From contig OZ020255.1 in assembly GCA_963971285.1 (NCBI GenBank), positions 5,642,001-5,706,000 of the forward strand: a stretch of DNA of 64,000 nt, written 5' to 3'. A program made the position numbers and the translations under genes. This DNA is from Astropecten irregularis. Its lineage: Eukaryota; Echinodermata; Asteroidea; Paxillosida; Astropectinidae. The notes beneath the pieces were generated by a model, which worked only from the letters and a program-made list of their open reading frames with translations, made no database searches and was not told where the DNA came from. This document shows positions 1 to 64,000 of this stretch, in pieces (position 1 is the first letter of the stretch; each line of letters begins with the position of its first letter).

Positions 1-123
1 ATGCAACCAAAGCCAACTAAAGCTAACTCAGTCCAAGGCCAACTCAGACCCAAGCCAACTCAGACCCCAGCCAACTCAGACCCAAGCAGTCTTAGACCCA
101 AGCCAACTCGGACCCAAGCCAAA
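1..123. repeat. 16-bp minisatellite
   Basis: Degenerate tandem copies of a roughly 16-base unit (CCCAAGCCAACTCAGA and variants) fill the left edge of the window. The array is probably cut by the window start. No gene is visible in it. Confidence 0.8.
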
Positions 124-133
124 ACACCGGGCA

Positions 134-330
134 CAGTATTTAATCTTTTGACTTTTAATTTTGATCTTTAAAAGATTGGTGTTAACTCTTTTCTTGATAA
201 GTATGGCATTTCAGGCAGAAAATTTTTAATGGTATACGGTAACAGTATGTTTCTACCATCACCATCTTTATCCTGTAAGTTATAGGTAAATCTTAGATTT
301 CTGTTTTGGTATGCTACCACAAGTACTACC
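134..330 (+). mobile_element. MITE family A, partial copy
   Basis: This is the right half of a MITE seen in full at 16523, 18218, 56087, 60451 and 63485. It keeps the internal AAAAGATC block, the CCATCACCATCTTTATCCTG block and a decayed end (ACTACC). The left half is missing. Confidence 0.65.
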
Positions 331-1365
331 AGGAACAAAGTTACTTTGTGTACATGTACTACTACTATATGTAGCCTGCCTACAACCCAAGTTAAAGAAA
401 AAAGGGTTAGCCTCTAACTTCTAAGAGTAAGAGTATGAGTTACCTTACTGAATACAAGTTATGATGAACTTCAATCTCAGCTGTGTAACTCAGGGATAGC
501 ATATCTAAAAAGTGAGTTTTACGGGATTTTAGACCTACAATGATGATACACTTTGAATGCAGCAGTAGCAATTTATCTCAAAACGTCCTCTAGTCCGTGG
601 GCCGTGGCCTTTTATTCGCTCGTTTCGTGACCATCAAAGAGAAATTTGCGATAGAAAATCGTCAAATTTTACATACAGAAAAAACATAAGAATAAACAGC
701 GCCCCCAATCGGTAGAAAGTAATTATCTACATAATAATACTATATGAACTGCATACCCGTGCTAATTTTATTCCCGATGTAAAACCCTTTACATGATTGG
801 AAACTGATCAAACTTCAACGTAATTATTTATAGGTACATTTTAATTGTCGTTTTAATTAAAAGATAGTACTCTGCTGGTTCCATAGAGTTGTGCACAAAA
901 TGTCAAATGATATGGTCGTCAGTGCAATTCTTGTACAAGTTGAAGTGGCATTTAAAATTTGCTCCCAAAAAGCCACAAAAATACTTCGTCTCGAGCTAAA
1001 TGTGTATTTAAGATAATCTCTAGTAAACCTCAGACCAAGACTCACCTGGAAAATGCCTCTTCTGCTTTTGACTCGGGCAGGAAAGCAGACAAAAATCTCC
1101 TCAAATCATTCAATGCAGCAGCTGATGTACACATGGTCTCTTATGAATGCGTGTGTTTACAAAAATAGCGCCCTCATGGGTTGGATGTTCGGTTTCATTT
1201 TTTTTTACAAAGTTGAGCCAGGTCGTTTTTACTTGGGAATATAATTATACCAGTGTAGGATCAGCAGTGCCAATTATTTCTAATTATATGCTGCCAATTC
1301 AACTTATAAAAGAAATAAATCACACACAAATAAACAAACGAAAGCATCAATAACTATACAAATAC
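331..1365. other. No gene recognised
   Basis: AT-rich spacer. The short open frames here have no family features, no convincing splice pattern and no paralogue elsewhere in the window. I see nothing to annotate. Confidence 0.5.
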
Positions 1366-1369
1366 TTAA

Positions 1370-1566
1370 AGGTAATATCAGACTTTAGTTTTTGTCAAAG
1401 AAATGCAGATTTACGAGCAAAAATGTCAAAAAAGATGCAGTAACAGTCAAATGTGAAAATTTCAGTCACCTACGGTGACCACTTTTTGAGAAAACTATGA
1501 AAAACGGCCACATTTCTTTTTTTTTATCTTTTTTGTTTCACTTTTAATTTTGATCTTTGAAAGATC
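1370..1566 (+). mobile_element. MITE family A, left-half copy
   Basis: It starts after TTAA (1366-1369) with AGGTAATATCAGACTTT, a variant of the family A terminal repeat. It runs through the conserved block ending in AAAAGATC and then stops. The right half is absent. Confidence 0.65.
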
Positions 1567-1596
1567 AAAAATTCCCCCAGTAGTTCCCCCAGTATG

Positions 1597-1770
1597 AAGT
1601 CCAAACCGAAACTTTAAATATATAAGAATTCAACTTAAGTTTCAAGTGGTACCATTGGCACAGTGGAAGTGCGCGGGACTACAGTGCAGGAGATCCCGGG
1701 TTCAAGTCCCGGTAGAATGAGAACGTTTTTGGTTTTAAGACTAAGTCCAAACCGAAACTTTAAATATATA
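1597..1770 (+). mobile_element. tRNA-like sequence between 28-bp direct repeats
   Basis: A tRNA-like core lies at about 1647-1722. It has a box A-like TGGCACAGTGGAAGT and a box B GGTTCAAGTCC, with a T arm CCGGG/CCCGG closing a 7-base loop. The acceptor and anticodon stems do not fold well, so it is tRNA-derived rather than a working tRNA gene. The core is bracketed by an identical 28-base direct repeat (1597-1624 and 1743-1770). That length is long for a SINE target duplication but suggests a fairly recent insertion or local duplication. Confidence 0.55.
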
Positions 1771-1953
1771 TTTTTTTACATTTTTGTAAATTTCACCAAT
1801 TTTTGACACGTCATGAAAATAATTTCTGATGCCTTTTAAGACAGCAATACTACTTTGTTTGTACCTGAAAGTTGTTCCTTTCACTTGTATATATATCCGT
1901 TAGGGGTTTCTCAATCAATGTGAATTGATTTTGGCAAAACATTTTAAGCCTAA

Positions 1954-2184
1954 GGGCCAATTTCATAGAGCTGCCTATAAGCACCAAAAACCTTTATTAA
2001 TAAAATCAGTATGCCAGCCAAAACTCCTTGTGAATCTTATGCTCAGCAAACAATGGCCAAATAGAAGTCAAAAGCAGTAAACATCACATGAAAATTTGGT
2101 TGGTAATCCTGTTTGATCATGGTTTGATAAAGGATGACTTTTCATGCTTAGCATTATTTTGTGCTTAAGCAGCTCTATGGCCCC
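1954..2184. mobile_element. MITE family B
   Basis: Palindromic element with terminal inverted repeats of the type GGGCCAATTTCATAGAGCTG at the left and GCTTAAGCAGCTCTATGGCC at the right. The same family is at 20967, 57484, 61244, 61961 and 62544. It has no coding capacity. Confidence 0.75.
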
Positions 2185-2756
2185 AGGGCCAACTAACAAG
2201 TCGGTAACAATCGAGTACATGTAAAACATATACAAAGAAATTCCACTGATCGCATGTAAACAACAGTACTCAAAACACAATACATGAATTGAAGCAGCCA
2301 AAAGGAGGAAACAACATTTTTCTTCCATTTTCTTTATTTCATCAGACCCATTTTTTGTTTAAGCACAAAGTTTTGTAATTTCAGTTGTAAGTATTTCAGT
2401 AATAATAATTTCCTTATTGTTATGATAATCTTTAATTTCTGAAAAACTCCTTTAAATGGAGAAACATTACAATGTTTTTTTCCAATATTATAGTGTCCAA
2501 TTATCATAAAAGATATCTTAAATATTGTATGACCTGAGAGTTAGGGTTTACACTGGATTAAATAACATGATTGATTTTACAGATGTTTTACTATTACAAA
2601 TGAAAGATTGCAACAACATTATCAAAATGGTTAACTTGAAAATATTGCCATCATACTGGCTCATTATAAAAACATTCATATAAAAAAACCTTGCCACATT
2701 ATCTTGCTAATTCTTTGCTTATAAAGTTGATGACTTGTGTAATTACTGAAAAAAAA

Positions 2757-3604
2757 AAGTTGTGTACAAAACAACACCAAAGGTTGTATAGGATTATGTC
2801 CATCATCGGTGGATGAATCCGTACACTAATACAAAAAAAAAAAATTGTTATGTGTACAAAACAACATCAAAGGTTGCATAGGATTATGTCCATCATTGGT
2901 GGATGAATCCGTACACTAATAAAACAAAAACAAAAATTGTTATGTGTACAAAACAACATCAAAGGTTGTTTAGGATTATGTCCATCATCGGTGGATGAAT
3001 CCGTACACTAATAAAACAAAAACAAAAATTGTTATGTGTACAAAACAACATCAAAGGTTGTTTAGGATTATGTCCATCATCGGTGGATGAATCCGTACAC
3101 TTATAAAACAAAACAAAAAAATTGTTATGTGTACAAAACAACATCAAAGGTTGTTTAGGATTATGTCCATCATCGGTGGATGAATCCGTACACTAATAAA
3201 ACAAAAACAAAAAATTGTTTTGTGTACAAAACAACATCAAAGGTTGTTTAGGAATATGTCCATCATCGGTGGATGAATCCGTACACTAATAAAAAAAAAG
3301 CAAAAAATTGTTATGAGTACAAAACAAAATCAAAGGTTGCATAGGATTATGTCCATCATCAGTGGATGAATCCGTACACTAAAATAACAATTCACTAAAA
3401 ATGCAACAAAATGTTTTACATCTTGTGTACAAAAACTGCATCAAAGGCAATTTTATTAAGATTATGTCCATCATCGGTGGATGAATCCGTACACTGAAGA
3501 AGAAACCATTTGTTAGCAACCGAAATGATTTTGTTGTGAGTACTTGGACAACACTGGATTGTTGTCCAGGATTTTGTCCATCATGGATGGATGAATCCAT
3601 ACAG
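2757..3604 (-). repeat. Hairpin-forming satellite, unit 1 (9 monomers)
   Basis: Nine tandem monomers of roughly 75-110 bases occur here. Each begins GTGTAC and ends GTACAC. Each contains GGATT and AATCC arms around a TCCATC/GGTGGA stem, so a single monomer can fold into a nested hairpin. The last monomer (about 3556-3604) has TCCATC/GATGGA, turning a G-U pair into A-U. The array lies about 3.9 kb behind the stop codon of gene 1. Unit 2 has 8 monomers and unit 3 has 5. Confidence 0.85.
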
Positions 3605-5037
3605 TCAAACAGTCTTGAATGATTAAGATTTGAATTTATCTCTCATCTCATGAACAGTTTGTACTGTATACTGTGTACCATACAACGATCAAATTCGGCA
3701 AAAAACCTATGAACCAGCTATATGACTCACTGGAATAAATGAAAATAACCAAATATACAAGTCAAATACAAAATATGATATAAAGTCAGATAGTAAAACA
3801 CTGTGTTTATACTCCAGCTATTAGCAGCTGGTATGTGGCAATTCAAGGCAAGATTCATGATATATAAAAAGTTGCTGCAAGATGTCTCAGGATTTGGACT
3901 TTACATGATTCTGAATTCTCATCATTGTGATTAAGCTGACTCATTCCAGCTCTTGAATATGATATAAAAACTTGTATACAATAATCAGGTGTGCAGTTTC
4001 CTGATTGTTTAGAATTTGTGAATAGTACATAATGTATTGTACTATTTTAGCTGTTTAAAAGTGATCCAGTGGGTCTTACAAATGAATATGATGCAATCTG
4101 CACTTAGACTTCAATATGCTGCAATGAAAACATGATTATAATAAACATGATAAATAAGCTGTACCATTGTAATCTTAATTTAAAACCATTTTGTTTTTGT
4201 TTTTATCTTGAAACAATCCTGTCTAAGGATTGCTGTATATATCTTTCAGAGCAAATACTTGTATGACTACCAGTATACAAGTAGTGATGACCTGCTAAGG
4301 GAATTACAACAGTAATTCTGTACTGATGTAAGGAGTAAACTACCATCTAAATGATTTATACATACAATAATAACTAGGTTATTACTGAGTGGTATTTACA
4401 CACCATCAACCCTTCAATGATTGATATTCCTGATGAAACTGAGTTTGATCTTAAGTATCTCCCACATTCCTGAATGAAAGTCTTGTCTGAGTTTTGGTTT
4501 TGTCGTGTCTACCAGCACAAGAACCATTTGGATTGTATATGAACCTTATGGAAGATGCTCATAAAAGATCAGGAATAATCAATGTACAAATCACCTGAGT
4601 TGTTGGAGAGGGATTTGTATGGGTTATCACCTTAGTCTTATGGTCGTATACGCAGCAGCAAGGAATCATTCTTGAATCCTGGCTCTGGACATCAATTGAC
4701 ACAAAGTGTCAATATATCTGTATCAGTCACAACAGCTTCCAACCAATCACACATGAGATCTTACTGAGGAGGGTGTGTGATTGGATAGTCAACATGATGG
4801 AGTGATACTTCTATCCAATCATATGCCAGTGGTGTTGCAATGAGCACTATGATTGGTGGTTGGTGTCCTCTACTGTCAGTCAAAGGCCAGATGTTATTGG
4901 AGGGGGGCCAATGAAGTGACTTTCAAGGACATTGCTGGCTAAAGGGAGGGGTAAAAGCAAATACTGAGCAAAAAGGGTTGAGCAGACCCTGGTGTATTGC
5001 AAATCAATACAAAATGAGCAATGTAAAGTAAACAGCA

Positions 5038-5628
5038 TCACTGCTGATGGTATTACAGTGACCAAATCTGCTGATGAAATTGCAGAAGTTTCAAAACTGA
5101 AGATGGAATATCAGTCGCTGTTTACAAAAACTGTTGATGGAACTACTGTTTACAAACGAGGGGAAATCCAAAATTTAACAGCACACAAACTGCTGATGGG
5201 ACTGCAGTTTGTTCGATCAAAACTGCTGGTGGAATTGCGTTTGATTGAAAACTGAAGATGATCTTTCAGTTTGCTGTTTTCAACTGTTGATGGGATTACA
5301 GTTTTATAAAGGAAGGAATTAAATGCACAAACAGCACAGTAACTGCAGATGTTATTATACAGTAATGTCAACCAACTACTGATGGAATTGCAGTTGATGT
5401 TTAACATCTGAAGATTGACTTCCAGTGGCTGTTTATGAAAGACTGTTGATGGGATTACAGTCAAGATAAAGGATGAAAAGATCAAATGGACATTGATAAA
5501 AACAGCACATGATTAACTGTTGATGGTAATACTGTTATAAACTTAACTTTACAGTTAGATTTGTAACTGAAGATGAAATTTCAGTTATTACTGTTTCTAT
5601 ATCAAAACTGTTCGATGGAATTACAGTT
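5038..5628. repeat. Array of small hairpins with covarying arms, unit 1
   Basis: About a dozen short inverted repeats with a GATG-containing loop of about 7-12 bases follow one another at roughly 30-60 base spacing. Examples are TCACTG/CAGTGA (5038-5061), AAACTGC/GCAGTTT (5187-5210), AAACTGAA/TTCAGTTT (5248-5272), AACTGT/ACAGTT (5282-5303), GACTGT/ACAGTC (5441-5462), TAACTGAA/TTCAGTTA (5564-5587) and AACTGT/ACAGTT (5606-5628). The outer arm bases differ between hairpins, but both arms change together. Two positions have lost pairing. A sister array is at 29479-30075, and unit 3 has lost it by deletion. Confidence 0.75.
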
Positions 5629-6255
5629 GATGTCCATAAAGAATGATTACACTGACTAACCCTTAAAACATCTGAAGAACTTTGGAATGTTACTGAAGAA
5701 ATCGTGGACAAATTTCTTGAATTCTACAGACATTTCAGAAGGGGTTTCTGTTGCACAAATGATACAAGTTGTCATAGATGATATGACAGTCTAGACTAGA
5801 AAGCCTGGTGGTACAGATCTGTAGACTTGATAGGCTTGACAGCTTGATAGGCTTGACGGCTTGATAGGCTTGATAAGAATAACACCACACTATACGATGC
5901 TTTACTAACTCATGGAGATCCAGATGTGTTACAGATAAATGTAAATTGTGCCGAAGAGTTTTTTAGGACAGTTCATTTCCCTGTCTATGATGCATGTACA
6001 TGCCTGGTGGTACAGATCAGAAATGAACATTGCTTGATGGTGTGTTCATGGACACTTCCCAACATGTCTGTCTTCCAGGTTAATGGGTGGAATGGTCAAA
6101 CCTGAAATGTGATGCTAGAATTGGCATGTTCGGTTTACCACAAACAGAGCAAGTTTGTAGAAATGCAAACTACTGTAGACTTCAAAGATGATCTTAATTG
6201 CTTTGAAGCTCCTTGTAGGTTTGCAACTGGTGTCACTAAGGTGGAATGATACATT

Positions 6256-6546
6256 TCAGATGTTTAAATTCATGTAGGAAAAGTTCACGCCAAGATGGAA
6301 ATGGATGCAAATGGGAACCTCTGCCAGAAAACCACCTTGCAATAACCATAAGATGTTACAGATGTTATGTACAACGTGTAGGCCAAGGATTGTTCTGGTA
6401 TTGAAGAGACTGCTGCTGGTATCAAATGCATGTAGGTCAATGTGAACAACCTCCAAGAAATGAAACAGAAATGTACAATAAGTGACTCTCATGATTGCAA
6501 ACCTTGTAAGATGGAAACCAAGGATAAATACACTAAATTCATGCAC
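6256..6546 (-). other. Conserved 96-codon open frame in the 3' flank
   Basis: An open frame in the same direction as the upstream gene is kept in all three units (also 30702-31001 and 53332-53652, 96-106 codons). The product would be rich in Phe, Leu and His (for example FLFHFLEVVHIDLHAF). I recognise no domain, and near-identical flanks could keep a frame open by chance. The opposite strand reads like a decayed Cys-containing peptide (CTISDSHDCKPCKM) with stops. It is unclear whether either strand codes. Confidence 0.2.
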
Positions 6547-7479
6547 AGATGGAATAGTGCACAGAGTATTAGTGCTTACAGTCTTGTATGCATTCCTACA
6601 ATTGGTTCCTGTCTGATCTAGGCTTCATAGGAATAACACCACACTGTACTATGCTTTACTAACTCATGAAGATCCGAATGTTTTATGGATAAATGTTTAA
6701 ATTGTGCCGAAGATTTTTTTCAGGACAGTTCATTTCCCTGTCTATGATGCATGCACATTTTGATAGGAAGACAATAAACAGAGTATGTCCGATAGACAAT
6801 ACGAAATTCAAGTCAAGTTTGAATTTTGAATTTTTCAGGTGCCAAGTTGGTAAATCACTAAATTGTTAGCCACATCTATTGCTGTTGACAGTTCACTGTC
6901 CTTTAAAGATCGATTGATAGCATTGATAAGTTAATACGTCAATGAGAAAAATCAATCAATCAATAAAATATTAATAGAACTAGTCTATTGTGTGTGCATG
7001 TTTGGATTTGCTGTGCCATTAGTGTGAATATTATGAGAGTTAGCCAGATAAATCCCTAATGGACAGGGTGATGAGGAGTTTGGTAGAAAGAAAGATGAGA
7101 ACATTTGAGAATCAAGACTGAAAATTCACAGCATACATTCATCCAAACATGCACACACAATAACAATTGGCAGTTCCTCTCTATTTTCATTTATTTTATG
7201 CCCCATCCATAATAGTTTTTCTGAATCTGAATAAAAGTTCATGTATTGTTTTTATCATTATTTGTGTGCCTTCACTGGAAGTGAGATAAGCCAGAGTGAA
7301 AAAGTTGAGTTTGAATGAGAGGTGTTTATAAGTTGGTTGCATCCTGGCCAAAATTGTTTCCAAATTTGTAGTGATTTTCCTGGAAAGGCTTTTGATTTGG
7401 GAACTTGTTTTTTGGACAGGAAACATTATGGATGAGACATAAAATGAACGTTAATAGAGAGGAACTGCCTATTTGGGAA

Positions 7480-9348
7480 CTAAGCTTGGCGCTGAGTGCA
7501 GCTATTTCGCTGCACCTCAGCGCTCTCCTGGCATGGAGATGCCCCACCAGCACCAACAGGTGTTTGATGACCAGGAGTGGTACAAGGAGTGTTGGACCTA
7601 CTCTTTGTTTGTCGTTTCTTGTTAAGAGCAGTAGTAGCATCCTTGATGAGATGTCCTGGAATGTGGATGGGATCACAGGATGGATTCCTGGAAGCTGGTG
7701 CTATGGGGCTTGGTGTCTTCTTGCGGCTTGTAGAGGACCTACCGTGTAGACTCACTGTGCTGGTCCTAGTACTTGGAGTTCCCTGATGGGAGACTTGGTC
7801 TGTCTCTGGGCCAGTCTGAAGATCAGTTGATGGCTTGTCAGTAGGTAGAGGTAATGAACTTGGTGTCAGCTTGTCAGTGACCATGGAACTCTTGTTGGAA
7901 GCTCTGCCCTGTGGAGTTGTCTTACCAAGAGGTGATTCATGGACTCCATCAGAAGGATTACTGTTGTTGGGGTGATGCATGAGTTCACTTGTAGATGGCT
8001 GATGAATGGAAAATTGGCTGCCATTCACTGCACCGTCCATCTGAGTGTGTACCTTAGACAGATGGCCTGTACCAGAGTCAGGATCAAGAGAGTTGCCAGA
8101 AAACACTGCATTGCTTATAGTCAGTATAGCAGTGTTTGAAGATTGGCGCATCTCATGAGAGCTTGACAATGGTTGTGCAGTGGATTGCATCTCACTGGGT
8201 GCGTCATTTTCCATGTCTGGAGCCTGTGATGCTTGCAGTTGGTGCTGCAGCTGTTGAACTAGGTTATTATTCAAATCATTGATAGCATCCTGCTGATTAT
8301 GTCTCTCCATGGGCTGAATCTCCATTGACAACTGATGGGTCATGCTGTGTTCCCGTGACACATCAAGATTATCCCCCATAGCACAACCTCCTGATTCAGG
8401 GAAGCCCAACTTGGTTGCAGAGTTTGCTGTATTGTGTTTGGTGTCAGCAAGTGGAGCAGAGGGTCTCAACAGTCCCTGTGGCTGGCGAGCAGAACTAGGT
8501 CGACAGGAAGAGCTGTCACTAGTAGTTGACATTTTCCCCTTGTGCAAGTTTCTTCCGGACTGCATCACATGCTTGAGACTAGGCTTGTTTGAGCCAGATG
8601 GTTCATTGTTGATAGATGTGAGGTCTGTTGTGGGATCAGTTGTTGCCAGAGTAGAAACAGTTGGCAAAGAGGCTGCATCTTCCGGTACGTGGAAAGTAAC
8701 TTTACCCTGCTTCAGCTTCCGAGATGACACTGATCTCATTGAAGAACTGTTGGATGATTTTGTGGGTCGATTGCTTCCAGCACGTTTGGGAGTATTTGAG
8801 AGCTGCTTGTTGGTAGGCTTCCTGGCACTTGCAGAGACCAGTGGTTGTTTCTGCTTAGCACGTGAATCTTTCAGAGGCAAAGAAGCACTGTTGGAACCCT
8901 TCAGTTTATCAGCAGGGTTGGAATTCTCTTTGATCCTGCTGGATGCTGATTTGGTTGGTGTCTTCTTTGTGCTCGGTGCCTTTGTCTTCTCAGATGCCGT
9001 CTGTTTGCTGTTCGGGATGGTGACTGATGAACTTTTAGAGGACTGCTTCGCACCTGTCTTTGACTTGTTTGTGCTTCCTTTGCCGTTGGCTCCATTGGCT
9101 GCTTCATGTATCATTCTGCTAGAGGCAGCCTGACCTTTAGAGACCTTCTTGCTGTCAGTGGTTGAAGGTTTCTTCCTGTCACTCACCGATTTCTTTTCAT
9201 TTGTCTTCTTGCGCTCACTGGTTTTCTTATCTTTGTCTGTTTTACCCAGGATGGCATTGCGACTCTTCTTTGAAGCCGCCTTAATGGCCCCTTTGATCTT
9301 TGAGGCAGTTGATGGCTTACATGATGGGCCAGCGACGTCAACATTCAC
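7480..9348 (-). CDS. Terminal exon of gene 1: Ser/Thr/Lys-rich region with RVxF-type motif
   Basis: A single 623-codon exon forms the C-terminal half. The acceptor is CTCAACAG followed by GTGAATGTTGAC, so the upstream in-frame ATG lies in the intron and is not the start. The product looks disordered. Its first 150 residues are rich in Lys and Ser (KKSRNAILGKTDKDKK), followed by many S/T-P sites. SSRKLKQGKVTFHVPED contains KVTF after basic residues, matching the PP1 docking pattern [RK]-x(0,1)-[VI]-{P}-[FW]. The C-terminus has TP-rich RSNTPCTTPGHQTP. The long open frame on the opposite strand (8342-9133) follows from Ser codon usage. Confidence 0.85.
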   Translation of the reverse strand: MNVDVAGPSCKPSTASKIKGAIKAASKKSRNAILGKTDKDKKTSERKKTNEKKSVSDRKKPSTTDSKKVSKGQAASSRMIHEAANGANGKGSTNKSKTGAKQSSKSSSVTIPNSKQTASEKTKAPSTKKTPTKSASSRIKENSNPADKLKGSNSASLPLKDSRAKQKQPLVSASARKPTNKQLSNTPKRAGSNRPTKSSNSSSMRSVSSRKLKQGKVTFHVPEDAASLPTVSTLATTDPTTDLTSINNEPSGSNKPSLKHVMQSGRNLHKGKMSTTSDSSSCRPSSARQPQGLLRPSAPLADTKHNTANSATKLGFPESGGCAMGDNLDVSREHSMTHQLSMEIQPMERHNQQDAINDLNNNLVQQLQHQLQASQAPDMENDAPSEMQSTAQPLSSSHEMRQSSNTAILTISNAVFSGNSLDPDSGTGHLSKVHTQMDGAVNGSQFSIHQPSTSELMHHPNNSNPSDGVHESPLGKTTPQGRASNKSSMVTDKLTPSSLPLPTDKPSTDLQTGPETDQVSHQGTPSTRTSTVSLHGRSSTSRKKTPSPIAPASRNPSCDPIHIPGHLIKDATTALNKKRQTKSRSNTPCTTPGHQTPVGAGGASPCQESAEVQRNSCTQRQA

Positions 9349-12300
9349 CTGTTGAGAAAGTGACATTTGAAAGGATTACTTATTATTGTTGAGTATGACA
9401 ACAAATTGAATAATATACATATTCCAAAAAGAGGAAGGGAAGCCATTTTTTAATTCTATATTTCGTTCTTTGTTCAGAACATCTTCATTCATTATTCAGT
9501 AAACTTTTTGTTTTGACCAATTTGCTTATGCCTGGAAAGAACAGTTTTCATTTTTTGAATATTCAGTCATGATCAATGGTAGATACTTTGTGTTGAGTAA
9601 GGGAATGGAGCTTCAACCTCAGCCAAAAAGCACAACTCCTGTATTGTGAGATTTCTACATGACTGAAATGAAGCCTGAGCCTCAGCCTCAGCTCAGAATT
9701 TGTAAATGGCCAAGGAACCCATTGGGGTGAAAAATTTGAAATGTTTATAAATGTTCTTTGTTGTACTACTTTTTAATAGCTATCTCATAATCAGCATTGG
9801 TGAGTTTTGACTCATTATTTTGGTTGGAGCACATTTATGTCTGTGATTTATTACTTACGTCATCAGTCTGGACAGACATTTCACATGTCTGAGTGGCCAT
9901 CTCAGATGTTGGCCGTGACAAGCTGATATTGGACATCTTCAGACCATTCAATATGATACGTGTCAGTTCAGTGGTATCAACTGATGTACAGGTGGAAGTC
10001 TGCAATTATTCAAAATGGACAATTGGGGTGTTTATTAATATTATAACCTATTTCAATATTACCTCAAAGTCTAAAAACAATCAACACTGTATAAAGTTCA
10101 TTCTCTATTTGTAAATTATTTGCAAAGTTGCAGGAAAGGCTGTGTTTGAAAGAGTTGACTACAGCTTGGATTTCCAAATCTTCATTTGACAGCTAGTACT
10201 TCCCACGTACTGTGTGTAATGTCAAGCCTTGTGAAGTAATGTAAATTTGACTACAAGGAGATATACAAACAGACATGATTCATTATTCATTTCACTTGAG
10301 TATTTGATCACAGAACTCACTGTATCAGTTGCAGATGACTGGTCCTTGGACATGGTTGTCAGCTCTGGAACGATGGTAGACAAAACTGCATCTACCATAC
10401 TAGCAGCCTGCTGTTCCAAGTTGCATTGAACCTCATCACTTGCTTCAAAAGCCTCTTGGATCTGGCTGCAAGGTTTGGCTGGTGTTGCATCAGGAGCCTA
10501 TACAAAGACAATAGATGACAATGAAAATTATAACTGATGCACTTTTCTGTCATCTTCATTATTTATAAAACCCTTATTTCTAAGCAGAGACTGGAATGAG
10601 AATTTGGTTTGTTTAAATTATTTGATTGTTTTGAAAATTGGAATGAGAGCACTTACATTGTCAGTAACTTGGAGCTCAGCCACTTCTTCATCCTCTTCTC
10701 CATCCAAACTAGCAAAGACGGCATCCACAAGATAAGCAGCCTCTTGCTCAAGGATAGCTGCCTGCTCTGCTGCACTTGGGGTCTGTAGAACAACCGATAC
10801 GAGTTACAAGCGGGGAATGGTTGGATATTTGGGGAGGGGCTTCTATAATGGGGGAGGTATGGTAATATAGCAGAGGGGATGGTGTCATGGTTAAAATACT
10901 TGTAAATTCATAAAGGAAATGAGAAACAGTGTGTATGATGGATGTGAAAGTCAACTTGTCATGTGTATATATTCACCATGTCAGGAGCTTGGATGGGCAC
11001 CAGTTCTTCCTCATCATCTTCTCCATCCAAGCTAGCGAACACCGCATCCACAATATAAGCAGCCTCTTGCTCAAGGATAGCTGTTTGCTGTGCTGCACAT
11101 ACGCTCTGCATGACAATCTATAATTAGACAATAACATTTGTAGGTGAGAGGAGGTGGGGGATTTGTGTGACTTAGTCTGGAGTTTGGTTGGTGGATTGTG
11201 CTGGTAGACCTATAGTATCAATTCAGCAGTCAGCGGTACTTTTACTTCATTCAATCTGTCTCTTTAATTTGTTTGACAGTGAGGCCTGTAGTGTATGTTA
11301 ACACTTGCCTTATTAGCAGCAATGTCTATGGCATTAGTGTCTTCAGCCTCAGGAAGCTGTGCCTTGTTATCATCTTCCACTCTTGCCAAAACCATCTTCA
11401 CTAGTTCAGCAGCTTCCTGCTCAAGACTGCTAGAAGAGTCCTGTAAAATGCAATCACAAGAATCATAAGTTATTGCCAAAATGTGTCACAATGTACCAAA
11501 AGACTGTACGGGCACATGTTGTCAATGGCTGCATGACTGTAACGTACCTTGCATCCAGTCTCGACTGGTGGGGTGACTTGTTCCTCCATGGTGTTATCAA
11601 CGGAGGTCTTGGCCTCAGTCACGACTATCAGTCTGGAATGGATAGATGCAGAGCTGCTAGGAGACTCAATGGCTGCAGTGATCTGAAATGTCATAGAAAC
11701 AGTCACACAACAAGTCCACATGCACAACGTTAATTCATTTGTTTAAAGTTTTTATGATATCATTTTTCCCATAACCCAAGAGAACATTGCAGTGACTGCT
11801 GTACAAGTATACCCACTACATGAATACAGGTAAAGTTGTATACCATATAGAAGTTGTTTTCACTTTATATAAAACACTTTATATCAAAACATGGAATGAT
11901 ACACTGTGGTACAGACTCCTCCGGGCTTAAGTTCCATCAATGAACCAGAATCAATAACACAAGCCAAGAAAGTTCATTCATGGCTTCCTTGAACGTTACC
12001 ATCCCAACACATCAACATGTGACGAAACTGACCTTATCTTCAGCAGTGTAATCCTGGTCAATGGTCTTGTTACCATCCTTGACACTCACTGGTGCAGCTA
12101 TAATGGTAGCATCATCATCCTTAGTAGTCATGGTAGTCTTATCATTGATGACTGGCTCCTTGCTCAGTCCCTGTAAAACAAATTTGTATTTACTAAAGGT
12201 TTTGCCTCATCAATATCACCATGACTGTGATTATCATCACCAAGAATTATCATCACCACCAATAATAATGGCAATAATTGATCAGCACTTATTATGAACC

Positions 12301-15300
12301 AGAACGTATCAAGTGGGCTAACAATTGAGCATTAAATATAAGTGGAGCTACTCACCTCAGATGTCATATCAGTAACAGGTGGTTTATCCACAGTGTTGTC
12401 AACACACAGGCTAGCCTCACTGACAACAATCAGTCTAGAACAGACAGATGCTGAGCTGGTAGGACGCTCAGTGACCGGGGTAGGCTGCAATGAAAGACAG
12501 ACACATTTAATTAATAAGTCCTTCTGTTCTATAACTCAATCAACTAACTGTGTCTTTATATTCTCATTACCTTGATCAGCCCACTGATGGCCTTCAGGTC
12601 CTCGTTCTTGCTCATCACATCATTGTCAATGATCACCTTGGCAACTGCATCATTGATGTCAGATGCAACAGAAGCATCAGTATTCATCATCCCTTGGGGA
12701 GACTTCTCATCCTTCATCAATTCCTGTAATGACACAATAATAAGGCCATATTAATGCAGACAAAATTAGGAGACACTAGATAAGCTTGGGGGAAAATCCC
12801 AATCTCCCTTTACTGGGCGGTATGTTACCAATTACGGATGAACATTGTCAGAGGGGAGTGATACCTCCTTTAAATCATGTTGCAATTGGCACATAGAGGG
12901 CGCCAAACATTAGGAAAGCAGGTAACGGCATCTCCCAACACCTTCATACACATCAAGTGCTCCATTGACAATGATTGTGATGCCATTCCTACACAACCCC
13001 ATTCAAAGTTCAAAATGGTCTAGCATCAAGCTTGCAATCCTGACTCAAGTTCAGCGCATAATACATACAATTCTTGCTTACAGCATGAAATAACAAACGT
13101 AATTCGTACCTTCAGGATTTCCTTGTTAGTAATATGCTCAACAGTAGGGGTTTGCTCAACAGTAGGGGTTTGCTCAACAGTAGGGGTTTGCTCAACAGTA
13201 GGGGTTTGCTCAACATTAGGGGTTTGCTCAACATTAGGGGTTTGCTCAAGGGTTTGCTCGCTGGTGATGGCAGGCAACTGGACCCCTCCTAGAAATAACA
13301 AAACACAAAGAAGACGTGTGTATAATGGCTGCATTCTTTGACATGGTTGTTTTAGCAGTGGTTACTGAAAAGCTTCCCCTACTAGTGGTAGGGTGCTGTA
13401 GCCTAGTGGTCTGGCGTGTTGAACTCAAAGCGTGGTCAATCTACAGATTGTGGGTTCGAATCCAGCCATGGATTAATGGTGCTTGCGTCCTTGGGCAAGA
13501 CGCTTTGTCACTTATTGCTCCTCTTCACCAAGGTGTAAATGGGTACCTGCAAGGGTAGAGAGATGGCTTTGTGGTTTGATTAGCCCACGTGCGCTGAATA
13601 CGGTAGCCAAGGCTGTATACTCCCCAGGGAGTTGAGATGGTTTCAGGAATGTAAATTATGGCCCAATGACCAGGGGCAGATTTCACGAAACTCGTCTTAT
13701 TTTAAGATCAATCTTTTGACTTAGGAAGAATCCCGGCTGTAAGATCGATCTTAGCTATGACGTGTCCTGAAACCGATTTCACTAAACACGTCTTACGCAA
13801 GATCAGTCTGTCATGCTGATAAATAAATTGTAATATTGGATGAGGATGGCTTTTCCAAACACAAGCACCGTGTTTACTTGATTCAATTGGAGCGAATGCG
13901 TGCAACAGCTGTTGTTTTATGCTTGAGGTGTGCGCACGCAGCATGCATGAAGTACGTAAACTCAAGATGGCTGATTGCTTGAAATAATCCCTGTCAAACA
14001 ATAGACCATCCGCTAAGTTTTTCATTGTAAACTATCGAGTGCATTATGACCAACAAAGATGCTAATCTGATTAGTATGCATTGTCCATACATTAACATTT
14101 ATCATAATAAAAGGACACTAATTGGGAATTTTGTAAAGTGAAAACCAGATGATATGTTCTGCTGACCTGGGGTTGATCTTTGATAAATAAAGGACAAGAA
14201 ATGAACTTACCAAGTCCAGCTACAGCCAGAGCAGTGGCTCTCAGCTCAGCTTTACCCTTGGCCTTTGTTTCAGCCAGGGCTTTGGCCATCTTGGCCTTTG
14301 CCTGTGCACATTAAAAAAAACAACCATCAAGATGGAGTGAAGATGTAAATAAAAATTTAGCCCTATGTCCAAAATTTAGTATATGAATGTGATTGATCTA
14401 AGATGTCATTTTGAAGAGTTTTCCAAAATCAACCCATGTTTTAAAAATCAAAAGGTTACATCAGTTTTTTGGATGTAAACACTGAGATAAGTATTGCATT
14501 TTTTTTTAAGACCAAAGTTTCCTTTCTTTTCAGCTGCCTAAGTTTAATTCAGATGGCACTGGAAAATGCATTTAGATAATTTACACAGTCACAGTTTGAA
14601 GTCAGTATCATAAATTCAATGAAAATGTCAATGAAAGTTGATATTGAGAGTATATAAGTACCTTTTTCTGCTTCTTGAAAACATTCTTGGATACCGGTAA
14701 CTTCTTAGAGTTTGATTTTGCCAACTCTGCTTTGGATCCTGTGACATAAAAAAAGTAGGAACAGATGATTCTTTCCCTTTCAAATATCATGATGTAATAT
14801 AGGTTTTCCCAGTCTTTTCGGCAAATGAGCAGCCAACTTAATTTTCACGCATTCATATTGACGTGATTTTGCCTCCTCGATTAAAAAACCATCACTGGTT
14901 TTCACTTTGATGCATCCGTTTTTTTAATTATAGCATTGAATTCAGTTAAATTCAACAGTCGCAAATTTCAATGCTGTTCAAATGGAATTTTAAATTGAAA
15001 GGCGATTCTTTTTATTCGCCTGATGCTTGTTCACATTTGTTTGCACATGAAATCGAAAGACTGTTTTCAATTGCCTTGCAGTTCCACGCAGAATGGAATG
15101 ACAAAGAGTTTAAATTGTCTGCTCATTTGCCGAAAATGACCGGGAAAAATCGACAGGGCCTATTATCAATTATCTTCAATAGTGTCCTGTTTGATGAATG
15201 ATGTACAAGATGTGTGTAGGCCTACTGCATGACGCATTCCACAGCTTATGACATGGTTGTACACAAAGACAAATTCAACTAAATGCACAAGCTTCCATCT

Positions 15301-16018
15301 CTTTCATCATGTTCATAATTTGCTTGTTATCTGTTTTACTTTTAGTTTTAGAGACATGTAAAAGTTATCCATCTTCACTTATCTTTAGGCCTAGTTAGGC
15401 CTAATAATATAGGCCTAACGTTACTGTTGTTCTGATGTTTGTAAAAATTTGTCTGGGTGAATTTCTCTATTTTAAAAAACGTCAACAAAATCAGTTTTAA
15501 TTCTATCACTAATTAATGCATTACACACGCTCAGGAGCCTAGGCTATTTAATATTTGCTTCACATAACCAGCAGGGCTGCAGGCCCTACTTGAAAAAAAA
15601 ATCTTTAACTTTAACTAGGGCCTAGGTCTAATGTTAGGCTAAAAAGTAACGTTAGGGCCTAATCATATTGAGCGCAATTTTGACGCCTCTGCAAGCATGG
15701 CAAGTTTTAAACTGTGCCTTGCCCTTGCGCAATTTTTGGGATTTTTTTTTACCACGGCACAAAGCTACCTTCACTTCATTTAGGCCTAGGTTAAAAACGT
15801 TGGACACAGCCTCAGAGGTTTTGTTTAAAATGAAGTCACTTCGGACAATGGGTTAAAGATTGCGCATGTTGAAAGATTGCGCTCAACACTGCACTGGCAG
15901 TGCATTGCATTTCATTGCACAGAAAATACCCGACCGACGAACCACCATAACCAGACGGAAACTTACCTGAAATACGTGCACGGCGGCGTGTGCGTTTCTT
16001 CGTAGGCAGACAACCCAT
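7480..16018 (-). CDS. Gene 1: predicted acylated multi-helix AKAP-like scaffold
   Basis: Fourteen exons read on the minus strand: 16018-15967, 14738-14662, 14301-14211, 13288-13110, 12723-12571, 12484-12356, 12170-12033, 11682-11548, 11440-11309, 11105-10977, 10782-10657, 10497-10321, 9999-9859 and 9348-7480. All join in frame to about 1175 aa, and from exon 5 on every exon is phase 0-0. Residues 1-17 start MGCLPTKKRTRRRARIS, which fits N-myristoylation (Gly2, Thr6) plus Cys3 palmitoylation next to a basic patch. Residues 44-74 are Lys/Ala-rich and 88-123 hold EQTPTV repeats. Exons 9-12 carry amphipathic helices at about 324-339, 373-388, 416-431 and 474-489 with PKA-anchoring spacing. Exon 14 has a KVTF PP1-type motif at 769-772. 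The splice sites are read directly. The scaffold role is inference, and I recognise no named orthologue. Exon 10 could instead start at 11117, four codons upstream. Confidence 0.8.
9859..11440 (-). other. Exons 9-13 of gene 1: serial anchoring-helix module
   Basis: Exons at 11440-11309, 11105-10977, 10782-10657 and 10497-10321 each encode one amphipathic helix: LEQEAAELVKMVLARV, LEQEAAYIVDAVFASL, LEQEAAYLVDAVFASL and LEQQAASMVDAVLSTI. The hydrophobic pairs fall at the spacing of PKA R-subunit anchoring helices. The core IVD resembles that of the engineered AKAP-IS peptide (LAKQIVDNAI). Acidic tails such as DGEDDEEELVPIQ follow the helices. Exon 13 (9999-9859) has a weaker helix and adjacent ATQT and SVQT motifs, possibly for LC8. 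The exons look duplicated from one ancestor and all are phase 0-0. Confidence 0.65.
13139..13262 (-). repeat. 18-bp coding minisatellite (EQTPTV repeats)
   Basis: Inside exon 4, an 18-base unit encoding EQTPTV or EQTPNV is repeated six times after EQTL. The equivalent exon has fewer units in gene 2 (37773-37921), two in gene 3 (44551-44657), and about one in the extra exon at 50420. The unit is a multiple of three, so length changes never break the frame. Confidence 0.85.
13388..13676 (+). mobile_element. tRNA-derived SINE in intron 3 of gene 1
   Basis: The head has box A-like TAGCCTAGTGGTC and box B GGGTTCGAATCC. The body carries the motif CCTTGGGCAAGACGCTTT and then AAATGGGTACCTG, which is widespread in conserved-domain SINEs of invertebrates. 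I cannot name the family. It is absent from the same intron of genes 2 and 3, so it inserted after the duplications. Confidence 0.7.
13677..14045. mobile_element. Unclassified insertion next to the SINE
   Basis: This piece is missing from the corresponding introns of genes 2 and 3. Two related segments (CAGATTTCACGAAACTCGTC and CGATTTCACTAAACACGTC) suggest a degraded MITE. I cannot define both ends. Confidence 0.35.
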
Positions 16019-16420
16019 GATTGTCGGCCGAAAATGATGTCAAATATCAGCTACAAAACCATGAATTTCTGGGAATATTGTATCAAAACAAACGACAGAT
16101 GCACAAAAATGCGTCCACGGCTTGTGAATCATAAACTGTTACTGACGAACTCGGATGTAACGGCGCGTCTGATTGGTCAAAAGTCCGGTCATGCGCAGAT
16201 GTACTGTTATGTTTCGTTAGTTTTGATAACTTCCGGTTCCAGTTGCATTGGATTATATGGTTGGTGATATAATTCTTCACATAGTATTTTGGGACCTAAA
16301 TGATAACTTTCAGAGACTATCACGGGCAGACGTTCACTGTTGCTAGGGACTGATTGCCATGCGACTGCAAAAGTTCGTTAATCTTTCTTTGGTGACGTCA
16401 CAATTCAATGTTGTCAACCA
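16019..16420 (-). promoter_or_regulatory. Promoter region of gene 1
   Basis: Conserved between all three units, unlike typical intron sequence. Elements visible are an inverted CCAAT box (ATTGG at 16172-16176), a nearby TGCGCA half site, an ETS-like TTCCGGTTCC (16231-16240), a GTTGCTAGGGAC resembling part of an RFX X-box, and a perfect CRE palindrome TGACGTCA (16393-16400). There is no obvious TATA box at a fixed distance. Factor binding is inference. Confidence 0.5.
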
Positions 16421-16522
16421 AGATTGGAGAAACGTCATAAAGGCAAAAATGAATAACATAAGTTTGTTAAAGTGATATAGGCGTATGCATAATTATTTGA
16501 AAACATTGTCGAATTTGGTTAA

Positions 16523-16816
16523 AGGTAGTTTCATACTTTGGTGAAAATTTCAGTCCCATACGGTGCCCTTTTTTTGAGAAAACAGTGAAAAACAGCCACA
16601 GTATTTCTTAAGTATTTTCTCTATAATTTTTTATCTTTTAAAAGATCAACAAGATTTTTGGTTGTTGTTTTACTAATTTCTGGATAAATACAGCATATCA
16701 GGCGGAATAAATTTTAATGGTATGTTTCTACCACCATGATCTTTATATCCTGTAAGTTATATGTTAAATCTGTGAACATTTCTGTTTTGGCTTCTTACCA
16801 AAGTATGATACTACCT
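16523..16816 (+). mobile_element. MITE family A (TTAA target)
   Basis: Complete copy flanked by TTAA (16519-16522 and 16817-16820). Terminal repeats are AGGTAGTTTCATACTTTGGT and ACCAAAGTATGATACTACCT. The TTAA target duplication points to a piggyBac- or Kolobok-related source. It has no coding capacity. Confidence 0.85.
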
Positions 16817-16881
16817 TTAACAAGGTAAAACATGAAGGTAATAATTCACTTCATTGTTCAAATAAAACTGCAAATAGGGTA

Positions 16882-17520
16882 ATGCAGGAGCTCTCGTGTA
16901 GCGATCCTAGCAAAAAGTGGTTGTCAAATGCAACAAGTTTGCAAGCAGAATCAGAGCTCTGGCAGAAACAGAGGATAGGACAAATAACAGCCTCCAATAT
17001 GGGGCATGTTATAAGACATGTTGATGATTCAGGAAATGTCATTGGCTCCACACGCAGCATTATTGCTAAGACAATGTCGTAGAGACTACAAGAACTTTGT
17101 CTCTGCTGCTATCACATATGGTAAAACACATGAAGACTTTGCAAAATCTTGATATTTGTCACAGATGTGCAAAAAACACATACAGTTTTTTATTGAAAAG
17201 ACTGGCCTTTGCATATCTAGCAGTCATGCATTCATAGCAGCACGTCCAGATGGGTTTGTCAATTGCAAGTGATGTGGCCCTGGTCTTGTTGAAGTGAAAT
17301 GCCCCTTTTTGTAGATAATTCACTTACTGTAACCCAATATGCATCAAAAGGGCATAATTGCCTTAAACTTGATCAAGGTCATGCTTCTCTCAGAGAGAAT
17401 CACAATTACTTCATGCAGATACAATGCCAGTTACTTTGTACAGAAAGGGCATACTGTGATTTTGTCTTGATCACAGAAGCAAATGAAGACAATGTTAGTA
17501 CAACGTATTTGCAGAAATGA
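16882..17520 (+). pseudogene. YqaJ-like nuclease remnant of the transposon
   Basis: The first stretch reads SELWQKQRIGQITASNMGHV, the N-terminal signature of YqaJ-type exonucleases. A frame-shifted later stretch reads AARPDG and GLVEVKCPF, matching the metal-binding D and E-x-K residues, and then the downstream helix with QCQLLCTERAYCDFVL. The pieces lie in different frames with several stops, so it is dead. ISL2EU elements are known to carry such a nuclease beside the transposase, and the neighbouring transposase supports this. Confidence 0.75.
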
Positions 17521-17639
17521 GGAAGTAATTAATGTAATCAAACAAAAGGCACAGAGTTTCTGGGTAAATGCAGAGTTACCTGAGCTTAAAACCAGGTTTA
17601 TTGAAAGGAAAATCACATAAATCAAAGATATTATGTTGA

Positions 17640-18213
17640 CTAATGAGATGATACTTCAACTGATTGTAGCAGACAGTTTGTACAGTGTCCATGTAAATGC
17701 ATGGATACTAGATTCTGGATCCTGTGCTCAACTTATTTGTTATAATAATCAAACTCATATTCAGTCTTCAGAATTTGAGCTGTTCCTTTTACCTATTTAT
17801 AAATATAAATTATTACTTCAGATATTTACTATTTTCATCTTTATATTAAATATTATTCAAGGTATTTGTACAGTTAATTTATGTCAGTTTACCTTTTGGT
17901 ACATTTTTCAACTTTTTCACCTTGAAGTTTTTAAATCAATCTATATTTGTAAAATATACAATATGGGTGCTTGATTTGTTATTTAAACATGAACAATTAT
18001 TTTATATTATATACATTTATAAGGAGATCCCTCTCAAACCGGAAGTTGACATGTATGTTTTTTTGGTAATAAATGGCAATAGTGGCAATAGAATGGCAAT
18101 AGAATGGCAATAGAATGTACAAAGATTTGTGGAATTTCTATAATTGTACCTCTGTATACATAATGCATATATACATAAAATGTATCAAGCTTTTAAATAC
18201 ACAGTTTTCGTGC
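17640..18213. other. AT-rich spacer, no gene
   Basis: Very AT-rich sequence within the transposon. A short tandem of about 11 bases (GGCAATAGAAT) lies near 18071-18116. No conserved protein or element is visible. Confidence 0.4.
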
Positions 18214-18217
18214 TTAA

Positions 18218-18581
18218 AGGTAGTATCATACTTTGGTAAGGAACCGAAAGAGAAATCTTCACAGATTTATTTTTAACTTACAGGGTATGAAGATGGTGGT
18301 GGTAGAAACATACCGTTAAAATTGTCTGCCTGAAATGGTCTATTTATCCAGAAATGAGTAAAACAACAACCAAAAATCTTTTTGATCTTTTAAAAGATCA
18401 AAAATAAAAGAGAAAAGACTTAAACAATACTGCACGGCTGTTTTTCACTGGTTTCTCAAAAAGTGGGCACTATATGGGACTGAAATTTTCACAGACTAAG
18501 TAACTGTTATTGTATCTGTCTTGAATTTGTATCCATGAATCTGTATTTCTTTGATAAAAACCAAAGTATGATATATAACCT
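18218..18581 (-). mobile_element. MITE family A, inverted copy
   Basis: Flanked by TTAA (18214-18217 and 18582-18585), with the order of internal blocks reversed relative to the copy at 16523. The two copies bracket the YqaJ remnant in opposite orientation. Confidence 0.85.
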
Positions 18582-20966
18582 TTAAAGTAACTTGTTTGAG
18601 ACAGAACATGAAATAAAAGCCAATAAGCACTATGAAGAATAAAGAAGCTTAGATGACCAGATGAGTGTGGTATTGATTTCTAGATCATGTAACACTTTTA
18701 TTTTATTAATTGCTGTGGAGAGGTTTGCTTCCAACTGCAGCATTGGATTATTTTACTTGGTCTTAAGAAGTGAAAATACTATGTGAACAAATGCAACAGA
18801 GTTTATTGTAAAGAATCTTTAACATTGGAAATCAGCACAAATCATCAACAATATTTGCCTACAATGTGCTTTTTCTGATTTAATTAATACTTAGGCTGCA
18901 TAATTCAGAAATATTGGGCCAACAACTTTTTTTGTAAGACTTCAGCACAAGCCTTTTGATTTGTTGAGGCCTAGAAATTTGTAAGTACAGAATGTTGCAG
19001 GTTAGTGAGAGCACAACAAACTGTAGCTGCAGGTCCTAACAAGTCTAGTTGAGACACAGGTATCTCACTTGACATATACTTATAGTCACGTACCCTACCA
19101 ATAACACGCTTAACATGTGCAATTTGCTTGCTCAGTCTGTTCTTTTCCTCAGTGAATGGTTGGCCTTTATGTACAAATGGTGGATGAACAATTTCAACAC
19201 CATGTTCCAGTAACTCGCCTGTAATGTGGAAATCTTTATCAACCATACACTTATCACCAGGAGAAAACTTTTGAGGAATGTTACAAGAAATGACAAGCTC
19301 TTTGTCAGACATGTTTCCTCCTACTGGAGGTGAGATGTACGAGATTGAACCCCCTGGTGTGCAAGCTAGCAAGAACTTAGTAGTTGTTCTATTCTTATAT
19401 GATGAGAATATCTGTGTATTAGCTTCCACATGTGATGGTTTCTGGGTAGGGATTTCAAAACAATTTAAAATGGCTCTAATACCTGGCCATCTCTTGAAAC
19501 AATGTGGGTAGTTTAATTTCATTTCCTCAACTTCTGGCCAGTAAATTAATCCAGACAACTCATGGCTCAACAATGGAATCCATGTTGATATTATTGAGGA
19601 AACTGTTGACTGAGTAATACCAAACAAGTATGCCAAATACTCATCCATCATGTTCAGCCTTAACTTTGTCAAGGTTAACAAGAGCTCATTTTCTTTGGAC
19701 AACACTCGAGCAGGACCAGGCTTGTTCTGATTGGCTTTGTGATACTGTTTTGCATTTTCTGATCTACCCTCGTACCAGTATGTCATATTTTCTGATGCTT
19801 CGTCCACTTCATTGTATACCCACTTAAAGTATTGGTATGAAGGCAGCCCAGTGTGTAACTGAATAAGTTCATCAGAATTTTTCAATTTTTCGATAGAAAC
19901 TACTGGTCCATTAAGTATTTCTTTCATATGCTTCAATTCCCCTTTTAGTTCAATCCTTTGATTGTTCAAATCCACTTCAGCATGTTGCATTTCCATCAGG
20001 GTTGAATCTTCTTTGCTACATTCACAGCACTTTTGTTTCTTGCATGGTGTCTCATCCAAATCTATAGTTTGCCCACATGCTGCAGTTTTTGCATAAGGAT
20101 GAAAATCCTGGATGGAGTATGGATTACAACTTCCAACTTCACTATCAGGACGGTGCTTAGAGGACCTCTTCACAGAAGCTCCAAACAGTGCTCCATACCT
20201 GTATATGTGCAGTGCTTCCAAGCATTTTCCTCCTGGAACGATGGGTGCAATTTGGTTAACTAACTGCCGTGCCTTGCAACTGGGAAGTTTTTGTAATGTT
20301 TCTGTAAGTCGGTCAGGGTTCCCTGGTGGTGCTCCATACTGACTTGCAAGTCTGGCAGATGTTATCGGATCAAGGTACTTACAGATATGTGCCAAGGCAT
20401 GACAGATTAAGCCATCTTCTAATGATGCAACTTCCTTGATTGCTAGCTTTCTGGAAACTGCCCAGTCTGGGTAAGAACGCATATATAGTGTAGGAACAGA
20501 CGTCCCAGCCAGTGGCTTCCCATATCTGTAACAATAACAGGGAACATACATTAGGAATAAATTGGTAACTAATAACAATATTTTAAACATAAAATAGAGT
20601 TTGTAGTAAAAATGCTAGCTTGTAACGATCGATTTATGTCTTCAGACAATTCCATGGGGAAAATCGAAAAATTATGCTATTTAAGTGACTTTGACTTATA
20701 CAAGTATCTTTATCAACCATTCTTAAATGACTCCAATAAAGAAAGGTGTTTATGGAATCAGGAAGTACACCACTTAAGATTCCTTAAAATGCATGCAAAT
20801 ATGCAAAAGAAAAGGTAACTTAGGTTACACAATAGAGATCAAACCATGGAAATGCATGTTTCACAGATACAAAGAATAATCACACAAAAAGGTATTACTT
20901 TTTCTAGCAAGTGTCAATGTAATATATTTGAACCCGTGGAAAATTTTCAGGTCGATGTATTAACCA

Positions 20967-21174
20967 GGGGCCAATTTCATAGAGCTGCTTAAGCAACAAA
21001 ATTTGTTTAAGCACCAACAACCTTGGTGAGTGTTATGCTCAGCAAACAATGGCCGATTACAAGTCAAAAGCAGTAAACATCACATATGAAAATTTGGTTG
21101 GTAAATCCTGTTTGATCAAGGAAGAATTTAAAAGCAAATTCTGTGCTATAAAAGCAGTTCTATGAAATTGGCCC
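20967..21174. mobile_element. MITE family B inside the transposase intron
   Basis: Bounded by GGGGCCAATTTCATAGAGCT and CAGTTCTATGAAATTGGCCC. It lies in the second intron of the transposase and was therefore inserted after the transposon landed or travelled with it. Confidence 0.8.
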
Positions 21175-21322
21175 TAGCGGAATAAAATAGTTTCTGTGAA
21201 CCAGTGATTGATAATTACTAATATCCCAAAGGAATGAGTGATCAGCCCAAAAGGTAAAATTGTCTTTTGTACCCCCATCCCCAAAATATTTCACCTATAT
21301 AATTCGAAAAGTAAACAAAGAA

Positions 21323-21592
21323 AAAATTGACTGGAGTAGGATTCGAACCAGCGACCTCCTGAATACTGTACAGGCACTCTACCGACTGAGCCATCCAGCC
21401 CTATGTTAGTGGTGATCCCAATAGTCAATTATTGGCGGTGTGTGCGTGATTTCATGGTTTCTGACTGCCAAACGAACAAAGATAATTGACTATTGGGGTC
21501 ACCACCAACATAGCGCTGGATGGCTCAGTCAATAGAGCGCCTGTACGGTATTCAGGAGGTCGGCGGTTCGAATCCCGTTCCACTCAATTTTT
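21323..21592. mobile_element. Foldback of two inverted tRNA-like sequences
   Basis: Two tRNA-like halves face each other around a short centre. The right half has GGATGGCTCAGTCAATAGAG as box A region and GGTTCGAATCC as box B. The left half is its reverse complement (GGATTCGAACC and GACTGAGCCATCC). Similar foldbacks are at 58035-58322, and a single half is at 39389. The anticodon stem has mismatches, so I do not call tRNA genes. Confidence 0.75.
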
Positions 21593-22704
21593 ACTTTAAA
21601 ATTCAGTCAGTTTCCCTTGTGGTTATTTGATGATTACCTATATTATTCATTAATTCAACCATTCCCTGCATGTTTAGCCACAGTGCTAACAGTCCCCAAC
21701 ACTCTTGTAAAGTCATAGCATCTGAATGGACTGTTCCAAATTCAAACACATGGAAACTTACTTGAAGTGATTACTGCAAACCCTTGTGTGCTGCGTGACT
21801 CTGTAGCCCTTCCGGTTGAGCTTGTTCTCCCATTTCTCATGGTCTTTAGGTTGAGGCTTGTGAAATTGTAACTCAATCACATGCGGCATAATAATAAACC
21901 TATAATAATAAAAAAGATTTAAATGAACTAAAAATACAACTCTGAACTTCTACAAGTATTAGGGGGCCTATCAGACCCTATTAATTAATAATTATCATAC
22001 TTTATTTTTATTGTAAGAGGTATAATACATCAGGCCTTCATTTTTAAGGAGAGAGAGTGATCACTCTCCTCCGATCCGCTCTCCTTAATGTTTTCCAAGG
22101 AGAGCGAAAAAAAGAGTTCCTTAACAATTTAAGGAGAGCTGCTTTTTTTCAAAACATCACATAGGCCTACATTTTTTCAGCTGACATTTACCCTTTATGG
22201 AAAATACACAAAATACACAGATTTTTGTAGGCCCTAGTTATTATTTTTTTTAATTTATATTATTCTTTTTCAAAAGGACAAGCACAATTTTGCATTTTTT
22301 TCTGACACCAGACACAAAGAAACATGTGGTTTAACAATCTTGAGCAAACTGCTCTCTTAATTTACTGTTATGAGTAGGCCCTATGTTGATTTAAGGAGTT
22401 GGATTCGCAGCTCAAACTTCATTTTGGTCTATCACTTGTACTTGTAGTTGTACACAAACCTATGGGACTGACAGAGGGCGTTATGAGAAAAATGGCTACC
22501 GCTGCATTCGAAATGTATCATTGTGAATTTGTGGTCAAAGAAAAAACACTGAAAATCTCACTTTTCAGATATGCTACCCCAGTGTTATACACCTGAGATT
22601 GAAGTTCATCATGACTTGCTTAAAATAACTTAACTCTTGGAGGAAATAATCCTCTTTCCGTAATGGCCGTCAGTGGAATTCTTTCCCTAGTGCATAAATC
22701 TACG

Positions 22705-23784
22705 GGTCACACTATATACCGGAAAACACCGGAAAACACCGGAAAACACCGGAAAACACCGGAAAACTACCGGAAAACACCGGAAAACACCGGAAAACTA
22801 CCGGAAAACTACCGGAAAACACACTGAATACCGGAAAACACCGGAAAACACACTAAATACCGGAAAACACCGGAAAACACACTAAATACCGGAAAACACA
22901 CTAAATACCGGGAGAGGTGCGGGGATCGTGCGGGGAATTTACTATATAGGCAGATAGACCTTAATTTACATTGCATTTTCAAAGCTCTAAGGGTATAACG
23001 ATAACGAACACCTTCAAATCAACTGTGTTCCATTATCACATATTTCTTGAGAGAATCCATTGCTTGCTAGGGAACTCGATGTCCTTTTTTGTGGTGACCA
23101 ATCAAACAGCACATCCAGCTAAGGGAACTCCAGAATCGCAACTGATTATCATCAGTCGCCCTCAACGTTTACGTCGATGCAAACAGGCATAAAATTATAC
23201 AATTTCTGAAATTTGTAAAATGCCTGGAGTTTATAAATTTATTTATTTCTTATTTACGCTGGGGAAAACCTTCAGTGAGGCACTGTTTTTCAAAGGGTGC
23301 TCAGCTTTACAGTATACATGTACAACAAGATGTTTAAAAATATATATAGACATAAAAATATAGCTAAATTTAAGACGACTAATACAAATTCTTAAGAACA
23401 CATTATTACAAACTATAAGTCAAAATACATACATCAAAATAATACAGTTAAAACAAGGTATATTCAGGTGTTTTCCGGTAGTTTTCCTTTATGTTTAAAG
23501 TTTTCCGGTATTTTCATGTAGTTTCCCGGTATATTCAGGTGTTTTCCGGTAGTTTTCTTTTATGTTAAAAGTTTTCTGGTGTTTTCATGTAGTTTCCCGG
23601 TATATTCAGGTGTTTTTCGGTGTTTTCCGGTATTTAGTGTGTTTTCCGGTATTTAGTGTGTTTTCCGGTATTTAGTGTGTTTTCCGGTAGTTTTCCGGTA
23701 GTTTTCCGGTGTTTTCCGGTGTTTTCCGGTAGTTTTCCGGTGTTTTCCGGTGTTTTCCGGTGTTTTCCGGTATTTAGTGTAACC
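22705..23784. mobile_element. Foldback element with minisatellite arms (CCGGAAAACA)
   Basis: The left arm (about 22705-22915) is a tandem array of CCGGAAAACA units. The right arm (about 23460-23784) is the inverse array of TGTTTTCCGG units. The outer ends match as GGTYACACTAWATACCGG, giving terminal inverted repeats about 1.08 kb apart. The central 540 bases have no gene. It interrupts the first intron of the transposase. This design fits a foldback-type non-autonomous DNA transposon. Confidence 0.75.
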
Positions 23785-24112
23785 GAATCTACTGCCACAC
23801 TAGCACTGCACGCGCACTACAAAAGTACAAAGCCTAACGTTACTTTTACTTAGTTTAATAGTTTTAGTACAACTTTTTAGTACTAACGTTAGGGCTTAGA
23901 ACTAGTAGTAGGAGAAATGCTTACCTATCCCTGTACTTGGAGTTGTTCATACACTACGCTGCCGCACAAATGCCCACCATCGCATTTAACTGTCCAGTCA
24001 CTCGGATAGAACAAATAAAAGTCTTACAAGTTTAGTAAAAATTAATGTACTTCGACCACGTCTGGCTATGTCTCGACACTTTAGCTTAGCAACAAAATGT
24101 TAAATCCACAAT

Positions 24113-24165
24113 GTTTCCCAGAGTGCTTTGCGCACAGCAAATTTTTGGCTATCTTCGATGTAATT
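24113..24165. mobile_element. Terminal fragment related to the element at 57584
   Basis: The segment GTTTCCCAGAGTGCTTTGCG followed by GGCTATCTTCGAT matches the right end of the inverted-repeat element at 57584-57955. It sits at the right border of the large insertion. It may be the true right terminus of the ISL2EU element, making the 57584 element its MITE. Confidence 0.45.
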
Positions 24166-24199
24166 TGGTTAAAGGAGAAAAATTACTACTAGGATGATT

Positions 24200-24950
24200 A
24201 TTCATGTTATTTTGGATTTTAACATCTTTTTTTTTTTCACTGAAAAATTTCCGAAATAATGTTCATTTTAGGTTTTACACGACCCGTGAATAAATGTGCT
24301 TTAAGTAACAAATCTCATTTTGGAACAGAAGAAGCTAAATAAATACTGAAAATTAAATAATATGGGTCGCGTAAAAGACACCAACCCCTTTAATAGTTTA
24401 GTAGGCCTAATTAGTAATGAAAATTACAAACATTGGCTAAGCCCTGAATTCAGAATTGTCCATTATATTATGTGCAGAGAGGTCTATAATCACTAAGTCA
24501 AAGACTTTTAGGAAAAATTGACAAAGTCTCCTATTTTGGTTTTTCACTTGTTCATATATGACAAGCATAATCAACCATCACATTCACACTGCAATGCTAT
24601 ATCATGTCATTATGTTGTCCTTTAAATTTCAACTGCAAAGAGGGCTTGAATCTTATTTTCTTGAAACAGGTTCCCATAATGATAATAAATGTAGCGCTTC
24701 AAATTGTAAAACAATTTCAAAGCTCTTTTCAAATGGATAAAATTACATTATAAGAATGAAGAAGAATTTAGTTACGTACATCATAACAATTCCACCAATT
24801 CTTAAAAAAAATACAAGAAATTAAAAGGTTTAAGAAAATTACAAAATGATTACAAAACTAAAAGGGAAATATGAATTATACACTCCAACAAGACAAGATT
24901 ACAACTGGATTTAGATAAAATAGGAAGTTATGTTCCCCCATGCTAGCCAC
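24200..24950. other. Upstream flank of unit 1, no gene
   Basis: Continuation of the unit 1 upstream flank beyond the insertion. The first part (AGGAGAAAAATTACTACTAG) matches unit 2 near 41465. The rest is AT-rich with no recognised feature. Confidence 0.4.
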
Positions 24951-25602
24951 CCATTATTCACAGGATAGGCCTATGTCGGCATACTAAATAGATAAGGGTA
25001 TTAAACAAGGGTTAAAATGCTGTAGGAAGCAAAGTTTGGTGTATTTGTGTGTAGGACAGAAGGGGCCATGAAGTCTTTACTATTGACAGAACCTATGTGC
25101 AGAATAAACTTACCAATGAACAGCATGACTCAAAACACAATAAATGAAACAGCCAATAAGAGGAAACAACATTTTTCTTCCATTTTCTTTATTTCATCAG
25201 ACCCTTTTTTTGATGCAGAAACTTTTAAGCAGTACAGTTTCTGTAGTGTTTTAATTTCCCTTAAATGAAAAACTCCTTTGAATGGAGAAACATTACAATG
25301 CTTTTTCCAATATTATAGTGTCCAATTATCATAAAAGTTATCTTAAATATTGTATGACCTGAGAGTTAGGGTTTACACTGGATTTAATAACATGATTGAT
25401 TTTACAGATGTTTTACTTTATCACAGATGAAAGACTGCAACAACATGATCAAAATGGTTAACTTGAAAATAATGCCATCATACTGGCTCATTATAAAAAC
25501 ATTCATATAAAAATACATTGCCACATTATCTTGCATTTAATTATAATTTCATAATTCTTTGCTTATAAAGTTGATGACTTGTGTAATTACTGAAAAGAAA
25601 AG

Positions 25603-26050
25603 TTGTGTATAAACCACATTAAAGGTTGTATAGGATTATGTCCATCATCGGTGGATGAATCCGTACACTAATAAAAAAAAAACCCAAATTGTTATGTGTA
25701 CAAAACAACATCAAAGGTTGCATAGGATTATGTCCATCATCGGTGGATGAATCCGTACACTAATAAAAAAAAAATGAAAAATTGTTATGTGTACAAAACA
25801 ACATCAAAGGTTGCATATAGGATTATGTCCATCATCGGTGGATGAATCCGTACACTAATAAAAAAAAATGAAAAATTGTTATGTGTACAAAACAACATCA
25901 AAGGTTGTATAGGATTATGTCCATCATCGGTGGATGAATCCGTACACTAATAAAACAAAAATAACCAAATTGTTATGTGTACAAAACAACATCAAAGGTT
26001 GCATAGGATTATGTCCATCATCGGTGGATGAATCCGTACACTAATAAAAC
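25603..26050 (-). repeat. Hairpin satellite, unit 2, left part (5 monomers)
   Basis: Five monomers with the GTGTAC, GGATT, TCCATC, GGTGGA, AATCC, GTACAC layout. The array is split by a 1.7 kb insertion and continues at 27770. Confidence 0.85.
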
Positions 26051-26083
26051 AAACTAGACATTGTGGTTGTGTTAACAACCACT

Positions 26084-27758
26084 AGGTGTTCGGGGTGAAC
26101 AGTGAAACTGTTAATATATGTGTCCAAAAATAAAAAAAAATTGTTGGAACGTATTTGGTCAATCGTCGCTCATACAATGGCATATTGAAATACACACTAA
26201 ATTTAAACTGCGTGACTGATCAAATACTGATCATGTGATTGCACTTCGTACACTGACTGATAGCGTGTACAAAATGGCGTGACCTTTAAATTTGTAATAT
26301 TTTCTGGATGATAACTTCCAGTTAGTTCATCACAAAGAAACTGAACATTTATAGAAGTCATTGAGTGCATATGATGTAAATATTTTGCAGTTTTTATTTT
26401 GTTTTATTAAGACATGGTTTAAAAGTGACCGTATCTCAACGTAAAAAAACTTAATTTTAGCCCATGGATTTAGTTGCAGTGTTTATGGAACACATTGCCA
26501 TTTGACAAAATGATGTACAATACTCCGCAACCTACATCGATATCATTTCGATTAAGATTTGGTGCTGGTATTTAATGATATATAATAAGATTCACGTGCA
26601 AATATCTATAGCAAGATGTAAACAAAGTTTTGAGTCACGCAATCGGACATCACATGTACATGTACATGTTCTACACAGTGAATTATGTACAATTTTTGTA
26701 CATATATAGTGTATGGGAAAAAGAGTCAATCGATCATCATATTTTTTGTACATGACCATATTTTCACGTAACACAATGTGAGAAATATTTAAAAATTCAT
26801 ATAAAATCAAGAGATGCCGTAAATGTTCACTTCAAATCAACGCTGTAAGAACTTTGTCTGGGCCTTTGTATGGTTAAAATTGACTGTTTAAAAGTGTATG
26901 AGGTGTATCAAACTCCTGTGTTGAGGCTATCATGTGTCTGTTTGTAGCTCTATGATGTAATGAAGCACATTCCAATCACCTTGCAATGGCTGCCATCTGG
27001 TACTAATCAGAGTCTCTTGTAATCACATTACAAGCAGTTTTCACTGATGTACTCATGTAATTACTGAGTAAACAGTATTGGAATAATTCAGTAATTTTCC
27101 CTTTAAAAGAGCATAACTTCCGGTTGAATGACGTCACAGATTTCAAACTTCACATACATGTCGAGGTACATCAGTGCTTCACACCTACCAAATTTGGCGG
27201 AAATTCATTGTTTACTTTCGGATTACGTAATCATTGTATGTCTTTAATCAACCGTAGAGGGCGCTATATAGCCCGTATGACGTCATTGTTTATATTTTCT
27301 GAAAGCCCAAGACCTTCTCTATCTTTTAGCCAAATATGTTTTATGTGCCCAAATCCTTCCGTTTTAGAGTTATTTTGAGTCAAACTTCAACTTCCGGTAA
27401 CACCGGAAGTGGAGGTCATTTGTACACAACATTAAATATATTAATTGTTCAAATTCACGTGGTGAGTAACATATGTCAATATCAAAATCGTAGGTCATGT
27501 GGTTCTCAAGTTATAAAGCACCAAAGTTTTTCCTAAAAACGCGTGTAATTTGATACCCGATGACGTCATCATGACGTCAATCTTCTAAATACAACTTGAC
27601 ATCATGACCAAAGTTCCCACCAAGTTTCATGTCAATATCTTGTACCTGTGACCAAGAAGTCCTGCTGACAAGTTTGGGAAGAAAAAAAAAAAAGAAAAAA
27701 AGAAAAGAAAAAAAACTCGAACAATAACAATAGGTGTTCGGCTTGAACCCGAACACCT
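26084..27758. mobile_element. 1.7-kb non-autonomous DNA transposon in the satellite
   Basis: The ends are AGGTGTTCGGG at the left and CCCGAACACCT at the right. The right end itself forms a hairpin, AGGTGTTCGG against CCGAACACCT (27732-27758). It splits the unit 2 satellite, while units 1 and 3 have none. The inside has an A-rich tract (27685-27715), several CCGGAAGT/ACTTCCGG sites and four TGACGTCA palindromes. No protein is recognised. The superfamily is not clear. Confidence 0.65.
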
Positions 27759-27769
27759 AAAAATGAAAA

Positions 27770-28074
27770 ATTGTTATGTGTACAAAACAACATCAAAGGT
27801 TGCATATAGGATTATGTCCATCATCGGTGGATGAATCCGTACACTGAAATAACAATTCATTAAAAATGCAACAAAATGTTTTACATCTTGTGTACAAAAA
27901 CTGCATCAAAGGCAATTTTATTAAGATTATGTCCATCATCGGTGGATGAATCCGTACACTGAAGAAGAAACCATTTGTTAGCAACCGAAATGATTTTGTT
28001 GTGAGTACTTGGACAACACTGGGTTGTTGTCCAGGATTTTGTCCATCATGGATGGATGAATCCATACAGTCAAA
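27770..28074 (-). repeat. Hairpin satellite, unit 2, right part (3 monomers)
   Basis: Three monomers continue the array after the insertion. The last one again has TCCATC pairing perfectly with GATGGA, as in unit 1, so the monomers keep their order between units. Confidence 0.85.
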
Positions 28075-29478
28075 CAGTCTTGAATGATTCAGATTTGAAT
28101 TTATCTCTCATCTCATGAACAGTTTGTACTGTATACTGTGTACCCATACAACGATCAAATTCGGCAAAAACCTATGAACCAGCTATATGACTCACTGGAA
28201 TAAATGAAAATAACCAAATATACAAGTCAAATACAAAATATGATATATAGTCAGATAGTAAAACACTGTGTTTATACTCCAGCTATTAGCAGCTGGTATG
28301 TGGCAATTCAAGGCAAGATTCATGATATATAAAAAGTTGCTGCAAGATGTCTCAGGATTTGGACTTTACATGATTCTGAATTCTCATCATTGTGATTAAG
28401 CTGACTCATTCCAGCTCTTGAATATGATATAAAAACTTGTATACAATAATCAGGTGTGCAGTTTCCAGATTGTTTATAATTTGTGAATAGTACAGAATGT
28501 ATTGTACTATATTAGCTGTTTAAAAGTGATCCAGTGGGTCTTACAAATGAATATGATGCAATCTGCACTTAGACTTCAATATGCTGCAATGAAAACATGA
28601 TTATAAGCTGTACCAGTGTAATCTTAATTTAAAACCATTTTGTTTTTGTTTTTATCTTGAAACAATCCTGTCTAAGGATTGCTGTATATATCTTTCAGAG
28701 CAAATACTTGTATGACTACCAGTATACAAGTAGTGATGACCTGCTAAGGGAATTAATTCTGTACTGATGTAAGGAGTAAACTACCATCTCAATGATTTAT
28801 ACATGCAATAATAACTGTGTTATTACTGAGTGGTATTTACACACTATCAACCCTTCAATGATTGATATTCCTGATGAAACTGAGTATGATCTTAAGTATC
28901 TCCCACGTTCCTGAATGAAAGTCTTGTCTTAGTTTTTGTTTTGTCGTATCTACCAGCACAAGAACCATTTGGATTGTATATGAACCTTATGGAAGATGCT
29001 CATAAAAGATCAGGAATAATCAATGCACAAATCACCTGAGTTGTTGGAGAGGGATTTGTATGGGTTATCACCTTAGTCTTATGGTCGTATACGCAGCAGC
29101 AAGGAATCATTCTTGAATCCTGGCTCTGGACATCAATTGACACAAAGTGTCAATATATCTGTATCAGTCACATCAGCTTCCAACCAATCACACATGAGAT
29201 CTTACTGAGGAGGGTGTGTGATTGGCTAGTCAACATGGTGGAGTGATACTTCTATCCAATCATATGCCAGTGGTGTTGCAATGAGCACTATGATTGGTGG
29301 TTGGTGTCCTCTACTGTCAGTCAAAGGCCAGATGTTATTGGAGGGGGGCCAATGAAGTGACTTTCAAGGACATTGCTGGCTGAAGGGAGGGGTAAAAGCA
29401 AATACTGAGCAAAAAGGGTTGAGCAGACCCTGGTGTATTGCAAATCAATACAAAATGAGCAATGTAAAGTAAACAGCA

Positions 29479-30075
29479 TCACTGCTGGTGGTATTACAGT
29501 GACCAAATCTGCTGATGAAATTGCAGAAGTTTCAAAACTGAAGATGGAATTTCAGTCGCTGTTTACAAAAACTGTTGATGGAACTACATTTTACGAACGA
29601 GGGGAAATCCACAATTTAACAGCACACAAACTGCTGATGGAACTGCAGTTTGTTTGATCAAAACTGCTGGTGGAATTGCAGTTGATTGAAAACTGAAGAT
29701 GATCTTTCAGTTTGCTGTTTTCAACTGTTGATGGAATTACAGTTTTATAAAGGAAGGAATTCAATGCACAAACAGCCCAGTAACTGCAGATGTTATTACA
29801 GTAATGTCAACCAACTACTGATGGAATTGCAGTTGATGTTTAACATCTGAAGATTGACTTCCACTGGCTGTTTATGAAAGACTGTTGATGGGATTACAGT
29901 CAAGATAAAGGATGAACAGATCAAATGGACATTGATAAAAAAACAGCACATGATTAACTGTTGATAGTAATACAGTTATTTTAACTGCTGATGGATTTGC
30001 AGTTAGATTTGTAACTGAAGATGAAATTTCAGTTATTACTGTTTCTATATCAAAACTGTACGATGGAATTACAGT
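29479..30075. repeat. Array of small hairpins with covarying arms, unit 2
   Basis: Sister of the array at 5038. It has perfect stems where unit 1 is damaged: TAACTGT/ACAGTTA (29955-29978) and TAACTGC/GCAGTTA (29982-30005). It also keeps TCACTG/CAGTGA (29479-29502). Loops share the core TGATGG or close variants. Confidence 0.75.
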
Positions 30076-31039
30076 TGATGTCCATAAAGAATGATTACAC
30101 TGACTAACCCTTAAAACATCTGAAGAACTTTGGAAGGTAACTGAAGAAATCTTGGACAAATTTCTTGAATTCTACAGACATTCAGAAGGGGTTTTTTGTT
30201 GCACAAATGATACAAGTTGTCACACAGATGATATGACAGGCTAGACTAGAAAGTCTGGTGGTACAGATCTGTAGACTTGAGATAGGCTTGACGGCTTGAT
30301 AGGCTTGATAAAAATAACACCACACTATACGATGCTCTACTAACTCATGAAGATCCAGATGTGTTATGGATGAGTGTATAAATTGTGCCAAAGAGGTTTT
30401 CAGGACAGTTCATTTCCCTGTCTATGATGCATGCACAAGCCTGGTGGTACAGATCAGATATGAACATTGCATGATGGTGTGTTCATGGACACTTCCCAAC
30501 ATGTCTGTCTTCCAGGTTAATGGGTGGAATGGTCAAACCTGAAATGTGATGCTAGAATTGGCATGTTCGGTTTACCACAAACAGACCAAGTTTGTAGAAA
30601 TGCAAATTACTGTAGACTTCAAAGAAGATATTAATTGCTTTGAAGCTCCTTAAAGGTTTGCAACTGGTGTCACTAAGGTGGAATGATACATTTCAGATCT
30701 TTCAATTCATGTAGGAAAAGTTCACACCAAGATGGAAATAGATGCAAATTGTTACCTCTGCCAGAAAACCACCTCGCAATAACCATAAGATGTTATAGAG
30801 GTTATGTACAACGTGTAGGCCACGGATTGTTCTGGTATTGAAGAGATTGATGCTGGTATCAAATGCATGTAGGTCAATGTGAAAAACCTCCAAGAAATGA
30901 AATAGAAATGTACAATAAGTGACTCTCATGATTGCAAACCTTGTAAGATGGAAACCAAGGATAAATACACTAAATTCATGCACAGATGGAATAGTGCACA
31001 TAGTATTAGTGCTTACAGTCTTGTATGCATTCCTACAAT

Positions 31040-31167
31040 AGGAAACTTTGGAGAACCGGTCTTTAGGTCAACAGCTCACATGCACGCAATTGTGAGCATG
31101 CGCGCGTTGTTTTGCGCGTGCGTGCGCGTGTGCTGTTGACTAGAAGACCGGTTCTCCAAAGTCTCCC
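31040..31167. mobile_element. Short GC-rich palindromic MITE
   Basis: Terminal repeats GGAAACTTTGGAGAACCGGT and ACCGGTTCTCCAAAGTCTCC enclose a run of alternating GC/GT (GCGCGTGCGTGCGCGTGTG). The same place in unit 1 (about 6600) has an empty site, so the insertion is private to unit 2. A partial relative is at 31371-31446. Confidence 0.75.
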
Positions 31168-31370
31168 ATTGGTTCATTTCTGATCTAGGCTTCATAGGAA
31201 TAACACCACACTGTACAATGCTTTACTAACTCATGAAGATCCAGATGTGTTATGGAAAATAGTGTTTAAATTGTGCCGAAGAGTTTTTTAGGACAGTTCA
31301 TTTCCCTCTCCATGATGCATGCACATGCCTGGTGGTACAGATCAGAAATGAACATTGCATGATGGTGTGA

Positions 31371-31446
31371 TAGGAGACTTTGGAGAAAGATCTTCAAGTC
31401 AACAGCGCACACGCCCGCAATTGTGAGCATGCACGTGTTGTTTTGT
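31371..31446. mobile_element. Partial copy of the GC-rich MITE
   Basis: It begins TAGGAGACTTTGGAGAAAGA and keeps the left half up to CACGTGTTGTTTTG. The right half is absent. It is missing from unit 1. Confidence 0.55.
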
Positions 31447-32220
31447 TTAAATTGTGCCGAGGATTTTTTCAGGACAGTTCATTTCCCTGTCTAAGATGCA
31501 TGCACATTTTAATAGGAAGACAATAAACAGAGTATGTCCATTAGACAATACGAAATTCAACTCAAGTTTGAATTTTGAATTTTTCAGGTGCCAAGTTGGT
31601 AAATCGCTAAATCGTTAGCCACATCTATTTCTGTTGACAGTTCACTGTCCTTTAAAGATCGATTAATAACATTGATAAGTTAATACGTCAATGAGAAAAA
31701 TCAATCAATCAATAAAAGATTAATAAAACGATTGTGTGTGCATGTTTGGATTTGCTGTGCTATTAGTGTGAATATTATGTGAGTTAGCCAGATAAATCCC
31801 TAATGGAGAGGGTGATGAGGAGTTTGGTAGAAAGAAAGATGAGAACATTTGAGAATCAAGACTGAAAATACACAGCATACATTCATCCAAACATGCACAC
31901 ACAATAACAATCGGCAGTCCCTCTCTAGTTTCTCTCATTTTATGTCCCATCCATAATAGCTTTTCTGAAACTGAATAAAAATTCATGTATTGTTTTTATC
32001 ATTATTTGTGTGACTTCACTGGAAGTGAGGTAAGAGTGAAAAAGTTGGAGTTTGAATGAGATGTGTTTATAAGTTGGTTGCATCCTGGCCAAAATTGTTT
32101 CCAAACTTGGAGTGATTTTCCTGGAAATGCTTCTGATTTGGAAACTAGTTTTCTGGACAGGATACATTATGGATGAGACATAAAATGAACATTAATAGAG
32201 AGGAACTGCCTATTTGGGAA

Positions 32221-35200
32221 CTAATCTCGACGCTGGATGCAGCTATTTCGCTGCACCTCAGCACTCTCCTGGCATGGAGATGCCCCACCAGCACCAACAG
32301 GTGTTTGATGACCAGGAGTGGTACAAGGAGTGTTGGACCTACTATTTGTTTGTTGTTTCTTCTTAAGAGCAGTAGTAGCATCCTTGATGAGATGTCCTGG
32401 AATGTGGATGAGCTCGCAGGATGGATTGCTGGAAGGTGGTGCTATGGGGCTTGGTGTCTTCTTGCGGCTTGAACTCTTAGAGGACCTACCATGTAGACTC
32501 ACTGTGCTGGTCCTAGTACTTGGAGTTCCCTGATGGGAGACTTGGTCTGTCTCTGGGCCAGTCTGAAGATCAGTTGATGATGGCTTGTCGGTAGGTAGAG
32601 GTAATGAACTTGGTGTCAACTTGTCAGTGACCATGGAACTCTTGTTGGCAGCTCTGCCCTGTGGAGTTGTCTTACCAATAGGTGATTCATGGACTCCATC
32701 AGAAGGATTACTGTTGCTGGAATGATGCATGAGTTCACTGGTAGATGGCTGATGAATGGAAAATTGGCTGCTTTTCACTGCACCATCCATCTGAGTGTGT
32801 ACCTCAGACAGATGGCCTGTACCAGAGTCAGGATCAAGAGAGTTGCCAGAAAACACTGCAGTGCTTATAGTCACTATAGCAGTGTTTGAAGATTGGCGCA
32901 TCTCCTGAGAGCTTGACAATGGTTGTGCAGTGGATTGCATCTCACTGGGTGCGTCATTTTCCATGTCTGGAGCCTGTGAAGCTTGCAGTTGGTCTTGCAG
33001 CTGTTGAACTAGGTTATTATTCACATCATTGATAGCATCCTGCTGATTATGTCCCTCCATGGGCTGAATCTCCATAGACAACTGATGGGTCATGCTGTGT
33101 TCCCGTGACACATCAAGATTATCCCCCATGGCACAACCTCCTGATTCAAGTGGAGCTGAGGGTCTCAACAGTCCCTGTGCCTGTCGAGCAGAACTAGGTC
33201 GACAGGAAGAGCTGTCACTAGTAGTTGACATTTTCCCCTTGTGCAAGTTTCTACCAGACTGCTTCACATGCTTGAGACTAGGCTTGTTGGAGCCAGATGG
33301 TTTATTGTTGATAGATGTGAGGTCTGTTGTGGAATCAGTTGTTGCTAGAGTAGAAACAGTTGGCAAAGAGGCTGCATCCCCTGGTGCATGGAAAGTAACT
33401 TTACCCTTCTTCAGCTTGCGAGATGACACTGATCTCATTGAAGAACTGTTGGATGATTTCATGGGCCGATTGCTCCCAGCACATTTGGGAGTATGAGAGG
33501 ACTTCTTGTTGGCAGGCTTCCCAGCACTTGCAGAGACCAGTGGTTGTTTCTGCTTAGCACGTGAATCTTTAAGAGGCAAAGAAGCACTGTTGGAACCCTT
33601 CAGTTTATCAGCAGGGTTGGATTTCTCTCTGATCCTGCTGGATGCTGATTTGGTTGGTGTCTCCTTTGTGCTCGGTGCCTTCGTCTTCTCACCTGCCCTC
33701 TGTTTGCTGTTCAGGATGGTGACTGATGAACTTTTAGAGGACTGCTTCGCACCTGTCTTTGACTTGTTTGTGCTTCCTTTACCGTTGGCTCCATTGGCTG
33801 CTTCATGTAGCATTCTGCTGGAGGCAGTCTGGCTTTTAGAGACCTTCTTGCGGTCAGCGGTTGAAGGTTTCTTCTTACCACTCACTGATTTCTTTTCATT
33901 TGTCTTCCTGCTCTCACTGGTCTTCTTATCTTTGTCTGTTTTACCCAGGATGGCATTGCGACTCTTCTTTGAAGCCGCCTTGATGGCCCCTTTGATCTTT
34001 GAGGCAGTAGATGGCTTACGGGATGGGCCAGCGACGTCAACACTAACCTGTTGAGAAAATGACATTAGAAAGGATCATTTATTTTTGTTGAGTATGACAA
34101 TATATTGAAAATATCATTTGGATGATAAGAGAAAAACATTAATCAGTAAATGGTTTGTTTTGACCAATTTGCTAATGCCCTGGAAAGAACATTTTTCATT
34201 TTGTGAATATCACTCAGGATCAATAGTCAATACTCTGTGTTGAGTAAGGGAATGGAGCTTCAACCTCAGCCAAAAAGCACAAGTCCTGTATTGTGAGATT
34301 TCTACATGACTGAAATGAAGCCCGAGCCTCAGCTTCATGCAGCTGAGAATTTGTAAATGACCAAGGAATTCATTTGGGGTAAAACCTTTGAAATTTCTAT
34401 CAATTTTCACTGTCCTACTACTTTTTAATAGCTATCTCATAATCAGCATTCCTGAGTTATGACTCATTTATTTTGATTGGAGCACATTAATGTCTGTGAT
34501 TTATTACTTACGTCATCAGTCTGGACAGACATGTTACATGTCTGAGTGGCCATCTCAGATGTTGGCCGTGACAAGCTGATATTGGACATCTTCAAACCAT
34601 TCAATATCATACGTGTCAGTTCAGTGGTATCAACTGATGTACAGGTGGAAGTCTGCAATTATTCAAAATGGACAATTGGGGTGTTTATTAGTACATGTAT
34701 ATAACCTATTTCAATGTTACCTCAAAGTCTTAAAACCAATAAACACTGTATGAAGTTCATTCTCTATTTGTCAATTATTTGCAAAGTTACAGAAAAGGCT
34801 GTGTTTTAATGAGTTGACTACAGCTTGGATTTCTAATTCTTTATATGACAGCTCGTACTTCCCATGTACTGTGTGTAACTTCAAGCGTTGTGAAGTATAA
34901 TCATGTACTATTTTATCTGATCATTATTCATTTCACTTGGGTATTTGATCACAGAACTCACAGTATCAGTTGCAGATGACTGGTCCTTGGACATGGTTGT
35001 CAGCTCTGGAACGATGGTAGACAAAACTGCATCTACCATACTTGCAGCCTGCTGCTCCAAGTTGCATTGAACCTCTTCACTTGCTTCAAAAGCCTCTTGG
35101 ATCTGGCTGCCAGGTTTGGCTGGTGGTGCATCAGGAGCCTATACAAAAACAATAGATGACAAGGAGTTTTCTGTAATCTTCATTATTTATAAAATCCTGA

Positions 35201-38200
35201 TTTCTAAGCAGAGAAAGGAATGAGAATTTGGTTTGTGTATTATTTTATCATTTAGAAAATTGGAATGAGTGCACTCACATTGTCTGTAACTTGGAGCTCT
35301 GCCACTTCTTCATCCTTTTCTCCATCCAAACTAGCAAAGATGGCATCCACAAGATAAGCAGCCTCTTGCTCAAGGATAGCTGCCTGCTCTGCTGCACTTG
35401 GGGTCTGTAGAACAACCAATACAAGTTACAAGCTGGGAATGGTTGGATATTGGGGGAGGGGCTTCTATAATGGGGAGGTATGGTAATACAACAGAGGGGA
35501 TGGTGCCATGGTTAAAATACTTGTAAATTCATAAAGGAAATGAGAAACAGTGTATATGTTGGATGTGAAAGTCAACTAGTCATGTGTATTTTCACCATGT
35601 CAGGAGCTTGGATGGGCACCAGTTCTTCCTCATCATCTTCTCCATCCAAGCTAGCGAACACTGCATCCACAATATAAGCAGCCTCTTGCTCGAGGATAGC
35701 TGCTTGCTGTGCTGCACATACGCTCTGCATGACAATCTATAATCAGACAATAACATTTGTAGGTGAGAGGAGGTGGGGGATTTGTGTGACTTAGTCTGGA
35801 GTTTGGTTGGTGGATTGTGATGGTAGACCTATAGTATGAATTCAGCAGTCAGTGGGACTTTTACTTCATTCAATCTGTCTCTTTACTTTGTTTGACAGTG
35901 AGGCCTGTATGTTAACACTTGCCTTATTAGCAGCAATGTCTATGGCATTAGTGTCTTCAGCCTCAGGAAGCTGTGCCTTGTTATCATCTTCCACTCTTGC
36001 CAAAACCATCTTCACTAGTTCAGCAGCTTCCTGCTCAAGACTGCTAGAAGAGTCCTGTAAAATGCAATCACAAGAATCATAAGTTATTGCCAAAATGTGT
36101 CACAATGTACCAAAAGACTGTACGGGCACATGTTGTCAATGGCTGCATGACTGTAACGTACCTTGCATTCAGTCTCGACTGGTGGGGTGACTTGTTCCTC
36201 TATGGTGTTATCAACGGAGGTCTTGGCCTCAGTCACGACTATCAGTCTGGAATGGATAGATGCAGAGCTGCTAGGAGACTCAATGGCTGCAGTGATCTGA
36301 AATGTCATAGAAACAGTTACACAACAAGTCCACATGCACAACGTTAATTCATTTGTTTAAAGTTTTTATGATATCATTTTTCCCATAACCCAAGAGAACA
36401 TTGCAGTGACTGCTGTACAAGTATACCCACTACATGAATACAGGTAAAGTTGCATACCATTTAGAAGTTGTTTCACTTTATATAAAAACATGGAATGATA
36501 CACTGTGTTACAGACTCCTCCGGGCTTAAGTTCCATCAATGAACCAGAATCAATAACACAAGCCAAGAAAGTTCATTCATGGCTTCCTTGGACGTTATCT
36601 TCTCTCTGCATCAATATGCCCACTCTCAGAGATAGACAACACAGAACTGATCACCTATTTCACCAACTGCCAATTCTGATCTAAAAAGCTGTAGCAGACA
36701 TACAAGATATTAATAACATGTTATAAAACCGACCTTATCTTCAGCGATGTTATCCTGATCAATGGTCTTGTTACCATCCTTGACACTCACTGGTGCAGCT
36801 ATCATGGTAGCATCATCATCCTTAGTAGTCATGGTAGTCACATCATTGATGACTGGCTCCTTGCTCAGTCCCTGTAAAACAAATTTGTATTTACTAAAGG
36901 TTTTGCCTCATCATTATCACCATGACTGTGATTATCATCACCAAGAATCATCATCACCACCATAATAATGACAATAGTATCAGCACTTATTATGAACCAG
37001 TATTTATCAAGTGGGCTAACAACTGAGCATTAAATATAAGTGAAGCTACTCACCTCAGATGTCATATCAGTAATAGTTGGTTTATCCACAGTGTTGTCAA
37101 CACACAGGCTAGCCTCACTGACAACAATCAGTCTAGAACAGACAGATGCTGAGCTGGTAGGACGCTCAGTGACCGGGGTAGGCTGCAGTGAAAGACAGAC
37201 ACATTCAATTAATAAGTCCATCTGTTATATAAATCAATCCACTAACTGTGTCTTTATATTCTCATTACCTTGATCAGCCCACTGATGGCCCTCAGGTCCT
37301 CGTTCTTGCTCATCACATCATTGTCAATGATCAGCTTGGCAACTGCATCATTGATGTCAGATGCAACAGAAGCATCAGTATTCATCATCCCTTGGGGAGA
37401 CTTCTCATCCTTCATCAATTCCTGTAATGACACAATAATAAGGCCATATTAATGCAGACAAATTCAGGAGACACTAGATAAGCGTGGGGAAAATCCCAAT
37501 CTCCCTTTACTGGGCGGTATGTTACCAAATATGGAAGAGCATTGTCAGAGGGGAGTGATACCTCCTTTAAATCATGTAGCAGTTGGCACATAGAGGGCGC
37601 CAAACATTAGGAAGCAGGTAACAGCATCTCCCAACACCTTCATACACATCAAGTGCTCCATTGACAAAGTTCAAATTGTTCTGGCATCAAGCTTGCAATC
37701 CTGACTCAAGTTCAGCACACGATACATACAATTCTTGCTTATACAGCATGAAATGACAAACATAATTCGTACCTTTGGGATTTCCTCGTTAGTAATATGC
37801 TCAACAGTAGGGGTTTGCTCAACAGTAGGGGTTTGCTCAATAGTAGGGGTTTGCTCAGGGATTTGCTCAGGGGTTTGCTCAAGGGTTTGCTCGCTGTTGA
37901 TGGCAGGCAACTGGACCCCTCCTACAAAGAACAAACAAAAGAAGCAGTGTGCATAATGGTTGACTATATCTGGTTGTTTTTGCAGTGGTTACTGAAACCT
38001 TCCCTTACTAGTCTAGTGTGCACTGCATGTTACATAGACCACGTTTACACTTGATCGCACTAGGACGATCAAAGGAGGATCAGATCCCGCAAGGGCAATC
38101 AAAGGGCGATCAACAGCTAGTGTAAACGCAAGAGCGATCATCGTCACGTTCCTCTCCGTTTCTGAAATCCCGTATTTATTTATTTATTTATTCCACATAA

Positions 38201-40909
38201 GAGCATCGTTTTGTTTAAAAGCACTGTGAAAAGGTGGATCAATGCGCGATCAGACTCAAGTGTAAACACGTTAACAACTCCATGCGGGATCTGATCCATC
38301 TTTGATGATCGCCCTAGCCGGATCATGCTGGATCAAGTGTAAACACGGTCATAATGGTTCAGTTTCATATGTCATGAAGCGCTATTAAAACAAGTTAGCA
38401 CCTGGAATAAAGTAACAATTATATAACCAACCCAGATGCTAATCTGGTTAGTATGCATTGTTCGCACATTAATATTCATCATAATAATCGGACACCCATT
38501 GGGAATTTTGTTAAGTGGAAACCATATGATATGTTCTGCTGACCTGGGATTGATCTTTAATAAATAAAGGACAAGAAATGAACTTACCAAGTCCAGCTAC
38601 AGCCAGAGCAGTGGCTCTCAGCTCAGCTTTACCCTTGGCCTTTGTTTCAGCCAGGGCTTTGGCCATCTTGGCCTTTGCCTTTGCACATAAAAAAAAACAT
38701 CAAGATGGAGTGAAGATGTAAATTAAAATATCGCCCTCTGTCAAAAATTTAGTAAATGAATATGATTGATCTAAGATGACATTGTGAAGAGTTTTCTACA
38801 ATCAATCCAAATTTTAAAATTCAAAAGGTTGCTTCAGTATTTTGCATGCAAACACTGAGATAAGTATATTGCATCTTTGTCAGGACCCAAGTTTCTCTTC
38901 TTTTCAGCTGCCTAAGTATATTTCAGGTAGCACTTGGAAATGCATAAATTTAGATAATTTACACAGTCACAATTTTTTGAAGTCAGTATTATAAATTCGA
39001 TCATAATGTCAATGAAAGTTGATATGAGAGTATTTACGTTAATTTGCGTACCTTTTTCTGCTTCTTCAAAACATTCTTGGATACCGGTAACGTCTTAGAG
39101 TTTGATTTGGACAATTCTGCTTTGGATCCTGTGACATAGAAATGTAGGAACAGATGATTGTTAGGAATCTTTCCTTTCCAAATGTCATGATATAGTAATT
39201 ATTAACAATTAACTTCAAGTGTCCTGTTTGATAAATGATGTACAAGATACGTGTACTGCATGATGTATTTCACAGCTTATGCCACGGTTGTACAATATAC
39301 ACACAAAGACAAATTCCACTTAAAGGCACAACCTTGTGCCTCTTTTAAAATTTCATCCAATTGGCTTCTGACTGCCAAATGAATAAAGATAATTGACTAT
39401 TGGGGTCACCACCAACGAAGGGCTGGATGGCTCAGTTGGTAGAGCTCCTGTACGGTATTCATGCAGGAGGTCGCCAGTTCGAATCCCGCTCCTGTCAATT
39501 TTTCTTTGTTCACTTTTTAATGTCTTTTATAATTTGCTATTATGCATTAACACTGAATCTGGTTAAGACATGGAGGTAGAAACAAATCCAAAAACATGTT
39601 TAAGAGAGATGTACTCAAGTACTGCATCTGCACTGTTCTACTAGATAAGCAGATGTAAGTATTTGTGAAAAATGTGTTTGATTTATATCTTGTATTCAAT
39701 ATTTCCAGGTGCATTTCTATATTTGTTTTGACGTGATGTTTAATTATTAATAAGTTGTTGGACCTATATTGTGCTCCCTACAGCCTGGGTCAGCTGTTCA
39801 AGAGCGTAAATCATGTACATGTATACAAATTAAAAAATCAGACAAATATACAATAAATTAGTAAGAAATAAGCAAAATATGTAATTAACAAGCACATAAT
39901 TAAAACAACAACATACCAAATAATAGGTAATAAATTGCCAGGGAAATATCATCTTTACAGATGACAGTTACAATAACACTTAACAGATACAAACCACCAA
40001 GAAAAACTTTAAAAAAAAGAAAGATTGGCTCCCAATCCTAAGAAAATAGTTTAAGCAAAAAACAAGTCCTACTAGGCAGGCAAATTATGGAGCAAATGCA
40101 TAGTCTCAACAAGTACAAATTGATGAAGTAGGCCCTATTATTCTTAACTAAAACTTTGTGGTAAAGTTTACTCATTTTCCAAACATCATCAATATCACAA
40201 AACACATCACAGCCACTGTCAGGTCACACGTCCAGCATACAATAATAAAGCCAAGGTTACACTTTTTAAGTTACAGTTAAACTTAATGTAGAAACGACAT
40301 CTTTCACTTTCAGTTTCACTCAGTTGAGGAGACCAAAAGTAAACGGTTTTAGGCTATAAAAAGTCAGCAAAATTCACAACATTAATTCTATCGTAAATAT
40401 TAATGCATGATATAGGCCTAGGTGCCTACGCTATTGAATATTTTCTAAACATAATCATATGGGCTGGGCCCTGGGACGAAAATTGTTTTCTAGGACAGGC
40501 CTTGGGCCTAACGTTAGGCCTAACTTTACTTGAAAATGTTGAGCGCAATTTTGACGCCTCCGCAAGTTTTAAACTGGGCCTTGCGCAATTTTGAATTTAA
40601 GATTTGTTTGGGATTTTTTTTAACCGCGGCACATAGCGACATTCTATTCAGTTAGGCCTAGGTTAACATGGTTAAAAACGTTGGACACAGCCTCACAGGT
40701 TTTCTTTAAAACCAAGTCACTTTGAACAAACGCATAAAGATTGCGCAGGTTGAAAGATTGCGCTCAACAAAAAAACTCCACAAAAAGTGACAATCAATGG
40801 CAGTGAACAAAAAATACCGACTGACCGACGAACAACCATAACAAGAAGGAGACTTACCTGAAATTCGTGCACGGCGGCGTGTGCGTTTCTTCGTAGGCAG
40901 ACAACCCAT
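32221..40909 (-). CDS. Gene 2: paralogue of gene 1, AKAP-like scaffold
   Basis: Fourteen exons: 40909-40858, 39128-39052, 38678-38588, 37921-37773, 37421-37269, 37182-37054, 36871-36734, 36296-36162, 36054-35923, 35724-35596, 35404-35279, 35138-34962, 34652-34512 and 34047-32221. They join in frame to about 1151 aa. The N-terminus is again MGCLPTKKRTRRRARIS. The shorter length comes mainly from fewer EQTPTV units and from a gap in the terminal exon. The anchoring-type helices are intact, with one V to I change (YLVDAIFASL). The PP1-type motif is KVTF (33391-33402). Exon order equals that of gene 1, so this looks like the less altered form of the family. No stop or frameshift is seen. Confidence 0.8.
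38037..38350. mobile_element. GATC-rich palindromic MITE in intron 3 of gene 2
   Basis: Terminal repeats are GACCACGTTTACACTTGATC and GATCAAGTGTAAACACGGTC. Inside, GATC-containing words recur in both directions, making a long imperfect hairpin. A possible ATA target duplication flanks it. It is absent from the same intron of genes 1 and 3. Confidence 0.75.
39389..39502 (+). mobile_element. Single tRNA-like half in intron 1 of gene 2
   Basis: Contains GGATGGCTCAGTTGGTAGAG and GTTCGAATCC followed by TCAATTTTTCTTTG, the same sequence as one arm of the foldbacks at 21323 and 58035. The anticodon region carries an extra ATG compared with them. Confidence 0.6.
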
Positions 40910-41911
40910 GATTGTCGGCCGAAAATGATGTCAAATATCAGCTACAAAACCATGAATTTCTGGGAATATTGTATCAAAACAAACGTCAAAATTACACAAA
41001 AATGCGTCCACTGCTTGTGAATCCTAAACTGTTACTGACGAAATCGGCTAGTACGGTGCCTCTGATTGGTCAAAAGTCCGGTCATGCGCAGATATACTAT
41101 TATGTTTCGTTAGTTTTCATAACTTCCGGTTCCAGTTGCATTGGATTGCATGGTTTGTGATATAATTCTTTACAGAGTTACTGGGACCTAAATGATAACT
41201 TTCGGAGACTATCACGGGCAGACGTTCACTGTTGCTAGGGACAGATTCTATTTATACATGACTGAAAAAGTTCGTTGTAGTTGTTTTTTGCGACGTCACA
41301 ATTTTTTATTAAATTCATTCAATGATTATAAATTAATTGTTGTCAACCAAGATTGGAGAATATTAAGGTACAGTAAACATCATAAAGACAAAAATGAATA
41401 ATGTAAATTTGTAAAAGTGTTACATGCATAATCATTTGAAAACAGCATCGAATTTGGTTAAGGGAGAAAAATACTAGGATGTTATTTAGGGTTTGGCAAC
41501 AATAAAATAATTAATTGTGACGTCGCCAGAGAAAGAGCAACGAGCGTTTGCAGTCACGTGTCAATCTGTTCCTAGCCTAGCAACAGTGAACGTATGCCCG
41601 TGAGAGTCTCTGAAAGTTGTTATTTAGGTTCGAAAGTACACTATGTGAAACATTATAATAACCATACATACAATCTAATGCAACTGGAACCGGAAGTTGT
41701 CGAAACTAACGAAACGTAACAGTATATCTGCGCATGATCGGACTTTTGACCAATCAGACGCGCCGTTACATCCGAGTTCGTCAGTAACAGCTTAGGATTC
41801 ACAACGTATTCTTGTGCATCTCTCGTTTGCTTTGAATTTAACTTTGATACAACAAATTCGTGGTTTTAGGTTTTTGTAGCTGATATTTGACATCATTTTC
41901 GGCCAACAATC
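40910..41911. promoter_or_regulatory. Head-to-head shared promoter region of genes 2 and 3
   Basis: The two ATGs face away from each other 1.0 kb apart. About 390 bases on each side are inverted copies of the same promoter. Both arms keep an inverted or direct CCAAT box (ATTGG on the gene 2 side, CCAAT on the gene 3 side), an ETS-like site (TTCCGGTTCC or GGAACCGGAAG), and a TGCGCA half site. The CRE palindrome of gene 1 is reduced by one base in each arm (CGACGTCA at 41291-41298, TGACGTCG at 41518-41525). The central 200 bases (about 41300-41515) are single-copy flank. Confidence 0.55.
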
Positions 41912-44900
41912 ATGGGTTGTCTGCATACGAAGAAACGCACACGCCGTGCACGTGCTTCAGGTAAGTTTTCTTCATCGTCGGTGTCTTGTATCATTTTTGT
42001 AAGGACCCGGCCATGACTATCGACTAAAATTAAAAATGTAGCCTGCACTGCAGTTAACGTTAGGCCTATCGGTTTTCGCTCGGATAACGGGAAAGTTTCT
42101 CAAAAATGGAATAGGCCCCTATCAGAAAATCACTCTTCAAACCTTTCAACTGGACACTTCAACTTCAAGTTCAAGTCTTTTCTTGGAAAATATTGTCCGT
42201 CATAATTTATAGGGACACCAATTCAGCTATGTAAACGCGACGTCATGTGTTTTTACTTTGATTTTCACCCCTTTGGCTGAGCGGCAAAGTTCATTGACAT
42301 CGGAGTAGCTAGCCTATGGCGCGCAAAGTCACTCAAAAATGGCTGGAATATTGTCCCGACTCGATTCTTCTTACTTGGTCAATTGAGTTTATTTTAAAAA
42401 GGTTCTAAAACAGTCTTGATTCCAAGATTTTAAATTATAGATAGGCCTAGGCCTAATTTATCAACAATATCTTGCATGACATATTTAATGGCATTTCATT
42501 GTCTTATGTTCTTACATTAACAAATAAATAGGGCCTAACGTTAGGTCTTACTCTTATTTGTCTTAGGCCTAAATAAAATTAAATCTAATGTTAATTTTTT
42601 ATCTTAATGTGAAAAATTATCACAGCATTTCTCATATTTATATCTGGCACCATTAATATTAGAGGCCTAAACATGGATACATCAGCTTATCAAAGTTTAA
42701 AGTTAAAAAGAGAAAAACAAAACCCTGTCACTCCGATTTGAGAAAGACTTTAACACTTTTGTCTCATTGGCACGCCATAAAAACCAAGATCTCAACAGGG
42801 TCACATGACCTGCCGCCTGACATCGGAAGAATGAAAGTTGCTCGAGCAGACAACAGTTTAGTTTGGAATATTTTACCACATAGGCCTAATACATCATTTA
42901 GTACACGTATCTTGTATATCATGCATCAAACAGGACGCTTGAAGATAATTAATAATACTAAAAAGTTACATCATGATATTTAAAAGGGAAACAATCATCT
43001 CTTCCTCTCTTTGTCACAGGATCCAAAGCAGAGTTATCAAAATCAAACTCTAAGAAGTTACCGGTATCCAAGAGTGTTTTGAAGAAGCAGAAAAAGGTAC
43101 CTTAATACTCTCATATCAACTTTCATTGACATTATGAATGATACAAACATCAAAATTGTTTTAACATCTTTAAATTAATTTTCCAGTCTTTCCTGAAATA
43201 TACTTTATAGGCAGCTGAAAAAAACAGAAACCATGGTCCTGAAAAAGAAGCAATATACTTATAATCTCAGTGTTTGCATGCCAAATACTAAAGCAAACTT
43301 TGCAATTTTAAAACATGGATGGATTTTAGCAAACCCTTCAAATTTCATTATTGAGATTAATCAAGATTTATCATCTTCATCATAAAAATTCTTCAGACGG
43401 CTCTATTATAGTCGCTATCTTTACTCCAACTTGATGGTTGTTTTTTATTGTAGGCTAAGGCCAAGATGGCCAAAGCCCTGGCTGAAACAAAGGCCAAGGG
43501 TAAAGCTGAGCTGAGAGCCACTGCTCTGGCTGTAGCTGGACTTGGTAAGTTCATTTTTGTGTTCTTTAAAACAAAGATCAACCCAATGTGTACAAGTGAA
43601 CCTGTATCCATATTGTATACTCTTGTGTCATGGCCATCACTATTATGATGTAAGGAAGGATTTGGTAGTATTTTCTCCACTGGCCAATACATCTGACACT
43701 TATGTGCATACAACTGCATACCCATTGATTAAAATCATTTCTTGCTTTACATTGGGTCAGCAGTATACATATGTTGTACATTATCTGGTTTTCACAAAAT
43801 TCTCAATGAATACGCCTACCTGATGATTATGAATGCATAGGCAATGCATATAAATGAATAGTAGTATCTGGGTTGGTCGTATCATTTTAACTGTATTCTG
43901 TGCTTATTTGTACTAAAACACAGCAGCACATGGGACTGTACCATTATGTAACATGTAGTGCACACTAGTCTAGTAGGCATAGATATTCAGTAACCACTGC
44001 TAAAACAACCAATAGTCAAATAATGCAGCCATTATACAGGGTGTCCCAGAAACACACTATGTTGGAAATCATTATGTCAAAATTAAACTGTTTATTTCAA
44101 GATTCAGTTATATGATATGATTATGTCAAAATTAAACTGTTTATTTCAAGATTCAGTTATATGATAAAACCATGTCTTGGCTATCACCATGTAGAATTTA
44201 AGCAAAATCAGGCCAGGATTTGCAAAAATATGACAAAATGAAAGAGTAGTCTTCAAAAAGAAATTTGCAGTATTCCAGAATAAGTGGTCAATACACACAT
44301 AATGTGTATTGAAAGAAAGATGGAAATCTGGTTTTGAGGTTGGGTAATTCAGTCTTAAGTAGTTTTTCCCTCAATTTCAGTCAAATTTTGCTCAAATTCT
44401 ACATGGAGATAGCCAAGACATGGCTGCATCACATATCTAAATCTTGAAGTGATAAACAGTTTATTTTTCATATAATAGTACTTGACACAAAGTGTTGCGT
44501 TTTTGGGGACAACCTGTACACACTACTTCTTTGTATTTTGTTCTTTGTAGGAGGGGCCCAGTTGCCTGCCATCACCAGCGAGCAAACCCTTGAGCAAACT
44601 CCTACTGTTGAGGAAACTCCTACTGTTGAGCATATTACCAACAAGGAAATCCCAAAGGTACAAATATTGTTTCTCATTTCATGCTGTAGCAACAATTGCA
44701 TGTATCAGTGTGCAGAACTCGGGATTGCAGGCCATTTTGAACTTTGAATGAGATGGCTTCACAAACATTGTCAATGGACCACTTGAGTGTACGAAGGTGT
44801 TGTGAGATGCTGATACCTGCTTCTTAGCGTCTGGTGCCCTCTATGTGCCAACCTAACTACAAGATGGTTTAAAGAAGTTATCACTCCCCTGAGTCCCCTA

Positions 44901-47900
44901 TGACAATGTTCATCCATATTTGGTAACATACCGCCCAGTAAAAGGATATTGTGATTTTCCCCTATGCTTATCTAGTGTCTCCTTTCTTGTCAACCATCAT
45001 CGCATTTTGCAATCAATACACTTGCTACTGATTCAATGATTTTTGTCTGCATTAATATGGCCTTATTATTGTGTCATTACAGGAATTGATGAAGGATGAG
45101 AAGTCTCCCCAAGGGATGATGAATACTGAAGCTTCTGTTGCATCTGACATCAATGATGCAGTTGCCAAGGTGATCATTGACAATGATCTGACGAGCAAGA
45201 ACGAGGACCTGAAGGCCATCAGTGGGCTGATCAAGGTAATAAGAATATAAAGACACAGTTAGTTGATTGATTTTATAGAACAGAAGGACTTAATAATTGA
45301 ATGTGTCTGTCTTTCATTGCAGCCCACCCCGGTCACTGAGCGTCCTACCAGCTCAGCATCTGTCTGTTCTAGACTGATTGTTGTCAGTGAGGCTAGCCTG
45401 TGTGTTGACAACACTGTGGATAAACCACCTGTTACTGATATGACATCTGAGGTGAGTAGCGTCACTTATATTTTATGCTTAATTGGTAAATATAAGCCCA
45501 CTAGATCTCTTGGCAAATACTGGTTCACAACAAGTGCTGATACTATTGTCATCATTATGATGGTGATGATTCTTGATGATGATAATCACAGTCATGGTGA
45601 TAATGATTAGGCAAAACCTTTAGTAAATACAAATTTGTTTACAGGGACTGAGCAAGGAGCCAGTCATCAGTGATGTGACTACCATGACTACTAAGGATGA
45701 TGATGCTACCATGATAGCTGCACCAGTGAGTGTCAAAGATGGTAACAAGACCATTGACCAGGATAACACTGATGAAGATAAGGTCAGTTTTGTAACATGT
45801 TGATGCAGAGAGATGGTAACGTTCAAGGAAGCCATGAATGAACTTTCTTGGCTTGTGTTATTGATTCTGGTTCATCGATGGAACTTAAGCCCGGAGGAGT
45901 CTGTACCACAGTGTATATTGCCATGCTTTAATATCAAGTGAAAAACAACTTTAATATACAGCTTTACCCGTAAACATGTAGTGACTGGTACTTGTACAGC
46001 AGTCACTGCAATGCTTTCTTGGGTTACCTGTATATGGGGGAAAAAACATTATAAAAACTAAATGGATTCACGAGATACATGTGGATTAGTTATTTCTATG
46101 ACATTTCAGATCACTGCAGCCATTGAGTCTCCTAGCAGCTCTGCATCTATCCATTCCAGACTGATAGTCGTGACTGAGGCCGATACCTCCGTTGATAGCA
46201 CCGTGGAGGAACAAGTCACCCCACCAGTCGAGACCGGATGCAAGGTAAGTTTCAGTCAGCAATTACTCTGAGAAATGTTTTCAACATTAAGAAGGCACAT
46301 TTTGGCAGTAACTCATGAATTCTTGTGTTGCATTTTACAGGACTCTTCTAGCAGTCTTGAGGAGGAAGCTGCTGAACGAGTGAAGATGGTTTTGGCAAGA
46401 GTGGAAGATGATAACAAGGCACAGCTTCCTGAGGCTGAAGACACTAATGCCATAGACATTGCTGCTAATAAGGCAAGTGTTAAAATATACAGGACTCACG
46501 ATCAAAGTAAACAGACATCATGAAGGATGTGTAGACTAACTAAAACACACGTAGAGTTAAGAACGTTACACCATCAGGCAGGCAAGAGACTGTCTGATGG
46601 ATAATCACATTGTCACCTTCATTAAAGTCGACATTCCCAGCATCCGGATTGGTGATTGTAAACATCCAGTCAGCTCTCAAATGCCGTAAACCTTGGTGTC
46701 ATATTTGACTGTCATATGTCACATATCAATCATGTGGCATCTGTATCCAAATCTGTTCATTATCACCTCCGCAACATAGGCTTCATCTGCAAATACCTAA
46801 GTCTTGCAGCTACTGAGCAACTGGTCCATGCCTTCATCTCATCCCGCCTCGATTTCTGCAATTCCCTTCTCTAACAACCTACCACAATATCTGATTGATA
46901 AGCTTCAACGCCTTCACAATGCCTCTGCTCGTCTTGTCACCCTATCCAAACGTTCTACCTATATAACCCGCATACTGAAAACTCTCCATTGGCTCCCCAT
47001 CACTGACCGCATTGCCTTCAAGATTATCCTGCTTGTTTTTCACTGCATACATGGCACCTCACCTGGCTACATCAACAACATCATCACCAAGAATCAGCCC
47101 ACAAGGAGACTCCGCTCTGCCAGGTCGCTGCAATTGGTCGCCCCCTGCATCTTTCACTCCTTGGGAGACTGCTCCTTCTCCAAAGCCGCCCCACAACTCT
47201 GGAACAGTTTACCACATGAACTCCGCCAAGTTGATTCTCTATCTTTATTTAAGTCTCATCTGAAAACCCATCTGTTCACCAATCGTTTTTCTGTATAATT
47301 GTTTTCTTTGTTTTGTTTTGCGCCATGAGCGTCATGCTTGGCGGATACCGGCGCATTATAAGTGTCCATTATTATTATTAACACGTACTAAGCAAGAGAC
47401 AGATTGAATGGATTAAAAGTCCCACTGACTGCTGAATTGATACTTTAGGTCTACCAGCACAATCCATCAACCAAACTCCAGACCAAGCCTCACAAATCCC
47501 CCACCTCCAGGCTCCTCTCACATACAAATGTTATTGATTGATTATAGATTGTCATGCAGAGCGTAAGTGCAGCAAAGCAGGCGGCTATCCTTGAGCAAGA
47601 GGCTGCGTATATTGTGGATGCGGTGTTCGCTAGCTTGGATGGAGAAGATGATGAGGAAGAACTGATGCCCGTCCAAGCTCCTGACATGGTGAATATACAC
47701 ATTGACTTTCACATTCGTCATATACTGTACTCTCATTTCTTTTTTTGAATTAATGTCCTTAGCAAGTATAGCAACCATGACACCATCCTCTTCAACCTTG
47801 TGTAACTCGTATCGGTTATTCTACAGACCCCAAGTGCAGCACAGCAGGCAGCTATCCTTGAGCAAGAGGCTGCTCATATTGTGGATGCGGTGTTCGCTAG

Positions 47901-50900
47901 CTTGGATGGAGGAGATGATGAGGAAGAACTGGTGCCCATCCAAGCTCCTGACATGGTGAATATACACATTGACTTTCACATCCATCATATACTGTTTCTC
48001 ATTTCCTTTATGAATTTACAAGTATTTTAACCATGACACCGTCCCCTCTGTTGTATAACCATACCTCCCCCCATTATAGAAGCCCCTCCCCCAATATCCA
48101 ACCATTCCCCGCTTGTAACTCGTATTGGTTGTTCTACAGACCCCAAGTGCAGCAGAGCAGGCAGCTATCCTTGAGCAAGAGGCTGCTTATCTTGTGGATG
48201 CCGTCTTTGCTAGTTTGGATGGAGAAGAGGATGAAGAAGTGGCTGAGCTCCAAGTTACTGACAATGATAGTCTGATAGTCGTGACTGAGGCCGAGACCTC
48301 TGTTGATAACACTGTGGAGGAACAAGTCACCCCACCTGTCGAGACTGAATGCAAGGTACGTTACAGTCATGCAGCCATTGACAAAATGAGCCTGTAGTCT
48401 TTTGGTTCATTGTGACACATTTTGGTGGTAACTCATGGATTCTTGCGTTACATTTACAGGACTCTTCTAGCAGTCTTGAGCAGGAAGCTGCTGAACGAGT
48501 GAAGATGGTTTTGGCAAGAGTGGAAGATCTAGATGATAACAAGGCACAGCTTCCTGAGGCTGAAGACACTGATGCCATATACATTGCTGCTAATAAGGCA
48601 AGTGTTAACATACAGGTCTCACTGTCAAACAAAGTAAAGAGACAGATTGAATGAAGTAAAGGTCCCACTGACTGCTGAATTCATACTATAGGTCTACCAT
48701 CACAATCCATCAACCAAACTCCAGACTAAGTCACACAAATCCCCCACCTCCTCTCACCTACAAATGTTATTGACTGATTATAGATTGTCATGCAGAGCGT
48801 ATGTGCAGCACAGCAAGCAGCTATCATTGAGCAAGAGGCTGCTTATATTGTGGATGCGGTGTTCGCTAGCTTGGATGGAGAAGATGATGAGGAAGAACTG
48901 GTGCCCATCCAAGCTCCTGACATGGTGAATATACACATGACAAGTTGACTTTCACATCCATCATATACTGTTTCTCATTTCCTTTATGAATTAAGTATTT
49001 TAAGTAAAGTATTTTAACCATGACACCATCCCCTCTGCTGTATTACCATACCTTCCTCATTATAGAAGCCCCTCCCCCAATATCCAATCATTCCCCGCTT
49101 GTAACTTGTATCGGTTGTTCTACAGACCCCAAGTGCAGCAGAGCAGGCATCAGAGCAGGATGCCGTCTTTGCTAGTTTGGATGGAGAGGAGGATGAAGAA
49201 GTGGCTGAGCTCCAAGTTACTGACAATGATAGTCTGATAGTCGTGACTGAGGCCGAGACCTCTGTTGATAATACCGTGGAGGAACAAGTCACCCCACCAG
49301 TCGAGACTGGATGCAAGGTACATTACAGTCATGCAGCCATTGACAAAATGAAGCTGTAGTCTTTTGGTTCATTGTGACACATTTTGGCAGACAGATTGAA
49401 TGAAGTAAAAGTCCCACTGACTGCTGAAATCATACTATAGGTCTACCACCACAATCCACCAACCAAACTCCTGACTAAGCCACACAAATCCCCCATGATT
49501 CATTTTTACTTGCGCTTAATCTTGGTTTTTCAATTGGCTATTTGTTTTCCTATTAGACATAACAATTAGTGATTCTGTTTTCCCACCTTGATATACAGAT
49601 GAATGTTGACATCCCTGGCCCATCACATAAACCATCTACTGCCTCAAAGGTCAAAGGGGCCATCAAGGCGGCTTCAAAGAAGAGTCGCAATGCCATCCTG
49701 GGTCAAACAGACAAAGATAAGAAAACCAGTGAGAGCAAGAAGACAAATGAAAAGAAATCGGTGAGTGGCAAGAAGAAACCTTCAACCACTGACCACAAGA
49801 AGATCTCTAAAAGCCAGGCTGCCTCCAGCAGAATGCTACATGAAGCAGCCAATGGAGCCAACGGCAAAGGAAGCACAAAGAAGTCCAGGAATGGCGCGAA
49901 GCAGTCCTCTAAAGGTTCATCAGTTAACATCCCGAGCAGCAGACAGAGGGCAGCTGAGAAGACAAAGGCACCAAGCACAAAGAAGACACCAACCAAATCA
50001 GCATCCAGCAGGATCATAGAGAATTCCAAACCTGCTGATAAACTTAAGGGTTCCAACAGTGCTTCTTTGCCTCTGAAAGATTCACGCGCTATTAAGCAGA
50101 AACAACCACTTGTCTCTTCAAGTGCCAGGAAGCCTGCCAACAAGCAACTCTCAAATACTCCCAAACGTGCTGCAAGAAATCGGCCCATAAAATCATCCAA
50201 CAGTTCTTCAATGAGATCAGTGTCATCTCGGAAACTGAAACAAGGTAAAGTTACTTTCCACGTACCAGATGATGCAGCACATGGGACTCTAACATTCTGT
50301 AACATGCAGTGCACACTAGACTAGTAGGGGAAGCTTTCCAGTAGCCACTGCTAAAACAACCAATAGTCAAAGCATGCATCCATTATACACACTACTTCTT
50401 TATGTTTTGTTCTTTGTAGGAGGGGTCCAGTTGCCTGCCATCACCAGCAAGCAAACCCCTGAGCAAGCCCCTACTGTTGAGCATATTACTAAGGAGGAAA
50501 TCCCGAAGGTAGGTATTATGTTTGTCATTTCATGATTTGACACTACATGTAATTGGCTGTAACAAACAGACCTGAAATCAGAACTGAAGCCCAAGCTCAG
50601 GTTTTGTAAAATGTCTTTGTTATGTCAGGATATAGATCTGAGATACGTCCGAAGATAAACCATGTGCTTTCTAAAGCGTTACAAATTTGGGAAAGTAAAA
50701 GCTTCACCTCAAGACTCAATTTGTAGGATTCTGCGGCAGACTTCAGATCAGTTTATTCATTCATGTTTACTTTCACAATAAAATTGCGCTTAATCATGGT
50801 TTTTCAATTGGCTATTCATTGTTCTATTAGACATAACAATTAGTGATTCTGTTTTCCCACCTTGATATACAGGTGAATATTGTTGACATCCCTGGCCCAT

Positions 50901-52405
50901 CACATAAACCATCTACTGCCTCCAAGATCAAAGGGGCCATCAAGGCGGCTTCAAAGAAGAGTCGCAAAGCCATCCTGGGTCAAACAGACAAAGATAAGAA
51001 AACCAGTGAGAGCAAGAAGACAAATGAAAAGAAATCGGTGAGTTGTAAGAAGAAACCTTCAACCACTGACAGCAAGAAGGTCTCCAAAAGCCTTGCTGCC
51101 TCCAGCAGAATGCTACATGAAGCAGCCAATGGAGCCAACGGCAAAGGAAGCACAAATAAGTCCAGGAATGGCGCGAAGGAGTCCTCTAAAAGTTCATCAG
51201 TAAACATCCCGAGCAGCAAACTGAAGGCATCTCCCAAACGTGCTGGAAGCAATCAGCCAACAAAATCATCCAACAGTTCTTCAATGAGATCAGTGTCATC
51301 TCGTAAGCTGAAGCAGGGTAAAATTACTTTCCACGCACCAGAGGATGCAGCCTCTTTGCCAACTGTTTCTACTCTGGCAACAACTGATTCCACAACAGAC
51401 CTCACATCTATCAACAATGAACCATCTGGCTCCTACAAACCCAGTCTCAAGCATGTGAAGCAGTACGGAAGAAACTTGCACAAGGGGAAAATGTCAACTA
51501 CTAGTGACAGCTCTTCCTGTGGACCTAGTTCTGCTCGACAGGCACAGGGACTGTTGAGACCCTCAGTTCCACTTGCTGACACCAAACACAATACAGCAAA
51601 CTCAGCAACCAAGTTGGGCTTTCCTGAATCAGGAGGTTGTGCTATGGGGGATAATCTTGATCTGTCACGGGAACAAAGCATGACACATCAGTTGTCTATG
51701 GAGATTCAGCCCATGGAGGGACATAATCAGCAGGATGCTATCAATGATGCAAATAATAACCTAGTTCAACAGCTGCAAGACCAACTGCAAGCTTCACAGG
51801 CTCCAGACATGGAAAATGACGCGCCCAGTGAGATGCAATCCACTACACAACCATTGTCAAGCTCTCATGAGATGCGCCAATCTTCAAACACTGCTATAGT
51901 GACTATACGCAATGCAGTGTTTTCTGGCAACTCTCTTGATCCTGACTCTGGTACAGGCCATCTGTCTGAGGTACACACTCAGATGGATGGTGCAGTGAAT
52001 GGCAGCCATTTTTCCATTCATCAGCCATCTACCAGTGAACTCATGCATCATCCCAGCAACAGTAATCCTTCTGATGGAGTCCATGAATCACCTAAGACAA
52101 CTCCACAGGGCAGAGCTTCCAACAAGAGTTCCATGGTCACTGACAAGTTGACACCAAGTTCATTACCTCTACCTACTGACAAGCCATTATCAACTGATCT
52201 TCAGACTGGCCCAGAGACAGACCAAGTCTCCCATCTCATCAAGGATGCTACTACTGCTCTTAACAAGAAACGACAAACAAAGAGTAGGTCCAACACTCCT
52301 TGTACCACTCCTGGTCATCAAACACCTGTTGGTGCTGGTGGGGCATCTCCATGCCAGGAGAGTGCTGACGTGCAGCGAAATAGCTGCACCCATCGCCAAG
52401 ATTAG
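41912..52405 (+). CDS. Gene 3: rearranged paralogue with extra helix exons
   Basis: Exons read as 41912-41960, 43020-43096, 43454-43544, 44551-44657, 45083-45235, 45323-45451, 45645-45782, 46110-46244, 46341-46472, 47560-47688, 47827-47955, 48140-48355, 48460-48597, 48796-48924, 49126-49317, 49599-50244, 50420-50508 and 50873-52405. They sum to about 1403 aa in one frame. The N-terminus is MGCLHTKKRTRRARAS. Helix-bearing exons have expanded to a series of seven, one with its helix partly deleted. The two exons that precede the terminal exon in genes 1 and 2 are missing. The 50244 donor is inferred. Without it the frame ends at 50324 and the rest would be a separate or dead part. The PP1-type motif in the last exon is KITF (51320-51331). 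Confidence 0.65.
44037..44516. mobile_element. Mariner-like MITE in intron 3 of gene 3
   Basis: Ends CAGGGTGTCCCAGAAAC and GTTTTTGGGGACAACCTG (with small differences) are flanked by TA on both sides (44035-44036 and 44517-44518). An internal 40-odd base direct repeat lies at about 44071-44165. The matching intron copy near 50385-50395 shows the uninterrupted site ATTATACACACTAC. Confidence 0.75.
46554..47381 (+). mobile_element. 5'-truncated CR1/L2-like LINE
   Basis: The 3' part of a non-LTR reverse transcriptase. It reads VHAFISSRLDFCNSLL in one frame and, after a frameshift near 46870, LQRLHNASARLVTL, LHWLPITDRIAFKI, SLQLVAPCIF and APQLWNSLPHELRQ in the next (open to 47298). It ends in an ATT microsatellite as CR1/L2 elements do. 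A 7-base target duplication ACACGTA stands at 46547-46553 and 47382-47388. It lies in the intron after exon 9 of gene 3 only, so it is younger than the exon-block duplication. It is inactive. Confidence 0.85.
47560..49317 (+). other. Expanded helix-exon block of gene 3 with fused exons
   Basis: Six exons replace two in the sister genes. Exon 47827-47955 starts like the TPSAA exon but ends like the EEELVPIQAPDM exon. Exons 48140-48355 and 49126-49317 start like TPSAAEQ and continue past the old donor directly into SLIVVTEAETSVDNTVEEQ, the tail of exon 8. They are therefore fusions from unequal crossing over. Exon 49126 also lost 24 bases, turning the helix into ASEQDAVFASL. Exons 46341 and 48460 carry AAERVKMVLARV, with Arg where genes 1 and 2 have Leu, which should weaken helix binding. 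Confidence 0.75.
49599..50324 (+). CDS. Duplicated 5' part of the terminal exon (gene 3 exon 16)
   Basis: It starts after acceptor GATATACAG with MNVDIPGPSHKPS and follows the terminal exon through KVTFHVPDDAA (50247-50276). Then it runs into sequence copied from intron 3, giving a stop at 50322-50324. The word CAAGGTAAAG at 50241-50250 can serve as a donor. Splicing there leaves 646 bases (phase 1), exactly what the next exon needs. If used, KVTF of this copy is removed. If not, the protein ends here as a short form. Confidence 0.6.
   Translation: MNVDIPGPSHKPSTASKVKGAIKAASKKSRNAILGQTDKDKKTSESKKTNEKKSVSGKKKPSTTDHKKISKSQAASSRMLHEAANGANGKGSTKKSRNGAKQSSKGSSVNIPSSRQRAAEKTKAPSTKKTPTKSASSRIIENSKPADKLKGSNSASLPLKDSRAIKQKQPLVSSSARKPANKQLSNTPKRAARNRPIKSSNSSSMRSVSSRKLKQGKVTFHVPDDAAHGTLTFCNMQCTLD
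50420..50508 (+). CDS. Duplicated EQTP exon (gene 3 exon 17)
   Basis: Second copy of exon 4, reading GVQLPAITSKQTPEQAPTVE and then HITKEEIPK, with acceptor TTCTTTGTAG and donor AAGGTAGG. It is 89 bases with a phase-1 start and a phase-0 end, so it links the inferred donor at 50244 to the last exon without breaking the frame. It carries the tail of intron 3 in front of it. Confidence 0.6.
50873..52405 (+). CDS. Terminal exon of gene 3
   Basis: Acceptor GATATACAG is followed by GTGAATATTGTTGACATCCC. It is 511 codons including the stop, shorter than in gene 1 because two segments are missing. One lies after the NIPSS motif (about 80 residues, including PLKDSRAKQKQ). The other is just before HLIKDATTALNKK. 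It keeps the basic Ser-rich start, a KITF motif (51320-51331) and the TP-rich C-terminus. Confidence 0.8.
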   Translation: MNIVDIPGPSHKPSTASKIKGAIKAASKKSRKAILGQTDKDKKTSESKKTNEKKSVSCKKKPSTTDSKKVSKSLAASSRMLHEAANGANGKGSTNKSRNGAKESSKSSSVNIPSSKLKASPKRAGSNQPTKSSNSSSMRSVSSRKLKQGKITFHAPEDAASLPTVSTLATTDSTTDLTSINNEPSGSYKPSLKHVKQYGRNLHKGKMSTTSDSSSCGPSSARQAQGLLRPSVPLADTKHNTANSATKLGFPESGGCAMGDNLDLSREQSMTHQLSMEIQPMEGHNQQDAINDANNNLVQQLQDQLQASQAPDMENDAPSEMQSTTQPLSSSHEMRQSSNTAIVTIRNAVFSGNSLDPDSGTGHLSEVHTQMDGAVNGSHFSIHQPSTSELMHHPSNSNPSDGVHESPKTTPQGRASNKSSMVTDKLTPSSLPLPTDKPLSTDLQTGPETDQVSHLIKDATTALNKKRQTKSRSNTPCTTPGHQTPVGAGGASPCQESADVQRNSCTHRQD

Positions 52406-54904
52406 TTCCCAAATAGGCAGTTCCTCTCTATTAACATTCATTTTATGTCTCATCCATAATGTATCCTGTCCAGAAAAGTTTTCAAATCAAAAGCATTTCC
52501 AGGAAAACCACTCCAAGTTTGAAAACAATTTTGGCCAGGATGCAACCAACTTATAAACACATCTCATTCAAACTCCAACTTTCTCACTCCGGCTTACCTC
52601 ACTTCCAGTGAAGGCACAAAAATAATAATAAAAACAATACATGAATTTTTATCCAGTTTCAGAAAAAGCTATAAAATGAGAGAAAATAGAGAGGAACTGC
52701 CAATTGTTATTGTGTGTGCATGTTTGGATGAATTTATGCTGTGAATTTTCAGTCTTGATTCTCAAATGTTCTCATCTTTCTTTCTACCAAACTCCTCATC
52801 ACCCTCTCCATTAGGGATTTATCTGGCTAACTCACATAATATTCACACTAATGGCACAGCAAATCCAAACATGCACATACAATTTATAGTTTTATTAATG
52901 TTTTATTGATTTTTTTAATTGTTTTCATTTATTGATCTATTTACTTATCATTGTTATCAATCAATCTTTTAAGTTAATGTAAGCACATTTTCATAGAAGG
53001 ATAATGAACTGTCAACAGAAACAGCCGTGGCTAACAATTTCTCGATTTAGATTTTGTCATTTTACCAACTTGGTACCTGAAAATTTCCAAATTAAAATTT
53101 GACCTTAATTTCGTATTGTCTATTGGACATACTCTGTTTATTGTCTTCCTATGAAAATGTGCATGCATCATAGACATGGAAATGAACTGTCCTGGAAAAA
53201 TCTTCGGCAAAATTTAAACATTCATCCATAACACATCTGGATCTTCATGAGTTAGTAAAGCATCGTATAGTGTGGTGTTATTCCTATGAAGCCTAGATCA
53301 GACAGGAACTAATTGTAGGAATGCATACAAGATGACTGTAAGCACTAATACTATGTGCACTATTCCATCTGTGCATGAATTTAGTGTATTTATCCTTGGT
53401 TTCCATCTTACAAGGTTTGCAATCATGAGAGTCACTTATTGTACATTTCTGTTTCATTTCTTGGAGGTTGTTCACATTGACCTACATGCATTTGTTACCA
53501 GCATCAGTCTTTTCAATACCAGAACAATCCTTGACCTACAGGTTGTGCATAACCTCTATAACATCTTATGGTTATTGCAAGGTGGTGTTCTTGTAGAGAT
53601 ACCCATTTGCATCTATTTCCATCTTGGAGGGAACAATTCCTACATGAATTGAAACATCTAAAATGTATCATTCCACCTTAGTGACACCAGTTGTAAACCT
53701 TGAAGGAGCTTCAAAGCAATTAAGATCTACTTTGAAGTCTACAGTATTTTGCGTTTAGAACTACAAACTTGCCCTGTTTGTGGTAAACCAAACATGTCTC
53801 ATGAATTCCAGGATCACATTAATTTCAGGTTTGACCATTCCACCCATTAACCTGGAAAACAGACATGTTGGCAAGTGTCCATGAACACACCATCAAGCAA
53901 TATTTAATTCTGCTCTGTACCACCAGGCTTTCTAGCTTTTACCCCAGCAATGTCATTGAAAGTCACTTCATTGGCCCCCTCGAATAACATCTGGCCTTTG
54001 ACTGACAGTAGAGGACACCAACCACCAATCATAGTGCTCATTGCAACACCACTGGCATATGATTGGATAGAAGTATCACTCCACCATGTTAACTAGCCAA
54101 TCACACACCCTCCTCAGTAAGATCTTATGTGTGATTGGTTGGAAGCTGATGTGACTGAAACATGAATAAATCATTGAGATGGTAGTTTACTCCTTACATC
54201 AGTACAGAATTACTGTTGTAATTCCCTTAGCAGGTCATCACTACTTGTATACTGGTAGTCATACAAGTATTCTCTATGAAATATATAAACAGCAATCCTT
54301 ATACAGGATTATTTCAAGGTAAAAACAAGAAATACGAAATGGTTTTAAATTAAAGTTTACACTGGTACAGCTTATAATCATGTTTTCATTGCAGCATATT
54401 GAAGTCTAAGTGCAGATTACATCATATTCATTTGTCAGACCCACTGGATCACTTTTAAACAGCTAAAATAGTACAATACATTGTGTACTATTCACAAATT
54501 ATAAACAATTAGGAAACTGCACACCTGATTATTGTATACAAGTTTTTATATCATATTCAAGAGCTGGAATGAGTCAGCTTAATCACAATGATGAGAATTC
54601 AGAATCATGTAAAGTCCAAATCCTGAGACATCTTGCAGCAACTTTTTATATATCATGAATCTTGCCTTGAATTGCCACATACCAGCTGCTAATAGCTGGA
54701 GTATATACACAGTGTTTAACTATCTGACTATATATCATATTTTGTATTTGACTTGTATATTTGGTTATTTTCATTTATTCCAGTGAGTCATATATCTGGT
54801 TCATAGGTTTTTGCCGAATTTGATCGTTGTATGGGTACACAGTATACAGTACAAACTGTTCATGAGATGAGAGATAAATTCAAATCTGAATCATTCAAGA
54901 CTGT

Positions 54905-55395
54905 TTGACTGTATGGATTCATCCATCCATGATGGACAAAATCCTGGACGACAACCCAGTGTTGCCCAAGTACTCACAACAAAATCATTTCGGTTGCTAA
55001 CAAATGGTTTCTTCTTCAGTGTACGGATTCATCCACCGATGATGGACATAATCTTAATAAAATTGCCTTTGATGCAGTTTTTGTACACAAGATGTAAAAC
55101 ATTTTGTTGCTTTTTTAGGGAATTGTTATTTCAGTGTACGGATTCATCCACCGATGATGGACATAATCCTATGCAACCTTTGATGTTGTTTTGTACACAT
55201 AACAATTTTTTTCATTTTTTTTTAACTTAATAGTGTACGGATTCATCCACCGTTGATGGACATAATCCTATGCAACCTTTGATGTTGGTTTGTACACATA
55301 ACAATTTTTCAATTTTTTTAAATTAGTGTACGGATTCATCCACCGATGATGGACATAATCCTATGCAACCTTTGATGTTGTTTGTACACAAATTT
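54905..55395 (+). repeat. Hairpin satellite, unit 3 (5 monomers)
   Basis: Inverse orientation copy of the satellite, starting with the monomer that carries the perfect TCCATC/GATGGA stem. Only five monomers remain, and the last is slightly shortened. Confidence 0.85.
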
Positions 55396-56086
55396 TCTTT
55401 TCAGTAATTACACTAGTCATCAACTTTTTAAAGCAAAGAATTATAAAATTATAATTATGCAAGATAATGTGGCAAGGTATTTTTATATGAATGTTTTTAT
55501 AATGAGCCAGTATGATGGCATTATTTTCAAGTTAACCATTTTGATCATGTTGTTGCAATCTTTCATCTGTGATAGTAAAACATCTGTAAAATCAATCATG
55601 TTATTAAATCCAGTGTAAACCCTAACTCTCAGGTCAAACAATATTTAAGATAACTTTTAAGATAATTGGACACTATAATATTGGAAAAAAAACATTGTAA
55701 TGTTTCTCCATTCAAAGGAGTTTTTCATTTAAGGAAAATTAAGGCTTATCATAACACTAAGGGAACCGTATTACTCAAATGCTTACAACTACAAGTAACA
55801 ACTGAATTGACAAAAATTTGTCAGCATTTAGTTGAAAAATGGGTCTGATGAAATTAAGAAAATGGAAGATAAAAATATTGTTTCCTCCTTTTGGCTGCTT
55901 CAATTTATTGATTGTGTTTTGAGTCATGTTGTTTACATTAGCACATTGGTTGGTTTATTCTGCACATAGGTCCTATGATAGGCCTATAAATGACGATATG
56001 ATCCCTATTTCCTTCTTGCACACAAAACCAAAACCTTTGCTTCCTACAGCATTTCTAACCCTTGTTCAATGTCCTTTTCTATTTAA

Positions 56087-56431
56087 AGGTAATATCATAC
56101 TTTGGTTTTTGTCAAAGAAGTACAGATTCATGGGCAAAAATATCAAGGAAGATACAGTAACAGTCATCTGTGAAAATTTCAGTCCCATACTGTGACCAGT
56201 TTTTGAGAAAACAGTGAAAAACAGCCACAGTATTTCTTAAGCCTGTTCTCTTTTATTTTTTTTCTTTTAAAAGATCAAAAAGATTTTTGGTCGTTGTTTC
56301 ACTAATTTATGGATAAAAATACCATTTTATGCAAAAAAAATTTAATAGTAGGTTTCTACCAGCACCATCTTCATACCCTGAAAGTTATACGTAAATCTGT
56401 TTTGGTTTCTTACCAAAGTATGATACTACCT
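56087..56431 (+). mobile_element. MITE family A at the edge of unit 3
   Basis: Flanked by TTAA (56083-56086 and 56432-56435), with ends AGGTAATATCATACTTTGGT and ACCAAAGTATGATACTACCT. It lies right where homology to unit 2 ends. Confidence 0.85.
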
Positions 56432-56435
56432 TTAA

Positions 56436-56821
56436 AGGCAGCGTACAGGATTTGCAAGGTCTCCAAAAACAAAATTTGTATTGAGTTTGGGACAGAAAAT
56501 GGACTCAACAGTTCGTAAACAGTGCAAAGAGTCACCATGGGAAATCCTGGTTCATAAGATGCTGGGTTTTGCAAGGAAATCAAGATTTAGTGTCTAGTTT
56601 AAAAAGATCGTTCGTCCGAACAAATTTTTTTTGCATTTCGAAAGCATGGTGTAACCATGAAGGATTCAAAGGGGGGCAAGATTATTTTGGCCGTATTTCT
56701 GCTATCCAGATGAACAAAGCGTAAAAAGGTACATGTAACAATGTTTTTAAGGAAGTTTAAGACCTTCATTTCTGTTTGAATACCAAATTCAGCCAAAACG
56801 CACATCTTTGCAAATCCTACA
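56436..56821. mobile_element. Second TTAA element in a chain
   Basis: Begins after TTAA 56432-56435 with AGGCAGCGTACAGGATTTGC and ends with GCAAATCCTACA before TTAA 56822-56825. The right terminal repeat is a few bases shorter. It has no coding capacity. Confidence 0.6.
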
Positions 56822-56825
56822 TTAA

Positions 56826-57197
56826 AGGGATGGTACAGAACTGGTTTTTGCGACAAAACCGTAGCTGACAGTGAAAGCACATTATATAATCCATCATATA
56901 CCTTAACTGACAAACCTGTGGAAGTTTGAGGTCAATCAGCCATCTGGGTCACGAGAAAATAGTGAAAACCCGTGTACAGAGAACTGTACACATTTCAACG
57001 AATGAATAAAACGCTTCGAAGCGATTTAGGCCCTAATCCAATCGGAAAATAGTTTCATTTATTTCTCAACAAATATGGCATTTCAGACAAAAACATTTCA
57101 TGGGATGTTTTCTCCTATCATCACCATTATACTGTAAGTTTTATGTGAATCTGTGATCATGAAGTGTTTTTTGTCTTACCAATTCTGTACCATCCCT
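56826..57197 (+). mobile_element. Third TTAA element in the chain
   Basis: Ends AGGGATGGTACAGAACTGGT and ACCAATTCTGTACCATCCCT between TTAA 56822-56825 and 57198-57201. Its right half resembles family A (ATTATACTGTAAGTTTTATG, CTTACCAA), so it is a related subfamily. Confidence 0.75.
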
Positions 57198-57583
57198 TTA
57201 AGTGTACTTCTTAAATTATGGTGGCCATCATTTTTCACTTAAGTGAACATCAGTCTTGTACAGGAACTTTGCAGACATTACATACAATGTTTAAAATTTC
57301 AGTTGCTATTGGAAAAGATGGACAGAGGAAAAACAATTTTGTGCAGCAGACTGCTCTAAGCCCTCTCCTCCAAAGATGCATGTCTGACTGATGTAGTATC
57401 CCTTTAATATGGCAGTGATCCTGCTGAGAAGTTTTGCTTTAAAGTTATTCAAAGAAAATTGACGAAGGTAGGATTCAAACCAAGGGCCAATTTCTTGGAG
57501 TACCGGTACACAAAAAATTGCTTAGCACAAAAAGTCATGTTCAATCAAACAAACCACCATTAAAAATTCCATTTTATATGCAT

Positions 57584-57955
57584 GGACCTTATCGGAGATA
57601 GCCTGTTTTCCGCGCTGCGCGTGCGCGCGCAAAGGACAGTGGGTAACATTGGTTTTAAAAGTTTTACCACACGCGTCGACACGCGTATGTTCGTATAGCT
57701 GCCGGCTCGCGAAGTTTAAAGTTGTCTTTTTTTCCTAGAAGAAAGCTTTGCTTTGAGTTGTTATACATAACGATGCTGCACAACGGTCCATGGAATGTTA
57801 CTGTCGAGTCACTTGTTCCAGCGCTGTATGAGTACTTATTTATAGTTGAATGTTCATGTCCATACGTTTTATGCACTCAGCGCCAGCCCTAACAACCCTG
57901 CGTTTCCCAGAGTGCTTTGCGCACAGCCAATTTTTGGCTATCTCCGATAAGGTCC
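57584..57955. mobile_element. Inverted-repeat element nested in MITE B
   Basis: Perfect 20-base terminal repeats GGACCTTATCGGAGATAGCC and the reverse complement at 57936-57955 bound 372 bases. The interior is GC-rich at the left (GCGCTGCGCGTGCGCGCGC). Its right end matches 24113-24165. Confidence 0.75.
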
Positions 57956-58034
57956 ATGGTCAGTAAACAACAGCCAAAGAACAATCACAAGTGATACACA
58001 ACACATGGACATTTGGTTGTTAATCATGTATTAA

Positions 58035-58322
58035 TTGAAAATTGAACAAAGAAAAATTGATGGAGAGGGATTCGAACCGGTGACCTCCTGAACACCATAC
58101 AGGCAAGCGCTCTACCAACTAAGCCATCCCGCCCTACGTTAGTGGTGACCCCAATAGTCAATCATCTTTGTTCGTTTGGCATGGTTTGGCAAGATAATTG
58201 ATTATTGGGGTCACCACCAACGTAGGGCTGAATGGCTCAGTTGGTAGAGCACCTGTACGGTGTTCAGGAAGTCGCCAGTTCGAATCCCGCTCCAGTCAAT
58301 ATTTCTTTGTTCAATTTTCAAT
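58035..58322. mobile_element. Foldback of two inverted tRNA-like sequences
   Basis: Arms AAAGAAAAATTGATGGAG with GGATTCGAACCGGTGACCTC, and the inverse CAGTTCGAATCCCGCTCCAG with CAATATTTCTTTG. The right half has GAATGGCTCAGTTGGTAGAG as box A region. It is nested in MITE B and belongs to the family at 21323. Confidence 0.75.
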
Positions 58323-58433
58323 GACTTTAAATTCAGTCAGTTTCCCTTGTGGTTATTTGATGATGTATAAATTGAGACAGAAATGTCATGGTTTAGCAAT
58401 TGTTTGTGCTAAGCAGGGCTGTGAAAATGACCC

Positions 58434-60446
58434 AGAACATTTGACAATGATATTGGGTGGACTGTATAGAAGAGCATTGCTAAAGAAGAATGTGCACTGC
58501 TAGTGCTAAGGAATGTTCTAAGATATGAGTAGAGAAATATCCCATGCATGACAAGCAAGAACAAAACAATAGCGCTCCACACTAATGACGTCACAAATCC
58601 CCGGATGTCAGACAAATATTGTCTCACACACGTAGTGTACATGCACGCGCACACATGCATGACATGTTTGCATGGTTGCAATGTTTGTCTTAGATCCGGT
58701 GCTATTTTTAGCGCAAGTGCGGAGCGCTATTGTTCGCCTTATGCCAGAGAGCAGACAAAATGATAAACTATTGTTTAGGAAGTGACAATGGAATCAGAGC
58801 ACAGAAAAAAGTGAACTGACCTGAGATGTGTGAAATTTGTTTCGACGGCTCAAAAAGTGAAGAAAGAACACTAATTCTGAAGTCGAGATGTCAGAACCAC
58901 ATCTACCTGTACATGTATCACTATGCACTGCAGAGAAGAGAGAATGGTATTCCTAAGCACTAGCACTAGAAGGTATAAGAGAATCTACTCTCATTTGTCC
59001 TTTTCAGGACCACACATCTTCCAAAAAAGAGTGTTCATGGTGTCTCCACAAGTCTTACTCATTCTAAGAAAGACTGAAATTGTCTGAGGACTTTTGTGAA
59101 TTTAGTGATTTTGCACAACCCTCATGGTTTTCCATCAAGAATTAACAGATTTAGGAGCTATAAAGAAGAATTATTATGCTCTTTATAGAGATATAAAAGA
59201 CAAAATTTGTTTGACATACCTGTATTGGTTAATTTTCCTATCACAGCTCAGTTTTTGAACTTGTCTCAATCTGGTCAACAGAGGGCGGTATAACCTGAAT
59301 TCAAAGCCATAGATGGTTGTGTCATAGTTATTGGCTGTAGCTTGATATTACACACAGGTCTATGGGAAGCAGTCACATTAGCATGATTAGTATAATTATA
59401 GACCTATGCATACATTCCAGCTGTAACAATTTAAATTGGAAATGACCAGTGTTGAAACATTACTCCATTAGTACATGTATGTGTGAAACAAGTGGGTCAT
59501 GCCACTAGGTTGGGTCACAGTTTTTGATCATTTGACCTGTTTCATCAGTGAACTTGCAACATCTGATATTCTTATAATATCCAATATATAGAAATTCACT
59601 TGATCAAATGAGTCAAAAATCCTAAATTAAAAATGAAAAGAAAAAAATCCCATCCTATTTCAATGGCAAGAAGCTATCAAAAAGGGCCATGAAATACTCT
59701 AAAATGAACCAGAGCATAATATATCCAACAAATTTTGGGGCCCTCGGGCAGACCCCACACCCCACGTCATGGCTTCACAAAATTTTCTTCTTAAACAACC
59801 CACTTGAAACAATCCTGCGTACACCACTGATCCTTTACTATGACGTCTAAATTAGCATGTGCGTGTATCTCCCTGTTCAAGGAGCAGATTGACTTCATTC
59901 TCATTTGAAGAACAGTGAATGTGCACCATGAAATAATGGATAATGAATGGTGCAAGTTCACTGATGTAACAGGGACACTGTCACAAATAAGTGTGCTACA
60001 AATTGGTTGAATGACAAATTCACAAACACTTTTAGCCAGTTTTCGGTATACCGATCCATTATAGACCATTCTTTTGCATCGTCATAGACAGAGTTTTTGC
60101 CAACCAAGATGGTGGAAACTGTGACGAGCCATCAAAGCCAAGCATTAAAAATAACTGCAAGTTGTACCTACTGTAATTTGTACACAATGTTTCATAAACA
60201 TTGAAAGATATTGCTGAATGTAATGGAAACAAGTAACAACACAAGCAATGATGGTATATATTTGTACAGCTATGAAAAGTTTGCAAATTATGTTGAATTT
60301 GGTCATGCTGTCTGCCAAGAAGACGAAATGATTTGCAATGTTAGTGGCCGCCCATGCCAACCACCAGTCAATGTTTGTAAATAAAACAAAGGTCTATTGA
60401 CCAAGCTGGTTCAAACCAATTTTTGTTGAGCATGAAGATCATCCGA
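58434..60446. other. No gene recognised
   Basis: About 2 kb of unique-looking sequence. It holds a TGACGTCA near 58585 and scattered short open frames without family features. I see no exon pattern that I can support. Confidence 0.4.
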
Positions 60447-60450
60447 TTAA

Positions 60451-60775
60451 AAGTAGTATAATACTTTGGTAAGAAACCAAAACAGAAATGTTCACAGATT
60501 AACATATAACTTACAGGGTATGAAGATGGTGGTGATAGAAACATACCGTTAAAATATTTCCCCCTGAAATGGTGTATTTATCCAGAAATTAGTAAAACAA
60601 TGAGCAAAAAAACAGAGAAAAGACTTAAGAAAAACTGTGGCTTTTTTACTGTTTCTCAAAAAGTGGGCACCGTATGTGACTGAAATTTTTACAGATGACT
60701 GTTACTGTATCTGTCTTGGTATATTTGCCCATGAATCTGAATTTCTTTGATAAAAACCAAAGTATGATATTACCT
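60451..60775 (-). mobile_element. MITE family A, inverted copy
   Basis: Between TTAA 60447-60450 and 60776-60779. Ends AAGTAGTATAATACTTTGGT and ACCAAAGTATGATATTACCT. The central AAAAGATC block is deleted. Confidence 0.8.
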
Positions 60776-61243
60776 TTAAGACATACATCATCATTTCTGG
60801 ATTTGGTACACACAACAAGTCAATTTGTTTCACCAAATCAAAAAAGCAGTGCACAGTACTTCTAAATCCAAACATGGGACAAAATTCCGAGGACAAAGTT
60901 GATTTCTAATCAAGAAAGACAATTTATTAGAACCTCTTTAAAAAGGCAACATCTTCTGTACAACAATTTGACAATCGACCAAAAAGTGAACAAAATGAGA
61001 ACTAGAATAATGCAGTGAACATTAAATTACATTTATATAACATTAAAAAGTTTTACAAATAATTATGTGTCTCTTTACTTTCGTGTGAATATTCATACTG
61101 CATAAAAAAGGACAAATTCTGTCAATTAAGGGTGAAAATTTATCTAACTGGTAACCTGCATATTTTTAAATAACGAAAATGGAAACAGTTTCTGTAGTAT
61201 TGCTAGCTGACGATGCACAGAACTAAATACATGATATAATATG

Positions 61244-61436
61244 GGGGCCAATTTCATGGCGCTGCTTAGCACAAATATTTACTAAGCATTACATTTCTGT
61301 CTTACTAAAAACAGGGTTAACAACCAAATGTCCATTGTGTTGTGTATCGACCATGAACATCAAATGAAATGTTTAACTGTGGTTTGTTTTTGTGCTAAGC
61401 CAATTTTTGTGCTTAGCAGCGTCATGAAATTGGCCC
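61244..61436. mobile_element. MITE family B
   Basis: Ends GGGGCCAATTTCATGGCGCT and AGCGTCATGAAATTGGCCC. This subfamily has GCTTAGCACAAA in place of GCTTAAGCA. Confidence 0.8.
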
Positions 61437-61960
61437 ATGGACGTTTAAGCATAAATCCAGCAAATTATAAGTTTATTTCAATCTGACCTATTTTCACCCC
61501 AAAAACTGAAATAAACTGAATCTGTAATAAACACACAACACCAAAACTACATTGTAAATGGCAGCATGTTTGCACACTGAAAAGAGAAAACTACAGACTT
61601 CAAAATAAATCAGTACATACATTTGTAAACATGCAATATAAGACTACTACAAAAAAGGTGGTGTGACACTCTTAAATAAAATTTTGAAGAATATTATTAA
61701 GATATTTTTTTTTAAGCGGCGGGCAAAATATGTTAACTTATTATTAAAGACACTCCTATTTTCGATGATTAAATACGGCACTAACTGTATTATAAGGTTT
61801 CCAATGCGAAAGCACTTGGTAATTGTCATGTATTACATAGGTTACGCAATGGGGCTCCGCGCACGATAGAATACGCCCTTTAACTCTAAGTGAAAGTTAT
61901 AGTTACCCGAATATTTGGACAACATTGTACAACGCTTGTACATGTATGATGTAAGGCCTT

Positions 61961-62202
61961 GGGCCAATTTCATGACGCTGCTAAGCACAAAAAATTGCTT
62001 GGCACAAAAATGTCTTGCCCAATAAAACAAACCACTGTTACAAATTTCATTTGATGTTCATGGTCAGTGAACAACAGCTAAAGAACAATCACAAGTGATG
62101 CACAACACATGGAAATTTGGTTGTTAACCCTGTTTCTATTGAGACTGAAATGTCATGCTTAGCGAATATTTTTGTGCTTAGCAGTGCTGTGAAATTGGCC
62201 CC
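61961..62202. mobile_element. MITE family B, near-complete copy
   Basis: Ends GGGCCAATTTCATGACGCTG and AGTGCTGTGAAATTGGCCCC. The interior CATGGTCAGTGAACAACAGC gives the uninterrupted form of the copy split at 57484. Confidence 0.8.
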
Positions 62203-62543
62203 TTGTGAGAACGTACTTTGAATATTTTCTGCAAATTTCGTGTATAAATTCGCACAAATTTCAAGTGTCTATAAATTTGCACCAGGAACATCACTATTCA
62301 TGAAATGCGTTTTTATGAATGGTTGAGTTGTATGAAGCCATTTTCTAAGCTATATGTACAAATACAAAGGCTTGTTTGTCTGAATACCCAGGTACTTAAG
62401 GCAAATGGTTAATATGAATGTGACATCACGAGCAGGGAGCCCTATTGGATGTACATTGTCTAGATCTGGATTCAATACTAAACGTCACCTTTGCTAGTTT
62501 CAATTTGAACAATTCGTACATGCACATGCACATGACATTAACA

Positions 62544-62766
62544 GGGGCCAATTTCATAGAGCTGCTTAAGCACAAAATTTGCTTAAGCATGAAAAGTCTT
62601 TCTTGAGCAAACAGGATTACCAACCAAATTTTCATGTGATGTTTACTGCTTTTGACTTGTATTCGACCATTGTTTGCTGAGCATAACATTCACAAGGAGT
62701 TTTGGCTGACATACTGATTTTATGTACTAAGGTTTTTGGTGCTTAAGCAACTATGAAATTGGCCCC
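62544..62766. mobile_element. MITE family B
   Basis: Ends GGGGCCAATTTCATAGAGCT and CAACTATGAAATTGGCCCC. It is the GCTTAAGCA subfamily, closest to the copies at 1954 and 20967. Confidence 0.8.
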
Positions 62767-62998
62767 TGGACATTTTTCATCAATTTTTTGGTATTGTTTG
62801 GGTCGGTTAACTTTTTAATGAGTTGCATAATTAGTAAGATCTGTCTTCGCAGTTAATTGGGTTGCTTTTATTTGTACAGTCCAAAAGGTTTGTGTATTTC
62901 CGTCATTGGTATCATGTAGTTTCTAAATGTTTTAAACTAACCTGTGAAAAACCTTCAAAATCAGTGCTTACGTTTCCAAGAAAACAAGGAGTAAAAGG

Positions 62999-63073
62999 TT
63001 CAGGTGGGATTTGAACCCACGACCTCCTGCTTACTAGTGCAGATTTTATACCGCTACACCACCAAGCTAGCAG
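62999..63073 (-). mobile_element. tRNA-Thr-like sequence
   Basis: The minus strand reads TTGGTGGTGTAGCGGTAT, a stem with CACTAGTAAGCAGG, and GTGGGTTCAAATCCCAC as a good T arm. The loop resembles tRNA-Thr (AGT) but has 8 bases, and the acceptor stem is poor. This suggests a tRNA-derived repeat or pseudogene. Confidence 0.45.
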
Positions 63074-63361
63074 GGGTCAGCAGGGCGGTATTAAGTCCAA
63101 CACAATATCGCACTGATTACCGCAATTATTCATTTTTATTAATGCTTTTTTGGTCAGGGAGATAGAATAATGCAAATTACGCTTGCCCTTCCCCGATGGA
63201 TATGCATTCAAAAAGCACTTAGTATGTAGAGCTAATTAATATAACTTGTAGAAGTTAATATAGCTTGAAGAACTTGCATCTCCCTTACTAAAAATCGTTA
63301 TTAGCAAGGAGTAAACGATTTTTATTTTGTAATTCAAATTTGTGACCATGCAAAGTTTTGT

Positions 63362-63955
63362 TTAATACTGTACATTACAATTACCAAAATGTAAATCAGT
63401 TGATGTGATTTTGGACTTTTTTTTCAAACGATGATAGCATTTAAGAGGAAACTATTTCACAAGAGAATTGGTACATGTACTTAAAGGTAGTATATCATAC
63501 TTTGGTAAGAAACCAAAACAGAAATGTTCACAGATTTACATATAAATTACAGGGTATGAAGATGGTGATGGTAGAAACATACCGTTACAATGTTTCCCCC
63601 TGAAATGGTGTATTTATCCAGAAATTAGTAAAATCTTTTTGATCTTTTAAAAGATCAACAATCAAAGAGAACAGACTTAAGAAATACTGTAGCTGTTCTT
63701 CACAGTTTTCTCAAAAAGTTGGCACCGTATGGAATTGCAATTTTCACAGATGACTGTTACTGTATCTTCCTTGATATTTTTGCCCCTGAATCTGTATTTC
63801 TTTGACAAAAACCAAAGTACAGTGTGTATGATATTGCCTTTAATACATTACAACTACTAAAATTTAAATCAGTCGATGTGATTTTGGACGTTTTTCAAAT
63901 GATGATAGCATTTCAGAGGAATCTATTTCACAGTAGAATCGGTACTTAACATCAG
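63362..63955 (-). mobile_element. MITE family A between two direct 115-bp repeats
   Basis: The MITE occupies 63485-63839 between TTAA 63481-63484 and 63840-63843. The flanking segments 63362-63480 and 63844-63955 are diverged direct copies of each other (both contain TGATGTGATTTTGGAC and GATGATAGCATTT). Confidence 0.7.
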
Positions 63956-64000
63956 CTTTATAACCAGTAAGCTTAATACAGGCAGAAAACTAATGATAAT

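What the first reader, a model, noticed from the sequence alone, without database searches (positions are those of the whole stretch)
9859..11440. Serial PKA-anchoring-type helices in an unrecognised gene family
Four consecutive exons of gene 1 encode helices of the form LEQEAAYIVDAVFASL. In the core AAYIVDAVFASL the hydrophobic residues fall at positions 1, 4, 5, 8, 9 and 12. That is the spacing established for AKAP helices that dock into the PKA R-subunit dimer, and IVD matches the core of the AKAP-IS peptide. Most AKAPs have one or two such helices. Here there are four in genes 1 and 2 and more in gene 3. The helices and acidic tails are seen in the sequence. R-subunit binding is inference.
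Basis: partly seen in the sequence, partly recalled or inferred. Interest (0 to 1): 0.85.

Follow-up and report, generated by a model that had tools for sequence, protein, structure and literature searches.

The report
Echinoderm serial kinase-anchoring helix genes
Three neighbouring copies of an unrecognised echinoderm gene appear to encode a membrane-tethered scaffold with four to six helices in a row, each shaped like the known docking site for protein kinase A; binding is predicted, not shown.

Summary
Gene 1 (minus strand, 14 predicted exons, 1175 aa, no internal stop) carries four consecutive phase-0 exons with helices LEQEAAELVKMVLARV, LEQEAAYIVDAVFASL, LEQEAAYLVDAVFASL and LEQQAASMVDAVLSTI. 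Gene 2 has the same layout; gene 3 has six helices plus a truncated one. Two protein searches found the family only here. The match extends to 16 residues, gap-free, with the published AKAP consensus LxxxAxxIVxxAIxxA; IVDAV is shared with Ht31. In a matrix from six published peptides, helices 2-4 are the three best positions in the protein; helices 2 and 3 score within, helix 4 just below, the range of held-out AKAP helices; helix 1 is weak. A UIM reading is rejected. Against: Pfam's RII-binding model hits none of gene 1's helices, two of gene 3's six carry arginine at a core position, and 5 of 300 shuffled proteins reach even the best helix's score. New here: all three genes start with MGC plus a basic stretch, a likely lipid anchor as in smAKAP, and the genome encodes RI, RII and SPA17 docking domains. 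Most likely a lipid-anchored, multi-site AKAP: a new variant of a known kind. Binding is inference.

The parts
15967..16018 (-). gene 1 exon 1: MGCLPTKKRTRRRARIS, predicted myristoylation (G2), palmitoylation (C3) and basic membrane anchor
   Evidence: conserved in all three copies with donor GTAAGT at the same place; in-frame TGA 24 bases upstream read from the sequence
13110..14738 (-). gene 1 exons 2-4 (14662-14738, 14211-14301, 13110-13288): basic Lys/Ala-rich stretch, then (EQTPxV)n repeats
   Evidence: phases 1-0-1-0 join without stop
11548..12723 (-). gene 1 exons 5-8 (12571-12723, 12356-12484, 12033-12170, 11548-11682): linker; exons 6 and 8 are partial duplicates of each other (SRLIVVxEA; 78% over 60 bases)
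11309..11440 (-). gene 1 helix exon 1: LEQEAAELVKMVLARV; GC-AG intron follows
   Evidence: score 7.8, seventh-ranked position
10977..11105 (-). gene 1 helix exon 2: LEQEAAYIVDAVFASL + DGEDDEEE
   Evidence: score 12.7, best in protein
10657..10782 (-). gene 1 helix exon 3: LEQEAAYLVDAVFASL + DGEEDEE
   Evidence: score 11.4, second
10321..10497 (-). gene 1 helix exon 4: LEQQAASMVDAVLSTI
   Evidence: score 10.5, third
9859..9999 (-). gene 1 exon 13: DTTELTRIILNGLKMS..., not an AKAP-type helix by matrix
   Evidence: score -4.0
7480..9348 (-). gene 1 terminal exon: 622-codon basic, Ser/Thr-rich tail, no Pfam match at E up to 10
32221..40909 (-). gene 2: 14 exons, 1151 aa; helix exons 35923-36054, 35596-35724, 35279-35404, 34962-35138; MGC exon 40858-40909
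41912..52405 (+). gene 3: 18 exons as modelled, 1403 aa; helix exons 46341-46472, 47560-47688, 47827-47955, 48140-48355, 48460-48597, 48796-48924; truncated 49126-49317; tail partly duplicated (49599-50244, 50873-52405); an alternative end at 50324 is possible

Best explanation
The locus encodes a small, recently duplicated family of echinoderm scaffold proteins that work as A-kinase anchoring proteins. [quoted passage not shown] Four (genes 1, 2) or up to six (gene 3) short amphipathic helices, 43-67 residues apart from start to start, each dock one PKA regulatory-subunit dimer through its D/D groove, so one scaffold concentrates several PKA holoenzymes at the membrane. Site number is set by duplication of phase-0 exons. 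Shown: open frames and splice phases, repeats, motif register, N-terminus. Inferred: splicing itself, lipidation, helix formation, R-subunit binding, isoform preference (Val at position 9 suits RII; Phe at 13 is shared with the RI-selective AKB-RI peptide, so dual or RI binding is plausible).
For: 16-residue register match to LxxxAxxIVxxAIxxA (PMC3682517, passage) and to Ht31, AKAP-IS and RIAD (PMC4526808, table in a passage). hhalign of the nine distinct window helices with six published peptides: probability 57%, E 1.1e-4, 17 gap-free columns; UIM control 0.1%. A matrix from the six peptides ranks helices 2, 3, 4 as the top three 16-mers of the 1175-aa protein; 0, 2 and 3 of 12,905 E. coli 16-mers (35 of the 48 CDS in a 50-kb K-12 stretch) score as high. 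Beyond mere amphipathicity: 0.25%, 0.5% and 0.9% of random helices with the same hydrophobic pattern reach helices 2, 3, 4. Helix 2 vs 3 core codons: pS 0.37, pN 0.03. Helix exons gene 1/gene 2: dN/dS 0.23 (7 synonymous, 6 nonsynonymous changes) vs 0.47 for all exons. MGC/basic exon in all three copies. RII, RI and SPA17 docking domains in the genome.
Against: Pfam RII_binding_1 hits none of gene 1's four helices, although it finds Ht31 (5e-7); it also misses AKB-RII, a 2.7 nM binder, and scores AKAP-IS below its cut-off. A genome search with the same model does not ring at this locus, but it rang in 0 of its 14 control genomes. Shuffled proteins reach the best helix's score in 5 of 300, helix 3's in 9, helix 4's in 14, helix 1's in 88; helix 4 lies just below the held-out natives. 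With a matrix of 11 peptides the top three are again helices 4, 2, 3 (12.7, 11.6, 11.0; 8, 16 and 24 of 300 shuffles), but left-out natives score 12.2-16.8 there, so only helix 4 is in that range. Arg replaces the core residue at position 8 in two of gene 3's six helices. Helical moments are ordinary: 146, 174, 38 and 320 of 2000 shuffles reach helices 2, 3, 4, 1 (AKAP-IS 94, Ht31 20, RIAD 2). Some bulky substitutions abolish RII binding of AKAP-IS (PMC13025221 section 11); Phe13/Leu16 may do so here. PDB sequence searches gave no AKAP match, but AKAP-IS itself also finds nothing there. No transcript, orthologue or structure prediction was available.
Confidence: 0.57

Rival explanations
1. The helices dock into D/D domains of non-kinase proteins (SPA17, ropporin-like) rather than PKA, making a structural scaffold of cilia or sperm.
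For: D/D proteins beyond PKA form AKAP-interaction modules (PMC8339350, passages); a SPA17 D/D domain is in this genome.
Against: The predicted lipid anchor points to a membrane rather than the axoneme. No test here separates the two.
Confidence: 0.15
2. The helices are amphipathic acidic segments with another partner (for example a PhiXXPhiPhi activation-type motif, or self-association), and the AKAP likeness is convergence by chance.
For: The best matrix score is reached in 5 of 300 shuffled proteins; Pfam does not hit; moments are ordinary.
Against: Register and residue match beyond amphipathicity; changes among the 14 repeats stay hydrophobic at the seven contact positions except Arg8 in two gene 3 helices.
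Confidence: 0.19
3. The helices are ubiquitin-interacting motifs (Phi-x-x-Ala-Phi-x-x-Ser), which IVDAVFASL superficially resembles.
For: IVDAVFASL has Ala and Ser at UIM spacing in helices 2 and 3.
Against: UIM matrix scores -0.2 to 2.1 against 14.6-18.0 for five left-out UIMs (recalled sequences); hhalign 0.1%; Ala/Ser not kept in helix 1, Ser is Thr in helix 4.
Confidence: 0.02
4. Decaying or unexpressed duplicates whose exons are not translated as modelled.
For: Gene 3 has a truncated helix exon, Arg8 changes and a duplicated tail; dN/dS is 0.97 for exons 1-8 between genes 1 and 2, and 0.80 and 0.58 for exons 1-9 of genes 1 and 2 against gene 3. Some exon ends were set by me to keep the frame.
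Against: Three copies read 1175, 1151 and 1403 codons with matching phases and no stop; dN/dS 0.47 overall and 0.23 in helix exons.
Confidence: 0.07

Closest known systems
smAKAP (C2orf88, AKAP19)
   Same: Myristoylated and palmitoylated N-terminus (PMC13025221, passage) plus an anchoring helix.
   Different: smAKAP is a small protein binding RI; here four to six helices, a long basic tail, and no smAKAP match among Pfam hits.
AKAP-Lbc / AKAP13 (Ht31 helix)
   Same: IVDAV and hydrophobic register identical; 7 of 16 residues shared with helix 2 (counted by eye).
   Different: AKAP-Lbc is a RhoGEF (recalled); no Pfam domain above cut-off was found here.
SPHKAP (SKIP), AKAP4 and BIG2
   Same: More than one R-subunit site in one protein: two in SPHKAP (PMC10460453) and AKAP4 (PMC11276731), three potential ones in BIG2 (PMC13025221); passages only.
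   Different: Two sites, or three potential ones far apart in BIG2 (residues 34-48, 284-298, 525-539); here four to six close copies of one exon with a predicted lipid anchor.
RIAD / AKB-RI synthetic peptides
   Same: LEQ start and register of RIAD; V-F at positions 12-13 as in AKB-RI.
   Different: Designed peptides, not natural proteins.

Membership tests
AKAP (functional class) | 14-18 residue amphipathic helix with the hydrophobic register LxxxAxxIVxxAIxxA | tested here: met
   All four helices of genes 1 and 2 and four of six in gene 3; Arg at position 8 in the other two of gene 3. Helical moments ordinary
AKAP (functional class) | direct binding to an RI or RII D/D domain | not testable with these tools
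   no complex modelling offered; even the single-exon structure job found the queue full
AKAP (functional class) | own targeting domain | tested here: inconclusive
   MGCL[PH]T plus 6-7 basic residues at positions 7-17 fits a myristoylation pattern in all three genes (pattern recalled); lipidation itself untested
Pfam RII_binding_1 (PF10522) | score over the curated cut-off | tested here: not met
   no hit for gene 1's four helices nor at the locus (0 of 14 control genomes rang); control peptides: Ht31 over the cut-off, AKAP-IS 17.8 against 18.8, AKB-RII no hit
smAKAP family | sequence homology to smAKAP | tested here: not met
   no smAKAP model among Pfam matches to gene 1's N-terminal 184 aa, middle 420 aa or terminal exon
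Ubiquitin-interacting motif | acidic patch-Phi-x-x-Ala-Phi-x-x-Ser profile | tested here: not met
   matrix and hhalign with recalled UIMs

The most novel reading that the evidence does not exclude
An echinoderm-lineage AKAP that anchors four to six PKA dimers in series on a lipid-tethered chain, with valency changed between sister genes by phase-0 exon duplication and helices possibly tuned to different R isoforms: a membrane-bound PKA array unlike any AKAP in the passages read.
Probability: 0.4. Interest if true: 0.75.

Novelty: new variant of a known kind. Interest (0 to 1): 0.56.

Why it matters
Anchoring sets where cAMP signals act. In the passages read most AKAPs anchor one PKA dimer, and SPHKAP's two sites were suggested as a mechanism of cluster formation (PMC10460453). 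A natural series of 4-6 sites, varying between recent gene copies, would let one test how anchoring valency shapes PKA clustering at a membrane, in animals whose oocyte and sperm physiology depends on cAMP (recalled). It would also add an AKAP class that the Pfam model misses.

Tried and rejected
A 16-aa whole-genome query found nothing and is uninformative. PDB sequence searches with one helix exon and the helix profile gave no AKAP (the profile's only two hits, E 1.5-1.6, are ribosomal protein uL14), but AKAP-IS itself also gives nothing, so they carry no weight. Two further candidate helices in gene 1 (VASDINDAVAKVIIDN, DTTELTRIILNGLKMS) were scored and rejected (-3.3, -4.0). PKA-type sites in the tail are not clearly enriched: [RK][RK]x[ST] 7, 6, 7 in genes 1-3, reached by 44, 113 and 199 of 1000 shuffles. 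Calmodulin binding was not tested; the negative charge of helices 2 and 3 argues against it. Weak Pfam matches (DUF2267, FliN_N, zf-HC2; LED_rpt, Inhibitor_Mig-6, DUF5327) are all below their cut-offs. One paper search with six recalled native helix strings found only the MAP2 string, so the other recalled natives rest on memory. First gene models had wrong exon ends: gene 2 exon 4 (50 stops) and several gene 3 exons; they were moved to consensus splice sites and the donor at 50244 of gene 3 was my choice.

Full report
Setting. The window is C19:5642001-5706000 of a 475.7-Mb genome in 168 contigs. The COX1 on contig C168 reads sensibly only with the code in which AAA is Asn and ATA is Ile (table 9; STNHKDIGT instead of STKHKDMGT), as in echinoderms; table 9 is shared with flatworms, so 'echinoderm' rests also on my recall of echinoderm COX1.

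Gene anatomy. Exons were inferred from splice sites, phases and the three copies; there is no transcript. Gene 1 has 14 exons on the minus strand (16018 to 7480), 1175 aa, no internal stop. Gene 2 has the same layout 24-25 kb away, 1151 aa, after one exon end was corrected. Gene 3 lies head-to-head with gene 2 (1002 bases between the start codons), 18 exons as modelled, 1403 aa, after several exon ends were corrected. Its tail region is partly duplicated, and another end (890 codons with the stop, at 50324) is possible. Two protein searches of the whole genome, which score only the best candidates, found the family only here: all 31 matches to the 420-aa middle part and all 6 to the terminal exon lie in the window. 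Introns 5-13 of genes 1 and 2 are 92% identical over 1999 aligned bases; helix exons differ at 13 of 564 sites. Whether the copies are all real rather than assembly duplicates was not tested.

Helices. There are four consecutive phase-0 exons in genes 1 and 2, with cores 49, 43 and 58 residues apart, and six helix exons in gene 3. In all 14 cores positions 5 and 9 are invariant Ala and Val; positions 1, 12, 13, 16 stay hydrophobic; position 8 is I, L or M in 12 and Arg in 2 (both gene 3). Changes between helices 1, 2 and 4 are conservative at the seven contact positions and often radical elsewhere (D/K, S/R, Y/E). Helix 2 and 3 cores differ by 4 synonymous and 1 nonsynonymous changes, a sign of constraint, though on 16 codons only.

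What they resemble. The published consensus is LxxxAxxIVxxAIxxA (PMC3682517, passage). LEQEAAYIVDAVFASL fits it over 16 residues without a gap. Ht31 contains IVDAV; RIAD begins LEQ (PMC4526808, table in a passage). hhalign of the nine distinct window helices against six published peptides aligned 17 columns in that register, probability 57%, E 1.1e-4; against six recalled UIMs it gave 0.1%. A matrix from the six peptides ranked helices 2, 3, 4 first, second and third among all 16-mers of gene 1 (12.7, 11.4, 10.5); helix 1 scored 7.8 and came seventh, behind or level with three stretches that are not helices of this kind. Five held-out native helices (recalled; only the MAP2 string was found in print) scored 10.8-17.4, so helix 4 is just under that range. 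In shuffled proteins the scores of helices 2, 3, 4 and 1 were reached in 5, 9, 14 and 88 of 300. Pattern-matched random helices reached helices 2-4 in under 1% and helix 1 in 3.4%. With the five recalled natives added to the training set, helices 4, 2, 3 remain the top three (12.7, 11.6, 11.0; 8, 16 and 24 of 300 shuffles), but natives left out in turn scored 12.2-16.8, so helices 2 and 3 fall a little short of them; two designed peptides left out in turn scored 11.6 and 5.3.

Results against. Pfam RII_binding_1 hits none of gene 1's four helices nor this locus in the genome search (which rang in 0 of 14 control genomes). As a control it finds Ht31, scores AKAP-IS below its cut-off and misses AKB-RII, so the miss lowers but does not exclude the reading. 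Helical moments are not exceptional. Bulky residues at some core positions abolish RII binding of AKAP-IS (PMC13025221 section 11, read whole); Phe13 and Leu16 here may favour RI, as AKB-RI also has Phe at 13. I could not map that paper's position numbers with certainty.

Membrane anchor and partners. All three genes open with MGCL[PH]TKKRTRR, with a donor at the same place and phase, fitting a myristoylation pattern (recalled) with Cys3 and 6-7 basic residues at positions 7-17. smAKAP is myristoylated and palmitoylated (PMC13025221, passage). The genome search for the RIIa domain gave three matches of 11 candidates: RII (MSIEIPSGL..., best PDB match RII-alpha, 6.9e-12), RI (best match RI-beta, 1.5e-17) and SPA17 (2.4e-19). 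The RII keeps Ile3 and Ile5, named as key anchoring residues (PMC8339350, passage).

Mechanism and verdict. Best explanation: a lipid-tethered scaffold carrying PKA docking helices in series (0.57). Shown: sequence, register, repeats. Inferred: splicing, lipidation, helicity, binding, one R dimer per helix. It works like an AKAP by prediction; membership in the class is defined by binding and is untested. Proteins with two sites (SPHKAP, PMC10460453; AKAP4, PMC11276731) or three potential sites (BIG2, PMC13025221) make four to six serial sites a new variant rather than a new kind. One paper search on AKAP with echinoderm terms (28 papers, 12 listed) and one with sea urchin (25 papers, 12 listed) showed no such gene in titles and abstract starts, nor in the passages of three of those papers that I opened (PMC8339350, PMC10460453, PMC11276731); this is not proof of absence. 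Passages of PMC4516873, PMC9322728 and PMC2652104 were also seen but are not relied on.

Noticed in passing
18974-20614, minus strand: Open frame of 547 codons with DDE_Tnp_4 (1.3e-28) and HTH_Tnp_4 (1.6e-15): a DDE transposase between genes 1 and 2.
   Followed up: partly
46801-47298, plus strand: Open frame in the gene 3 intron between the first and second helix exons that resembles the end of a LINE reverse transcriptase by recall; no Pfam match at E up to 1.
   Followed up: partly
13110-13288, 37773-37921, 44551-44657: EQTPxV hexapeptide repeat with copy number differing between genes (EQTP 6, 4, 1 in the first 150 residues): a coding minisatellite.
   Followed up: partly
11303-11308 and the matching sites in genes 2 and 3: GC-AG intron (AAG|GCAAGT) after the first helix exon, kept in all four copies of that exon.
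   Followed up: no
2677-3339 and 25611-26000: Tandem repeats of about 92 bases inside the duplicated flank of genes 1 and 2.
   Followed up: no
L018 (C131:32162-33484): A second COX1 with a 552-aa open frame in the standard code and no stop, perhaps a bacterial contig in the assembly.
   Followed up: no
L020 (C25:9951047-9952018): COX1 copy with seven TGA on a large contig, probably a mitochondrial insertion in the nuclear genome.
   Followed up: no
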